DNA from: Acholeplasmataceae bacterium
GTDB lineage: Bacteria; Bacillota_I; Bacilli_A; ML615J-28; CAG-698
Assembly: GCA_012841865.1 (NCBI GenBank)
Contig: DUTX01000144.1
Span: 1 to 47,868 of the forward strand
Direction of reading: 5' to 3'
Length of the DNA stretch: 47,868 bases
Made by a program: the position numbers and the translations under genes. This document shows positions 1 through 47,868 of this stretch, piece after piece. Below the pieces are notes generated by a model. That model made no database searches, had not been told where the DNA came from, and saw nothing but the letters and a program-made list of their open reading frames with translations. How positions within the stretch are numbered: position 1 is the first letter of the stretch; every line of letters starts with the position of its first letter.

Positions 1-309
1 AATGTATTTTTTGACGGAGGTGTTGTTAATAATTTTCCAATTACGCTTTTTGCGAATGATGAAATTCCGACTTTAGGCTTTCGTTTAAGTAAAAGTCCTC
101 TGAAAACAAATAAATTATTTTTGAAATTCAAGAAAAAAGCTTTTAAACAAGATTGTGAATATAATTTTGAAAAATATAATATTATTGCTATCGATACATT
201 CGGAATTAAAGCGACAGAATTCGAAAAAGGACTTGAAAAAAGACTTGATCTTTATATTTCCGGGTACAATTCCATTAGGCAATATTTCTATAACAATTTT
301 AAATGTTAG
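1..309 (+). CDS. Patatin-like phospholipase, C-terminal fragment
   Basis: Only the last 102 codons are in the window; the frame is open from base 1. The fragment begins with a DGG-V-V-N-N-F-P-I stretch, the form taken by the block around the catalytic Asp (D-G-G/A) in bacterial patatin-like serine acyl hydrolases. It continues with a hydrophobic IIAIDTFGIKATEF segment, as often seen near the C-terminus of that family. The catalytic Ser (G-x-S-x-G) would lie upstream of the window. It probably hydrolyses acyl esters of membrane lipids, but the substrate cannot be told. The assignment rests on one motif and its spacing, so it is likely rather than certain. Confidence 0.65.
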   Translation, partial: NVFFDGGVVNNFPITLFANDEIPTLGFRLSKSPLKTNKLFLKFKKKAFKQDCEYNFEKYNIIAIDTFGIKATEFEKGLEKRLDLYISGYNSIRQYFYNNFKC

Positions 310-324
310 TTGAAGAAATAAAAC

Positions 325-353
325 TTGAAGAAAGAAAGATAGTATGGTAGAAT
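325..353 (+). promoter_or_regulatory. Vegetative promoter of the P-type ATPase gene
   Basis: TTGAAG (325-330), a 17-nt spacer and TAGAAT (348-353) preceded by TGG, an extended -10. It lies just after the phospholipase stop codon and about 45 nt before the ATPase start. Confidence 0.65.
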
Positions 354-397
354 AATCATATATAATCACAGGAAATGTGGTGAGATCGGTGAAAAAT

Positions 398-3300
398 ATG
401 AACAAGGAAGAGAAATTAAAAATAGCTGAAATGAAAAACAATCAAGACACAACATCTGAAAACATAGAAAAAAAACAAATTATGTCTAAGAAAAGAAGTT
501 CCAAAAAGATGAATACGAAGGATATTTTGGAAGCTTTACAGAAGAAAAAAGTTGTAAATCTTGTAGAAGAAGATGAGGAAATGGAAGAAGAAATCATCGA
601 AGAAGAAACAAAGAAAAAGGGAAAAGAAGAAAACACCTATCCGCGTTTTTATGACACCGATGTTTTGATCGGTTTAACTTCAGAAATTGTTGAACAGCGG
701 AAAGCCGATAATTTAGTAAATGTTGTTGGTGATGAAAAAGGGAAAACGGTTATGGGAATTATTTTTTCCAATTTCTTCACCTTTTTCAACATATTATATT
801 TTGTTATTACCATTCTTTTTATTCTTTTGAAAAGCTTTGAAAACCTCATGTTTTTAATAACAATTATTCCGAATCTAATTATCGGTATTATTCAAGAAAT
901 TAAAGCGAAGAAAACAATGGAGAAGCTTTCTTTAATGACTTCGCCTACGACAACAGTAATCAGAGACGGAGAAAAACTTGAGATACCTGTTTCTGAAGTT
1001 GTTCTTGATGACATTATTTTCTTTACGTCTGGGAAGCAAATCTGTGCTGACAGTGTTGTTGTAGAAGGGTTTATTGAAGTTAACGAAGCTCTTTTAACGG
1101 GAGAAGCTGATGCAATTTTAAAAAACCCGGGCGACTTGCTTTTATCCGGAAGTTTTGTTGTTTCCGGAATGGCCGTTGCCAGAGTTGATAAAGTCGGAAA
1201 AGATAATTATATTGAAAAACTTTCCAAGGACGCAAAAATGTACCAAAAACCGAAGTCAGAAATTTTGCGTTCATTAAACGGAATTATTAAATTTGTTTCT
1301 TTAATCATTATTCCGCTTGCGGTATTGACTTATATCACTTCTTCCAACAATGCAGTTAAAGACTATTTTGGAATTTTGAATAAACAAGGGATTATCAAGG
1401 CCGCAAGCACAATGCTTGCAATGATCCCAGCGGGTCTGTTTTTACTTACAACTATGGCCCTTGCTGTTAGTGTCATCCGTCTTGCTCGCAGCAAAACTCT
1501 TGTTCAAGAACTTTATTGTATCGAAATGTTAGCCCGGGTAAATGTCCTATGTTTAGATAAGACCGGAACAATAACCGACGGCACGATGCGGGTTACAGAT
1601 TGTATTGAAATCAGGAATCCTACCGATTATACAATTCGAGAAATTGTCGGTTCAATGATGCAAGCTTTTGATGATGCCAACCCGACTGCCGAAGCTTTGA
1701 TTAATTATTTTGATAAGAACACTGTTTTAACGGCAACAGAGAAGATTCCTTTTTCCTCAAAAAGAAAATTCAGCGCCGTAACCTTTGGAGATGTCGGCAC
1801 TTTTGTTTTAGGCGCACCGGAATTCGTTTTAACTTCCGGTTATGATCGTGTATCCGCAAAAGTAGACCGTTATGCTGCTCAAGGAAGCCGGGTTTTAGTT
1901 CTTGGCCAAACCAAGAGCAAAATTAAACCTGACGAAGCTCCTAAAGCAGTTACGCCGATTTGTTTAATCATTATTCAAGATCATATCCGTGAAGATGCAA
2001 TTGAAACCATTGATTACTTCAAACAAAACGGTGTTGATATTAAAGTTATATCCGGAGATAATCCTGTCACGGTTTCAGAGATTGCTCAAAGAGCAGGAAT
2101 CGAAGGTGCGGAAAGATATATCAGTTTGGCGGGCTTAACCGATGATGAGGTTCGCGATTCTGTCTTTGAATACAATGTATTCGGACGTGTCTCTCCCGAT
2201 CAAAAAAGAATACTTGTTAAGGCTTTGAAAGAACATAAGAAGACAGTTGCGATGACTGGAGACGGAGTAAATGATATTCTTGCTTTAAAAGAGGCAGACT
2301 GCAGTATCGCCATGGCTTCCGGAAGCGAAGCAGCGCGTTATGTATCGCATCTGGTCTTAATGGATTCGAATTTTTCTTCAATGCCGAAAGTAGTCCAGGA
2401 AGGCAGACGCGTCATCAATAATATCCAAAAAACATCGACGCTCTATCTGGTCAAGACTTTTTTCTCAATAATTTTAACGATTATGTACATCATCCTGGGA
2501 ATGCAAGAAGGTCCAATCAGAATGTCCTATCCTTTCAGTGCCAAGAATCTTTATTTAATCGAATGGTTTGCAATCGGCATTCCTTCCTTCTTCTTGGCTC
2601 TTCAACCCAACAGAGCGATTGTACAAGGGAAATTTTTACCGAATGTAATAAAATCCGTTGTTCCTGGAGCTTTAACGGTTGTACTATTACATTTATTATT
2701 GAACTTTATCAGAATTATGCCTGGCTTTGAAAATCTTCATGCCAATGATGCCGTCTTTACAACCATTCTAACAATTGTTACTACGGCAGTTATGATATTG
2801 GTTCTTTACCAATCCTCACAGCCGTTTAATTGGCTCCGAAAATCTATTTTTGGTTTGATGATTATATTCTCTGTTCTAGTCGGAACAAACACCGTTCCGA
2901 TTACAAATATGGAATTATCCTTCCGGCATGGAATTGAAGATTATGATTATATTTTGGTTGTTGATGAAGACAAAGAATGGGCTTTAAACGGTATTAATAC
3001 GAATATTGATGCAGTTAAACGTCCGAACATCATAAACGCAGAAGATAGATATGTTGCTCCGGTAATAACCTATAATGAGAAAAAAATCTGGTGTTTGGAC
3101 GGAATCGCAACAGATATCTCCGTTTACCAAGGTGAATTCTTTGAACTAAGAGTTGTTGACGGTTATTGGTCGCTAAATGGTAGACAAACTAAGGCCAAAG
3201 CCTATCAGCAACCGCGAATCGAGTATCAAGCCCCGGATGAATATAAGCGACCTGCCCTTACAATCTACAAAGGTGTTTGGCGTTTAGACGGTATTTCGAC

Positions 3301-3805
3301 CGGAATTGCAGCCAGCGGTTTTGAGAATGAACTTATTTTAAATATCAACAATGGTTATTGGTATATTAATGGTAAAGATACCAATATTAAAGCAAGAGAG
3401 AAAATCAGTGATGAAGAATATGCTATTCCGGTAGTTTCAATTGTTTCTGTCGAGGGAAATCGCGTTTATGCCTTGGATGATGTCGCCACCGATATTTCTG
3501 CCGACTTAGACGGTACAGTTCATTTGGAAATAAGCGAAAACGGCTTTTGGTTGCTTAACGGTTACGAAACCGAAATTAAAGCTGAGAAGAACGGTGAAAA
3601 AATCATTAATGACGGTTACTTGCTTCCTATTGTTGATATTGACGGTTCTGGCTACTTTACAATTAACAATATCCGGACCAATATCAAAGCAGAGAACAAT
3701 TTAATGATTACCGAAATCTTGATTACTTTCCTTCTTGTACAATTAATTCTTCCGCTGATGTATTTGATTTCGCGGATTATGAAAAGACTAAGACTGATAA
3801 GTTGA
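398..3805 (+). CDS. P-type cation-transporting ATPase with extracellular repeat domain
   Basis: A full P-type ATPase of the CtpE-like HAD-IC group. TGEA is at about residue 234, the phosphorylated Asp is in DKTGT (about 387), followed by a KR nucleotide-binding segment and GDGVND (about 621). The M4 motif reads MIPAGL. About 80 N-terminal residues are cytoplasmic and rich in Lys and Glu. Six helices (M5-M10) follow the catalytic domains. Between M9 and M10, on the outer face by helix count, are about 245 extra residues (854-1099) holding eight W-x-L-N-G-x-x-T-x-I-x-A repeats. CtpE itself has been linked to calcium; the ion here is unknown. Start: ATG 398 follows GGTGA; GTG 377 or 380 are alternatives with AGGA upstream. 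The gene is monocistronic, with its own promoter and terminator. Confidence 0.9.
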   Translation: MNKEEKLKIAEMKNNQDTTSENIEKKQIMSKKRSSKKMNTKDILEALQKKKVVNLVEEDEEMEEEIIEEETKKKGKEENTYPRFYDTDVLIGLTSEIVEQRKADNLVNVVGDEKGKTVMGIIFSNFFTFFNILYFVITILFILLKSFENLMFLITIIPNLIIGIIQEIKAKKTMEKLSLMTSPTTTVIRDGEKLEIPVSEVVLDDIIFFTSGKQICADSVVVEGFIEVNEALLTGEADAILKNPGDLLLSGSFVVSGMAVARVDKVGKDNYIEKLSKDAKMYQKPKSEILRSLNGIIKFVSLIIIPLAVLTYITSSNNAVKDYFGILNKQGIIKAASTMLAMIPAGLFLLTTMALAVSVIRLARSKTLVQELYCIEMLARVNVLCLDKTGTITDGTMRVTDCIEIRNPTDYTIREIVGSMMQAFDDANPTAEALINYFDKNTVLTATEKIPFSSKRKFSAVTFGDVGTFVLGAPEFVLTSGYDRVSAKVDRYAAQGSRVLVLGQTKSKIKPDEAPKAVTPICLIIIQDHIREDAIETIDYFKQNGVDIKVISGDNPVTVSEIAQRAGIEGAERYISLAGLTDDEVRDSVFEYNVFGRVSPDQKRILVKALKEHKKTVAMTGDGVNDILALKEADCSIAMASGSEAARYVSHLVLMDSNFSSMPKVVQEGRRVINNIQKTSTLYLVKTFFSIILTIMYIILGMQEGPIRMSYPFSAKNLYLIEWFAIGIPSFFLALQPNRAIVQGKFLPNVIKSVVPGALTVVLLHLLLNFIRIMPGFENLHANDAVFTTILTIVTTAVMILVLYQSSQPFNWLRKSIFGLMIIFSVLVGTNTVPITNMELSFRHGIEDYDYILVVDEDKEWALNGINTNIDAVKRPNIINAEDRYVAPVITYNEKKIWCLDGIATDISVYQGEFFELRVVDGYWSLNGRQTKAKAYQQPRIEYQAPDEYKRPALTIYKGVWRLDGISTGIAASGFENELILNINNGYWYINGKDTNIKAREKISDEEYAIPVVSIVSVEGNRVYALDDVATDISADLDGTVHLEISENGFWLLNGYETEIKAEKNGEKIINDGYLLPIVDIDGSGYFTINNIRTNIKAENNLMITEILITFLLVQLILPLMYLISRIMKRLRLIS
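2957..3694 (+). repeat. Eight-copy protein repeat encoded in the ATPase C-terminus
   Basis: Eight degenerate units of about 22-38 residues share the core aromatic-x-L/I-N/D-G/N-x-x-T-x-I-x-A. Examples are WALNGINTNIDA, WSLNGRQTKAKA, WRLDGISTGIAA, WYINGKDTNIKA and WLLNGYETEIKA. They alternate in type: copies 3, 5 and 7 begin with G-Y/F-W, and most even copies follow a Pro and a short beta-like stretch. This suggests four two-unit modules of about 60 residues. The core recalls the W-(I/V)-G-x-T-D-T-G repeats in surface proteins of gut bacteria, but the match is from memory. Confidence 0.8.
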
Positions 3806-3809
3806 TATA

Positions 3810-3832
3810 AGACCTGCTAATGCGGGTCTTTT
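3810..3832 (+). terminator. Terminator after the ATPase gene
   Basis: Eight-base-pair stem AGACCTGC/GCGGGTCT (one G-U pair) with a TAAT loop, followed by a short T run. Confidence 0.7.
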
Positions 3833-3853
3833 GAAAATAATGAAGAATTTTTG

Positions 3854-3882
3854 TTTACTTTTTAACGAAAATAATGTATAAT
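3854..3882 (+). promoter_or_regulatory. Promoter of the rpsF-ssb-rpsR operon
   Basis: TTTACT (3854-3859), a 17-nt spacer and a perfect TATAAT (3877-3882), about 67 nt before the rpsF start. Confidence 0.75.
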
Positions 3883-3890
3883 ATACAAAG

Positions 3891-3942
3891 TGAGAAAATA
3901 ACTCATCCTTGCTTCGCAAGAAGCCAATAGACCATAAGGAGG
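3891..3942 (+). promoter_or_regulatory. rpsF leader with possible S6:S18 autoregulatory structure
   Basis: The leader can form TGAG/CTCA (3891-3905) and CTTGC-TTC-GCAAG (3908-3920) hairpins. An alternative pairing of CCTT (3907-3910) with AAGG (3936-3939) would close a larger structure over part of the ribosome binding site. Many bacteria carry an S6:S18-binding leader here. I cannot match this sequence to that consensus by eye, so the role is inferred from position. Confidence 0.3.
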
Positions 3943-3948
3943 TGCAAC

Positions 3949-4230
3949 ATGACAAAATACACAGCTATGTTTATTATCCGCCCAACCTTAGCCGAGGAAG
4001 GCTTTAAGGAGATTATTGCTGATATTTTCAAAATCTTTACAGATCATGAAAGCAATGTTTTGGAAGTAAAAGAATGGGGTATGAAGGATTTGGCATACGA
4101 AATCGAAGATTTCAAAAAAGGCTATTATGTGCTTTTAAAAGTTGAAGCCAATTCCGAAGCAGTAGCGGAATATAACCGTGTATGTAATATCAGTGAAGAT
4201 ATTATTAGATATATTATAGTGAAAGATTGA
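3949..4230 (+). CDS. rpsF: 30S ribosomal protein S6
   Basis: 93 residues, the usual length for S6. It starts TKYTAMFIIRPTL and carries the family's MKDLAYEIEDFKKGYYVLLKV core. S6 binds S18 on the platform of the small subunit, and the gene order rpsF-ssb-rpsR is the standard bacterial one. The start at 3949 follows a near-perfect AAGGAGGTG site. Its stop lies 8 nt before the ssb start. Confidence 0.97.
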   Translation: MTKYTAMFIIRPTLAEEGFKEIIADIFKIFTDHESNVLEVKEWGMKDLAYEIEDFKKGYYVLLKVEANSEAVAEYNRVCNISEDIIRYIIVKD

Positions 4231-4238
4231 GAGAAAGT

Positions 4239-4700
4239 ATGAATAGAGTAATTTTAGTGGGCCGTCTTACAAAAGACCCCGAACTTAGACATACTAATAA
4301 TGACATTCCCGTCGCTCAATTTACCGTCGCAGTAAACAGACCTTATCAAGGCAGGTCCGGAGAAAGACAAGCCGATTTCATTAACTGTGTCGCTTGGCGA
4401 AATCAGGCCGAAAATTTAGCGCGGTATATGCGGAAAGGAAGTTTAATTGGGGTGGAAGGATCAATCCAAAGCAGAAGTTATGATGACGCAAATGGCATGC
4501 GGCGTTACGTTACCGAGGTTGTTTGTGACAGCATCCACTTCCTAGAACCCAAATCCGCAAGACAGGATTACAATACTTATCCTGACTTCAATCAATATGA
4601 TGCTCCTTCCTATAATCAAAAACCCCAAGAAGAACACAAAGATCCGTTTGAGAACATTAGTACACAATTTGATGTTTCAAACGATGATTTACCATTTTAA
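4239..4700 (+). CDS. ssb: Single-stranded DNA-binding protein
   Basis: 153 residues. The N-terminal OB fold begins [17 protein letters not shown] and contains [29 protein letters not shown] flexible Gln/Asn/Pro-rich linker leads to the acidic tip DVSNDDLPF, the conserved tail that recruits replication and repair partners. ATG 4239 matches the family start; an upstream in-frame TTG at 4227 overlaps the rpsF stop and would add four residues. The ribosome binding site is a weak GAGAAAG, so translation may be coupled to rpsF. Confidence 0.96.
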
Positions 4701-4714
4701 AAGGAGGAATAATA

Positions 4715-4939
4715 ATGGCAGGTTATCGAGGCCGAAGAAAAAAGAGCTGCTATTTTACCGATAATAAGATTAAAAAAATCGATTGGACCGATTATGAACT
4801 TTTGAGAAGATTTGTTTCCGACCGGGGGAAAATCCTTCCGCGTCGTGTTACCGGTACCAAAGCGATTTACCAAAGAGAACTTGCGGTTGCGATTAAACGC
4901 GCTCGGCATATGGCTTTATTACCGTTTGTAAAAGAATAG
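4715..4939 (+). CDS. rpsR: 30S ribosomal protein S18
   Basis: 74 residues with the S18 signature: basic N-terminus, [36 protein letters not shown] and the C-terminal [20 protein letters not shown]18 pairs with S6 in the small subunit. AAGGAGG stands 7 nt before the ATG. It is the last gene of the rpsF operon and is followed by a strong terminator. Confidence 0.97.
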
Positions 4940-4947
4940 CAAAAGAT

Positions 4948-4972
4948 AACCATAGGAAACTATGGTTTTTTT
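4948..4972 (+). terminator. Terminator of the rpsF-ssb-rpsR operon
   Basis: Perfect stem AACCATAG/CTATGGTT with a GAAA tetraloop, followed by a T run. Confidence 0.9.
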
Positions 4973-5056
4973 ATCGTTTAAATACTTTAAAATGATAATT
5001 TATTTAAAACTTGTCAAATGAGCGGTATTAATAATATTTTAAATGTCAGTTTAGTG

Positions 5057-5065
5057 TGGTATAAT
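5057..5065 (+). promoter_or_regulatory. Extended -10 promoter of the gdpP/rplI-dnaB operon
   Basis: TGG followed by TATAAT (5060-5065), with no good -35 at 17 nt. It lies 22 nt before the gdpP start. Confidence 0.55.
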
Positions 5066-5087
5066 AAGAAATGCAAAGGTGAAAATT

Positions 5088-7520
5088 ATGAAAAACAAGT
5101 TCACATTTCAACATTTTATCATTATTTTAGCTTTTATCTCCTGTTTTTTTGGAGTCTATTCTTTTCTTAATGCCAAAATGCCAGATTTAATTAGATATAT
5201 CGCTATTGCGATATTTTCAATCTGCGTCACCTATTTGTATATGATAAAAATCGGCAATCACAATCAAAAAAGGCTGGAGTGGCTTGAAGGACGGCTTAAA
5301 CTATGGAATTCAATTTCTTACCGGGTAAAAAAAGCCGGCGAGACCTCCTTCACAAAGCTTCCAATTGGCATCATTGTTTATAATGAAAACCATATTATCG
5401 AATGGGCAAATAATTATGCTAAGGAAATTTTTATGAGCCCACTCATTGAAAGAAAAATTGAACTTCTGAGTTCCGATTTATATACAAAAATTAAACTACT
5501 CACTGAATTTGACACTACAATTTACGGAAGAACTTATAAATGTCAGGTTTTCCCGCAGGACAATATTATCTATTTAATTGATAAGACTGAAAGCACGGAA
5601 ATTGAAAAGAAATATCGTTCCCGAATGCTGGCTTTAGGTATTTTAAGTTTAGACAATCTTGATCAAGCTTTAAGTTCTCTTGATCCTCAGGAAAGAGCAT
5701 CGCAGATCAGTAATATTATCGGTATTCTCAGCGAATGGGCAGAAAGGAAACAAATAAACTTACGAGGTTACAGCGAAGCGCAATACCTTTTGATCATGGA
5801 CCATTCACAACTTCAAATTTTAATGAAAGACAGTTTTACCATTCTTGAAGAAGTCAAGAATTATTGTGTCAAAGAAGGTTTGAGAATTACTGCTTCAATC
5901 GGAATTGCCTGCGAAGATGTTCCTGCCGATCAGCTATTTGAACTGACAGAGCAGCAACTGGAAATGGCCGTTAACCGCGGCGGTAATCAATGTGCGGTTT
6001 CGATTGATGGCAATATTACTTACTATGGTGCGAAGACAACTTCAATCGAAACTCGTTCGCCGGTATTTGTTCGTGTAAAAGCCGAGACTTTAGCAGAAAT
6101 GATCACGAATGCTTCAAAAGTTTATATTATGTCACACAATGACATGGATTCGGATTCTTTCGGTTCCTGTCTTGCTGCCTGTAAGTTAGCGAGCGCTTTA
6201 AATAAGGAAGCAAAGATTATTTTTGATCCGGATTCGATTGACGATACAATTGCCAATATCTACAAAATAATCCAACAAGAATATGTCACAATTCTAGATT
6301 ACTTGCTTCATCCTCGTGAAGCCTTAAACAAAATTGATGATGATACCTTGTTGATTATCGTTGACACACAGTATCAACATTTATTAATAAATGAAAAAGT
6401 TTTTAAGAAAGCCAAGAAAATCGCTGTCATTGACCACCATCGTCGGAATAATGATGCGATTAAAAATTATCAATTTCTATACACTCAATCATCATCTTCT
6501 TCGACCGTAGAATTGATTGTCGAGATGTTTCAATTTTTAGACGTAGATATTGATATTACGCCGATTGAAGCCACATGGATGTTGATGGGTGTGATTGTTG
6601 ATACCAACAATTTAATGTATCGGGTTTCATATCGAACATTTAATGTCTTATCTGTACTCCAGAAATATGGTGCGGAGATGCCGAAGGTTCAAAGGTTCTT
6701 GCGAGAAAACTTTGATGAATATGTAAAACGAATGACGATTCTTAACAACCTAGAAATTATTGACAATAACTATGGCATCGCTCTTTGCAGTGATGATATC
6801 TATCCCAGGGCTTTTCTGGCAAAGATTGCTGATAATATCATTTCCGTAAACAATATTAAAGCGGCGTTTTCAATCGGGCGTATTGACGAGAACGAAATCG
6901 GCATCAGTGCCCGAAGCCTTGATGAAGTTAATGTACAAGTTTTGATGGAAGAATTTGGTGGTGGGGGGCATTTCAATAATGCTGCTGCCCAAATCAAAGA
7001 TACGACAATCGAAGATGTAAGGTTGAGTTTGATTGAAAAATTAAAGAAAATTGATGACGGGAGGATGGGAACAATGAAGATAATTCTAACGAAGGATATA
7101 AAAGGAAAAGGACAAAAGGGAGATATCATCGATATCCCGGCTGGCCACGCAAATTTTCTGTTGCGAAGCGATCAAGCGATACTCGCGACAGCGGAAAATA
7201 TTAAACAACTCGAAAACAAGAAACTGGAAGAAAAAGCTGCCGATGAGCGTTTGCGGAATGAAATGCTTGACTTAAAAGATTTTATTGAAAAGAATCCGAT
7301 TAAAATTGGCGTTCGCGTCGGCAAAGAAGGTAAACTTTTCGGTAGCGTCAGCAGTAAGCAGATTATTGAGGAATTTAAAAATGCTTACGGAATCATGCTT
7401 GATAAAAGAAAGATGTTACATGATAAAGACATCGATGCTTTAGGATCTTATGAAATACCGATTCAACTTCATAAAGATGTAACAGCACAAATCAAATTAC
7501 ATGTTGTGGAGAAGCAATGA
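5088..7520 (+). CDS. gdpP: GdpP-type c-di-AMP phosphodiesterase fused to ribosomal protein L9
   Basis: An 810-residue open frame joins two proteins that are normally separate. Residues 1-662 match GdpP (659 residues in B. subtilis): two N-terminal helices, a PAS-like region, a degenerate GGDEF domain (about 170-310), then DHH/DHHA1. Visible catalytic motifs are N-D-M-D-S-D (about 351-356), IVDTQ, the DHH at 449-451 and GGGGHFNNAA near 625. GdpP degrades cyclic di-AMP at the membrane. Residues 663-810 are a complete L9. No stop codon separates them; the junction is DGRMGT. The start at 5088 follows AAGGTG; GTG 5079 lies inside that site. The stop overlaps the dnaB start (ATGA). Confidence 0.92.
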   Translation: MKNKFTFQHFIIILAFISCFFGVYSFLNAKMPDLIRYIAIAIFSICVTYLYMIKIGNHNQKRLEWLEGRLKLWNSISYRVKKAGETSFTKLPIGIIVYNENHIIEWANNYAKEIFMSPLIERKIELLSSDLYTKIKLLTEFDTTIYGRTYKCQVFPQDNIIYLIDKTESTEIEKKYRSRMLALGILSLDNLDQALSSLDPQERASQISNIIGILSEWAERKQINLRGYSEAQYLLIMDHSQLQILMKDSFTILEEVKNYCVKEGLRITASIGIACEDVPADQLFELTEQQLEMAVNRGGNQCAVSIDGNITYYGAKTTSIETRSPVFVRVKAETLAEMITNASKVYIMSHNDMDSDSFGSCLAACKLASALNKEAKIIFDPDSIDDTIANIYKIIQQEYVTILDYLLHPREALNKIDDDTLLIIVDTQYQHLLINEKVFKKAKKIAVIDHHRRNNDAIKNYQFLYTQSSSSSTVELIVEMFQFLDVDIDITPIEATWMLMGVIVDTNNLMYRVSYRTFNVLSVLQKYGAEMPKVQRFLRENFDEYVKRMTILNNLEIIDNNYGIALCSDDIYPRAFLAKIADNIISVNNIKAAFSIGRIDENEIGISARSLDEVNVQVLMEEFGGGGHFNNAAAQIKDTTIEDVRLSLIEKLKKIDDGRMGTMKIILTKDIKGKGQKGDIIDIPAGHANFLLRSDQAILATAENIKQLENKKLEEKAADERLRNEMLDLKDFIEKNPIKIGVRVGKEGKLFGSVSSKQIIEEFKNAYGIMLDKRKMLHDKDIDALGSYEIPIQLHKDVTAQIKLHVVEKQ
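7074..7520 (+). CDS. rplI: 50S ribosomal protein L9, internal start within the gdpP fusion
   Basis: 148 residues beginning MKIILTKDIKGKGQKGDIIDIPAGHANFLL, the standard L9 N-terminal domain, and ending with the C-terminal lobe (IKLHVVE). The length equals that of free L9. The internal ATG at 7074 has a strong GGGAGG (7059-7064) nine bases upstream, inside the gdpP reading frame. L9 is needed in ribosomal amounts while GdpP is a scarce membrane enzyme, so free L9 from this internal site is likely in addition to, or instead of, the fused form. This is inferred from sequence only. Confidence 0.75.
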   Translation: MKIILTKDIKGKGQKGDIIDIPAGHANFLLRSDQAILATAENIKQLENKKLEEKAADERLRNEMLDLKDFIEKNPIKIGVRVGKEGKLFGSVSSKQIIEEFKNAYGIMLDKRKMLHDKDIDALGSYEIPIQLHKDVTAQIKLHVVEKQ

Positions 7521-8860
7521 TGGTTTCTACAAGAGAAATTCCCAATAGCAGAGAGGCAGAAAATTATGTTCTCGGTTCGGTTTTGATTGAAAATCGTTAT
7601 GCGGAAGAACTTGTTACGAGACTCGATTATACGGATTTCTATTATCCGGAAAATGCCAATATTATGAGCGCGATTATCGAACTCGATAAAGCCAAAAAAC
7701 AAATTGATGTCGCATCGGTTATCAATCTCCTTCAAGGAAAAAACCTTCTTGAAGCTTCCGGTGGCCACCAATATCTCTTTGAACTGATGGATGCCATTCC
7801 CTCAGTTGTCAACTTAGAAGCATATATTGAAATTATTAAAGAAAAATCGATTGAACGGGAACTTCTCAAAAAAATTCAAGAAATATCCAATAAAATACTT
7901 GATCATAAGCTCCCTTTTGGCGAAATGATAGGCTATGCTGAACGGGAAATTGTTGAAGTATTAAATAAAAGAAAAACGGTAGATTTAATTAGAATCGATA
8001 CCATTACCGACAGAGTTCTTTCGATTGTTGAAACGAACAAAAGCAAAGTTTCGGAAGGCTTAACGGGACTTGATACCGGCTTTTCCGAGTTAAACAAAAT
8101 TACTTTCGGCTTTCAGCCCGGAGAGTTGATTATCCTTGCTGCACGCCCCGGAATCGGAAAATCCGCTTTTGCTTTAAATGTTGCGACTAATTCTTGTGAT
8201 GCGATAAATGCTCATGTCGCCTTTTTCTCATTGGAAATGGGAATGGACCAGATTATGATGCGACTTTACAGTTCTTTTTCCGGTCTCACCTTAAATAAAA
8301 TCAGAAGCGGAAAATTAACTGACAATGAAATGGCACTTTTATATGCAGCAAAGCATAAACTTGATAAATTTAATATTTATTTGGATGAAGCCGGTGCCAC
8401 TGATGTTGAAGAACTGGTGACGGTTTGTAGGAAATTAAAACGTGACGGTAAACTTGATTTTGTTATCGTTGACTACCTGCAACTCTTAACCACCACAAAA
8501 AGATTTACCAACCGTGTTGATGAAGTATCTAAGATTTCTCGCCAACTCAAACTAATGGCAAGAGAATTGGAAGTTCCGGTTTTGGCTTTGTCGCAGCTGT
8601 CGCGTGATATTGAAAAACGCGAAGATAAAAGACCGGTACTCTCTGACCTTAGAGAATCGGGAAGTATCGAACAGGACGCTGATATCGTTATGTTCTTACA
8701 TCGCGAACAGCCAAAGGAAGGCGAAGATACAACACGGAAAACAAGGAGTGCAAAAACAGAATTAATCGTTGCCAAGAATAGGCAGGGTATGACCGGCAGT
8801 GTTAAATTGGTCTTTGACGGCTCGCACTCGATGTTTATTGAATCCACAAAAGAGGAGTGA
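7517..8860 (+). CDS. dnaB: Replicative DNA helicase DnaB
   Basis: 447 residues. The N-terminal domain starts REIPNSREAENYVLGSVL. The RecA-type ATPase domain has Walker A ARPGIGKSAF (about 209-218), Walker B VIVDYLQLL (about 316-324) and the C-terminal RESGSIEQDADIVMFLHR segment. The hexameric helicase unwinds DNA at replication forks. The gene (called dnaC in B. subtilis) follows rplI as in other Bacilli and overlaps it by four bases; TGGAGAAG precedes the start. A second ATG directly follows the first. Confidence 0.97.
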   Translation: MMVSTREIPNSREAENYVLGSVLIENRYAEELVTRLDYTDFYYPENANIMSAIIELDKAKKQIDVASVINLLQGKNLLEASGGHQYLFELMDAIPSVVNLEAYIEIIKEKSIERELLKKIQEISNKILDHKLPFGEMIGYAEREIVEVLNKRKTVDLIRIDTITDRVLSIVETNKSKVSEGLTGLDTGFSELNKITFGFQPGELIILAARPGIGKSAFALNVATNSCDAINAHVAFFSLEMGMDQIMMRLYSSFSGLTLNKIRSGKLTDNEMALLYAAKHKLDKFNIYLDEAGATDVEELVTVCRKLKRDGKLDFVIVDYLQLLTTTKRFTNRVDEVSKISRQLKLMARELEVPVLALSQLSRDIEKREDKRPVLSDLRESGSIEQDADIVMFLHREQPKEGEDTTRKTRSAKTELIVAKNRQGMTGSVKLVFDGSHSMFIESTKEE

Positions 8861-8865
8861 AAAAT

Positions 8866-9933
8866 TTGATTGAAAGATTAGAGATGATTGGAAAGCAGTA
8901 TCAAGTCATCAATGAGGAATTGCAGAAACCGGAAGTACTTTCCGATGTGAAAAAGATGACTGAATTGATGAAGAAACTACGTTCACTTGAAGAAACTGTT
9001 TTCAAATATCAAGAATATAAAAAAACCCAACAAGCAATCGCAGATTTGAAAGAGTTGGTTAATGATGATGATCCGGAAATCTGTGAGCTTGCAAAGATAG
9101 ATTTAGATAATGAAATTGAAAAGCTTGAAAGGATAGAAGCAGAGTTAAAAATTCTTTTGATACCAAAAGACCCGAATGACGAGAAGAACGTCATTGTTGA
9201 AATCAGAGGCGCAGCCGGTGGTGACGAAGCTAATATTTTTGCCGGTGATTTGTTCAGAATGTATTCTCGGTTTGCGGAAGACAAAGGCTGGAAACTTGAA
9301 GTTCTCGATGCTTACGAATCCGAACTTGGCGGTTTCTCCCAAATTCAATTTATTTTAACCGGTAAAGACGTTTATTCGCACATGAAATATGAATCCGGTC
9401 CGCATCGTGTTCAAAGAGTACCAGAAACCGAGTCAGGTGGCAGAATTCATACTTCCACTGCTACGGTTTTGGTTATGCCCGAAGCTGAAGATCTTGATGT
9501 GGAACTTGATATGAATGACGTCAGAATTGATACTTTTTGCGCTTCTGGTCACGGAGGGCAGAGTGTAAATACTACTAAATCTGCCGTTCGCGTCACTCAT
9601 CTTCCAACCGGTATTGTAGCCAGCTGTCAAGACGGAAAATCGCAACATGAAAACAAGGCCAATGCCTTGAAAGTCTTGAAGGCTCGGATTTATGAAAAAA
9701 TGCTTGAAGAAAAGCAAGAAAAAGAAGGAAAAGAAAGATTAGCAAAAATTGGACACGGTGATAGAAGTGAAAAAATCAGAACCTATAACTATCCTCAAAA
9801 CCGCGTAACCGATCATCGCATCGGTTTTACCATCCAACAGCTTGACCGCGTGATGGAAGGAAAACTTGGTTCGATCATCGAGGCATTAATTCTAGAAGAC
9901 CAAAAAAGACAACTTTTAGAAAATGAGGAATAA
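8866..9933 (+). CDS. prfA: Peptide chain release factor 1
   Basis: 355 residues. The GGQ motif in SGHGGQSVNTTKSAVRVTHLP catalyses peptide release, and RVPETESGGRIHTS holds the P-x-T anticodon-like tripeptide typical of RF1 (UAA and UAG). The TTG at 8866 is preferred: GAGGAG lies 8 nt upstream and the resulting I-E-R-L-E-M start aligns with RF1. The in-frame GTG at 8857 would sit on the ribosome binding site. The gene begins the prfA-prmC block. Confidence 0.95.
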   Translation: MIERLEMIGKQYQVINEELQKPEVLSDVKKMTELMKKLRSLEETVFKYQEYKKTQQAIADLKELVNDDDPEICELAKIDLDNEIEKLERIEAELKILLIPKDPNDEKNVIVEIRGAAGGDEANIFAGDLFRMYSRFAEDKGWKLEVLDAYESELGGFSQIQFILTGKDVYSHMKYESGPHRVQRVPETESGGRIHTSTATVLVMPEAEDLDVELDMNDVRIDTFCASGHGGQSVNTTKSAVRVTHLPTGIVASCQDGKSQHENKANALKVLKARIYEKMLEEKQEKEGKERLAKIGHGDRSEKIRTYNYPQNRVTDHRIGFTIQQLDRVMEGKLGSIIEALILEDQKRQLLENEE

Positions 9934-9942
9934 ATTAAAACT

Positions 9943-10971
9943 ATGGATGAATTGCTTTATATGGAGATTAATATTCGGAAGTTCGGAGAAAATCTCCAAG
10001 AAATTTCCAAGGTTTCCAGAAAAGATTTAATCCCGGTAATCAAAAGTTCGGCTTACGGAATGGGTGATATTGAAATCGCCCGCAAGATTGAAGAATTGGG
10101 AATCAATTTGGTTGCTGTTGTTGATTTGGCTGAAGCGCTTAGATTAGCCCAAGAGGGGTTTAATTTTGAAATTCTAATCCTTAACGGTATTAGGGAATCT
10201 GAATATAAATATTTGGATCGATATTCAAAACTTGTGGTATCGGTTAATACGCTTGAAGAGGCAAAAAGGCTTGTTAACTATAGTTTTTATAGAACGATAA
10301 AAGTTCATATGCAAATCGATACCGGAATGAATCGACTAGGTTTTACCGATTTTTGGGATTATTATGAAGCTTTAAGACAGATTGTCTTCACGAAAGGTTT
10401 TATTTTGGAGGGAATTTATACCCACTTTACCGATCCTGAAAACTTAAAAACTCAACTTGAAAGATTCGAACCTTATTTAAAGCAATATCCATATCGTATT
10501 ATCCATACTTCCGCAAGTTCTACATATCCTCTTTCCGATTTCGGAACTCATCTTCGCATCGGCGCGGATTTATATGCGCAACAGGTCGGAAATTTGAAAC
10601 AAATTATTAAAATTGCCTGCAAACCTCTGGTCATCAACAAAATTAAAAAAGGGGAATCAGTGGGTTATGACCGCGCCTTTAAAGCGGAAAGAGACGAGTT
10701 GATCGCCGTGCTCCCGATTGGTTATAGTAACGGTTATCGCCGCAGTTTGAGCGGCTTTCCGGTGCTCGCGAATAATAAACAGTACCCTACCGTCGGCAAA
10801 GTTTGCATGAACCATCTTTTTGTTCGTGTTGACAGAGAGGTGAATCTGGATACGGAGTTTGTTATCACCTCGGAAGAATTGCCTGTCGGGATGATTGCGA
10901 AATATTTAAGAACAGTTCCTCACGAAATACTTTGTATGTTTAAAATTAACAATATTAGATACTTAAAGTGA
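9943..10971 (+). CDS. alr: Alanine racemase
   Basis: 342 residues of the fold-type III PLP family. The PLP lysine is K34 in VIKSSAYGMG (usually V-K-A-N-A-Y-G-H-G). IDTGMNRLGF is intact, and the second catalytic base is Y242 in VGYDRAF. PIGYSNGYRR and GKVCMNH follow the expected order. It interconverts L- and D-alanine for peptidoglycan. Its place between prfA and prmC is not the usual one. The ribosome binding site (AGGA) is 13 nt from ATG 9943. ATG 9961 is a possible alternative but lacks a better site. Confidence 0.9.
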   Translation: MDELLYMEINIRKFGENLQEISKVSRKDLIPVIKSSAYGMGDIEIARKIEELGINLVAVVDLAEALRLAQEGFNFEILILNGIRESEYKYLDRYSKLVVSVNTLEEAKRLVNYSFYRTIKVHMQIDTGMNRLGFTDFWDYYEALRQIVFTKGFILEGIYTHFTDPENLKTQLERFEPYLKQYPYRIIHTSASSTYPLSDFGTHLRIGADLYAQQVGNLKQIIKIACKPLVINKIKKGESVGYDRAFKAERDELIAVLPIGYSNGYRRSLSGFPVLANNKQYPTVGKVCMNHLFVRVDREVNLDTEFVITSEELPVGMIAKYLRTVPHEILCMFKINNIRYLK

Positions 10972-10975
10972 TAGC

Positions 10976-11818
10976 ATGACTTATGAACAATTCTATAAGG
11001 AACAAAGTCTCCTTGCTCGTAAACTAAATAAAGAAGAAAGGGCAGTAAAATTGCTTTTGCTTGCGAACAGCGGTTTTACTCCTTCCGAACTTTACTTAAA
11101 TTATCAAAAATCAATTCCGGATCAGGTTTACCAAAAAACCTTATCCGCTCTTGATCTTTATTTCTACCAAAACAAACCGGTACAATACCTAATCGGCCAT
11201 ACATATTTTTTCGGTCTAAAACTTAAAGTCCGGTCCGGAGTTTTAATTCCACGTCCGGAAACAGAGCAGGTTGTTGTAAAAGTATTAGAAAACATCGCGG
11301 GGGTTTTTAATCCCAAGATTCTGGATTTAGGAACCGGCAGCGGAGCGATTGCTCTTGCGCTAAAAAAAATCCGCAGCGATGCGGAAATAACTGCAACTGA
11401 TATTAGCGAAAAGGCGCTTGCGCTTGCGAGTGAAAATGCGGAAAGTTTGCATTTAAAGATTAATTTATTAAAAAGCAATCTATTTGAAAATCTTAAAGAA
11501 CGCTTTGATGTTTTGGTATCCAATCCACCTTATATCGACATTAACGAAGAAATTGATCCTTTGGTCAGAGAAAATGAACCGCCGGAAGCTTTGTTTGCAG
11601 AAAAATCAGGCCTCCGCTTTTATGAAGATATTTTAAAAGAAGCATCACAAGTGCTTCATAAATCTAATCTGATTGTCTTCGAAACCCCGGAAAATAAAGA
11701 TGAAGAGTTAATTAAAATCGTTAAAACTTATTATCCTGAAAGTAATTATGAAATCGTCAAGGACCTGAATAATCTTTCGCGGATTCTTATTGTCAGGAAT
11801 AATTGGAGGATATTATGA
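10976..11818 (+). CDS. prmC: Release factor N5-glutamine methyltransferase
   Basis: 280 residues. An N-terminal helical domain is followed by a Rossmann methyltransferase with IPRPETE, ILDLGTGSGAIAL (SAM binding) and SNPPYI, the N-P-P-Y motif that holds the glutamine substrate. PrmC methylates the GGQ glutamine of release factors such as the PrfA encoded just upstream. The start lies 4 nt after alr, and the end overlaps the next gene by ATGA. Confidence 0.94.
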   Translation: MTYEQFYKEQSLLARKLNKEERAVKLLLLANSGFTPSELYLNYQKSIPDQVYQKTLSALDLYFYQNKPVQYLIGHTYFFGLKLKVRSGVLIPRPETEQVVVKVLENIAGVFNPKILDLGTGSGAIALALKKIRSDAEITATDISEKALALASENAESLHLKINLLKSNLFENLKERFDVLVSNPPYIDINEEIDPLVRENEPPEALFAEKSGLRFYEDILKEASQVLHKSNLIVFETPENKDEELIKIVKTYYPESNYEIVKDLNNLSRILIVRNNWRIL

Positions 11819-12756
11819 AATTTATGCTTGCTGTTTTGTCACTCTTAACAATTGCTGGTTTTAAAGACGAATTTATTACTGATTTTGACCAAAAGGTCAA
11901 TGAAGCTTATAGTGAATATGCAGTGACTGAATATTATAATCAGAATTACGGAATCAAATTAGTGAAAGGTTTACTTGATGGGGAAGTCAGATATGGATTT
12001 TGCTTTTACAGTGAAAATTCTAAGGATTATTATGTCCGTGTTTCTTATCAAAACAAAATTTATCAGCTTCCGACAGACGGCAGAGGCGATGTGCAAGCCG
12101 TTGCTTTGAATTTAAAAGAAGGGGATATGTTTTCGATAGTCGTTTATAATTCCCGTTCTAAATCGCAGGAACCTTTTAGTGAATTTAAAAATATTCAGAT
12201 AATGAAAAAAACAGAGTTTGAAACCTTAGAGGATACCTTTATTGGTCTCAACAAAGGTACAAATCTTACCAATCTGAAATCAGAAATTAAATTTGATCCC
12301 GATCTTTGGTTATATCTTTCTGTTTTAGGAATTGTATTGCTTTGCGCTTTGGTTATCTTTATCTACTATAAACGGCGTCAAGGTTTATTTAATCAAGAAA
12401 TCCGTTCTCAAAATGTTTTCAACTTCCGAGAGTTTATATCTTCCAATTTCGAAGTCCCCGGAACATCTTCTCAAAGTTACGAAGAGACTGATTTCGAGGT
12501 TATTGAAGAAGATGACGAAGAAGAAACAAGCAGTAGCTTTTTTGATGAACATTATTCTTGGGCTCGCGAGGAAGAAGAAAGAACCGATTTTGATGTCAAT
12601 AGCTATCTTCAAGACAAAGGTTTTATCACTGATTATAGCATTTTAAGCGAAGAGGAAAAGAATTTAATTATGCTTGAATTAATGCTTTTAAGAGATAAAA
12701 AGCAGATAACCAGAGACGAGTATCTGGAGGAAACTGCGAAATTATGGAAAAAATAA
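11815..12756 (+). CDS. Membrane protein of unknown function with SHOCT-like C-terminus
   Basis: 313 residues, not assigned to a known gene. It has a hydrophobic N-terminus that may be a signal peptide, an extracellular domain of about 145 residues, one clear transmembrane helix (about 163-185) followed by YYKRRQ, and a long Asp/Glu/Ser-rich cytoplasmic tail. The last 35 residues (SEEEKNLIMLELMLLRDKKQ then ITRDEYLEE) resemble a SHOCT motif, a short C-terminal oligomerisation helix pair. The gene overlaps prmC by four bases and tsaC by 13, so it is cotranscribed with them. It follows prmC where B. subtilis has ywkF, but I see no convincing homology. Confidence 0.75.
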   Translation: MKFMLAVLSLLTIAGFKDEFITDFDQKVNEAYSEYAVTEYYNQNYGIKLVKGLLDGEVRYGFCFYSENSKDYYVRVSYQNKIYQLPTDGRGDVQAVALNLKEGDMFSIVVYNSRSKSQEPFSEFKNIQIMKKTEFETLEDTFIGLNKGTNLTNLKSEIKFDPDLWLYLSVLGIVLLCALVIFIYYKRRQGLFNQEIRSQNVFNFREFISSNFEVPGTSSQSYEETDFEVIEEDDEEETSSSFFDEHYSWAREEEERTDFDVNSYLQDKGFITDYSILSEEEKNLIMLELMLLRDKKQITRDEYLEETAKLWKK

Positions 12757-13298
12757 GTCTTTCCGAATTTTTGAAATTAGAAAAGCAAGATTTAAAAGGT
12801 CGGATCTTTTGTTTTCCAACGGATACAGTTTATGGTCTTGCGTGTTTATATGCTGACGAAGAAGCAATCAAAAGGATTTACGAATTAAAAAATCGTACTT
12901 ACGATAAACCGCTCGCACATCTTTGTAGTAATATTAATCAAATAGCCACACTAGGTGTTGAAATTACCGGGCTTGCGGAAGAGTTGATGAAAAAATACTG
13001 GCCCGGCCCATTAACTTTAATTCTAAACAGCCCAGAAGGCAAAATCAGTTTTCGGATGCCAGATTCCAAGATTGCTTTAAAAATCATTGACCGTTTTTCA
13101 GTATTACCGACAACCTCAGTCAATGAAAGCAATAAACCGGAATTGAATTCGCTCGCTGAAATTGAAGCTGCCTATGGAAACGAAATTGATTATTTGATAA
13201 TTGATCCCGCAACTTTTTCAAAACTTCCTTCGACTGTTGCTGATATATCTGGGGGAAGCATTAAAATTTTGCGTCAGGGAGCTATCTATTTAGAATAA
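12744..13298 (+). CDS. tsaC: L-threonylcarbamoyladenylate synthase (TsaC/YrdC family)
   Basis: 184 residues: a single YrdC domain without the C-terminal Sua5 extension. FPTDTVYGL near the N-terminus and the basic KNRTYDKPL (K-x-R...K-P) bind ATP and threonine. WPGPLTLIL, FRMPDS and PSTVADISGG are all in place. It makes the threonylcarbamoyl-AMP used for t6A37 of tRNAs reading ANN codons. It overlaps the preceding gene by 13 nt. The spoIIR hairpin starts 9 nt after its stop. Confidence 0.93.
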   Translation: MEKISLSEFLKLEKQDLKGRIFCFPTDTVYGLACLYADEEAIKRIYELKNRTYDKPLAHLCSNINQIATLGVEITGLAEELMKKYWPGPLTLILNSPEGKISFRMPDSKIALKIIDRFSVLPTTSVNESNKPELNSLAEIEAAYGNEIDYLIIDPATFSKLPSTVADISGGSIKILRQGAIYLE

Positions 13299-13321
13299 AA
13301 TGGAAAAAACCGCCAATAATA
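13293..13321 (+). promoter_or_regulatory. Possible sigma-F-type promoter of spoIIR
   Basis: GAATA (13293-13297), a 14-nt spacer and GCCAATAATA (13312-13321). This approaches the sigma-F pattern (GYATA, GGNNANAHTR) and closely resembles the spoIIQ candidate at 21426. The -10 lies in the left arm and loop of the hairpin at 13307-13334. The call is by pattern only. Confidence 0.4.
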
Positions 13322-13338
13322 AAATTGGTGGTTTTTTT
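13307..13338 (+). terminator. Terminator overlapping the spoIIR ribosome binding site
   Basis: An 11-bp stem AAACCGCCAAT/ATTGGTGGTTT (one wobble pair), loop AATAAA, then seven T directly before the spoIIR ATG. It should stop transcripts coming from tsaC. Its right arm contains GGTGG, the only candidate ribosome binding site of spoIIR. Confidence 0.8.
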
Positions 13339-13824
13339 ATGAAGAGGAAGGCTTTTATTATCATCCTTATCATTATTTTAATAATCTTCTTTTTTCCCCA
13401 AGAAAGCAAAGAATTTCGAATCAGGGTCGTTGCAGCAAGCGATTCGGTTGCGGATCAAAGCGAAAAACACGCTGTTGTTCGGGTAATAAAAGAAGAATTA
13501 AAGAAATATAATCAAGATGATATCATAAATGAAATAAATAAAAATATAGATTTATTGGAAGCTAAGATTGCGAAAGTTCTTCGGGAACGCAAATTTCAAA
13601 TCAGCATTACCAAACAAAACTACCCGACGAAAGAATGGGAGGGTAAAGTTATTTCCGGAGGAAGATATAAAACATTATTGGTTGTAATTGAAAAAGGCGA
13701 GGGTAAAAACTGGTGGAGCATATTGTATCCTGCTTATCATAATATTTCTTTTGAAGATGGTGGGGCCGATATTGAGTTTGAATTTTATTTTTTTGAAAAG
13801 CTTCGAAAAATCTTTTCCAAATAG
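13339..13824 (+). CDS. spoIIR: Stage II sporulation protein R
   Basis: 161 residues. An N-terminal hydrophobic segment is followed by FRIRVVAASDS (R-I-L-A-N-S-D-S in B. subtilis), a YPTKEWEGKVISGGRYKTLLV block and GEGKNWWSILYP, the family hallmark G-E-G-x-N-W-W. In B. subtilis the forespore secretes SpoIIR to trigger SpoIIGA processing of pro-sigma-E. The start is taken as ATG 13339, right after the T run. An in-frame ATG at 13300 would translate the terminator and has no ribosome binding site. The gene lies next to tsaC, as in B. subtilis. Confidence 0.92.
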   Translation: MKRKAFIIILIIILIIFFFPQESKEFRIRVVAASDSVADQSEKHAVVRVIKEELKKYNQDDIINEINKNIDLLEAKIAKVLRERKFQISITKQNYPTKEWEGKVISGGRYKTLLVVIEKGEGKNWWSILYPAYHNISFEDGGADIEFEFYFFEKLRKIFSK

Positions 13825-13835
13825 AGAGGAGAAAC

Positions 13836-14258
13836 ATGGAAATTATTTCGGTAGATCAGGATAACAAAGAAAAAGTTGTAAATTTCCTACGGGAGATATC
13901 ACTGGTTCATGAAATAAACGAAGAAGTGATAATGAATGGGGAATTTGTCTATGATGAAGAAATTATCGGTTTATTGTCTTTCGAAGAGTTCAATAAGCTT
14001 GGTTTAATTCGTTATTTTATTTTTAGAAAAGTTGTCGGTGAAGAAATTATCTTAGAGTTATTTAAGAAAATCATTACGAAAGCGAAAGCGCGGGGAATTA
14101 AAGCATTAATTACTTTGGTTGTAAAAAAGGATGCGATTGATATCTTTAAAAGCCTAGGTTTTTATGAAATAGATCAAGATGATGTTTTTATAGAAGAAAC
14201 CGCAATCAAAAGTACTAAGTTTAAAGATGCCTATGTTTTAAAGTATGATCTTCAATAG
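13836..14258 (+). CDS. GNAT-family N-acetyltransferase
   Basis: 140 residues with a GNAT-like layout: EEIIGLLSFEEF, a central beta strand GLIRYFIFRK, helix EIILELFKKIITKAKARGIKALI and IFKSLGFYEID, the usual C-terminal F-x-x-x-G-F. The Q/R-x-x-G-x-G/A acetyl-CoA loop is poorly conserved (here K-V-V-G-E-E). The position in the spoIIR-upp block is that of B. subtilis ywlB, also a GNAT gene, but orthology is only suggested. The substrate is unknown. A good GAGAGGAG precedes the start. Confidence 0.75.
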   Translation: MEIISVDQDNKEKVVNFLREISLVHEINEEVIMNGEFVYDEEIIGLLSFEEFNKLGLIRYFIFRKVVGEEIILELFKKIITKAKARGIKALITLVVKKDAIDIFKSLGFYEIDQDDVFIEETAIKSTKFKDAYVLKYDLQ

Positions 14259-14291
14259 GAAAAAAGAGTAAACGCTCTTTTTTATTTTTTT
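14259..14291 (+). terminator. Terminator after the GNAT gene
   Basis: Stem AAAAAGAG/CTCTTTTT with loop TAAACG, then a long T-rich run. It starts directly after the stop codon. Confidence 0.8.
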
Positions 14292-14292
14292 C

Positions 14293-14321
14293 TGGAAAAA
14301 CAGCCTTCTGTATGTTATAAT
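14293..14321 (+). promoter_or_regulatory. upp promoter
   Basis: TGGAAA (14293-14298), a 17-nt spacer ending in TGT, and TATAAT (14316-14321): a strong extended -10 promoter. Confidence 0.75.
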
Positions 14322-14324
14322 ACT

Positions 14325-14354
14325 GTTTAAAAGAAGATACATCTTCTTTTAAAC
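14325..14354 (+). repeat. 30-bp perfect inverted repeat in the upp leader
   Basis: The arms GTTTAAAAGAAGAT (14325-14338) and ATCTTCTTTTAAAC (14341-14354) are exact reverse complements around an AC centre. The expected transcription start (about 14328) falls in the left arm, so the mRNA would begin in a hairpin. It could stabilise the 5' end or be a repressor operator. No T run follows, so it is not a simple terminator. Confidence 0.8.
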
Positions 14355-14375
14355 CATAAGCAAAGGGTTGAAGTT

Positions 14376-15005
14376 ATGAGCGGTAAATTAGTAGTTTTTA
14401 ATCATCCTCTGATTCATCACAAAATGTCATTAATTCGTGATGAAAAAACTGGCACTAAAGATTTTCGCCAAACCGTCTCGGAAATTGGGATGTTGATGGC
14501 ATATGAAGTTACAAGAGACCTGCCGACAAAAAAGGTGGAAGTAAAAACACCAGTAGGGATTGCGGAATCCTATATTTTAAAAAAAGGAGTTGTTGTCGTT
14601 CCGATTTTACGGGCCGGCTTAGGAATGGTTGACGGAATTACCACTTTAATTCCCACAGCTAAAGTCGGTCATCTCGGGGTTTACCGAGATGAGGTGACGT
14701 TAGAACCTCATGAGTATTATGCGAAATTCCCGAGTATTATTACTGATGCGATTGTATTAGTTGTCGACCCGATGTTAGCTACAGGCGGTAGCGTCAAACA
14801 TGCAATTGATGTTTTGAAAGCAAAAGGAGCGAAGAACATCAGTTATGTCGGTCTTGTCGGTGCTCCCGAAGGTGTAAAGAAAATTCAAGATAGTCATCCC
14901 GATGTAAATATTTATCTTGCTGCACTGGATGAAAGATTAAACGAGAAGGGATATATTGTTCCTGGTCTCGGAGATTGCGGCGATCGTTTATTTGGAACTA
15001 AATAA
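14376..15005 (+). CDS. upp: Uracil phosphoribosyltransferase
   Basis: 209 residues, the usual length. [23 protein letters not shown] near the N-terminus, [12 protein letters not shown], the PRPP-binding loop [11 protein letters not shown] (about 129-139) and the C-terminal [16 protein letters not shown] are all intact. It converts uracil and PRPP to UMP in pyrimidine salvage. It has its own strong promoter, a palindromic leader and a terminator. AAAGGG precedes the ATG. Confidence 0.97.
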
Positions 15006-15020
15006 AATGATGGAAAATCG

Positions 15021-15051
15021 AAGTTTATGCAATAATTGTATAAACTTTTTT
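15021..15051 (+). terminator. upp terminator
   Basis: A long stem, AAGTTTATGCAA paired with TTGTATAAACTT, with a three-base loop, running into a T run. Confidence 0.85.
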
Positions 15052-15083
15052 ATTTTGTTGAAGAATAAAAGGGGTGAATTGAA

Positions 15084-16088
15084 TTGAAATATGTCTCGCT
15101 AATTGGTGCCGACAGAAAATTCCTCCATAAAATAAAACCCTTTTTAATTTCAAAAAAAAGAAAAATTCGCTATATGATGATAAACACCGTCAATTATGAG
15201 CGGCTGCGGAATTCCGAAGCCGTTTTTCTTGACAGCAGACTAACCTTTAAACTAAAAGAAGAATTAGTAATATTTTGCTTAGAAAATTCAATAGAACTTT
15301 TCTTCATTCCTTCGGTTACTGAGATTGGAATCAAGAAAAGGGACTTTAATATCAATGACCTATTAATCAGAAAGTTAAGCAAGTTTCGCTTAAGTTTATT
15401 TCAAAGAATAATAAAAAGAATATTTGATCTAACTTTTTCAATTCTCTTTATTATTATTTTTTCGCCCTTGATGATTTTTATTTATTTTTTGATAAAGATT
15501 ATCGACGGAAGCCCGGCGGTTTATATGCAAAAGCGTTTAACATATCGGGGCAAAGAATTTGTATTATACAAATTTAGAACGATGGTGCTTAATGCGGAAA
15601 GTGAATCGGGAGCGGTGCTTTCAGTTGAAAATGATGATAGAATTACGAAAACAGGCAAAATTTTAAGAAAAACCCGTTTGGACGAAATCCTGCAGATCTT
15701 TAATGTCCTCAGCGGAGATATGTCGGTAGTTGGTCCGCGTCCGGAAAGAAAATTTTTCGTTGAAAAATTTCAAAAAGAAAATCCTTTTTATAAATATCGA
15801 TTCCAAGTAAAAGCGGGCATTACCGGTCTTGCTCAAATCAATTGTTATTATCGTTCCGCATATGAAGATAAACTCTATTTTGACTTGCTCTATATTGCCA
15901 ATTACAGCTTATGGAATGATTTTAAATTGATCTTAAAAACATTATTTATCTTCTTCAAAAAGAACTCTGCTCGAGGAATAAATAACGAAGATTTGGAAAC
16001 ATTTTTAGAAAGAAGAGGAAAAAGAATGGTTGAAGTTGAGACGGGAATTTTTGAATTGAGGGATATAGATGAAAAAAGTACTTATTAA
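15084..16088 (+). CDS. Bacterial sugar transferase (polyprenyl-phosphate sugar-1-phosphate transferase)
   Basis: 334 residues. A short N-terminal region is followed by one strongly hydrophobic segment (about 117-140) and a C-terminal catalytic domain with LYKFRTM, TRLDEILQIFNVLSGDMSVVGPRPE and GITGLAQ, all hallmarks of the WbaP/PglC-type superfamily. Such enzymes load a sugar-1-phosphate onto undecaprenyl phosphate and begin surface polysaccharide synthesis. The start is TTG 15084, with AAAAGGGGTG upstream. It is the first gene of a five-gene operon and overlaps the next gene by 20 nt. Confidence 0.92.
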   Translation: MKYVSLIGADRKFLHKIKPFLISKKRKIRYMMINTVNYERLRNSEAVFLDSRLTFKLKEELVIFCLENSIELFFIPSVTEIGIKKRDFNINDLLIRKLSKFRLSLFQRIIKRIFDLTFSILFIIIFSPLMIFIYFLIKIIDGSPAVYMQKRLTYRGKEFVLYKFRTMVLNAESESGAVLSVENDDRITKTGKILRKTRLDEILQIFNVLSGDMSVVGPRPERKFFVEKFQKENPFYKYRFQVKAGITGLAQINCYYRSAYEDKLYFDLLYIANYSLWNDFKLILKTLFIFFKKNSARGINNEDLETFLERRGKRMVEVETGIFELRDIDEKSTY

Positions 16089-17151
16089 TTGTAATGATTG
16101 TTTTTCCGCTTACAATTTTCGTATTGGTTTAATCAAGGAACTTGAAAAATCTTATGAAGTTTATGTAGTTGCGGGTTTTGATAAATACTTGCCTTTATTA
16201 CATCAAGAAAATGTTAAAGTAATTCCAATAAATTCTTCTTTTACAGGTTTAGGGATAAGAGAAAATTTAAGACAACTTCGGGAATATAGACGTATTTTTA
16301 AGATGATTGAACCGGATTTAATTTTGAATTATACAATTAAACCCCATCTTTTTGGAACTTTAATGGCACCGAAAAAAACAAAAGTAATCAATTTTGTAAC
16401 CGGAGTCGGTTCAGTCTTTGAAAAGCGTAATCTGCTTTTTAAAATTATTTGTTTTTTATATCGCTTTACCTCCAGAAAAGTAGACCATTATATCTTCTTA
16501 AACAAAGACGATTATTATTTGTTTGCTGAATTGGAGATCTTAAGGCAACCACACACGATTTTATTGGGTGAGGGAATAGATCCGGAAAAGTTTTATCCCT
16601 ATGTAGATTTTAAAAAGCCACTCAGTTTTATCTATATTGGTAGACTTTTAGAGGAAAAAGGAGTTAGGGAGTATCTGGAAGCAGCAAGGATTATTAAAAG
16701 ACGGTTTCCGGAAGTGAATTTTTTGATTGCCGGCGATTTTTACCAGAAGAAATCATCTTTAAATAGAAATGAGATTTTCCGTTATGAAAAAGAGGGGATT
16801 GTAAAATACTTGGGTCATCGCTTTGATGTAAATGTTTTGCTGCGCGATGTCCATGTTGTTGTTCTTCCTTCCTACCGCGAAGGCATGCCTTTTTCCTTAA
16901 TGGAAGGTCTTGCTTCGAAAAAATTTTTGATTGCCAGCGCTGTTCCTGGTTGTCGTGATGTAGTTATTGATGGTTATAATGGTTTTCTTGTTCGTCCGAA
17001 AAGCAGTTATGATTTAATTTTAAAAATAGAAAAATACATAAAATCAGAAAACAAAGAAGAGCTCCATAATAATGCCTATGCTTCTTCTTCAAAATTTGAC
17101 CAAAAGAAAATAATACCGGAGATTGTCGGATTAATCGGGGAAATAATATGA
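16069..17151 (+). CDS. GT4-family glycosyltransferase
   Basis: 360 residues, GT-B fold. LNYTIKPHLFGTLMAPKKTKVINFVTGVGS is typical of PglA-like transferases that add a HexNAc or hexose to the lipid-linked first sugar. The C-terminal domain has FIYIGRLLEEKGVREYLEAA and the E-x7-E-type motif in SYREGMPFSLMEGLASKKFL. It probably adds the second sugar of the repeat unit; donor and acceptor cannot be read from the sequence. It overlaps genes on both sides. Confidence 0.88.
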   Translation: MKKVLINCNDCFSAYNFRIGLIKELEKSYEVYVVAGFDKYLPLLHQENVKVIPINSSFTGLGIRENLRQLREYRRIFKMIEPDLILNYTIKPHLFGTLMAPKKTKVINFVTGVGSVFEKRNLLFKIICFLYRFTSRKVDHYIFLNKDDYYLFAELEILRQPHTILLGEGIDPEKFYPYVDFKKPLSFIYIGRLLEEKGVREYLEAARIIKRRFPEVNFLIAGDFYQKKSSLNRNEIFRYEKEGIVKYLGHRFDVNVLLRDVHVVVLPSYREGMPFSLMEGLASKKFLIASAVPGCRDVVIDGYNGFLVRPKSSYDLILKIEKYIKSENKEELHNNAYASSSKFDQKKIIPEIVGLIGEII

Positions 17152-18209
17152 AAATAGCGATGGTAATAACATCTTTAGAAGTCGGAGGTGCAGAGAAACT
17201 GGTATTAGAATTAATTCAGGAGTTAAAAGATAAAGTAGAGATTCGCCTATATATTATAAAAAAAAATTATGACACCATCTATGATCAACAAATAGCAGAT
17301 TTAAACATTCAATATTTTTATTTAAATGGAAAAAGCCGTATTTTTAGTTTTAAAGCAGCAAAAAAAATAAGAAAACTCTTAGATGATTATAAACCTGATA
17401 TAATTCATACCCATTTGAAAGCCGCTGATTATATTTGTTATTACCGCTTAAAAAATAAAAGATTCCTTTGGGTCCATACGGTTCACACTTTAGCAACCGC
17501 AGATATGAAAAAACTCCGTCGTTTAATCTATCGTCCTTTCTATAAAAGAGGAATTATTCTTCCGGTTGCAGTTTCAAAAGAGGTCGAAGCAAGTCTGGTC
17601 CGGCTTTTTGATATAAAAGGAAAACTGATACCCAATGGAGTCGATTTGGAAAAGTTTAGATATATCCCCGATGAAAAACAAGAATTTGTAGTTCTTCATG
17701 TTGGCAGATTTATAGCATTAAAAAATCATAAATATTTAATCAATGAATTCGCAAAGTTTTCAAAAGAAAGAAAGAACACTAGTCTAATTTTGATTGGTAG
17801 CGGTCCTTTAAAAAAGAAAATAAAGAAACTTGCACGAAAACTTGAGCTCTCAAAACGGATTAAGTTTATTGAAAGCACTCCAAAGATTGAGCTCTTTATG
17901 CAGGAAGCCTCAGTTTTTGTTTTGCCTTCTAAATACGAAGGCATGTCCCTAGCTTTACTGGAAGCACTGGCAACCGGCTTATTGGTAATTACTAAGAGAG
18001 GCTTGAGTGATTTGATTGAACATGAAGTAAACGGTTTTGAAATTGATCTTGAGGAAAATGCTTTATTTTATGAATTAGAAAACCTTTATGAAAACTATCG
18101 CAGTTTTGAAATTGTCAGAAGAAATGCAACTAAATCAGTAAGCAAGCATTCAATACAGGCGGTTGCTGAGAATTACTTAAAATTATATGAAAGGATGCTC
18201 AATGATTAA
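17148..18209 (+). CDS. GT4-family glycosyltransferase
   Basis: 353 residues. The N-terminus carries the GT4 start VITSLEVGGAEKLVLEL, DIIHTHLKAADYI follows, and the C-terminal nucleotide-sugar domain has HVGRFIALKNHKYLINEF and SKYEGMSLALLEALATGLLVI (E-x7-E). It is closely related in layout to the next gene, suggesting an old duplication. It likely acts on a cytoplasmic lipid-linked glycan intermediate. It overlaps the previous gene by ATGA. Confidence 0.88.
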   Translation: MKIAMVITSLEVGGAEKLVLELIQELKDKVEIRLYIIKKNYDTIYDQQIADLNIQYFYLNGKSRIFSFKAAKKIRKLLDDYKPDIIHTHLKAADYICYYRLKNKRFLWVHTVHTLATADMKKLRRLIYRPFYKRGIILPVAVSKEVEASLVRLFDIKGKLIPNGVDLEKFRYIPDEKQEFVVLHVGRFIALKNHKYLINEFAKFSKERKNTSLILIGSGPLKKKIKKLARKLELSKRIKFIESTPKIELFMQEASVFVLPSKYEGMSLALLEALATGLLVITKRGLSDLIEHEVNGFEIDLEENALFYELENLYENYRSFEIVRRNATKSVSKHSIQAVAENYLKLYERMLND

Positions 18210-19290
18210 ACTCGCCGTTTCGATAGGCACTTTAGAAGTCGGAGGCGCAGAAACCTTTGTAATTAATCTTTTGAAAAATCTCGATTATCAAAGTTTCGAG
18301 GTAATTTTAATCGTGTTAGAGAAAAAAAGAGGAAGTTTTTTAGAAAGAGAAGTTGAAAAACTTCCGCTTGAAGTTAAATATATTTCAAAAAAGGAAGGGT
18401 TTAGACCAAGTGCGGTTATAAAAGTTTGGTCAGTTTTAAAAAGATTTAAGCCGGACTTACTTCACGGTAATATCGGCGGCTTAATATATTTTCTTCCCTA
18501 TCTCTTCTTTCACAGAATTAAGCTTATTTATACAGCTCATACTTTAGCTGATAAAGAATTCGGTTCTTTTAAAAGGTATTTGATTAACATACTTTTAAAA
18601 AAAGGAAAAATTACTGCTGTTGGAATTAGCCCGGAAATCAGAAAAAGCCTTGCAACCACTTATAAATATAATATCAACAAAATTCCTTTGATCTATAACG
18701 GAATAGACGTAAATAGTTTTTCGGATCAAAAAGATTTCTCGAAAAAGATATCCCTCGGTCATGTCGGCCGATTTGAAGAGGTTAAAAACCATCGCACGAT
18801 AATTGAGGTTTTTTTTAATTTAAAAAAGCTGAATCCGAATTTAACCTTAAGGCTTGTTGGGGAGGGGAGCCTTTTCTTAAATTATCGAAATGAGTTTAAG
18901 CATAATGAAGGAATAATTTTTGTTGGAAAAAGTGAGAAGGTTCAAGAAGAATTGAAGAAAATCCATCTTTTTTTAATTCCTTCTTTTTATGAAGGGTTAC
19001 CACTTGCGGTCTTGGAGGCGATGGCTTCGGGTTGTGTGATTGTCGGCAGCAATGTTGGTGGTTTAAAGGACTTAATTGAAGAAGGAAAAAATGGTTACTT
19101 ACTTAATGAGCCCGGGGATGTGGATGGTTTTTCAAAAGTAATTGAAGGGTTGTTGAAAGATCGGAATTTAATGTCAGCAATCTCTTTAAATAATATTAAG
19201 AAAGCTCAAAACTTCGATATTATAGAAACAGCAAAAAGATATCAAAAATTATACTTATTGGAGGCAAAGAATGTTAAGCGGGGAATATAA
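18202..19290 (+). CDS. GT4-family glycosyltransferase
   Basis: 362 residues. It begins MIKLAVSIGTLEVGGAETFVINLL, the same GT4 opening as the gene upstream, and contains GHVGRFEEVKNHRTIIEVF and SFYEGLPLAVLEAMASGCVIVGSNVGGLKDLIEEGKNG, a clear UDP-sugar-binding and E-x7-E region. ATG 18202 is chosen because AAAGGATG lies just upstream and the overlap with the previous gene is then 8 nt. A TTG at 18187 would add five residues. The sugar specificity is unknown. Confidence 0.88.
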   Translation: MIKLAVSIGTLEVGGAETFVINLLKNLDYQSFEVILIVLEKKRGSFLEREVEKLPLEVKYISKKEGFRPSAVIKVWSVLKRFKPDLLHGNIGGLIYFLPYLFFHRIKLIYTAHTLADKEFGSFKRYLINILLKKGKITAVGISPEIRKSLATTYKYNINKIPLIYNGIDVNSFSDQKDFSKKISLGHVGRFEEVKNHRTIIEVFFNLKKLNPNLTLRLVGEGSLFLNYRNEFKHNEGIIFVGKSEKVQEELKKIHLFLIPSFYEGLPLAVLEAMASGCVIVGSNVGGLKDLIEEGKNGYLLNEPGDVDGFSKVIEGLLKDRNLMSAISLNNIKKAQNFDIIETAKRYQKLYLLEAKNVKRGI

Positions 19291-20647
19291 TTTTTTGGTT
19301 GATAATCTGTGGTTAACGCAAATGATTGCAGTAGTCCTGTTGATAATTCCGTTCTTTTTGATATTTGCGGATAAGAAATGGATTTTTGGATTTTATGTGG
19401 TCTCAATCGTTGCGAACTTGCCGCTTATTTTTGTTATGGCCTTTGGTTTTTCATATGAATTGATAATTGCTCTGGCAACGATTATAGTTATCTGCAAAGA
19501 TTTACTGCGAAATAAGAACTTGCTTCTCCTTTCTACAAAAGAAAGCCGCGCCGTTATAATAGCGCTTTTCGGTGTTCTGGCTTTAAATCTCTTGACCTCA
19601 TTCGCAAATTTTTCAAGAAATCATTTTTTTGAAAGATCTTTTATATATTTGGTGAATATCTTTGTTTTGTTGGTGTTTAGTTACTTTTTAGTCAATCGCG
19701 AAAGACTTCAAGTCATCCGTTATGCTTTTGTAATCGGTGCCTTAATCCTTGTCTTTACGATGTTAGTTGAATTGGTATACGGGTATTATTATCTGGGGGT
19801 GTATCGTCTTCGCCCAGCGGGTTTATTGCTTGATCCGAATGTCGCTGCTTTTACATTAAATCTTTCTTTGTTGCTTTCTTTTTATAGACCAAAAAAAACA
19901 AAATTATTAACGGATATATTTTTTATCTCGGCTCGGATCTTAATTATTTTCGGAATCTTTTTAACTGTTTCTCGTTCAGGTTATCTTTCAACTCTCTTGA
20001 TTTTAGCACTATTTTTGGTTTACTATTCAAAAGGGAAAAAACGTTATCTGGCTCCGACGACTGTTTTTGTCATTATCCTAATTTATTTTCTCTTCTTTAA
20101 TTTCATTCAGGCCTCACTTGACACAGTTTACCGAATGATTGATTTACAAAGAATTTTTCCTCGCTCTGTTCCGCCCGCAGTTCCCGGACCGACGCCCGCT
20201 CCCAGTATTTCGATTCCGGAGACAATTTTTTCTGATTCCAGATTTGAACTGTTAAAAGCAGGGATTAAAGTTTTTCTAAATAATTATATCCTTGGTGTCG
20301 GAATCGGAAATATTACCGGTGAGATTTATAATCTGACGGGAATGCCGATGAATACGCATAATTTGGTTTTACAGCTATTGGGTGAGTCGGGAATTTTTAT
20401 GCTTGGAACGCTACTGATTTTCTTCTATTACCTGGTACAGTTGATTGTAAAATCGGAAAAAAAACAAAAATTCTTTCTCTCTTTAATATTTTTGGTTATT
20501 GTGCTTGAATCATTTTTTAATCATAACCTTTTAAATGTAAATATTATTTATCTTATGCTTGCTTTCTTTTTAGCTTTAAACATCTTATTTTCAAGAGAAC
20601 AAACCGTTCTTAGTTTAGCAAAAATCATTAACAAGAAGAAGAGATAA
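19271..20647 (+). CDS. O-antigen ligase/polymerase-family membrane protein
   Basis: 458 residues with about a dozen hydrophobic helices. It contains RPAGLLLDPNVAAFTLNLSL, the large Pro-rich external loop (PPAVPGPTPAPSIS) and GVGIGNITG...NTHNLVLQLLGESG, the N-T-H-N-x-x-L motif of the PF04932-type Wzy/WaaL superfamily. It most likely joins the glycan units made by the genes upstream; polymerase and ligase cannot be told apart by sequence. It is the last gene of the operon. No Wzx flippase or chain-length regulator is in the window. Confidence 0.85.
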   Translation: MLSGEYNFLVDNLWLTQMIAVVLLIIPFFLIFADKKWIFGFYVVSIVANLPLIFVMAFGFSYELIIALATIIVICKDLLRNKNLLLLSTKESRAVIIALFGVLALNLLTSFANFSRNHFFERSFIYLVNIFVLLVFSYFLVNRERLQVIRYAFVIGALILVFTMLVELVYGYYYLGVYRLRPAGLLLDPNVAAFTLNLSLLLSFYRPKKTKLLTDIFFISARILIIFGIFLTVSRSGYLSTLLILALFLVYYSKGKKRYLAPTTVFVIILIYFLFFNFIQASLDTVYRMIDLQRIFPRSVPPAVPGPTPAPSISIPETIFSDSRFELLKAGIKVFLNNYILGVGIGNITGEIYNLTGMPMNTHNLVLQLLGESGIFMLGTLLIFFYYLVQLIVKSEKKQKFFLSLIFLVIVLESFFNHNLLNVNIIYLMLAFFLALNILFSREQTVLSLAKIINKKKR

Positions 20648-20650
20648 TAT

Positions 20651-20679
20651 TTGAAAAATATAGAAGCAAGTGCTATAAT
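20651..20679 (+). promoter_or_regulatory. Promoter of the cobalamin adenosyltransferase gene
   Basis: TTGAAA (20651-20656), a 17-nt spacer ending in TGC, and TATAAT (20674-20679). It lies just after the polysaccharide operon. Confidence 0.8.
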
Positions 20680-20697
20680 ATTTTTGAGGTGTGATTC

Positions 20698-21186
20698 ATG
20701 AAAATTTCAACCAAAACCGGAGATAATAAATTGACGGATGCAATTTTTAAAAGAGTATATAAAGATGACCCTTTAATAGAGTGTGTAGGAACGCTTGATG
20801 AACTTCAGGTTAGTTTAATGCATGCCTATAATTTTGTTGCTAACGAAAAGATTAAAAACCATTTAAAAAGTTTGGTGAAAAAACTCTTCCTTTTTGGTGA
20901 AGATTTATTAAGATCTACAAAGAATATCAACAGTAAAGATGTTTTAGAAATAGAAGAAAAAATTCAGTACTATGAAGAGCAGCTTCCGGAACAAAAGGCT
21001 TTTATTCTTCCCGGAAAAACTCCGGAAAGTTCATTATTGCATATTTCCCGAACGGTTACGAGAAGATTGGAAAGACGCATCGTCACTTACGGAAAAGGAC
21101 AAAACATAGATTTAAATATCTATGCTTTTATTAACCGTCTTTCTGATTTGCTTTATATTTATGCACGTGTGACGGAGGAATTATGA
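20698..21186 (+). CDS. pduO: PduO-type cob(I)alamin adenosyltransferase
   Basis: 162 residues, slightly short for the family (about 180-190). The ATP-binding N-terminus reads STKTGDNKLT. The C-terminal helices have RTVTRRLERRIVTYG and YAFINRLSDLLYIYAR, matching the R-x-x-E-R and N-R-L-S-D-x-L-F/Y motifs. It adenosylates corrinoid to give the B12 coenzyme. It has its own promoter and is followed closely by a DUF1146 gene (4-nt overlap). No B12-dependent enzyme is visible in the window. Confidence 0.87.
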   Translation: MKISTKTGDNKLTDAIFKRVYKDDPLIECVGTLDELQVSLMHAYNFVANEKIKNHLKSLVKKLFLFGEDLLRSTKNINSKDVLEIEEKIQYYEEQLPEQKAFILPGKTPESSLLHISRTVTRRLERRIVTYGKGQNIDLNIYAFINRLSDLLYIYARVTEEL

Positions 21187-21404
21187 TCGATAACTTAATC
21201 ACAATGTGGTTTTTCTTTATTTTAATCGGCTTTACGCCTTTAACTTATCGGGCTTTGATGGCTATTGATTTTTCAAAGATTTTTCGCCGTAATTCCACCT
21301 GGCAAATTCGCTTCCTTGTAAGTTTTGTCAGTGTTGCTCTTGCCTTTATCATTGCTTTCGCTTTTACAATCATTCTAGAAAGAATCCTTGCGATTGTTAA
21401 CTAG
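21183..21404 (+). CDS. Small DUF1146 (YwzB-like) membrane protein
   Basis: 73 residues with two hydrophobic helices (about 7-28 and 41-66) and the central FSKIFRRNSTWQIRFL segment that links them. The pattern fits DUF1146, whose B. subtilis member YwzB is encoded in the region that also holds spoIIQ and spoIIID. Its function is unknown. The preceding gene's stop overlaps its ATG, with GGAGG in the end of that gene as ribosome binding site. Confidence 0.75.
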   Translation: MIDNLITMWFFFILIGFTPLTYRALMAIDFSKIFRRNSTWQIRFLVSFVSVALAFIIAFAFTIILERILAIVN

Positions 21405-21425
21405 AAATTCCAGAAAACAAATAAT

Positions 21426-21454
21426 GTATAAAAAAAACCTCGCAGTAAATAATA
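21426..21454 (+). promoter_or_regulatory. Possible sigma-F-type promoter of spoIIQ
   Basis: GTATA (21426-21430), a 14-nt spacer and GTAAATAATA (21445-21454), one mismatch from GGNNANAHTR. It uses the same 14-nt spacer and a nearly identical -10 to the spoIIR candidate, and is likewise embedded in a hairpin that covers the gene's ribosome binding site. Confidence 0.45.
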
Positions 21455-21464
21455 CTAGCGAGGT
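21437..21464 (+). promoter_or_regulatory. Hairpin sequestering the spoIIQ ribosome binding site
   Basis: Arms ACCTCGC-AGTA (21437-21447) and TACT-A-GCGAGGT (21453-21464) pair with a single bulged A and an AATAA loop. The right arm includes GAGGT of the GAGGTG ribosome binding site used by GTG 21473. No T run follows, so it should affect translation rather than terminate transcription. Confidence 0.75.
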
Positions 21465-21472
21465 GAATAATT

Positions 21473-22114
21473 GTGAAGCGATTAAACAAGATTTCAAAAG
21501 AAAAGGCTCAACGCATTCTTTTCATCGCGGTGCTGGTTCTAGTTTTCGGAGTATTCTTCATATCATTAAGCCTACTTAATCCCGGAGAAAATCCAACGCC
21601 CAATGATCCCGATCCTCCGATTGAAGAGCCCGAAGAGCCGGAAGTAGAATACGAAACCATCATCGCTCCTTATAAAGCTGCGAATATTGAAATAATCAGA
21701 AGATTCTGGTCCCAAGATAAAGAAAAAGAAATCCAAGAAATGTCAATGTTTGTTTATGATACTAGATATACAATGAGCAGAGGAATTTCTTTTGCTGCTG
21801 CGGAAAATGAAAATTTCGAAGTAGTAGCCAGTTTGAGTGGGATTGTTAAAGAGATTAGCAATAGCGACATCTACGGGAAAGTTGTTTTCATCGAACATGA
21901 AGACGGTCTGGTAACGGAATACTGGAGTCTCAGCGAAGTCAGTGTAGAAACAGGTGATGAAGTCGCACAAGGTGATAAAATCGGTATTTCCGGGGAAAGC
22001 AGTTATGATATGAGTGCCGAAAATCACATTCATTTTCGAATTCTTGTAAATGGAATTCCGACCGATCCCGAACTTTTAATCGGAAAAGCAGTTAATGAAA
22101 TAAACGCAAACTAA
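21473..22114 (+). CDS. spoIIQ: SpoIIQ-like LytM/M23 protein
   Basis: 213 residues: one N-terminal transmembrane helix (about 15-35), a Pro/Glu-rich linker (36-58) and an extracellular LytM domain. Of the zinc ligands only H-x-H (185-187, HIHF) is kept. The first H-x-x-x-D is S102-R-G-I-S106, so the domain should not be an active endopeptidase, like the Bacillus-type SpoIIQ that lacks the first His. SpoIIQ sits in the forespore membrane and binds SpoIIIAH in the engulfment channel. The start is GTG 21473 after GAGGTG. DUF1146 upstream and spoIIID downstream support the call. Confidence 0.82.
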   Translation: MKRLNKISKEKAQRILFIAVLVLVFGVFFISLSLLNPGENPTPNDPDPPIEEPEEPEVEYETIIAPYKAANIEIIRRFWSQDKEKEIQEMSMFVYDTRYTMSRGISFAAAENENFEVVASLSGIVKEISNSDIYGKVVFIEHEDGLVTEYWSLSEVSVETGDEVAQGDKIGISGESSYDMSAENHIHFRILVNGIPTDPELLIGKAVNEINAN

Positions 22115-22149
22115 AAGCCTTATCGTTTTGATAAAGCTTTTTTTATTTT
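22113..22149 (+). terminator. Terminator after spoIIQ
   Basis: AAAGC-C-TTATC paired with GATAA-A-GCTTT (one mismatch), followed by seven or more T. It lies between spoIIQ and the convergent ABC membrane gene. Confidence 0.8.
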
Positions 22150-22766
22150 TTGATAAGTTTAAATTTTAAATAAATTAAACCAAAGAGAATCCCGGAACTA
22201 GCAATCAAGATTGGAATACTTTTTAATAGAAAATCTTTATTATATAAAAACTCTCGCAGATAATCAAAGACTTCATTCATTCTTCCTTTAAACAAATAAG
22301 CAAAACCTCCTAATAGAATAAGCTCAATAAAAATTTGGATTTTTTTTGATAAGTTTAAAAGTAAAGTCAGAAAGGCAGCAAACACAAAAGCGAAGATAGA
22401 AGCAAAAAAGACAAATGGAAAGAAAAAAATATTCTCAATAGGGATGGAAAAACCAAAATATAAAATAATCAAACAGGAAGTTTGGATAAGGGCGTTAACT
22501 CCGGAAAATATTAAACTGCTGTAAAAGAAAGGTATTTTACCCGGTTTTAAGAAAAGATAATTCGGCATTAGTTTTTGATATTCATAGGAGCCGAGAGAGT
22601 AACTAAAGAAAAGATTAAAGAAAACAAGAAAAATTGTGCTTTGAAAATAATATTCAAGCTTTAAATAGAGAAATAGCCCATTTAAAAAGATTATCGGAAA
22701 CCAGAATAATAAATAAAAGCGACGGTAGGAATAATAATGAAACGCCAAGGGTTTGTGGAGATTCAT
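22143..22766 (-). CDS. ABC-type transporter membrane protein, partner of the degenerate ATPase
   Basis: 207 residues with about six hydrophobic helices and short loops, of the size of small ABC-2-like permeases. The sequence is very rich in Phe, Leu, Ile and Tyr and has no motif I can name. The start is one base after the stop of the ATPase-like gene (TAA-C-ATG), so the two are translated together and probably form one complex. The substrate is unknown. Confidence 0.7.
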   Translation of the reverse strand: MNLHKPLAFHYYSYRRFYLLFWFPIIFLNGLFLYLKLEYYFQSTIFLVFFNLFFSYSLGSYEYQKLMPNYLFLKPGKIPFFYSSLIFSGVNALIQTSCLIILYFGFSIPIENIFFFPFVFFASIFAFVFAAFLTLLLNLSKKIQIFIELILLGGFAYLFKGRMNEVFDYLREFLYNKDFLLKSIPILIASSGILFGLIYLKFKLIKK

Positions 22767-22767
22767 G

Positions 22768-23649
22768 TTATAATCCCTTCTTTTCCCGGAGGTTCAGAAA
22801 ATAAATAAAGATCTTTTGAATCGGGACCTCCGTTATCTTAATAAAATATTTTTGAAACATTCTGGTTTCGTCTTTAGTCAGTTTCTTGGCGACACAGACT
22901 GTAAGATTCTGATATCGTTCTTCGGCACCAATTACTTTAATATCAGAAATAAGTGATTTCAAGACTTCAGTTTTTCCGGTCAGCAGTCGAAAATTATTTT
23001 TCAGTTCTTTAATCGTAAAGGTTTCAAAGAGGCGGCCTTTATCAAAAAAAAGCACTCGGTTGATAATGTTTTCGATTTCATCAACAGTATTGGTCGAGAT
23101 TATGAAAGTTCTGGGGTAGCGGGTATGATGTGAATATACAAAACTAAAAAAGTCATATCGATCCTTAATGTCAAGGCTTTCAAAAGTTGTTCCTAAAATT
23201 GTGATATTAGCCCGAGATGCTAGTCCTAGGATTCCGGAAAGCAGTTCTTTTTCGTTTGCTTTTAAGCTTTTAAAACTTCGTCCTTTTTTGAGGTTGAAAT
23301 AATCAATCAGTTCATAAGCATAAGCATTGTCCCATTTCGGATAAAGAGAAGACATCAAACGAAAAATTGTTTTAATTTTTAAATGCCCGGGAAAAGAGAT
23401 ATTATTGGAAACATAACAGAGTCGTTTACTCATTTTAGAATTCCCATATAACTTTTCGCCATCCAGCCAAACGCACCCGGAATCAGGCTTTATTTGAGCA
23501 GCAAGAATTTCGAGTAGTTCTTCACGCCCGGAGTCATTTTTTCCGACCAAGGCATAAATTTGGTTGTCGAGAAAGTTGAAACTAAATTGATCAACCAAGA
23601 TACTATTTTTAGATTTTTTCGTAAGTTTCTCACAAATCAAAACGGACAT
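22768..23649 (-). CDS. ABC ATPase-like protein with all nucleotide-binding motifs degenerate
   Basis: 293 residues following the fold of YtrB-type exporter ATPases, including a FRLMSSLYPKWD segment typical of that group. Every catalytic motif is altered. Walker A is GKNDSGRE (residues 36-43), with R-E where K-T/S belongs. The Q-loop glutamine is replaced in YVSNN. The signature LSGG is LKANE (129-133). Walker B L-D-E-P is LGTT (152-155). The H-loop histidine is Asn in IISTN. The frame is intact and the gene has a strong promoter, so it is not simply decaying. ATG 23649 has AAGGTAG upstream. It probably binds no ATP, or binds without hydrolysis; the role is unknown. Confidence 0.8.
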   Translation of the reverse strand: MSVLICEKLTKKSKNSILVDQFSFNFLDNQIYALVGKNDSGREELLEILAAQIKPDSGCVWLDGEKLYGNSKMSKRLCYVSNNISFPGHLKIKTIFRLMSSLYPKWDNAYAYELIDYFNLKKGRSFKSLKANEKELLSGILGLASRANITILGTTFESLDIKDRYDFFSFVYSHHTRYPRTFIISTNTVDEIENIINRVLFFDKGRLFETFTIKELKNNFRLLTGKTEVLKSLISDIKVIGAEERYQNLTVCVAKKLTKDETRMFQKYFIKITEVPIQKIFIYFLNLREKKGL

Positions 23650-23684
23650 AATGCTACCTTTTTTAAACAAATATAACTAATTTA

Positions 23685-23713
23685 AATATACACTATTTCC
23701 CCCCAAAAGTCAA
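23685..23713 (-). promoter_or_regulatory. Promoter of the ABC-like operon
   Basis: On the minus strand TTGACT (23713-23708), a 17-nt spacer ending in TG, and TATATT (23690-23685). It points leftward, away from spoIIID. Confidence 0.75.
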
Positions 23714-23785
23714 TGAAAGAGAGTGCTCCTTGAGGCGGAAGAAATCAATGATTAAACCGAGGTTAAATGATAAATGTAATTGATT

Positions 23786-23814
23786 TCATAATACGGACGC
23801 ACCTTGCATATATT
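23786..23814 (+). promoter_or_regulatory. Likely sigma-E promoter of spoIIID
   Basis: TCATAAT (23786-23792), a 14-nt spacer and CATATATT (23807-23814). This matches the B. subtilis sigma-E consensus (KMATATT, CATACAHT) at all but one base in each element, with the expected spacing. The start codon lies 22 nt downstream. In B. subtilis spoIIID is sigma-E-dependent. Confidence 0.65.
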
Positions 23815-23835
23815 GTAACAAACGGGGGGAATAGT

Positions 23836-24108
23836 ATGGATTATCAAATAAGACAACGGGTCTTAAAAATTGCTGATATATTTTTGAGCGACAGAAGTAC
23901 GGTCCGGGAGGTCGCCAAGAAAGTAGATTGTTCTAAGTCGACGGTCCATAAAGATTTAACCGAGCGGCTTCCGGAATTAAACCAAGACCTCTATATCGAA
24001 GTCAAAAAGCTTTTGGAATATAATAAATCCATCCGCCATTTGCGTGGCGGCGAGGCAACCAAACGTAGATTTTTGGAAGCAAATAAAAAGCGGAATTATT
24101 CCGCTTGA
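23836..24108 (+). CDS. spoIIID: Sporulation transcription factor SpoIIID
   Basis: 90 residues. The helix-turn-helix segment CSKSTVHKDLTERLPELNQDL and the following KSIRHLRGGEATK are nearly identical to B. subtilis SpoIIID. The protein acts in the mother cell, modulating sigma-E genes and preparing for sigma-K. ATG 23836 is chosen because GGGGGGA lies just upstream; upstream in-frame starts would run into the promoter. A GCGGAA/TTCCGC hairpin (24090-24104) lies at the end of the gene. Confidence 0.96.
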   Translation: MDYQIRQRVLKIADIFLSDRSTVREVAKKVDCSKSTVHKDLTERLPELNQDLYIEVKKLLEYNKSIRHLRGGEATKRRFLEANKKRNYSA

Positions 24109-24119
24109 TAACAAAGAAA

Positions 24120-24143
24120 ATTGGCCGGAAACGGCTTTTATTA
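24120..24143 (+). terminator. spoIIID terminator
   Basis: Short GC-rich stem GCCG-GAAA-CGGC followed by TTTTATTATT. Confidence 0.65.
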
Positions 24144-24172
24144 TTACTATGAAAAATTATGTGTTCGTTACG

Positions 24173-24225
24173 AAAAAAGAAAGCAGAAATTAAATTTAAG
24201 CCTGATTTTCGCTTGCTGTTTCTTA
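24173..24225 (-). terminator. Possible yigZ terminator (minus strand)
   Basis: Read on the minus strand, AAGAAACAGCA after the stop codon can pair with TGCTTTCTT (one bulge) about 30 nt later, followed by a T run. The loop is long, so efficiency is uncertain. Confidence 0.4.
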
Positions 24226-24810
24226 TATTTCAATCGTTCCTTTAGTTACTTCAACAAGCTCGGCTTTGATATTTTCAATTTCCTCTTCCGGAACCAATGC
24301 TTTAAAATACACTTTATCAGTGAAAATGCGTTCCGTTATTTCATGATTTTCTAATACTTTTTGAATTGCATTTACATAAACGTATTCAGCAGTTATTTCA
24401 AGTTCGGTTAACTTCTCTATCTTAACGATTTCTGCAAGTTTCACCGCTTCCGCAACGCTCGAACCGTAAGCGCGAATCAAACCACTGGCACCGAGTTTAA
24501 TCCCGCCGTAATATCTGGTAACTATCGCAAGTACATTGGTGAGATTGTTTTTCTTTAAAACTTCAAAAATGGGGACTCCCGCAGTTTGGCTCGGTTCGCC
24601 GTCATCTGATGATTTAGCTGTCGGAGTTTCAATTCCGATAATGTAACTATAGCAATTATGAGTAGCATCATAATGCTTTTTTCTTATTTGGGTAAGAATC
24701 TCATTTGCTTTTTCAAGCTCATCAACGGGAAAAAGATAGCAAATGAAGCGACTTTTATTGATAATTTGTTCATAAACAATAGGGTTTTGAATTGTATACG
24801 TAGGAATCAC
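24223..24810 (-). CDS. yigZ: YigZ/IMPACT family protein (UPF0029)
   Basis: 195 residues. Family marks are KSRFICYLFPV, YDATHNCYSYIIG, SSDDGEPSQTAGVP and VTRYYGGIKLGASGLIRAYG, then a C-terminal domain of about 70 residues. The function is poorly known; eukaryotic IMPACT regulates the translation kinase GCN2. The N-terminus aligns with B. subtilis YvyE if the start is GTG 24810. Unusually, GAGGTG overlaps that GTG, and the predicted transcription start is only about 5 nt upstream. Confidence 0.92.
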   Translation of the reverse strand: MIPTYTIQNPIVYEQIINKSRFICYLFPVDELEKANEILTQIRKKHYDATHNCYSYIIGIETPTAKSSDDGEPSQTAGVPIFEVLKKNNLTNVLAIVTRYYGGIKLGASGLIRAYGSSVAEAVKLAEIVKIEKLTELEITAEYVYVNAIQKVLENHEITERIFTDKVYFKALVPEEEIENIKAELVEVTKGTIEI

Positions 24811-24821
24811 CTCACGATTTT

Positions 24822-24850
24822 ATTATAACTTATTTAGGGCATACAGGCAA
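24822..24850 (-). promoter_or_regulatory. yigZ promoter
   Basis: On the minus strand TTGCCT (24850-24845), a 17-nt spacer and TATAAT (24827-24822). With usual spacing transcription starts near 24815, leaving a leader of about 5 nt before GTG 24810. Confidence 0.7.
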
Positions 24851-24909
24851 ACAGTTTTTCAGAAACCGTAAAAAAGTATAAAAGTCTAGAATTTTGTCAA
24901 AGATTATTG

Positions 24910-24915
24910 TATAAT
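24910..24915 (+). promoter_or_regulatory. -10 element of the cca-like/yhaM operon
   Basis: A perfect TATAAT 42 nt before the start codon. No good -35 is present at 17 nt, so only the -10 is claimed. Confidence 0.45.
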
Positions 24916-24957
24916 AAAATTAGCAATTAATAGCAAACATCAAAGGAGAACATAATA

Positions 24958-26562
24958 GTGTTAATGACTGAACATTTGGAACGCGGTAAAGAAATCTTAA
25001 AAATCTTAATCAATAATGGTTGCGAAGCTTATCTGATTGGGGAAGCCGTGTGTAATACTATTTTAAATCTCCCTTTCCAAGAAGTTGAAGTCACAACCAG
25101 CGCCACTCCGGATATGGTGAAAGGTATTTTTAATGAGCATAAGGTTGAAGATGAAGCGGACGGTTATGTGCGCCTTTATTATCTTGGCTATCAGTTTTTG
25201 ATTGGCACTTTTAAGAAGGGTATAAAGTATCGTGACAATCGCCGGCCTTTACGGATCCATTATTCGAAGAGTCTCCATGATGATTTATCCACTCGCGATT
25301 ATACAATTAACGCAATTGCCATGAGCCCGGCGGGAAAACTGACCGACGCTTATCGTGGATTTGAAGATATCCAAAGAAAGAAAATTAAAACTATCGGTAA
25401 TCCGAAGGTCAGGTTTGTTGAAGAGCCGCTAAGGATGCTAGTAGCTTTGCGTTTTGTCAGCGAACTCGGTTTTAAAATCGAAAACCGTACTTTCCGAGCG
25501 ATGAAGCGAAAAGGTAAATTGCTTGCCAAGCTGGAAGTCGGAGCGATGCTTAAAGAACTAAAGCGGATTTTACACGGCAAATATTTTAAAAAAGCCTTGA
25601 AATTAATTGTTGAATCCGGTATTTTTAAACGCATTCCGATTTTAAAGCATGAATTCAAACGCTTATACAATCGTTACCGGGCCGAAAGCGTCGATACTTT
25701 TCTTGCTTGCAGTTTTGTAAAAGCGGGAAGTTTTCATGAGGAATGGGCGGAAATCAGTTCCGATCCGGAAAGACTTTTTGAGGTTGTAAAACTTGCGCTT
25801 AGAAAACCGAAAGGCAATTTCAGTCCCCAAGAATTATTCTTTAACGGACTTGAACTTTGCATTGAAGCCAATCAAGTTAATCGTTTGTTGAAGAAAAGCC
25901 GTAAAAGAGAAAAACAGATTCGTAAGGCTTTTACTATGCTCCCGATTCAAAGCCTCGACCAACTTACTTTTTCCGAAAATGATTTAAGATTTCTAACAAG
26001 AGGTTATGATACCTTTAATAATCAAATTTTCGAAACTATGCTTTTAAAAGTCTTAAACAAAGAATTGCAGAATAATTATCATGATTTAAAAGACTATGTG
26101 GTTTCTTCACTTCAAGGCTATTACGGCGAATCATTTGTTGTCGATACAAATGTAGAAGGCGAAACTTATGAAGAAGCAAGCCAAGAAATTGAAGCGGGTA
26201 TTGAAGAAAGTCAGACATACAGGATTCCGGAAGTCAGACCCGCAGCAACTAACCCGGTTTATTATAATGAATATGCTGAAAGCCCGAAACCGAATAATAA
26301 ATATGAAGATTTGGAAGAAAAGATCCGCAAGCTTGAACGCCAAAACTTAGAGATGAAATTAGACCGTGATGTCGACAATCTTGTAGTTCAAAATTTGGAA
26401 ATGTTGAAAGATATGAATTATATCGACGGACCTGAAAAAATAATGTTATCGCGTGAACTTAAAGAAGTTTACCGGGACTTGATTACTAAAGTTGATCCAA
26501 AATTGAGAACCTTAAAAAATAACAAAGAAAGAAATGATTCTAAATATGAGAAAGAAGATTAA
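24958..26562 (+). CDS. CCA tRNA nucleotidyltransferase-like protein with altered active site
   Basis: 534 residues. The N-terminal 330 match class II CCA-adding enzymes: HDDLSTRDYTINAIAMSP (about 107-124), GKLTDAYRGFEDIQRKKIKT and a helical neck. Key residues differ. GGAVRD is G28-E-A-V-C-N33, the metal-binding D-x-D is E42-V-E44, and the base-selecting EDxxR is EEPLR (155-159). R113-D114 of R-R-D is kept with Thr in front. A C-terminal extension (about 380-534) is charged and coiled-coil-like. It may be a divergent CCA enzyme or a pseudoenzyme with a scaffold role. The start is GTG 24958, 9 nt after AAAGGAG. It overlaps yhaM. Confidence 0.8.
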   Translation: MLMTEHLERGKEILKILINNGCEAYLIGEAVCNTILNLPFQEVEVTTSATPDMVKGIFNEHKVEDEADGYVRLYYLGYQFLIGTFKKGIKYRDNRRPLRIHYSKSLHDDLSTRDYTINAIAMSPAGKLTDAYRGFEDIQRKKIKTIGNPKVRFVEEPLRMLVALRFVSELGFKIENRTFRAMKRKGKLLAKLEVGAMLKELKRILHGKYFKKALKLIVESGIFKRIPILKHEFKRLYNRYRAESVDTFLACSFVKAGSFHEEWAEISSDPERLFEVVKLALRKPKGNFSPQELFFNGLELCIEANQVNRLLKKSRKREKQIRKAFTMLPIQSLDQLTFSENDLRFLTRGYDTFNNQIFETMLLKVLNKELQNNYHDLKDYVVSSLQGYYGESFVVDTNVEGETYEEASQEIEAGIEESQTYRIPEVRPAATNPVYYNEYAESPKPNNKYEDLEEKIRKLERQNLEMKLDRDVDNLVVQNLEMLKDMNYIDGPEKIMLSRELKEVYRDLITKVDPKLRTLKNNKERNDSKYEKED

Positions 26563-27484
26563 AGATTTCAATCCAACGGACAAGGCGGTGTTAATCCTGC
26601 GACTTTCGGATATTCAAATCCGAAAAACAACCGCCAATGCCGATTATGCAAGTATGCTCGGTTTTGACGGAACCGATTTAATTGAAGTTAAAATCTGGGC
26701 ATTGACAGATGAGAAAAGAGAAATTCTAAAAAACGGCGAAGTCTATGAACTATCCGGAATTATGAAGGATTATCAAGGAAAAATGCAGTTTAATGTATCC
26801 GAATTAAGAATGCTCGATGATTCGGAAATAGACAAGAGTGAATTTTTTGAATATGCCAAGATGAATGAGGAAGAATTAAAAGAAGCAATTATTAATTATA
26901 TTAATTTAATTGACAATCCTGTCATCAAAAAAATTGTTTTTACAACGCTCAAACAATTCTTTTCCGAATTTTTTAAGCATCCGGCAGCAATGAGCATGCA
27001 CCATAATTATTTTGGCGGCCTTGCTTATCATGTTTATTCGATGCTTACTTTGAGCGATACTTATTTACAAATGTATCCTTATTTTAACCGCTCTTTAGTC
27101 TACGGCGGCATCATCCTTCATGATATCGGCAAGATGATTGAATTAAGCGGCCCCAAAGGTACAGAATATACCAAAGAAGGAAACCTCCTCGGTCATATTG
27201 CCATCGGTTCGAACATTGTCTATAAGGTGGCTTCTGATTTAGGAGTTGAAAAAACTGATGAATTTTTATCGCTCCAGCATATCATTTTATCGCATCATGG
27301 CTTGCTTGAATATGGTTCTCCAAAAGAGCCTCAGATTCCGGAAGCGGTCTTGATCCATATTCTTGATCTCTCGGATTCGCGTCTCGCAGCTTTAGAGAAG
27401 GAAGCTTTAAGTACGCTTCCCGGGGACTTTACAGAACCGATTCCGGCTTTTGAACGAAAAAAGTTTTATAAACCCGATATTTAA
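26534..27484 (+). CDS. yhaM: 3'-5' exoribonuclease YhaM family
   Basis: 316 residues, the usual size. The N-terminal OB-fold region contains IEVKIWALTDEKREIL and VYELSGIMKDYQGKMQFNV. The HD phosphohydrolase domain follows with MHHNYFGGLAYHVYSML, ILHDIGK and LSHHG, the H...HD...H...H metal ligands. YhaM trims short RNA (and DNA) 3' ends and needs a divalent metal. It overlaps the CCA-like gene by 29 nt; ATG 26546 is an alternative. Pairing an RNA-trimming enzyme with a tRNA 3'-end-related protein may be functional. Confidence 0.92.
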   Translation: MILNMRKKIKDFNPTDKAVLILRLSDIQIRKTTANADYASMLGFDGTDLIEVKIWALTDEKREILKNGEVYELSGIMKDYQGKMQFNVSELRMLDDSEIDKSEFFEYAKMNEEELKEAIINYINLIDNPVIKKIVFTTLKQFFSEFFKHPAAMSMHHNYFGGLAYHVYSMLTLSDTYLQMYPYFNRSLVYGGIILHDIGKMIELSGPKGTEYTKEGNLLGHIAIGSNIVYKVASDLGVEKTDEFLSLQHIILSHHGLLEYGSPKEPQIPEAVLIHILDLSDSRLAALEKEALSTLPGDFTEPIPAFERKKFYKPDI

Positions 27485-27487
27485 AAC

Positions 27488-27520
27488 AACCTGAAAAGAC
27501 AATTTTCGGGTTTTTATTTT
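27488..27520 (+). terminator. yhaM terminator
   Basis: Stem AACCTGAAAA/TTTTCGGGTT (one wobble pair) with a GACAA loop, then a T-rich run. Confidence 0.8.
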
Positions 27521-27528
27521 CTTGCTTC

Positions 27529-27557
27529 TTTACATTGGCGTCATTAAATGATATAAT
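27529..27557 (+). promoter_or_regulatory. Promoter of the CNNM/CBS gene
   Basis: TTTACA (27529-27534), a 17-nt spacer ending in TGA, and TATAAT (27552-27557). Confidence 0.8.
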
Positions 27558-27591
27558 AATTTAAATAAATGGCATTGAGAGGTGTTGCTTT

Positions 27592-28956
27592 TTGGTTCCT
27601 CCGGAACTATGCTTCATTTTAAACATTAACTTTTTAATTGAAAAACCAGGTTTAAATATTTTTCTTTTCTTTTTATTTATCCTTCTTTTTATATTTTCTG
27701 CTTTTATTTCCAAAGCCGAAGCGGTCTTTTCAAGCGTCAACATTATCAGAATTCGCAATTATTTAGAAGAAAAAAAGAAAGGCGCAAAGAAGGCAGTTTA
27801 TATTTCCGAAAAATATGACACTACCCTAACAACACTATTAATCGTAAATATCTTATTAAAAATCTCTTTGGTTATTTTGGCCGGCTATTTTGTTTTTAAT
27901 TTATTGGAAAATTTTTGGCTTTCAGTAATTGTAATTATCTTCCTTATTCCCACATTAATGCTAATTTTTACTGAAATCATTCCCCGAGCCAAGGGTCAAA
28001 TTGCTCCGGAAATAAAAGCTTTAAAATATTCAGGATTCCTCTACTTTATTATTAAACTTCTTGCTCCGATTACCTATTTATATGTACGCATGAGAAAATC
28101 AATTATGGAGAAAAATGATCTTTTAGACAATCCGAAAGTGACAGAAGAGGAATTGGAATCAATTATCGATGTGATGGAAACAGAAGGTGTTTTTGAGGAA
28201 AACGATGCGGAAATGATTCAAAACGCCATTAGTTTAAGCGAAACAACCGTTTATGATATTATGACGCCGCGGGTTGATGTGGTTGCGGTGGAAATATCAT
28301 CCTCAATTGAAGATATTAAGAACATGTTTTTTGAATATCAATTCTCCCGCGTTCCCGTTTATCGCGAAGATAAAGATAATATTATCGGCATTTTAAGCGA
28401 AAAAGATTTTTTTACGGCTTTGTTGAAGGGTGAAAAAATCGAACTTGAAAAAATGCTTTCAGAACCCTACTATGTTTCGAAAACAACGAAAGTAAATGAG
28501 TTGATCAAAGAACTCCAAAGACTTCAAAAGCACTTTGCAATTGTCGTTGATGATTATGGAGGAACGAGCGGTATCGTTACCATGGAAGATGCTTTGGAGG
28601 AAATCGTCGGTGAAATCTATGACGAATATGACGATGTTGAAGAGGAAGAATTGATTAAGCTAGAAGAAGGTAAGTATCACGTAAAACCGGAAATGGACCT
28701 AGAAGAACTCTTTGAAATCTTGGAACTTGGGGATGCGCCCGAGAGTCAATTTTCAAGTGTTGGTGGTTTTGTTTACGGTTTATGTGAAGGGATGCCTTTT
28801 GAAGGTCAAATCGTTACCTACAGACATCATGTGGAGATAATAACGGAAGATGAAGAAAAAGAAATAACATACTTCCTTTCCTTTACCATTTCCAAATTTA
28901 CAAACCGACGGATCAGAGATTTGGTTTTAGAAATTACGGAAAATCAAAATGACTAA
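27592..28956 (+). CDS. CNNM/CorC-type hemolysin-family transporter
   Basis: 454 residues in the usual order: DUF21 membrane domain with three to four helices (about 10-165), a pair of CBS domains starting at DIMTPRVDVVAVE (about 222-340) with VVDDYGGTSGIVTMEDALEEIVGEI, and a C-terminal CorC_HlyC domain (about 360-440). Relatives export or sense magnesium or cobalt; the CBS pair binds adenine nucleotides. The start is TTG 27592 with GAGAGGTG 7 nt upstream. The gene stands alone between its own promoter and terminator. Confidence 0.9.
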   Translation: MVPPELCFILNINFLIEKPGLNIFLFFLFILLFIFSAFISKAEAVFSSVNIIRIRNYLEEKKKGAKKAVYISEKYDTTLTTLLIVNILLKISLVILAGYFVFNLLENFWLSVIVIIFLIPTLMLIFTEIIPRAKGQIAPEIKALKYSGFLYFIIKLLAPITYLYVRMRKSIMEKNDLLDNPKVTEEELESIIDVMETEGVFEENDAEMIQNAISLSETTVYDIMTPRVDVVAVEISSSIEDIKNMFFEYQFSRVPVYREDKDNIIGILSEKDFFTALLKGEKIELEKMLSEPYYVSKTTKVNELIKELQRLQKHFAIVVDDYGGTSGIVTMEDALEEIVGEIYDEYDDVEEEELIKLEEGKYHVKPEMDLEELFEILELGDAPESQFSSVGGFVYGLCEGMPFEGQIVTYRHHVEIITEDEEKEITYFLSFTISKFTNRRIRDLVLEITENQND

Positions 28957-28984
28957 AGGGGAGGGGTCTCCCCTTCATTTTTTT
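28955..28984 (+). terminator. Terminator after the CNNM/CBS gene
   Basis: GC-rich stem AAGGGGA/TCCCCTT followed by CA and seven T. Confidence 0.85.
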
Positions 28985-29017
28985 AAAAAGTATCAAAAAA
29001 CTTGCAGACAAGATTGT

Positions 29018-29046
29018 TATAATAAATGACGCCTCAAGGTGTTTTT
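29018..29046 (+). promoter_or_regulatory. Extended -10 followed at once by a hairpin
   Basis: TGT-TATAAT (29018-29023) has no good -35. ACGCC-TCAA-GGTGT (29029-29042) and five T follow immediately. The start site would fall in or at the edge of the stem, as in upp. The role is unclear. Confidence 0.35.
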
Positions 29047-29083
29047 AAGAAGAATATAACAAACTTTGATAGTGAAAAAAACA

Positions 29084-29112
29084 TTTACATTTGCATCAAA
29101 AAGTAGTAAAAT
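29084..29112 (+). promoter_or_regulatory. Second candidate promoter upstream of the first lipoprotein
   Basis: TTTACA (29084-29089), a 17-nt spacer and TAAAAT (29107-29112). Confidence 0.45.
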
Positions 29113-29166
29113 ATATATGTTATAGATTACGGTGTTCTTGCAGTCAAATTACTGAAAGAATGCTTA

Positions 29167-29195
29167 TTGAAAAAAATACTTGGAAATGATAAGAT
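29167..29195 (+). promoter_or_regulatory. Proximal promoter of the first lipoprotein
   Basis: TTGAAA (29167-29172), a 17-nt spacer ending in TGA, and TAAGAT (29190-29195), 41 nt before the start codon. It is the best placed of three candidates in this intergenic region. Confidence 0.55.
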
Positions 29196-29236
29196 ATTAT
29201 TGTTCTAATGAGTACAACAGTTAAGGAGTGAAAATT

Positions 29237-31957
29237 ATGAATGGTTCTCAAGTAGTAAAAAGGACATTGCCGTTGATTATTGTTTTGTTGATAATAATCG
29301 GAATTGCTATTTCCTGTACGGTATTAAATAAAGATAAAGCTGTTCCGGCAATTACCAATCCTGAATCATTGTATTTTGAGGTTGGAGAAGGCGATAGAAA
29401 ATTTTCAATGACAAATGAAGATATCTATACGCAGCTGAAAAATAGCTACGGCTTATCTATGTTAATCGAAATGATCGATATCGATCTCTTAAAGTCCGGA
29501 GAAACCGATTATTATAATGCTGTAACCAATGAAGAAATTGAAGAAGCTATCGAAAAGGATAAATTTCCGGAAAACAGATATCCGAAAGGAAAAGATGCGC
29601 TTACGGAAGATGAAATCGAAGAAGCAGTAAAAACCTTCAACGACAATATGCTTGTAAATAACGGACTTAAAGACGTAGAAGAGATCACAGCCTTTTATCG
29701 CTTGAAGCTGGCCAGAAAGAAATATGCTATTGCACAATTGGAAAAGAAGATTCAAGAAGCTGATCAATTAGCAAAAGAAGATAAAAGCAAAGAGCCTTAT
29801 TTTACCGAAAAGGAATATGAAACACAATATAAAGCCGATTATCAAAACGGTTATTGGGCAATTATCGTTCCTTTCCGTTCGGAAGAAGAAGGCTATACAC
29901 TCTTAAGGCAACTCGGTATTACCGTTCATAAAAAAGACACTTCCGTTTCCGGTGACTTTACGAAATGGGTCAGAACAGAAGATGAAGAGGAAGTTGCGCT
30001 TACGACTGCCGAAGTTGTACAAGCATTCATCGATATGTATAATGCCGTTCATGCTCATAAACTTGAAAACTATCCTAATGAGACAGTGACAGTTTTTGAA
30101 GACATTCAATATGAAAAAGACGAAGAAGGCAAATACATTTTTAAAACCGATGTTGCTTCAGAAGATGATGAGGAAAGACTGAATGAATTCTATTATACAT
30201 ACAAAGAAATTGTTGAGTATAATTCTTCCATTCAAAATTACCTGAAAGTCTCGATGAAAAATTATGTCAATTATGAAAAAGAAGAGATTACTTCTGATCA
30301 AAAATTCTTCACTCCGGAATTAAAATCTTATGCAAACAATAAATTATTTGTTTTCATGTTGAAAATCAGTGAAGAAGTCGCTCCCGACCTTGATGAAGTC
30401 CGCGACGAAGTTTATCAGACCCTCTTTGAAAAAGAATTGACTGAGAATTTCATTCAAGAGCAGATTGTAAAACTTCGTGAAGAGAAAGGTTTCCAGATTT
30501 TTGACGCAAGTTTAGAAAAGAGATATATTGCAAGCATCTCATCTTATGATGTCGAACATAAGAATACTAAAGCTGAAAGCAAAACCATGGTCGCTAAGGT
30601 CGGAGATACTGAATATTCTGCCGATGAACTCTTCGACTATATGGACAAACGTTACGGAATAGGCGTTGCCCTGAATAGAATAAATTATTTCCGTTTACTA
30701 AACAATCCCGAACTGAATCAAATTTTTGATTACTACCAAACAGATCTTAAAGAAAGAGACAGAATTCTTGATCCGGAAAGATGGCAGGAAGTTAAAACTT
30801 CAATCAGAAATATTCGCGATAATTTCTTGAGGAATTACTTTGCGAGTGCAGGTTATCCGGCAACATATGGGTGGCGTAATTTCATCAAAGACTATTTCGG
30901 TGTTCAAGATGAAAATGAATTAAAATTCTATGTATTGCATAGCGAAATTGTTTCTGATTTTGCTGAAAAATTGAGTTCTGTTGAAGATTTGGAAGAAGAT
31001 TCGGAATTGTGGATACTGTATGAAGAGAAGATGCAAGAAATTGTTGATGATTTCTTCTCATCTAAAGGCGTTCATCTCTTGATTTCTGTTAATGATGATT
31101 CCGGAACTCCGATTCATCCTGATGAGTGGACATTATATCAAAAAGAACTCGCTATGGAATTGTTTAATGAAATTTGGAAATATTATGAATCAGAAGGTGA
31201 AACTGTTACCAGTAGATTACAAAAACTAGCTGATCTATTCCTCGAAGCTCCGCGTTTCTTGGCTGATAGAGGTCAAAACGTTGAAGAGCAACCGGAAGGC
31301 TTTGACTATACGCTTGAAACAAATTATTATAAATTTGAATTTGCGAAGTATAAATCAGCAGGGCTAGTTCTGAAATTTGAGGATTTAGGCGAAGGCAGCC
31401 CCGGAAAATATGTTGAGCCGTTTGAAGAAGCGCTCAGAGAAATCTGGAAAGCTAATCCTACTTCCGAGGAGCCGACTCCGTATAAGGATGCAGAAACCGA
31501 TGAATACAAACCGATTATTACTGAATTTGGTTATCATGCATACGTTAACTTAAGTTCAACGGATATCCCCAAATGGTATTATTCTTCTGATGAGGACCAA
31601 GAAGAACCGGGAATCATCCCGACTTTACAAATGGTCAAAACTTATCTTAAGGATAGCGAAAGCTCCTACTTATTTGACGGAACAGAAGATGAAGAAGATA
31701 GCGAAGATGAAAATAACGAAGATAAAGAAAAATTTACCAGCGCTATGAAAACTGCCGTCGAGACTTATTTCAACCCAGTATTTGAAGAAATTTCCGGTTC
31801 TTTTAATGTTACAATTAAACTATATGAAGAATTAAAAGGTTTAGATTTTACATTTAACTCTAAGAACTATACCGAGGCTCAATTTAAGGATTATGTTCAA
31901 GGAAGAATCGATTCTTATCAGTCTAATTTGAAATATTTTGGTGTTGAAGAAGAATAA
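29237..31957 (+). CDS. Large SurA/PrsA-like lipoprotein, double chaperone architecture
   Basis: 906 residues. A signal segment ends in AISC (Cys27), a likely lipidation site. The rest reads as two tandem SurA/PrsA-type modules. Module 1: YFEVGEGDRKFSMTNEDIYTQL then a helical arm, a parvulin-like YWAIIVPFRSEEEGYTLLRQLG, and a long C-terminal helix. Module 2 begins VAKVGDTEYSADELFDYMDKRYG and ends in a recognisable parvulin core: GVHLLISV, GLVLKFEDLG, VEPFEEALREIW and ITEFGYHAYVNL, with a long insertion. Such proteins fold exported proteins outside the membrane. The parvulin parts are divergent, so isomerase activity is uncertain. ATG 29237 has AAGGAG 8 nt upstream. Its paralog starts at 32824. 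Confidence 0.75.
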   Translation: MNGSQVVKRTLPLIIVLLIIIGIAISCTVLNKDKAVPAITNPESLYFEVGEGDRKFSMTNEDIYTQLKNSYGLSMLIEMIDIDLLKSGETDYYNAVTNEEIEEAIEKDKFPENRYPKGKDALTEDEIEEAVKTFNDNMLVNNGLKDVEEITAFYRLKLARKKYAIAQLEKKIQEADQLAKEDKSKEPYFTEKEYETQYKADYQNGYWAIIVPFRSEEEGYTLLRQLGITVHKKDTSVSGDFTKWVRTEDEEEVALTTAEVVQAFIDMYNAVHAHKLENYPNETVTVFEDIQYEKDEEGKYIFKTDVASEDDEERLNEFYYTYKEIVEYNSSIQNYLKVSMKNYVNYEKEEITSDQKFFTPELKSYANNKLFVFMLKISEEVAPDLDEVRDEVYQTLFEKELTENFIQEQIVKLREEKGFQIFDASLEKRYIASISSYDVEHKNTKAESKTMVAKVGDTEYSADELFDYMDKRYGIGVALNRINYFRLLNNPELNQIFDYYQTDLKERDRILDPERWQEVKTSIRNIRDNFLRNYFASAGYPATYGWRNFIKDYFGVQDENELKFYVLHSEIVSDFAEKLSSVEDLEEDSELWILYEEKMQEIVDDFFSSKGVHLLISVNDDSGTPIHPDEWTLYQKELAMELFNEIWKYYESEGETVTSRLQKLADLFLEAPRFLADRGQNVEEQPEGFDYTLETNYYKFEFAKYKSAGLVLKFEDLGEGSPGKYVEPFEEALREIWKANPTSEEPTPYKDAETDEYKPIITEFGYHAYVNLSSTDIPKWYYSSDEDQEEPGIIPTLQMVKTYLKDSESSYLFDGTEDEEDSEDENNEDKEKFTSAMKTAVETYFNPVFEEISGSFNVTIKLYEELKGLDFTFNSKNYTEAQFKDYVQGRIDSYQSNLKYFGVEEE

Positions 31958-31961
31958 AATT

Positions 31962-31991
31962 TAGGCCTTGTATCAATCAAGGCCTTTCTTT
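31962..31991 (+). terminator. Terminator after the first lipoprotein
   Basis: Perfect eight-base-pair stem AGGCCTTG/CAAGGCCT with a seven-base loop, then TTCTTT. Confidence 0.8.
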
Positions 31992-32015
31992 AAAAGAAAG
32001 AATGAGAGGGAAGTT

Positions 32016-32792
32016 ATGGAGTTTTGCGTTATTGCAAGCGGGTCCGGAGGCAACATGACATATATTCGAACGGAAACGACCAAAATCCTTGTGGATGCCG
32101 GTATTTCCCTTCCCGAAGCTAAAAGGCGAACTTACAATCACGACCTTGATTTAGATGATATAGATGCGGTTTTAATCACTCATGAGCATGGTGATCATGT
32201 GCGCTTTTTGCCCACGGTTCTGAGCAGGACGAACGCAACTCTCTATATTAATCGCCTATCATTTGATGCTTTATCTGAAGCTGTGAAAATCAGATTAATT
32301 GATTACCCGATAAAATTTATTGAAGAAAATAAAAAATATCGAATTCGCGATTTAGATTTTTTAACCTTAAAACTTTCGCATGACAGTGTCAATAATTTTG
32401 GTTTTGTCTTCATAGCTTCCGAGAAAAGACTTGCTTATATTACCGATACCGGCTTTTTCCCCTTGCATTATCTAGATTTATTAAAGCAAGTTGACGCCCT
32501 TGTCATTGAAGCCAATCATGATGTGCAGATGTTAATGGAAAGCGAAAGAAGCTGGTATCTGAAAGAAAGAATTTTTTCTCCTTCCGGTCATATGTCCAAT
32601 CAAATTTGTTTACAAGTATTGGAAGCAGTTCTAAACGGAAGGCAAAACTTAATTGTGCTGGCTCATATCAGCAGCGAATGTAATCATCCTGATATTATCG
32701 AAAGTGATATTATTCAGGTTATTAAGAAAACATATCAAGGTGAAATCGTGACGGCCTCGCAATTTGAAGCCTCACCCTTGTATAAAATTTAA
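32016..32792 (+). CDS. walJ: WalJ/YycJ-type metallo-beta-lactamase-fold hydrolase
   Basis: 258 residues. The start EFCVIASGSGGNMTYIRTE is typical of YycJ, followed by VLITHEHGDHVRFLP (H-x-H-x-D-H, residues 56-61), DTGF and SPSGHMSNQ with the later metal ligands. In B. subtilis yycJ lies beside walRK and affects cell-wall control and DNA repair, probably as a nuclease; here it is apart from walRK. ATG 32016 is preceded by GAGAGGGAAG. The upstream in-frame TTG at 31968 lies within the terminator. It is flanked on both sides by the paralogous lipoproteins. Confidence 0.88.
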   Translation: MEFCVIASGSGGNMTYIRTETTKILVDAGISLPEAKRRTYNHDLDLDDIDAVLITHEHGDHVRFLPTVLSRTNATLYINRLSFDALSEAVKIRLIDYPIKFIEENKKYRIRDLDFLTLKLSHDSVNNFGFVFIASEKRLAYITDTGFFPLHYLDLLKQVDALVIEANHDVQMLMESERSWYLKERIFSPSGHMSNQICLQVLEAVLNGRQNLIVLAHISSECNHPDIIESDIIQVIKKTYQGEIVTASQFEASPLYKI

Positions 32793-32823
32793 GTCTCTTA
32801 TTTTAAGTTAAAAGGAGAAAAGC

Positions 32824-35289
32824 ATGAAGAAAATACTGTTGGTTTTAATAATGGTACTCGGATTAGCGGTTATGACTGGCTGTGGTGGTGATAAGTATCC
32901 GGAAATATCTAATCCGAACGAACTTTATTTTACCGCCAAAGAAGGCGAATATACTTATTCTATTACTAATCAAGAAGTATATGAAGAATTGAAAAATCGG
33001 GTCGGAATTAATCTTTTGCTGGATTTAATCGATAAAGATCTTCTGAAAGCAACTAACAATGGCAACAAGAGTTATTGGGATGCTGTTAGCGAAGAAGATA
33101 TAACGAAGAAAATTGAAGAAGAGATCTTTCCGCGAGGAACCGAAGATTTGACTAATGATGAAATTGAAAAAGCCCGGACTGAATATTATGATAAAATGTT
33201 TATTCAATACGGTTTCAACAGCGAAGCTGAAGTGAGAGATTATTATCGGCTGACGCTTGCGAAAAGATTATATGCAGCAGATCACATCTTTGAAGATGTC
33301 GAGGACGAAGAAGAAAAAGAAAAAGATTTTACTGAAAAACAATATAAAGATTACTATAAAAACAATTATAAAAAAGGTTATTACGCAATCGTCATTTCCT
33401 ATGAAACCCTAAGTCTTGTCAATCAAGCTTTGGAAGTTTGGGGATGTAAGATCGAAAAAGGAGTTTGGACCGATCTTGACGGTACACCCTTAAACAATAA
33501 CGAAATTGTTCAAACCTTTATTAATCTTTATAATAGCGCTAATTCTTATAAAGTCGAGAATTATCCTGAAGCAACCTATTTGCTGAATGAAGGCGAAGAG
33601 TATGATACTAATCAAGGAGAAATTTATTTTAACTTAAATAAAGCGGATGTTCTTTATTATACTCATGATGAGATTTATGGTTATGAAACTGCGATTCAGA
33701 AGCATCTTGCTGAAAATCTCGACAGTTATGGAAAAGGGCCAAATTTCTATCTGAAAACTCCCTTAAGCAACTCCACAGGAAGCCGTTATTATTTGGTAAT
33801 GGAGATTGGAGAAAAGGAAGCTCCCAAGTTAGAAACTGTAAAAGCCGAAATTAAAGAAAAATTAATTGAAGGCAGGCTTTCTTCGACTTTCATTTCAACT
33901 AAAATCGCAGAACTTAGAGCAGAGAACAATATTGTTCTTTATGATAAAGTTCTTGAAGAAAGATATGTGAGTCAGGTCAGCAATTATGATGTTGATTATA
34001 AGAAGACTAAAAAACTGAACGGAAATTTGGTTGCAAAAACGGATGTAAAAGAGTATAGTTCCGATGATCTTTTCCAAGCAATGAGCGCTGGTTATGGTTT
34101 AACGTTAACAGCCACTAAAATTGAATATCTTAGATTCCTTCATAATCTGAAGTTTAATAAAATTTATTCCCTGAATGAAAGCTTAAAAGAAGCAGATAGA
34201 ATTTTGGATCAAGACCAATATACAGCAATTAAGAAAGAAATTGAAGATGAAAAAGCTGCTTTTGAAGCTGGAGAATATAAAGATTATGGTTATCCGGCAA
34301 GTTACGGTTGGAAAAACTTCATTAAAGATCGTTACGGTGTCCAAACCGAACAAGAAGTTTTTAATCAACTTCTTTACAATCGTGTAAAAGATGCCTACGG
34401 AAAGAGCTTGGGTAAGATTACAGCAGCCGATTCTGAACTAGCAATTTTCTACACAAATCAAATGGAAAAACGGGTTTCGGAGTACTTTAAAGTCAGGGGG
34501 ATTCAGTTAGTAATCGAAGTGCTTGATGAAAGTGGAAGCAAAGTAAACCCTGAAAAATGGACTGTTACCCAAAAAGAGTATGCTGAACTCTTCTACAAAG
34601 AAGTTCTCGAATATCTTGCGAAAGAATTAAAGGTAGGCGAAACCTATAGCCAACGTTTACAAGAAATTATTAGTGCTTATCTAAAGGCGCCGCGCTTTAA
34701 AGCAGGTATTCCCCAAGATTCTGCTTTACAACCGCTTGACCAAAAGTATTATGTATTTGAAGGAATCGAAATCTCCAAATACAAAACTGCAGGTTTAAGC
34801 GTCAAATTCGCAGATCTTGGCACCTTTACAAACGATTCAAAAGCGGAAGCTTTGGAAAAGGCAGTGAAAGAGATTTGGGATAATGATCCTAATAGTAAAG
34901 ATGCAGTCATTTACGGCAGCGATAAACTTGATGATATTCCCTTTATCATTACGGAAGAAGGGTATCATGTTTATATCAACTTAGATTCAACCCCGCTTGC
35001 CGAGTGGGAAACCGGAAAAGTCATCCCGACGATTAACCAAATAATCGCTTATGAAAAAGATGCTTCAGATTCCAGCTTGACTACCAAAATTAAGACTGCA
35101 ATTACAACATATTATAAACCGATTTATGATGAACTTGTCGGTCCCTATAATGTTCTTTACAATATTCAAAAAGATATCAAAGAACTTGATGTAAGTTTTG
35201 GTCATGAGCATTTTGGTGCATCCGATTTAGATCGTTATTTGGATTTACAAATTGAAAAAAGTTTGGAACAATTAAAATACAAAGATTAA
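32824..35289 (+). CDS. Large SurA/PrsA-like lipoprotein, paralog of the first
   Basis: 821 residues. The signal peptide ends with a good lipobox, VMTGC (Cys20). The protein aligns end to end with the product of the gene at 29237: ELYFTAKEGEYTYSITNQEVYEEL, GYYAIVISYETLSLVNQALEVWG, the second module start LVAKTDVKEYSSDDLFQAMSAGYG, GYPASYGWKNFIKDRYGVQ (GYPATYGWRNFIKDYFGVQ in the paralog) and a parvulin-like end with GLSVKFADLG and ITEEGYHVYINLDSTP. It is probably an extracellular membrane-anchored folding factor. It is 85 residues shorter, mainly in acidic inserts. It may be read through from walJ, as no terminator lies between them. Confidence 0.77.
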   Translation: MKKILLVLIMVLGLAVMTGCGGDKYPEISNPNELYFTAKEGEYTYSITNQEVYEELKNRVGINLLLDLIDKDLLKATNNGNKSYWDAVSEEDITKKIEEEIFPRGTEDLTNDEIEKARTEYYDKMFIQYGFNSEAEVRDYYRLTLAKRLYAADHIFEDVEDEEEKEKDFTEKQYKDYYKNNYKKGYYAIVISYETLSLVNQALEVWGCKIEKGVWTDLDGTPLNNNEIVQTFINLYNSANSYKVENYPEATYLLNEGEEYDTNQGEIYFNLNKADVLYYTHDEIYGYETAIQKHLAENLDSYGKGPNFYLKTPLSNSTGSRYYLVMEIGEKEAPKLETVKAEIKEKLIEGRLSSTFISTKIAELRAENNIVLYDKVLEERYVSQVSNYDVDYKKTKKLNGNLVAKTDVKEYSSDDLFQAMSAGYGLTLTATKIEYLRFLHNLKFNKIYSLNESLKEADRILDQDQYTAIKKEIEDEKAAFEAGEYKDYGYPASYGWKNFIKDRYGVQTEQEVFNQLLYNRVKDAYGKSLGKITAADSELAIFYTNQMEKRVSEYFKVRGIQLVIEVLDESGSKVNPEKWTVTQKEYAELFYKEVLEYLAKELKVGETYSQRLQEIISAYLKAPRFKAGIPQDSALQPLDQKYYVFEGIEISKYKTAGLSVKFADLGTFTNDSKAEALEKAVKEIWDNDPNSKDAVIYGSDKLDDIPFIITEEGYHVYINLDSTPLAEWETGKVIPTINQIIAYEKDASDSSLTTKIKTAITTYYKPIYDELVGPYNVLYNIQKDIKELDVSFGHEHFGASDLDRYLDLQIEKSLEQLKYKD

Positions 35290-35296
35290 AAACAAT

Positions 35297-35321
35297 AAAT
35301 CTCTGTTCGCAGAGATTTTTT
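35297..35321 (+). terminator. Terminator after the second lipoprotein
   Basis: Perfect stem AAATCTCTG/CAGAGATTT with a TTCG tetraloop and a T run. Confidence 0.9.
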
Positions 35322-35328
35322 GTTTGCA

Positions 35329-35357
35329 TTGAAAATAAGACTAAAAAAATGTATAAT
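35329..35357 (+). promoter_or_regulatory. uvrB promoter
   Basis: TTGAAA (35329-35334), a 17-nt spacer and TATAAT (35352-35357), 25 nt before the start. I see no LexA-type operator. Confidence 0.8.
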
Positions 35358-35382
35358 ATACATAATAATACTGGAGGTTGCT

Positions 35383-37362
35383 ATGGCAAAATTTAGACTG
35401 CATAGTGAATTTAAACCAACCGGGGATCAGCCGAAAGCGATTGAAAGATTAGTTAAAAATCTTAATAATGGCGTTAAAGAACAAACTTTGCTGGGAGCGA
35501 CCGGAACCGGAAAAACTTTTACTATCGCAAATGTTATTGAAAAAGTCGGAAAAAAAACCTTGGTTCTTGCTCATAACAAAACCCTTGCGGGCCAACTCTA
35601 TAGTGAACTAAAAAGTTTTTTCCCGGAAAACAGAGTCGAATATTTTATTTCCTACTATGACTATTATCAACCCGAAGCTTATGTTGCGAAAAGGGATTTA
35701 TATATTGAAAAAGATGCAAGCATCAACGACGACATCGATCAAATGCGACACAGCACTGTAAGTTCGCTGTTAGAGCGCGATGATGTGATTGTTGTTGCCA
35801 GTGTTTCCTGCATCTACGGGATTGGAGATCCGGAAGATTATCATAACAAAATGTTAACTTTAAGAGCGGGAGATATTATTGACCGCGCTCTAGTTTTAGA
35901 AAAACTCGTAGATATGCAATATGTCCGTAATGACTATGATATCAAACGCGGGGTTTTTCGGGTTAAAGGCGAATCTATTGATATTATTCCCACTTATGAA
36001 AAGAATGAAGCGATTCGGATTGAGTTTTTTGATAATGAAATTGAAAGAATTAAAATTATTGATATTGTAAGCGGAAGAGCGCTTGCGGAAAAGAAAATTA
36101 TTAATTTATTTCCTGCTACCCTTTTTGCTGTCGATGATTTGAAGATGCAAGAAGCGATTCGGCGGATAAAAGCTGAATTAAAAGAAAGAGTCGAATTTTT
36201 TGAAGCAGAAAAAAAGCTTGTAGAAGCACAAAGAATTAAAAGCAGAACCGAATATGATCTTGAAATGTTAGAAGAAATCGGGGTTTGTAGCGGAATTGAA
36301 AACTACTCGCGGCATTTAAGTTTACGTGCAGAAGGAGAAACACCGTATACTTTACTAGACTTTTTTAATAAAGATTTTTTAATGGTGATTGATGAGTCCC
36401 ATGTAACCTTACCCCAGGTCAGAGGAATGTATGCGGGCGACCGCTCCCGGAAACTGAATCTTGTTGAATACGGGTTTAGGTTACCGTCTGCCCTTGATAA
36501 TAGACCACTTCGTTTCGATGAATTCTATGAAAAACTTGATCAAGTTATCTATGTCAGTGCGACACCGTCTGAGTTTGAACAATCCCGAAGCTATGAGGTT
36601 GTTGAACAAATCATTCGTCCGACCGGATTGCTTGATCCGGAAATTGAAGTTCGTCCGACAGCCGGACAGATTGATGATTTAATTAAAGAAATTGGAAAAC
36701 GCATTAAAGCTAACGAAAGAGTTTTAGTTTTAACTTTAACGATTAAAATGAGTGAAGACTTAACAAAGTTTTTCCAAGAACTTGATATTAAGGTAGCATA
36801 TTTGCATTCTGAGATAAAATCTTTGGAGCGGATGGAAATAATCCGAGAATTAAGACAAGGAAAACACGATGTGTTGGTGGGTATTAACCTTTTGCGGGAA
36901 GGGCTCGATATTCCCGAAGTTTCTTTAATTGCGATTCTCGATGCCGATAAAGAGGGGTTTTTACGGAGCGAAACATCTTTGATTCAAACAATCGGCCGCG
37001 CGGCCAGGAATGCTAACGGCAAAGTTATTATGTATGCCGATACGGTTACCGAATCAATGAAAAGAGCGATTGAGGAAACCTATAGAAGACGCGCGATTCA
37101 AGATAAATTTAATCAAGAACATAATATCGTTCCGAAGACGATTTATAAACATATCACTGATTCTTTGGTAATTACCAAGGATGTAAAAGAAGAACATCAA
37201 TATGTTGATTCTAAAAAACTCAGTCAAATGTCGAAACTTGAAATTAATCAATTGCTTACAGATCTTGAAAAGCAAATGCGAGAAGCCGCACGCAAACTTG
37301 ACTTTGAACAAGCAATGGCTTTGCGTGATATAATCTTTGAAATTAAAGCGGATATGAGGTAA
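35383..37362 (+). CDS. uvrB: Excinuclease ABC subunit B
   Basis: 659 residues, the normal length. Walker [12 protein letters not shown] (about 37-47), [21 protein letters not shown] (the beta-hairpin that clamps DNA), helicase motifs [17 protein letters not shown] and QTIGRAARN, and the C-terminal UVR domain [18 protein letters not shown] that binds UvrC. It verifies damage in nucleotide excision repair. ATG 35383 follows CTGGAGG. No uvrA follows; the next gene, mnmA, starts 4 nt after the stop. Confidence 0.97.
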
Positions 37363-37365
37363 TTT

Positions 37366-38484
37366 ATGAGTAAGAAAAAGGTAATAGTCGGACTTTCCGG
37401 TGGGGTTGACAGCGCAGTCAGCGTCATTCGGTTACTGGAAGCAGGATATGATGTCGAAGGTCTTTTTATGCGGAATTGGGATTCTTCTTTAAACAATGAT
37501 ATTAAAGGAAATCCCCATGTCTATGACCCTGTTTGTCCGCAGGAGAATGATTATCTTGATGCTTTGGAAACGGCAAAGATTCTCGGCATCAATTTACACC
37601 GTGTCGATTTTGTGCAAGAATATTGGGATAAGGTCTTCACTTATTTTCTCAATGAATACCGAAATAACCGGACTCCGAATCCCGACATTTTATGTAATAA
37701 AGAAATCAAGTTTAAATGCTTTTTGGAGAAAGCTTTTGAAATGGGAGCCGACTATATTGCGATGGGACATTATGCCCGCATCCGCCATGAACCGGAAGTG
37801 CAACTTTTAAGAGGAGTTGATTCTTCAAAAGACCAAAGCTATTTTCTATGCCAACTAACAAAAGAGCAACTTTCAAAAAGTCTTTTTCCGATTGGCGATA
37901 TGTATAAACGGGAAGTAAGGGAGCTTGCGGAAAAGTATAATTTAAATGTTGCCAGAAAAAAAGACTCAACCGGAGTTTGTTTTATTGGTGAAAGGAATTT
38001 TAAAGAGTTTTTAAAAAATTATCTTCCTGCCCAACCCGGTAATATGGAAACAATCCAAGGTGAAGTTGTCGGAAAACATGAAGGGATTATGTATTATACT
38101 ATTGGACAAAGACATGGTCTCGGTATCGGAGGTGCCGGCGAGCCTTGGTTTGTAATCGGAAAAGATGTAAAACGGAATGTACTTTTGGTCGGCAGAGGTT
38201 CTGAACAAGAAATGCTTTTTTCTAACCGAGCGATCATAACAAATATTAATTGGCTCGGTAAGGAATTTGTTGAAAAAGAATGCACCGTTAAATTTAGATA
38301 TCGAAGTAAAGATATTTCGGCACAGATAAAACGCATTAATCAAGATTCAATTGAAGTTCGCTACCCCGGACGCGCAAAAGCAGTTACTCCGGGACAAGCT
38401 GCCGTTTTCTATGACGGTGAAGTACTATTGGGTGGCGGAACCATTGATAAGGTTTATTTGAACAATGAATTAAGACCTTATTAA
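37366..38484 (+). CDS. mnmA: tRNA-specific 2-thiouridylase MnmA
   Basis: 372 residues. The PP-loop is VGLSGGVDSAVSV (about 8-20). The catalytic cysteines are in NPDILCNKEIKF and TGVCFIGE, with MGHYARI and KDQSYFLCQL between them. A C-terminal beta-barrel carries IGQRHGLGIGG. It makes s2U34 in tRNAs for Lys, Glu and Gln. It is co-transcribed with uvrB and recD2; TGAGGTAA precedes the start. Confidence 0.96.
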   Translation: MSKKKVIVGLSGGVDSAVSVIRLLEAGYDVEGLFMRNWDSSLNNDIKGNPHVYDPVCPQENDYLDALETAKILGINLHRVDFVQEYWDKVFTYFLNEYRNNRTPNPDILCNKEIKFKCFLEKAFEMGADYIAMGHYARIRHEPEVQLLRGVDSSKDQSYFLCQLTKEQLSKSLFPIGDMYKREVRELAEKYNLNVARKKDSTGVCFIGERNFKEFLKNYLPAQPGNMETIQGEVVGKHEGIMYYTIGQRHGLGIGGAGEPWFVIGKDVKRNVLLVGRGSEQEMLFSNRAIITNINWLGKEFVEKECTVKFRYRSKDISAQIKRINQDSIEVRYPGRAKAVTPGQAAVFYDGEVLLGGGTIDKVYLNNELRPY

Positions 38485-38497
38485 AGGAAGGTGAAGT

Positions 38498-40792
38498 ATG
38501 ATGGAAGAAACAATTTATGGCGTTGTAACAAGGGTTACCTATTATAGTGATGAGTCGCATTTTGGAGTCGTCCGCATCAAATTGGATTATAAGGATAAGG
38601 AGCTTGCGAAATATCGAGACAAGCTCTTTTCAAATTTGCTAACTGTCACCTGTAATTTTGACAGGCGTCCGCTTCCTGACGAAGAATATGATTTTACAGG
38701 AGAATTTGTTACCAATCAATACGGTATCCAATTTAAAGCAAGAAGTTTCTTTCGTCGCAATGCCAACACCTTTGAAGGTATTATCGCTTTCCTTTCCAGC
38801 GATCTTTTTCCGGGCATTGGAAAAGTTGCCGCTACAAGAGTTTATGAAAGTTTAGGAAAAGATGCCTTGACTTTAATTGAAAGAAATCCGGAAATAATTG
38901 ATGAGGTTCCGGGTTTAAATGCTAAACAGAAAGAAACTTTAAAGACCAATATTACTGCCTTAGAACAGCAAAAACGTCAGCTTGTAAATCTCCTTGATTT
39001 AGGAATTACCATGAATACGGCTTTAAAGCTGATTAAAGTTTTAGGCGACAATGCTTTTGAAATTATCCAAAAGAATCCTTATTCACTGATTGATTTAGTT
39101 GAAGGTTTTGGTTTTAGAAGAGCTGATCGCATTGCTATGGAGCTTGGGATTCCAAAAGACAGCGAAATCAGACTAACGGCGTTAACATTTTATCTTTTAA
39201 GAGAATCTTGTTTTCGGTCCGGTAATGTCTATTTGGAATATGATGAACTCTTCAATCAGGTAATTAATGAAATTAACCGCGAGGAAAACATTGTCTTTTT
39301 GGATGATTTTGAAAATATTTTAAAAAAATTAGTTATCAATAAAAAAATCATTCTTGATGAAGAAAAAAACATCTATTTATACAGACTCTATTTTTCAGAA
39401 AATCTTCTGGCACAAAAAGTAAATGAATTTCTTAATCGTGAAAATAATAATGGATATAATATTAAAGAAATTGAAAACTTAATTAAAAAAATACAAGAAA
39501 AAGATGGAATCCTTTATACAGGAAAGCAAAAAGAAGCAATCATCTCAGCGCTTTTGGAATCGCTCGTTATTATTACAGGCGGTCCGGGAACCGGTAAATC
39601 AACGATAATTAAAGCAATTATTGAAGCTTTGATTGAACTGGCGCCGAGTGAAATGATTTCGGAAAAGATCGCTTTGCTTGCACCGACGGGTCGTGCAGCT
39701 AAAAGGCTTAACGAAGTTTGTCGTTTTCCGGCTCAGACGATTCATCGTTTTTTAGGTTATGAAGGTCAAGGAATTTTTAAATTTGGACCGGAAGCGAAAA
39801 CCGATGCTAAGATTGTCATTGTTGATGAGTTTTCGATGGTCGATTTAAATTTAGCCGCTCGCCTTTTTTCAAGTTTAGAAACTGATGTAAAAGTAATCCT
39901 TGTGGGTGATGTCGACCAATTGCCATCGGTAGAACCGGGCGAAGTACTCGCTGATTTGATTTCTTCGCAAGAAATTAAAACCATTCGTTTGGACCAAATT
40001 CATCGTCAGTCAGAAGATTCATCAATTATTTCGCTTGCTCATTCCGTAAATCAAGGACTTATTGAAGAAAGCATTCTTCAAAAACAAGCTGATCGCAGTT
40101 TTATTCGTTTAGAAGATCAACAAATTATTCCGGGACTCTTAAAAACTGTTGAACAAGCGATGTTGAAAGGGATGGACTTAATCAAAGATATTCAGGTTTT
40201 GGTGCCGCTTTATAAAGGCGAAGTTGGGATAAATGCCATTAACCAAAAAATGCAGGACCAATTCAATCCCGGTGCTGGTCGCGAAATTAAACATTTAACT
40301 CGCGTATTTCGTGTTAATGATAAAGTTATTCAACTGGTAAACCGGAGCGAAAAAATGGTAATGAACGGCGATATCGGTTATATCCTTTCTCTTAATAGCG
40401 AAGACGGAGAATATTTCGGTTTAACGGTGATGTTTGATTTTGGTCCGGTAGATTATAAACTAGACGAGCTTGAAGATTTGGCCCATGCTTATGCTATTTC
40501 GATTCATAAATCACAAGGTAGTGAATATGAATTAGTCATTCTTCCTTTTTCTTATAAATATTATGTGATGTTGAAACGAAAATTAATCTATACTGGAATA
40601 ACCCGTGCCAAAAAATATTTGGTTATGCTCGGAAATCTTGATGCCTTTCGTTTTGGAATCAGAGATGTTGAAATTAAGAGAAAAACCAAACTTGCTGAAA
40701 AAATTAGAACAAGCTTTAATACAGTTTTCGACTCGGAATTTGAAGATTTAGGTATGATGGAAAATCTTTCACCTTATGATTTTATGGATTGA
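38498..40792 (+). CDS. recD2: RecD2-type ATP-dependent DNA helicase
   Basis: 764 residues. The N-terminal region includes helix-hairpin-helix-like repeats (FPGIGKVAATRVYESLG; VPGLNAKQKETL). The SF1B core has Walker A ITGGPGTGKSTII (about 359-371), LAPTGRAAKRLNE, IVDEFSMVD, GDVDQLPSVEPGEVLADLI, AISIHKSQGSEY and YTGITRAKKYLVML. RecD2 acts in DNA repair without RecBC. ATG 38498 (or the adjacent ATG 38501) follows AAGGAAGGTG. mnmA upstream and a YrzQ-like gene downstream fit the Bacillus-type order. Confidence 0.95.
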   Translation: MMEETIYGVVTRVTYYSDESHFGVVRIKLDYKDKELAKYRDKLFSNLLTVTCNFDRRPLPDEEYDFTGEFVTNQYGIQFKARSFFRRNANTFEGIIAFLSSDLFPGIGKVAATRVYESLGKDALTLIERNPEIIDEVPGLNAKQKETLKTNITALEQQKRQLVNLLDLGITMNTALKLIKVLGDNAFEIIQKNPYSLIDLVEGFGFRRADRIAMELGIPKDSEIRLTALTFYLLRESCFRSGNVYLEYDELFNQVINEINREENIVFLDDFENILKKLVINKKIILDEEKNIYLYRLYFSENLLAQKVNEFLNRENNNGYNIKEIENLIKKIQEKDGILYTGKQKEAIISALLESLVIITGGPGTGKSTIIKAIIEALIELAPSEMISEKIALLAPTGRAAKRLNEVCRFPAQTIHRFLGYEGQGIFKFGPEAKTDAKIVIVDEFSMVDLNLAARLFSSLETDVKVILVGDVDQLPSVEPGEVLADLISSQEIKTIRLDQIHRQSEDSSIISLAHSVNQGLIEESILQKQADRSFIRLEDQQIIPGLLKTVEQAMLKGMDLIKDIQVLVPLYKGEVGINAINQKMQDQFNPGAGREIKHLTRVFRVNDKVIQLVNRSEKMVMNGDIGYILSLNSEDGEYFGLTVMFDFGPVDYKLDELEDLAHAYAISIHKSQGSEYELVILPFSYKYYVMLKRKLIYTGITRAKKYLVMLGNLDAFRFGIRDVEIKRKTKLAEKIRTSFNTVFDSEFEDLGMMENLSPYDFMD

Positions 40793-40847
40793 AGAGATAA
40801 TAATATTGCATATAAATGCAAGGCTTTAATCGAAAAGAGGTGGAACT

Positions 40848-41006
40848 TTGAATAAGGCTTTATCGTATATGATAATTGGCGCTCTTGGTTCTAGTGCGGT
40901 TCTTCTTTATTTAAATAATCGGGAAACGATTAATAATAAAATGAAGAAACTGAAACGCGAAGGATTAAATAGGATCAAAAAGATTAAAGCAACAACAATT
41001 GAATAG
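40848..41006 (+). CDS. Small membrane protein, YrzQ (DUF3918)-like
   Basis: 52 residues, starting with TTG at 40848, five nt after AAGAGGTGG. One N-terminal hydrophobic helix (about residues 5-22, YMIIGALGSSAVLLYL) is followed by a strongly basic tail (NKMKKLKREGLNRIKKIK). B. subtilis YrzQ-type proteins have the same layout and, as I recall, lie near the recD2 homolog. The position directly after recD2 supports this. The function is unknown. Confidence 0.65.
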   Translation: MNKALSYMIIGALGSSAVLLYLNNRETINNKMKKLKREGLNRIKKIKATTIE

Positions 41007-41018
41007 TTTTATTCAATG

Positions 41019-41046
41019 AGCATAGGCGTCTTCGTCTATGCTTTTT
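41019..41046 (+). terminator. Terminator of the uvrB-recD2 operon
   Basis: Ten-base-pair stem AGCATAGGCG/CGTCTATGCT (one wobble pair), loop TCTT, then five T. Confidence 0.9.
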
Positions 41047-41092
41047 AACGCAAATTTTAAATCAATATCTAATATATAGAGGGAGGTGGATT

Positions 41093-41608
41093 ATGAAAGC
41101 AAAAGTAAAGAAAATAATCATTCCCTTAATCATTATTGTGCTGATTGTTTTAGGATTAATCTTTAATAGGGAAAAAGAGATACCAAAAATAATTAATACC
41201 GACCAGGACCAGATTTTAAGTGATATTGTTGTAGAAATAAAAGGGGAAGTAAAGTATCCGGGTTTGTATCAAATTTCCGGTGAGTCAAGAATTTATGATT
41301 TAGTTCAGATAGCTGGCGGGTTTACTGCTGAAGCAGATCCGGATTCTGTCAATTTAGCAGCAAAGATAAAAGACGGCACTGTAATTTATGTTTCCGGCCG
41401 CAGAACTTATGAAAAAACAAAAATCTCACTCAACAACGCTTCTTTAGAAGAATTGATGACATTAACCGGAATCGGAGAAGTGAAAGCCAGAAACATTATT
41501 GATTATCGGGAAAAGGTCGGAAGGTTCAATGCTCTCGATGAACTTAAGAATGTACAAGGTATATCCGAAAATCTTTTTGAACAGATTAAAGAATACCTCT
41601 CTTTATAA
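41093..41608 (+). CDS. comEA: Competence protein ComEA
   Basis: 171 residues: one N-terminal membrane helix (about 8-26), an SLBB domain (VVEIKGEVKYPGLYQI...GGFTAEADPDSVNLAAKIKDG, about 47-100) and a C-terminal helix-hairpin-helix pair (SLNNASLEELMTLTGIGEVKARNIIDYREK). It binds double-stranded DNA outside the cell and hands it to ComEC. GGGAGGTGG precedes ATG 41093. comEB is absent between comEA and comEC. Confidence 0.95.
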   Translation: MKAKVKKIIIPLIIIVLIVLGLIFNREKEIPKIINTDQDQILSDIVVEIKGEVKYPGLYQISGESRIYDLVQIAGGFTAEADPDSVNLAAKIKDGTVIYVSGRRTYEKTKISLNNASLEELMTLTGIGEVKARNIIDYREKVGRFNALDELKNVQGISENLFEQIKEYLSL

Positions 41609-43721
41609 AGTATTTCTTAATAATATCTTTCTGGTCGCTCTTTTTGTTCTTTTCTTTCTTTTATTATTAAACAATATCATAGCGTTTCTCCCTTTCGGCA
41701 TTTTCGGATATTATCTCTTTCAAAAAAATAAAACTCTCTTTAAAGCGGCCTTGATTGTTATAACAATTATTTCCCTTCATTATTTGTTTTTAGAAATAAC
41801 GGTAAAGCCAGATTTTGAAGCAAATTTTTCAGGAAAAGTAATAGCCTTAGAAAAGAAAGAAATTTACCAAAAACTTACTATAAAAAACGGGCATTTAAAA
41901 TTGATAATTTATGATAATGATTTTTTAGAGATTACGGCGGGAGACATTATCGAAGGCAGAGGGACCGTCCTCGAAGCGAACCCCGCTAGAATCGAAGGTG
42001 GTTTTGATTATCAGCAGTATTTAAAAAGACGAAAGATTGTTAAGATTGTTCGATGCGAAGAAATGCAAATAATTGAAAGAAGCTTTTCTCTCCATCGTTT
42101 GAAATATTATTTTCAAGACTATTTGGAAAAGAATTTTCAAAAAGAAAGTCTTGTTTTCATAAAAGCAATGCTAATTGGAGATGATGATTCTTTCAGCGAA
42201 GAGTTTAAAGAGGCTGTTGCGAAAAACGGAATCTTGCACCTTTTTGCGGTCTCCGGATTACATATTATTATCTTTGTAGAAATTATCAACAAGATTCTAC
42301 AATTTTTTAAATTGCGTGAGAATATAATTGATTATGCAATTTGCATCTTTTTATTTTATTATCTTATAATAACTGGATTTACTGCTTCTGTTTTAAGAGC
42401 CGCTTTAATGTATTATTTTTCACTAATTAATAAAAGACTGAAACTCGGATTTTCTTCGCTAGATGTCATTTCGTTTTGCTTTCTCTTACTTATCCTAATT
42501 AATCCCTATTATATGTATGATTATGGCTTTATCTTGAGTTTTCTTGCTTCGCTGGTAATTATCCTGCTTTCGCCTTTAATCGCAAATAAAGGCCATTTTC
42601 ACCAAATCTTTCTGATTTCTTTTTTTGCTATGCTAGTTACACTTCCGGTGGTTATTAATCTTAATAATGATATCAATCTCTTAAGCCCGCTTACCAATGT
42701 TATCTTTATAGATTTAATTGAAGTGATTGTTTTACCGCTTTCTTTATTGGTATTTGTTTTTCCGTTTTTAGGCGGAGTTTATCGCTACTTGGTAATTGCT
42801 TTTAAAAAGGTTACGATTATTGTTGCGAAATACTTGTATCTTCCCCTAAGACTACCTTCTTTCAACATATTCAGCACGTTACTTTATTATTCTTTATTAG
42901 TTGCTTTCGGTTTGTTGTTTTATAAAAGAAAATATCGAAATCTCCTCTTGTTTACAAACCTTTTATTTATTCTTCTTTCCTCAAACCTAAATTGCTTTAA
43001 ATTTAGTGGTGAAGTAAATTTTCTCGATCTTTATAACGGTGAAGCAATCTTAATACAACTTCCTTGCAATGATTGTACAGTTTTGATTGATACAGGGGAC
43101 GGATCTAATAATGAAGTAACCAATTATTTAAAAAGAAAAGGCATAAAAAAATTAGATTATCTCTTTCTTACCCATAATCATAATGATCATAACGGTGAAG
43201 CAAATAGTATTGTGACTAATTTTCTTGTAAAGAAAATTGTTGTCAGTGCATATGATGATAGTGAGATCGGAAGCTTCGAGAACATTGAACGGGTCCAGGC
43301 GGGGGACAGGGTTAATTGCGGAAAGGTTACCTTCCATATTTTACATCCCGACAAAAACTATCAGGATGAAAATGATAAGAGCATTGTTATTTTTGCTCGT
43401 TTTGGAAATTACAACTTTTTATTCCTGGGAGATGTGAGTAGAAAAATTGAGGAAAAATTGTTGGCATATGATTTGGATGTTGATGTTGTTAAAATAGGGC
43501 ATCATGGCAGTAAGAGTTCAACCAGTCCCGAGTTTATTACGAAAATAAAACCGCGATATGCGATTATTCAAACAGGAAGAAATGAAAAATTCGGTTTCCC
43601 ACATTCTGAAACCATTATGACTTTAGAAAACAATGATATAATTATCTATCGAACCGATTATCACTATTCGATTAAATATCGCTTCCAAAAAAATGGAAGT
43701 ATATTTGAAACTGTAGGGTAA
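41529..43721 (+). CDS. comEC: Competence protein ComEC, DNA uptake channel
   Basis: About 730 residues. N-terminal helices and a DUF4131 OB-like part (about 90-180), a competence domain with helices from AKNGILHLFAVSGLHIIIFVEII (LFAVSGLH is the family mark), and a C-terminal metallo-beta-lactamase-like domain with LTHNHNDHNGE (about 547-557) and IGHHGSKSSTS. It conducts single-stranded DNA into the cytoplasm, and the last domain may degrade the other strand. The start is uncertain. ATG 41529 has GGAAGG close upstream and overlaps comEA by 80 nt; ATG 41550 and TTG 41577 are also possible. Confidence 0.93.
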   Translation: MLSMNLRMYKVYPKIFLNRLKNTSLYKVFLNNIFLVALFVLFFLLLLNNIIAFLPFGIFGYYLFQKNKTLFKAALIVITIISLHYLFLEITVKPDFEANFSGKVIALEKKEIYQKLTIKNGHLKLIIYDNDFLEITAGDIIEGRGTVLEANPARIEGGFDYQQYLKRRKIVKIVRCEEMQIIERSFSLHRLKYYFQDYLEKNFQKESLVFIKAMLIGDDDSFSEEFKEAVAKNGILHLFAVSGLHIIIFVEIINKILQFFKLRENIIDYAICIFLFYYLIITGFTASVLRAALMYYFSLINKRLKLGFSSLDVISFCFLLLILINPYYMYDYGFILSFLASLVIILLSPLIANKGHFHQIFLISFFAMLVTLPVVINLNNDINLLSPLTNVIFIDLIEVIVLPLSLLVFVFPFLGGVYRYLVIAFKKVTIIVAKYLYLPLRLPSFNIFSTLLYYSLLVAFGLLFYKRKYRNLLLFTNLLFILLSSNLNCFKFSGEVNFLDLYNGEAILIQLPCNDCTVLIDTGDGSNNEVTNYLKRKGIKKLDYLFLTHNHNDHNGEANSIVTNFLVKKIVVSAYDDSEIGSFENIERVQAGDRVNCGKVTFHILHPDKNYQDENDKSIVIFARFGNYNFLFLGDVSRKIEEKLLAYDLDVDVVKIGHHGSKSSTSPEFITKIKPRYAIIQTGRNEKFGFPHSETIMTLENNDIIIYRTDYHYSIKYRFQKNGSIFETVG

Positions 43722-43742
43722 ATAATAATCTTGTCCATTAAG

Positions 43743-43760
43743 TGTTATTTTTTAATAACA
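43743..43760 (+). other. Hairpin after comEC
   Basis: TGTTATT and AATAACA pair around four T, with no clear downstream T run. It is a minor element before the stronger terminator. Confidence 0.5.
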
Positions 43761-43778
43761 TTTGATGAGTATATATAG

Positions 43779-43803
43779 AAGGTGCCTTCGGGCACCTTTT
43801 CTT
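43779..43803 (+). terminator. comEC terminator
   Basis: Perfect stem AAGGTGCC/GGCACCTT with a TTCG tetraloop and TTCTT following. Confidence 0.9.
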
Positions 43804-43810
43804 AGTGTGC

Positions 43811-43921
43811 TATGTAAAAACTAGAGCGTGAAAACCGCTTGTGGCTTTGGTAGTAGGAATCACTATAAGTTGGAGGCAAACTCCGAGCTCGACGAACAGA
43901 AAGTACCTACTTGATTTCTTT
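43811..43921 (+). other. Structured intergenic stretch, possible small RNA
   Basis: About 110 non-coding bases with nested complementarity: AGTAGG (43852-43857) with CCTACT (43906-43911), GGAG-GCAAA-CTCC within it, and ACTA/TAGT and AGCG/CGCT pairs before it. A T-rich tract (TTGATTTCTTTCTT) follows. Base composition is more GC-rich than nearby spacers. I tried tmRNA, 6S, SRP, 5S, RNase P and common riboswitches without a match. No promoter is obvious upstream. Confidence 0.35.
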
Positions 43922-43922
43922 C

Positions 43923-43951
43923 TTGACAAACGATATTCGTTGTTTTATTAT
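43923..43951 (+). promoter_or_regulatory. Promoter with palindromic operator before the zinc-ribbon gene
   Basis: TTGACA (43923-43928), a 17-nt spacer and TATTAT (43946-43951). The spacer begins with AACGA-TAT-TCGTT (43929-43941), a 13-bp palindrome abutting the -35, as a repressor operator would. Confidence 0.6.
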
Positions 43952-43968
43952 AATAACGGAGGGAAATT

Positions 43969-44730
43969 ATGAAGTGTGAATTCTGTTTAAACGATATACC
44001 GGACAATTCAAAATTCTGTGCGTTTTGCGGTAGACCGACAGATATTCTTGGAGAGAAAAAAAAGGATACTGAAATTGCGACCACAGTCCAGCAGACTCCG
44101 ATAAAAGATCCTCGGGTTTCTTATGCTTTAACGTTCGGAACGATTTCGCTTGTGCTTGGTTTTCTGCTTAGCGGTGGTTTCAGCATCATTGCGATTATGT
44201 TTGGGGTCATTGCCATTTTTAATGGCATAAAAATTATTAAAACTCCTGCTAAGAACAAAGCCGTCTTAGGTGCTACCTTTGGATTATTGGGTTTTATTTT
44301 TGGGGTTATTTCGCTTGCTCAAATGGGAATTATTATGCATACCTTTAATAATATTAATGAAAAATATGAAGAACAATTTGCACTGGTTTTACCAAAAAAA
44401 GAACCTGATGCTTTTGTATTTTACTTTGCACAAGACAAAGATCATTCTTTTAAAGTCAATCAATTTCATTATAAATTAAAAGAAGATGAATTTTATGCTG
44501 TGCTTGAATCTCAAGATTGGAATGAGCCGTATGAAACATCAAGCCTTGTTCCCAGTTTTATTGTCAGGGAATATGAGTTAGACACTATAGATAGTAATTT
44601 TGTTTTTATTTCAAATATTGAGGAAGGTTTTTTTGTTCCCGATTTGGAAGAACAAGAAGATTATGAATTTTCTATTATTATTATTGATGGTGAAAATCAA
44701 ACCTTAACTATTTATGAAGTTTGGAAGTGA
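43969..44730 (+). CDS. Zinc-ribbon DUF4190-type membrane protein
   Basis: 253 residues. An N-terminal zinc ribbon (C-E-F-C ... C-A-F-C, residues 3-21), a linker, then two to three hydrophobic Gly-rich helices (about 48-125, with GFLLSGGFSIIAIMFGVIAIFNGIK) of the DUF4190 type, and a C-terminal extracellular-like domain of about 115 residues that I do not recognise. The function is unknown. CGGAGGG precedes the ATG. Its stop lies 2 nt before holA, so the pair is probably one operon under the palindrome-bearing promoter. Confidence 0.75.
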   Translation: MKCEFCLNDIPDNSKFCAFCGRPTDILGEKKKDTEIATTVQQTPIKDPRVSYALTFGTISLVLGFLLSGGFSIIAIMFGVIAIFNGIKIIKTPAKNKAVLGATFGLLGFIFGVISLAQMGIIMHTFNNINEKYEEQFALVLPKKEPDAFVFYFAQDKDHSFKVNQFHYKLKEDEFYAVLESQDWNEPYETSSLVPSFIVREYELDTIDSNFVFISNIEEGFFVPDLEEQEDYEFSIIIIDGENQTLTIYEVWK

Positions 44731-44732
44731 AT

Positions 44733-45695
44733 ATGGAACTAGCTAATATCTATTTATTTACAGGATCGGAAGCATATCTAATAAATAATCGAATTAAACG
44801 TATTGTCAATGAAACCAAGGCTGATGAATTTAATATCAGCATTTATGATGATGAGGAAGTAGGAATAAAAGAGGCGATCCGCGATGCGGCAACTCCTCCC
44901 TTTATGGCCGAAAAAAAGGTAATCATCATCAAAAACCCGCTTTTCCTAACAAACGAAAGAAACCTTGATCCTTTCGAAAACGAATCTCTATTAAGTTATT
45001 TAAATAACCCAGCACCTTCTACCGTTTTAATTATTAATGCTAATAATTTAAGGCTTGATGAAAGAAAAGCAGTTGTTAAAAAATTGAAAAAAGCCGCTCA
45101 TGTTCAAGAGGTTAAGCAGCTTTCGGAAATCGAAATTGTCGGTTGGATTAAAAGACAATGTAATCTCAACAATGTCATTATTAAAGATGATGCGATTAAA
45201 ACATTTCGACGCCTGGTTGGGTCTAATCTCCAAAACGCAAAAAATGAGTTAGATAAATTAATAAATTATGTTGGTCCTTCCGGAACGATTACTACGGAGA
45301 GTGTAGATAAAGTTTGTGTAAAAGAAATTTATAATGATGCATTTGCTTTAACAAATGCCATTGTTGAACAAGATAAACCGAAAATAATCAATCTTTATAA
45401 TGAATTAATCAGCCTAGGTAATGATGTGCATTACCTATTCAGTCTGGTTTCTAAAAGCCTGAGAGAAATTCTCTTGGTGAGCATGATGTTACAAGCCGGC
45501 TATCGTCAGGCTGATGTTGCATCAAAAATGAAAATCAGCAGCGGAAGGGCTTATTATTTGGTTAAAAACTCCAGAAGCATGGATTTAAACAAAGTCAAAG
45601 AGTATGTTATAAAACTTGGCGATTTGGATTATAAAATTAAAAGCGGACAAATAGATATAAAACAGGGATTTGAATTCTTTTTATTCGGATTGTAA
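44733..45695 (+). CDS. holA: DNA polymerase III delta subunit
   Basis: 320 residues. IYLFTGSEAYLINNRIKRIV at the N-terminus and PPFMAEKKVIIIKNPLF, LDKLINYVG and NDVHYLFSLVSKSLREILLV later are typical of HolA (YqeN). Delta opens the sliding clamp within the clamp loader. The place between comEC and rpsT is conserved in Bacilli. ATG 44733 fits the family start; in-frame TTG 44721 and GTG 44727 lie in the end of the previous gene. Confidence 0.93.
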   Translation: MELANIYLFTGSEAYLINNRIKRIVNETKADEFNISIYDDEEVGIKEAIRDAATPPFMAEKKVIIIKNPLFLTNERNLDPFENESLLSYLNNPAPSTVLIINANNLRLDERKAVVKKLKKAAHVQEVKQLSEIEIVGWIKRQCNLNNVIIKDDAIKTFRRLVGSNLQNAKNELDKLINYVGPSGTITTESVDKVCVKEIYNDAFALTNAIVEQDKPKIINLYNELISLGNDVHYLFSLVSKSLREILLVSMMLQAGYRQADVASKMKISSGRAYYLVKNSRSMDLNKVKEYVIKLGDLDYKIKSGQIDIKQGFEFFLFGL

Positions 45696-45721
45696 AAAAG
45701 CTCCTTTTACAGGAGCTTTTT
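45695..45721. terminator. Bidirectional terminator between holA and rpsT
   Basis: Stem AAAAAGCTCCT/AGGAGCTTTTT with a TTTAC loop. The A run on one side and the T run on the other let it work for both convergent genes. Confidence 0.9.
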
Positions 45722-45732
45722 ACTTTTAATTC

Positions 45733-45993
45733 TTATGCAAGATTGACTAATTTTGAAAGTCGCGATTTGTTTCTACTAACAAAATTCTTATGGTAGATAC
45801 CTTTGGCTAAACCTTTATCTAACTTTTTAAAAGCGCTTTGCAATGCCAATCTCGCTTCTTCAGAATTATTATTTTTTGCTGCTACTTCAACGCGTTTGAT
45901 TGCACTTTTTACAGATGATTTAAAAGCAGCACTTTGAAGTCTTTTCTTTAGATTTGTACGATTACGTTTAGCCTGTTGTTTGATATTAGCCAT
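45733..45993 (-). CDS. rpsT: 30S ribosomal protein S20
   Basis: 86 residues, highly basic and helical: ANIKQQAKRNRTNLKKRLQS at the start, then SVKSAIKRVEVAAKN, ALQSAFKKLDKGLAKGIYHKN and KSRLSKLVN, all as in S20. It binds 16S rRNA early in 30S assembly. ATG 45993 has TTGGAGGT just upstream; the longer frame from 46005 starts inside that site. It is transcribed against holA and gpr, as in other Bacilli. Confidence 0.96.
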   Translation of the reverse strand: MANIKQQAKRNRTNLKKRLQSAAFKSSVKSAIKRVEVAAKNNNSEEARLALQSAFKKLDKGLAKGIYHKNFVSRNKSRLSKLVNLA

Positions 45994-46019
45994 ATTTACC
46001 TCCAAATAATATACATCTT

Positions 46020-46048
46020 ATTTTACCAGAGTTAGAAGAAAAAATCAA
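46020..46048 (-). promoter_or_regulatory. rpsT promoter
   Basis: On the minus strand TTGATT (46048-46043), a 17-nt spacer ending in TGG, and TAAAAT (46025-46020). Confidence 0.75.
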
Positions 46049-46095
46049 GAATTTTATATATTAATCTACTGGAAGCAATACCAGTCTGTAAAAAT

Positions 46096-46129
46096 TTGGA
46101 AATCGTAAATAATTGGAAATTGTAAACAA
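46096..46129 (+). repeat. Tandem 17-bp repeat upstream of gpr
   Basis: TTGGAAATCGTAAATAA (46096-46112) is followed directly by TTGGAAATTGTAAACAA (46113-46129), 15 of 17 bases identical. Each copy contains GTAAAYAAT, close to the spoIIQ -10 candidate GTAAATAATA. It may be a duplicated promoter element or a regulator binding site. Confidence 0.7.
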
Positions 46130-46147
46130 TATTTTAGAGGTGATTAT

Positions 46148-47200
46148 ATGAATCTAGAGAAATTTCAAATTCGGACCGATTTGGCTTTTGAAGCCTTGGA
46201 TTTGAGAAAAACCACGTATTTGGAAGAAGTCGTTAATGAAGAATTCGAACAGGATAATCTTGTGATCAAAAGAACGGTGATTTCCGAAAATGTAGGAAGA
46301 GAAATCGGAAAGAAACCCGGATTATACTATGTCCTGGATACGAAAGCAATCAAAACTCATGACAATGACGATTTGAAAAAGTGTGAAAACGCACTGACTC
46401 AAATAATCAAAGAAGTACTGAGGGCGGAGAATATCACAGAAAAAAGCAGAGGGCTGGTTGTGGGACTCGGAAATATAAACGTAACCCCCGACTCCCTAGG
46501 GCCTGTTGTGATTGACAATGTTATTGTAACGAGACATATGTTTTTACTTAATCCCGAAGAGGTTTCTGAAGGAATCAGCGATGTCAGCGCGATTGCTCCC
46601 GGAGTTATGGGAAATACCGGTATCGAAACTTATGATATTATTGAAGCAGTTGTTAATAAGATTCAGGTTGATTATTTGCTGGTTGTTGATGCTCTTGCAT
46701 CTAGGTCGCTTGCCAGAGTTAACAAGACGATTCAGGTAACAAATACTGGGATTTCTCCGGGTTCCGGAGTCGGAAACTCAAGAAAAGAAATAAGCAAAGA
46801 AACAATGAAGATCCCCGTTATCGCCATCGGTGTTCCTACTGTCGTTGATGCAGCCACGATTGCGAGTGACACAATCGATATGTTATTGCGTTATTTCAAT
46901 CATAAAATTGAACATCACGATCGACCAAGCCAAAGCATCATTGTTGGTCCAGAAAAAATAGATTTTGATGAAGCAGAGCTTCCGGACGAACAATATCGTA
47001 AAGAATTTTTGGGAGAATTCGGACGCTTAAGTGAAGAAGAAAAGTTTCAACTCTTGGAGGAGGTACTTACCCCGAACGGCTATAATATGATGGTTACCCC
47101 TAAGGAAGTGGATATTGATATTGAAGACCTTTCCGAAGTAATCAGCGGTGCAATCGATAGAGCCTTACATACTATTGTCGATAATGGAATAATAACATAA
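46148..47200 (+). CDS. gpr: Germination protease GPR
   Basis: 350 residues, close to the B. subtilis length. The N-terminus NLEKFQIRTDLAFEA includes the region removed on zymogen activation. LVVGLGNINVTPDSLGPVV and YLLVVDALASRSLARVNKTIQ carry the conserved Asp residues of this aspartic-like protease family, followed by SPGSGVGNSRKEIS and GVPTVVDAATI. GPR degrades small acid-soluble spore proteins during germination. GAGGTG precedes the ATG. The rpsT-gpr neighbourhood is conserved in Bacilli. Confidence 0.96.
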   Translation: MNLEKFQIRTDLAFEALDLRKTTYLEEVVNEEFEQDNLVIKRTVISENVGREIGKKPGLYYVLDTKAIKTHDNDDLKKCENALTQIIKEVLRAENITEKSRGLVVGLGNINVTPDSLGPVVIDNVIVTRHMFLLNPEEVSEGISDVSAIAPGVMGNTGIETYDIIEAVVNKIQVDYLLVVDALASRSLARVNKTIQVTNTGISPGSGVGNSRKEISKETMKIPVIAIGVPTVVDAATIASDTIDMLLRYFNHKIEHHDRPSQSIIVGPEKIDFDEAELPDEQYRKEFLGEFGRLSEEEKFQLLEEVLTPNGYNMMVTPKEVDIDIEDLSEVISGAIDRALHTIVDNGIIT

Positions 47201-47216
47201 TGCATATATAATATTG

Positions 47217-47456
47217 ATGGATAAAATTAAGTTTTTAATAATAATATTATTAGGTATATTCAGTGTGTTGTATAATTTCTCTCAAATCGGTTTCCCAAAA
47301 TTTCCAGATGGGGTCATCTTAGTATTTCTTCAAGGTCAAATCGGTTCCGCAAGCGAAGAAACTTTATTAGGTATTATTTTTGATTATCTAATTAAATTTG
47401 CTTTTAATATTGATCTTAATGATATAAAAACATATTTCAGAATTTTTGGAGTTTAA
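47217..47456 (+). CDS. Short membrane-anchored protein in the spoIIP position
   Basis: 79 residues: one N-terminal helix (about 4-22), then a mainly hydrophobic region ending FDYLIKFAFNIDLNDIKTYFRIFGV. That end resembles the SpoIIP segment before its amidase domain (L-x-x-x-x-x-x-L-x-D-P-x-x-x-L), but no amidase domain follows. It may be a truncated SpoIIP or an unrelated small protein. No ribosome binding site is visible before ATG 47217; TTG 47214 is an alternative start. Confidence 0.5.
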   Translation: MDKIKFLIIILLGIFSVLYNFSQIGFPKFPDGVILVFLQGQIGSASEETLLGIIFDYLIKFAFNIDLNDIKTYFRIFGV

Positions 47457-47457
47457 A

Positions 47458-47733
47458 ATGAGAAAATTGATTTATATATTTTTATTGGTTTGTTTTTTGA
47501 TTTTTGGAATGAAAGTAGGTTCACCTGAACCTAAATCAGAAAGCGATCTTATTCATGAAAAAATTGAAGAATTTGAAAAGGAAATTGAAAAACCCAATAA
47601 TCAATATCAACCTAAAAGCAAAGAAAATATTAATCCAAATTTGTCAAATAATCTTGCAAAGCAGGGGGAAAATATTATCAATAAAGGCTTTGATTTTTTG
47701 CTAGATACAATTAATTCGTTAATCCAAAGATAA
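47458..47733 (+). CDS. Small exported or membrane-anchored protein, possibly YqxA (DUF3679)-like
   Basis: 91 residues. An N-terminal hydrophobic helix (about 3-18, FLLVCFLIFGMKVG), a charged Glu/Lys/Asn-rich middle, and an amphipathic C-terminal helix (NNLAKQGENIINKGFDFLLD then TINSLIQ). The layout recalls YqxA, which follows spoIIP in B. subtilis, with FGMKVG matching its G-(V/L)-L-x-G-M-Q start loosely. TTGGAG lies six nt before ATG 47458. The function is unknown. Confidence 0.55.
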   Translation: MRKLIYIFLLVCFLIFGMKVGSPEPKSESDLIHEKIEEFEKEIEKPNNQYQPKSKENINPNLSNNLAKQGENIINKGFDFLLDTINSLIQR

Positions 47734-47750
47734 TGGTGCTTAGCACCATT
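47732..47750 (+). other. Hairpin after the gpr operon
   Basis: Perfect stem AATGGTGC/GCACCATT with a TTA loop at the stop codon of the last small gene and no T run. It may protect the mRNA end. Confidence 0.6.
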
Positions 47751-47762
47751 CAGCCTGATGAC

Positions 47763-47805
47763 AAAGTGCCTTTGCAAAACATTTAAACAAGGCACTTTTA
47801 TTTTC
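47763..47805 (+). terminator. Terminator of the gpr operon
   Basis: Arms AAAGTGCCTT (47763-47772) and AAGGCACTTT (47789-47798) pair around a 16-base loop, followed by TATTTT. Confidence 0.75.
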
Positions 47806-47840
47806 GTCCCACATTAGTATTAAAAATACGCATAAATCGT

Positions 47841-47846
47841 TATAAT
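47841..47846 (+). promoter_or_regulatory. -10 element for the gene at the window end
   Basis: A perfect TATAAT with a poor -35 (47818-47823), followed by AAGG (47849-47852) and ATG 47862. Confidence 0.45.
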
Positions 47847-47861
47847 ACAAGGTTATATCAT

Positions 47862-47868
47862 ATGAAAA
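47862..47868 (+). CDS. First codons of a truncated gene
   Basis: ATGAAAA runs off the window. AAGG nine bases upstream and a TATAAT before it suggest a real start. In B. subtilis lepA follows yqxA, but seven bases cannot confirm this. Confidence 0.3.

Follow-up and report, generated by a model that had tools for sequence, protein, structure and literature searches.

The analysed stretch, called the window here, comprises 47,868 nucleotides of contig DUTX01000144.1 from an Acholeplasmataceae bacterium (assembly GCA_012841865.1). Near its start lies a gene for a P-type ATPase that carries a long repeat-bearing insert between its last two membrane helices, M9 and M10. The features of this locus are as follows:

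1..309, + strand: 3' end of a probable patatin-like gene, the upstream neighbour (named from sequence)
398..3805, + strand: CtpE-like (P6-like) P-type ATPase of 1135 aa with a predicted M9-M10 ectodomain
1097..1108, + strand: TGEA motif of the actuator domain, residues 234-237, cytoplasmic
1427..1438, + strand: PAGL motif in M4, residues 344-347
1556..1570, + strand: DKTGT phosphorylation motif, residues 387-391
2258..2275, + strand: GDGVND hinge motif, residues 621-626
2831..2905, + strand: M9 helix region, residues 812-836 (hydropathy, structure model)
2906..3697, + strand: insert, residues 837-1100, predicted to be extracytoplasmic and all-beta, with eight repeats as four double units
2978..3016, + strand: repeat 1 core, WALNGINTNIDAV
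3089..3127, + strand: repeat 2 core, WCLDGIATDISVY
3167..3205, + strand: repeat 3 core, WSLNGRQTKAKAY
3278..3316, + strand: repeat 4 core, WRLDGISTGIAAS
3359..3397, + strand: repeat 5 core, WYINGKDTNIKAR
3467..3505, + strand: repeat 6 core, YALDDVATDISAD
3548..3586, + strand: repeat 7 core, WLLNGYETEIKAE
3656..3694, + strand: repeat 8 core, FTINNIRTNIKAE
3698..3775, + strand: M10 helix region, residues 1101-1126, followed by the basic C-terminus RIMKRLRLIS (hydropathy, charge)
3949..4230, + strand: rpsF (ribosomal protein S6), downstream neighbour (synteny)
4227..4700, + strand: ssb, downstream neighbour (named by sequence; position conserved in relatives)

The pump frame is open from 377 to 3805, and translation from the ATG at 398 gave 1135 residues without a stop. 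The catalytic motifs TGEA (residue 234), DKTGT (387) and GDGVND (621) follow in that order, and hydropathy analysis located ten membrane segments, with M9 at about 812-836 and M10 at about 1101-1126. The initial annotation had proposed a complete CtpE-like pump from these three motifs, and the motifs and helices bear this out. Pfam searches matched E1-E2_ATPase (1.2e-40) and Hydrolase (2.5e-23), and the general P-type model of NCBIfam, TIGR01494, scored 223.5 bits against a cut-off of 62.3, while the pump fell below every cut-off of the specific NCBIfam pump families among the matches listed. The protein encoded at 398-3805 belongs to the P-type ATPase superfamily. The closest solved structures by sequence were the Listeria calcium pump lmo0841 and fungal proton pumps (best E about 3e-51), which share the general P-type architecture; the similarity is limited to the core, and the insert has no counterpart in them.

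CtpE of Mycobacterium represents the functionally uncharacterised P-type ATPase family 23, the proposed family P6. The window pump resembles it in the P-type catalytic motifs, the ten predicted helices and the cytoplasmic loops after M2 and M4. In M. smegmatis, CtpE is reported to be 791 residues long, to read VPEGL in M4 and to take up calcium (PMC5615198); in M6, CtpE has an isoleucine where calcium efflux pumps carry aspartate (PMC10654040). By motif, M6 of the window pump (EWFAIGIP) has an isoleucine as in CtpE, and a simple pattern found IG in 63 of 95 orthologues. The window pump differs from CtpE in that it reads IPAGL rather than PEGL in M4, and its 1135 residues and 264-residue M9-M10 loop depart from the usual length and short loop of CtpE. 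Because PEGL is missing, we refer to the protein as CtpE-like and do not file it as a P6 member. The M4 glutamate is replaced by alanine, and calcium is therefore not assumed to be the ion of this pump. M4 of the orthologues in the class was IPSGL in 38, IPAGL in 30 and IPEGL in 13, and this predominance of IPSGL and IPAGL raises doubt about calcium as the transported ion.

We then compared the M9-M10 stretch, which is about 264 residues long in the window pump and roughly 10-35 residues in most orthologues. It contains eight units of the form W/Y/F-x-L/I-N/D-G/N-x-x-T-x-I/A-x-A/V, starting at residues 861, 898, 924, 961, 988, 1024, 1051 and 1087. The spacing alternates (37/26/37/27/36/27/36 residues), indicating that the natural unit of the insert is a double repeat of about 63 residues. 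A regular expression of the motif matched eight times in the loop and at most once in any of 20,000 loop shuffles; since the expression was fitted after the sequence had been seen, conservation is the stronger evidence for the repeats. All eight units are kept in six of the six carriers in the window's family (f1), which span four genera, with 43 invariant columns and 32-62% identity to the window. The eight alternating units and the roughly 245 extra residues described at the outset thus agree with the positions, the 37/27 spacing, the shuffles and the measured loop.

The placement of the insert outside the cytoplasmic membrane is strongly implied by helix count, by charge and by the secreted setting of similar repeats. 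The catalytic domains in the M2-M3 and M4-M5 loops must be cytoplasmic, so that M8-M9 lies inside and M9-M10 outside. With 26 K/R against 44 D/E, the insert is acidic. The cytoplasmic ends on either side of it are basic, and the tail behind M10 holds four basic residues without any acidic one; this pattern fits an outward placement. Net charge was negative in 13 of 13 inserts counted (-10 to -32). The outward orientation that the initial annotation had derived from helix count is therefore in agreement with the charge of both the insert and the C-terminal tail. A model of the full-length pump (three sequences) reached a mean pLDDT of 36.5 and gives no topology information, so the topology is taken from helix count, from charge and from the kind of proteins in which such repeats are found.

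The structure prediction that had been suggested for this region was made for residues 800-1135. In this model (two sequences, pLDDT 70), two helices flank a regular series of short beta strands, and such a fold of the insert is strongly implied by the prediction. A Foldseek search of the predicted insert, itself a moderate-confidence model, against PDB and the viral structures of BFVD returned nothing at E <= 0.001, and a sequence search against PDB chains gave no match. Pfam gave only sub-threshold matches to CBM_26, DUF4988 and YabP. These searches gave no support for assigning the insert to a known domain. DUF4988 (PF16378) and the W-x-I-N-G-x-x-T units of surface proteins are short repeats of similar look; DUF4988 matched weakly in three of six f1 inserts (best E 1.3e-6), and in the one member shown with its curated cut-off the score was 22.2 bits against 30. 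The W-x-I-N-G-x-x-T units elsewhere occur singly or in small numbers in secreted proteins, whereas here they are arrayed in a transporter.

To follow the distribution of the insert, we searched the genomes of family f1 and found a strong pump match in 25 of 28. An insert of 260-280 residues is present in three genomes of genus g1, namely G000 (the window's genome), G005 and G006, and in G026, G027 and G011, and the M9-M10 loop measures roughly 10-35 residues in 18 other f1 sequences that aligned through the region. Among the f1 carriers, the insert diverges faster than the core (33-61% against 58-87% identity). Units compared across genomes were 44% identical at the same position and 32% between different positions, indicating that the array predates the split of the f1 carrier genera and has not been homogenised.

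A class-wide pump search revealed over-long pumps in family f21, with open frames of 1268-1384 residues and inserts of 350-470 residues in the same loop as in f1. Their repeats are degenerate yet recognisable (for example GNYIIDGYYTEFKS and GYLTINDFKTDYKA), and Pfam found nothing in these inserts. Profile-profile comparison of the f1 and f21 inserts gave a probability of 95.7% and an E of 8.4e-9 over 212 columns, a value that refers to a single comparison and that repeats can inflate; a profile built from one repeat failed to detect the f21 insert (probability 0.7%). Inserts of the f21 genera g218 and g219 matched the f1 profile with E 9.5e-10 and 3e-8 (nominal 1000 sequences) and by eye look nearer the f1 type. 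From the whole-domain comparison and these intermediate matches, the f21 insert appears to be remotely related to that of f1. Across the order that holds f21, the f21 profile matched 48 of 150 genomes, every one in f21. In G037 (family f2), a loop of about 100 residues contains two units (E 4.2e-5, nominal 1000 sequences). The other 79 orthologues measured in this class-wide comparison have no such insert, and loops of roughly 35-55 residues in genus g17 did not match the insert profile. At class and phylum level the f1 insert profile returned f1 carriers only, although the f21 inserts lie beyond its reach, which makes absence from its matches weak evidence; a phylum-wide search with the whole pump found no further over-long pumps, with all matches coming from the window's own class. 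As for the initial question whether other P-type ATPases carry the repeat, those of the further f1 carriers, f21 and G037 do, and the claim that this loop is normally short holds for most orthologues measured.

A core tree (83 rows, quick method without bootstrap, genomes of the window's class only) grouped the f1 carriers in one clade and the f21 carriers in another, with insert-free lineages between them and G037 apart. The minimum was four changes, one of which is due to an incomplete row (G116), so that three were counted. At least three separate lineages therefore carry the insert, having either gained it more than once or lost it many times after a gain, and this tree cannot distinguish between the two.

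We also looked for the repeats in other proteins. In the window's order, weak matches (E 3.5e-6 to 9e-4) were found in a collagen-like membrane protein, lipoproteins and amidase-like proteins, each holding one or a few units; none of these surface-type proteins has the full eight-unit array. Read by eye, the repeat-bearing proteins of relatives show signal sequences or lipoprotein cysteines. The lipoproteins, the collagen-like protein and the amidases agree with the expectation that related W/G/T repeats occur in surface proteins, and we infer that these bacteria use the repeats generally as an extracytoplasmic module. In the window's genome, the pump was the sole repeat match at E <= 0.001, so a repeat-bearing partner is not seen there. 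As a separate observation, amidase-like proteins of related genomes (L043, L050, L053 and L056) have one or two W/Y-x-I-N-G-x-x-T units each, apparently placed inside the amidase domain, with Amidase_2 confirmed for L053 only.

We tentatively favour, as plausible though far from secure, the reading that the insert is a module for binding or anchoring outside the cytoplasm, seated on the support helices of the pump. Among the helices of P-type ATPases, M7-M10 shift the least, so an outer domain can be added there without blocking transport. The repeat module would be grafted onto these helices, the least mobile part in the transport cycle, and would lie outside the ion path, while the pump core would cycle like an ordinary P-type ATPase. 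The insert would hold the pump to, or recognise, something outside, which might be a non-peptidoglycan glycan, a protein of the cell surface or a second pump molecule of the same kind. Its fast divergence, with eight units nevertheless kept in four genera, is what a selected surface domain might show.

It is possible, but unlikely, that the insert acts on the pump itself, stabilising M9-M10, covering the outer mouth or concentrating cations like a built-in Na,K-ATPase beta subunit. Accessory subunits of eukaryotic pumps sit on the M9-M10 side, and the insert lies beside the same two helices, recurs at the identical loop of the same pump and is negatively charged in every case counted. The beta subunit of the Na,K- and H,K-ATPases likewise places an extracellular domain at the M7-M10 side; however, it is a separate one-helix protein, and its sequence does not match the insert, nor did our searches link the insert to any other chain of known structure. 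The 79 measured orthologues manage without the insert, no cation-binding motif was identified, and acidic surfaces are common outside cells; the acidity fits the gathering of cations and equally any extracellular domain. A broader version, that the P6-like pump lineage several times gained its own extracellular accessory domain regulating or feeding the pump, a one-chain counterpart of the alpha-beta sodium pump, seems decidedly improbable.

A role as passenger, in which M9-M10 is a tolerant site and surface-protein repeat DNA is carried there with little specific function, is also unlikely, a little more so than an action on the pump. Such a role would suit the patchy distribution, the size range from two units to about 470 residues and the faster divergence of the insert. 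However, exactly eight units persist across the four genera even where identity falls to 32%, together with the 43 invariant columns, and the higher identity of same-position units (44% against 32%) argues that the array is kept in register.

The initial annotation had suggested coupling to a wall ligand, which in its simple form means that the insert binds peptidoglycan and ties the pump to the cell wall. Similar repeats in Amidase_2-type proteins speak for this, as does the window's genome, which has wall-synthesis genes: transpeptidase, MurG and FtsW/RodA are all present in the insert carriers G000, G027 and G282. In contrast, the carriers G026 (94% complete) and G182 (99% complete) gave no match to any of the three, and FtsW/RodA had no match in another three genomes of genus g118 (G241, G270 and G335). 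Incomplete genomes could miss genes, but the loss of all three from both G026 and G182 in this way is implausible. Judged by gene absence in draft genomes, the insert is not confined to organisms with peptidoglycan synthesis genes, so a peptidoglycan ligand is unlikely as a general explanation, and we regard this part of the annotation as highly improbable. Absence of peptidoglycan markers is scattered (G012, G014, G026, G182, G241, G270 and G335), and other f1 and f21 members keep them.

Few transporters have been studied as well as the P-type ATPases, and those of prokaryotes are usually regarded as bare pumps with short outer loops. Here, predicted outer domains of 260-470 residues occupy one and the same loop in three or more separate lineages, whether or not peptidoglycan is apparent, and pumps with 0, 2, 8 and more units form a natural series in which the effect of an outer domain on a pump can be studied. 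The window pump is also a clean further example of the CtpE group, about which little is known and in which ion specificity becomes uncertain once the M4 glutamate is lost. Our search of open-licence PubMed Central papers found no description of such a pump domain.

In family f1, rpsF and ssb lie next to the pump whether or not the insert is present, and the gene upstream is frequently conserved too, so the window pump evidently sits at the true orthologous locus. Although the window's genome is in 189 contigs with 5.6% estimated contamination, an assembly or binning artefact or a chimeric gene model can be dismissed with near certainty, since the frame is single and continuous, the patatin-ATPase-rpsF-ssb synteny is shared, and identical architecture occurs in six f1 genomes and in the separate record L035 (DGED01000017, Bacillales bacterium UBA3935, probably the same genome as G027). 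An apparent frameshift in the L035/G027 pump was rejected, since the break there consists of N letters marking a gap in the assembly and not of a mutation.

Several other features of the window were recorded. No RNA families or tRNAs were found in it. At 5079-7520, a GdpP-like c-di-AMP phosphodiesterase and ribosomal protein L9 form one 813-residue frame, which is also open in G008 (L069:6377-8812) and aligns over its full length in L035. Two frames of 909 and 821 residues (29228-31957 and 32824-35289) had no Pfam match at E <= 1e-6. The genome measures about 1.95 Mb, and the window holds two sporulation-related genes, one SpoIIR-like (13300-13824) and one for a germination protease (46148-47200). 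The cluster at 15084-20647 encodes a sugar transferase, three glycosyltransferases and a protein resembling O-antigen ligase, which suggests an exported polysaccharide.
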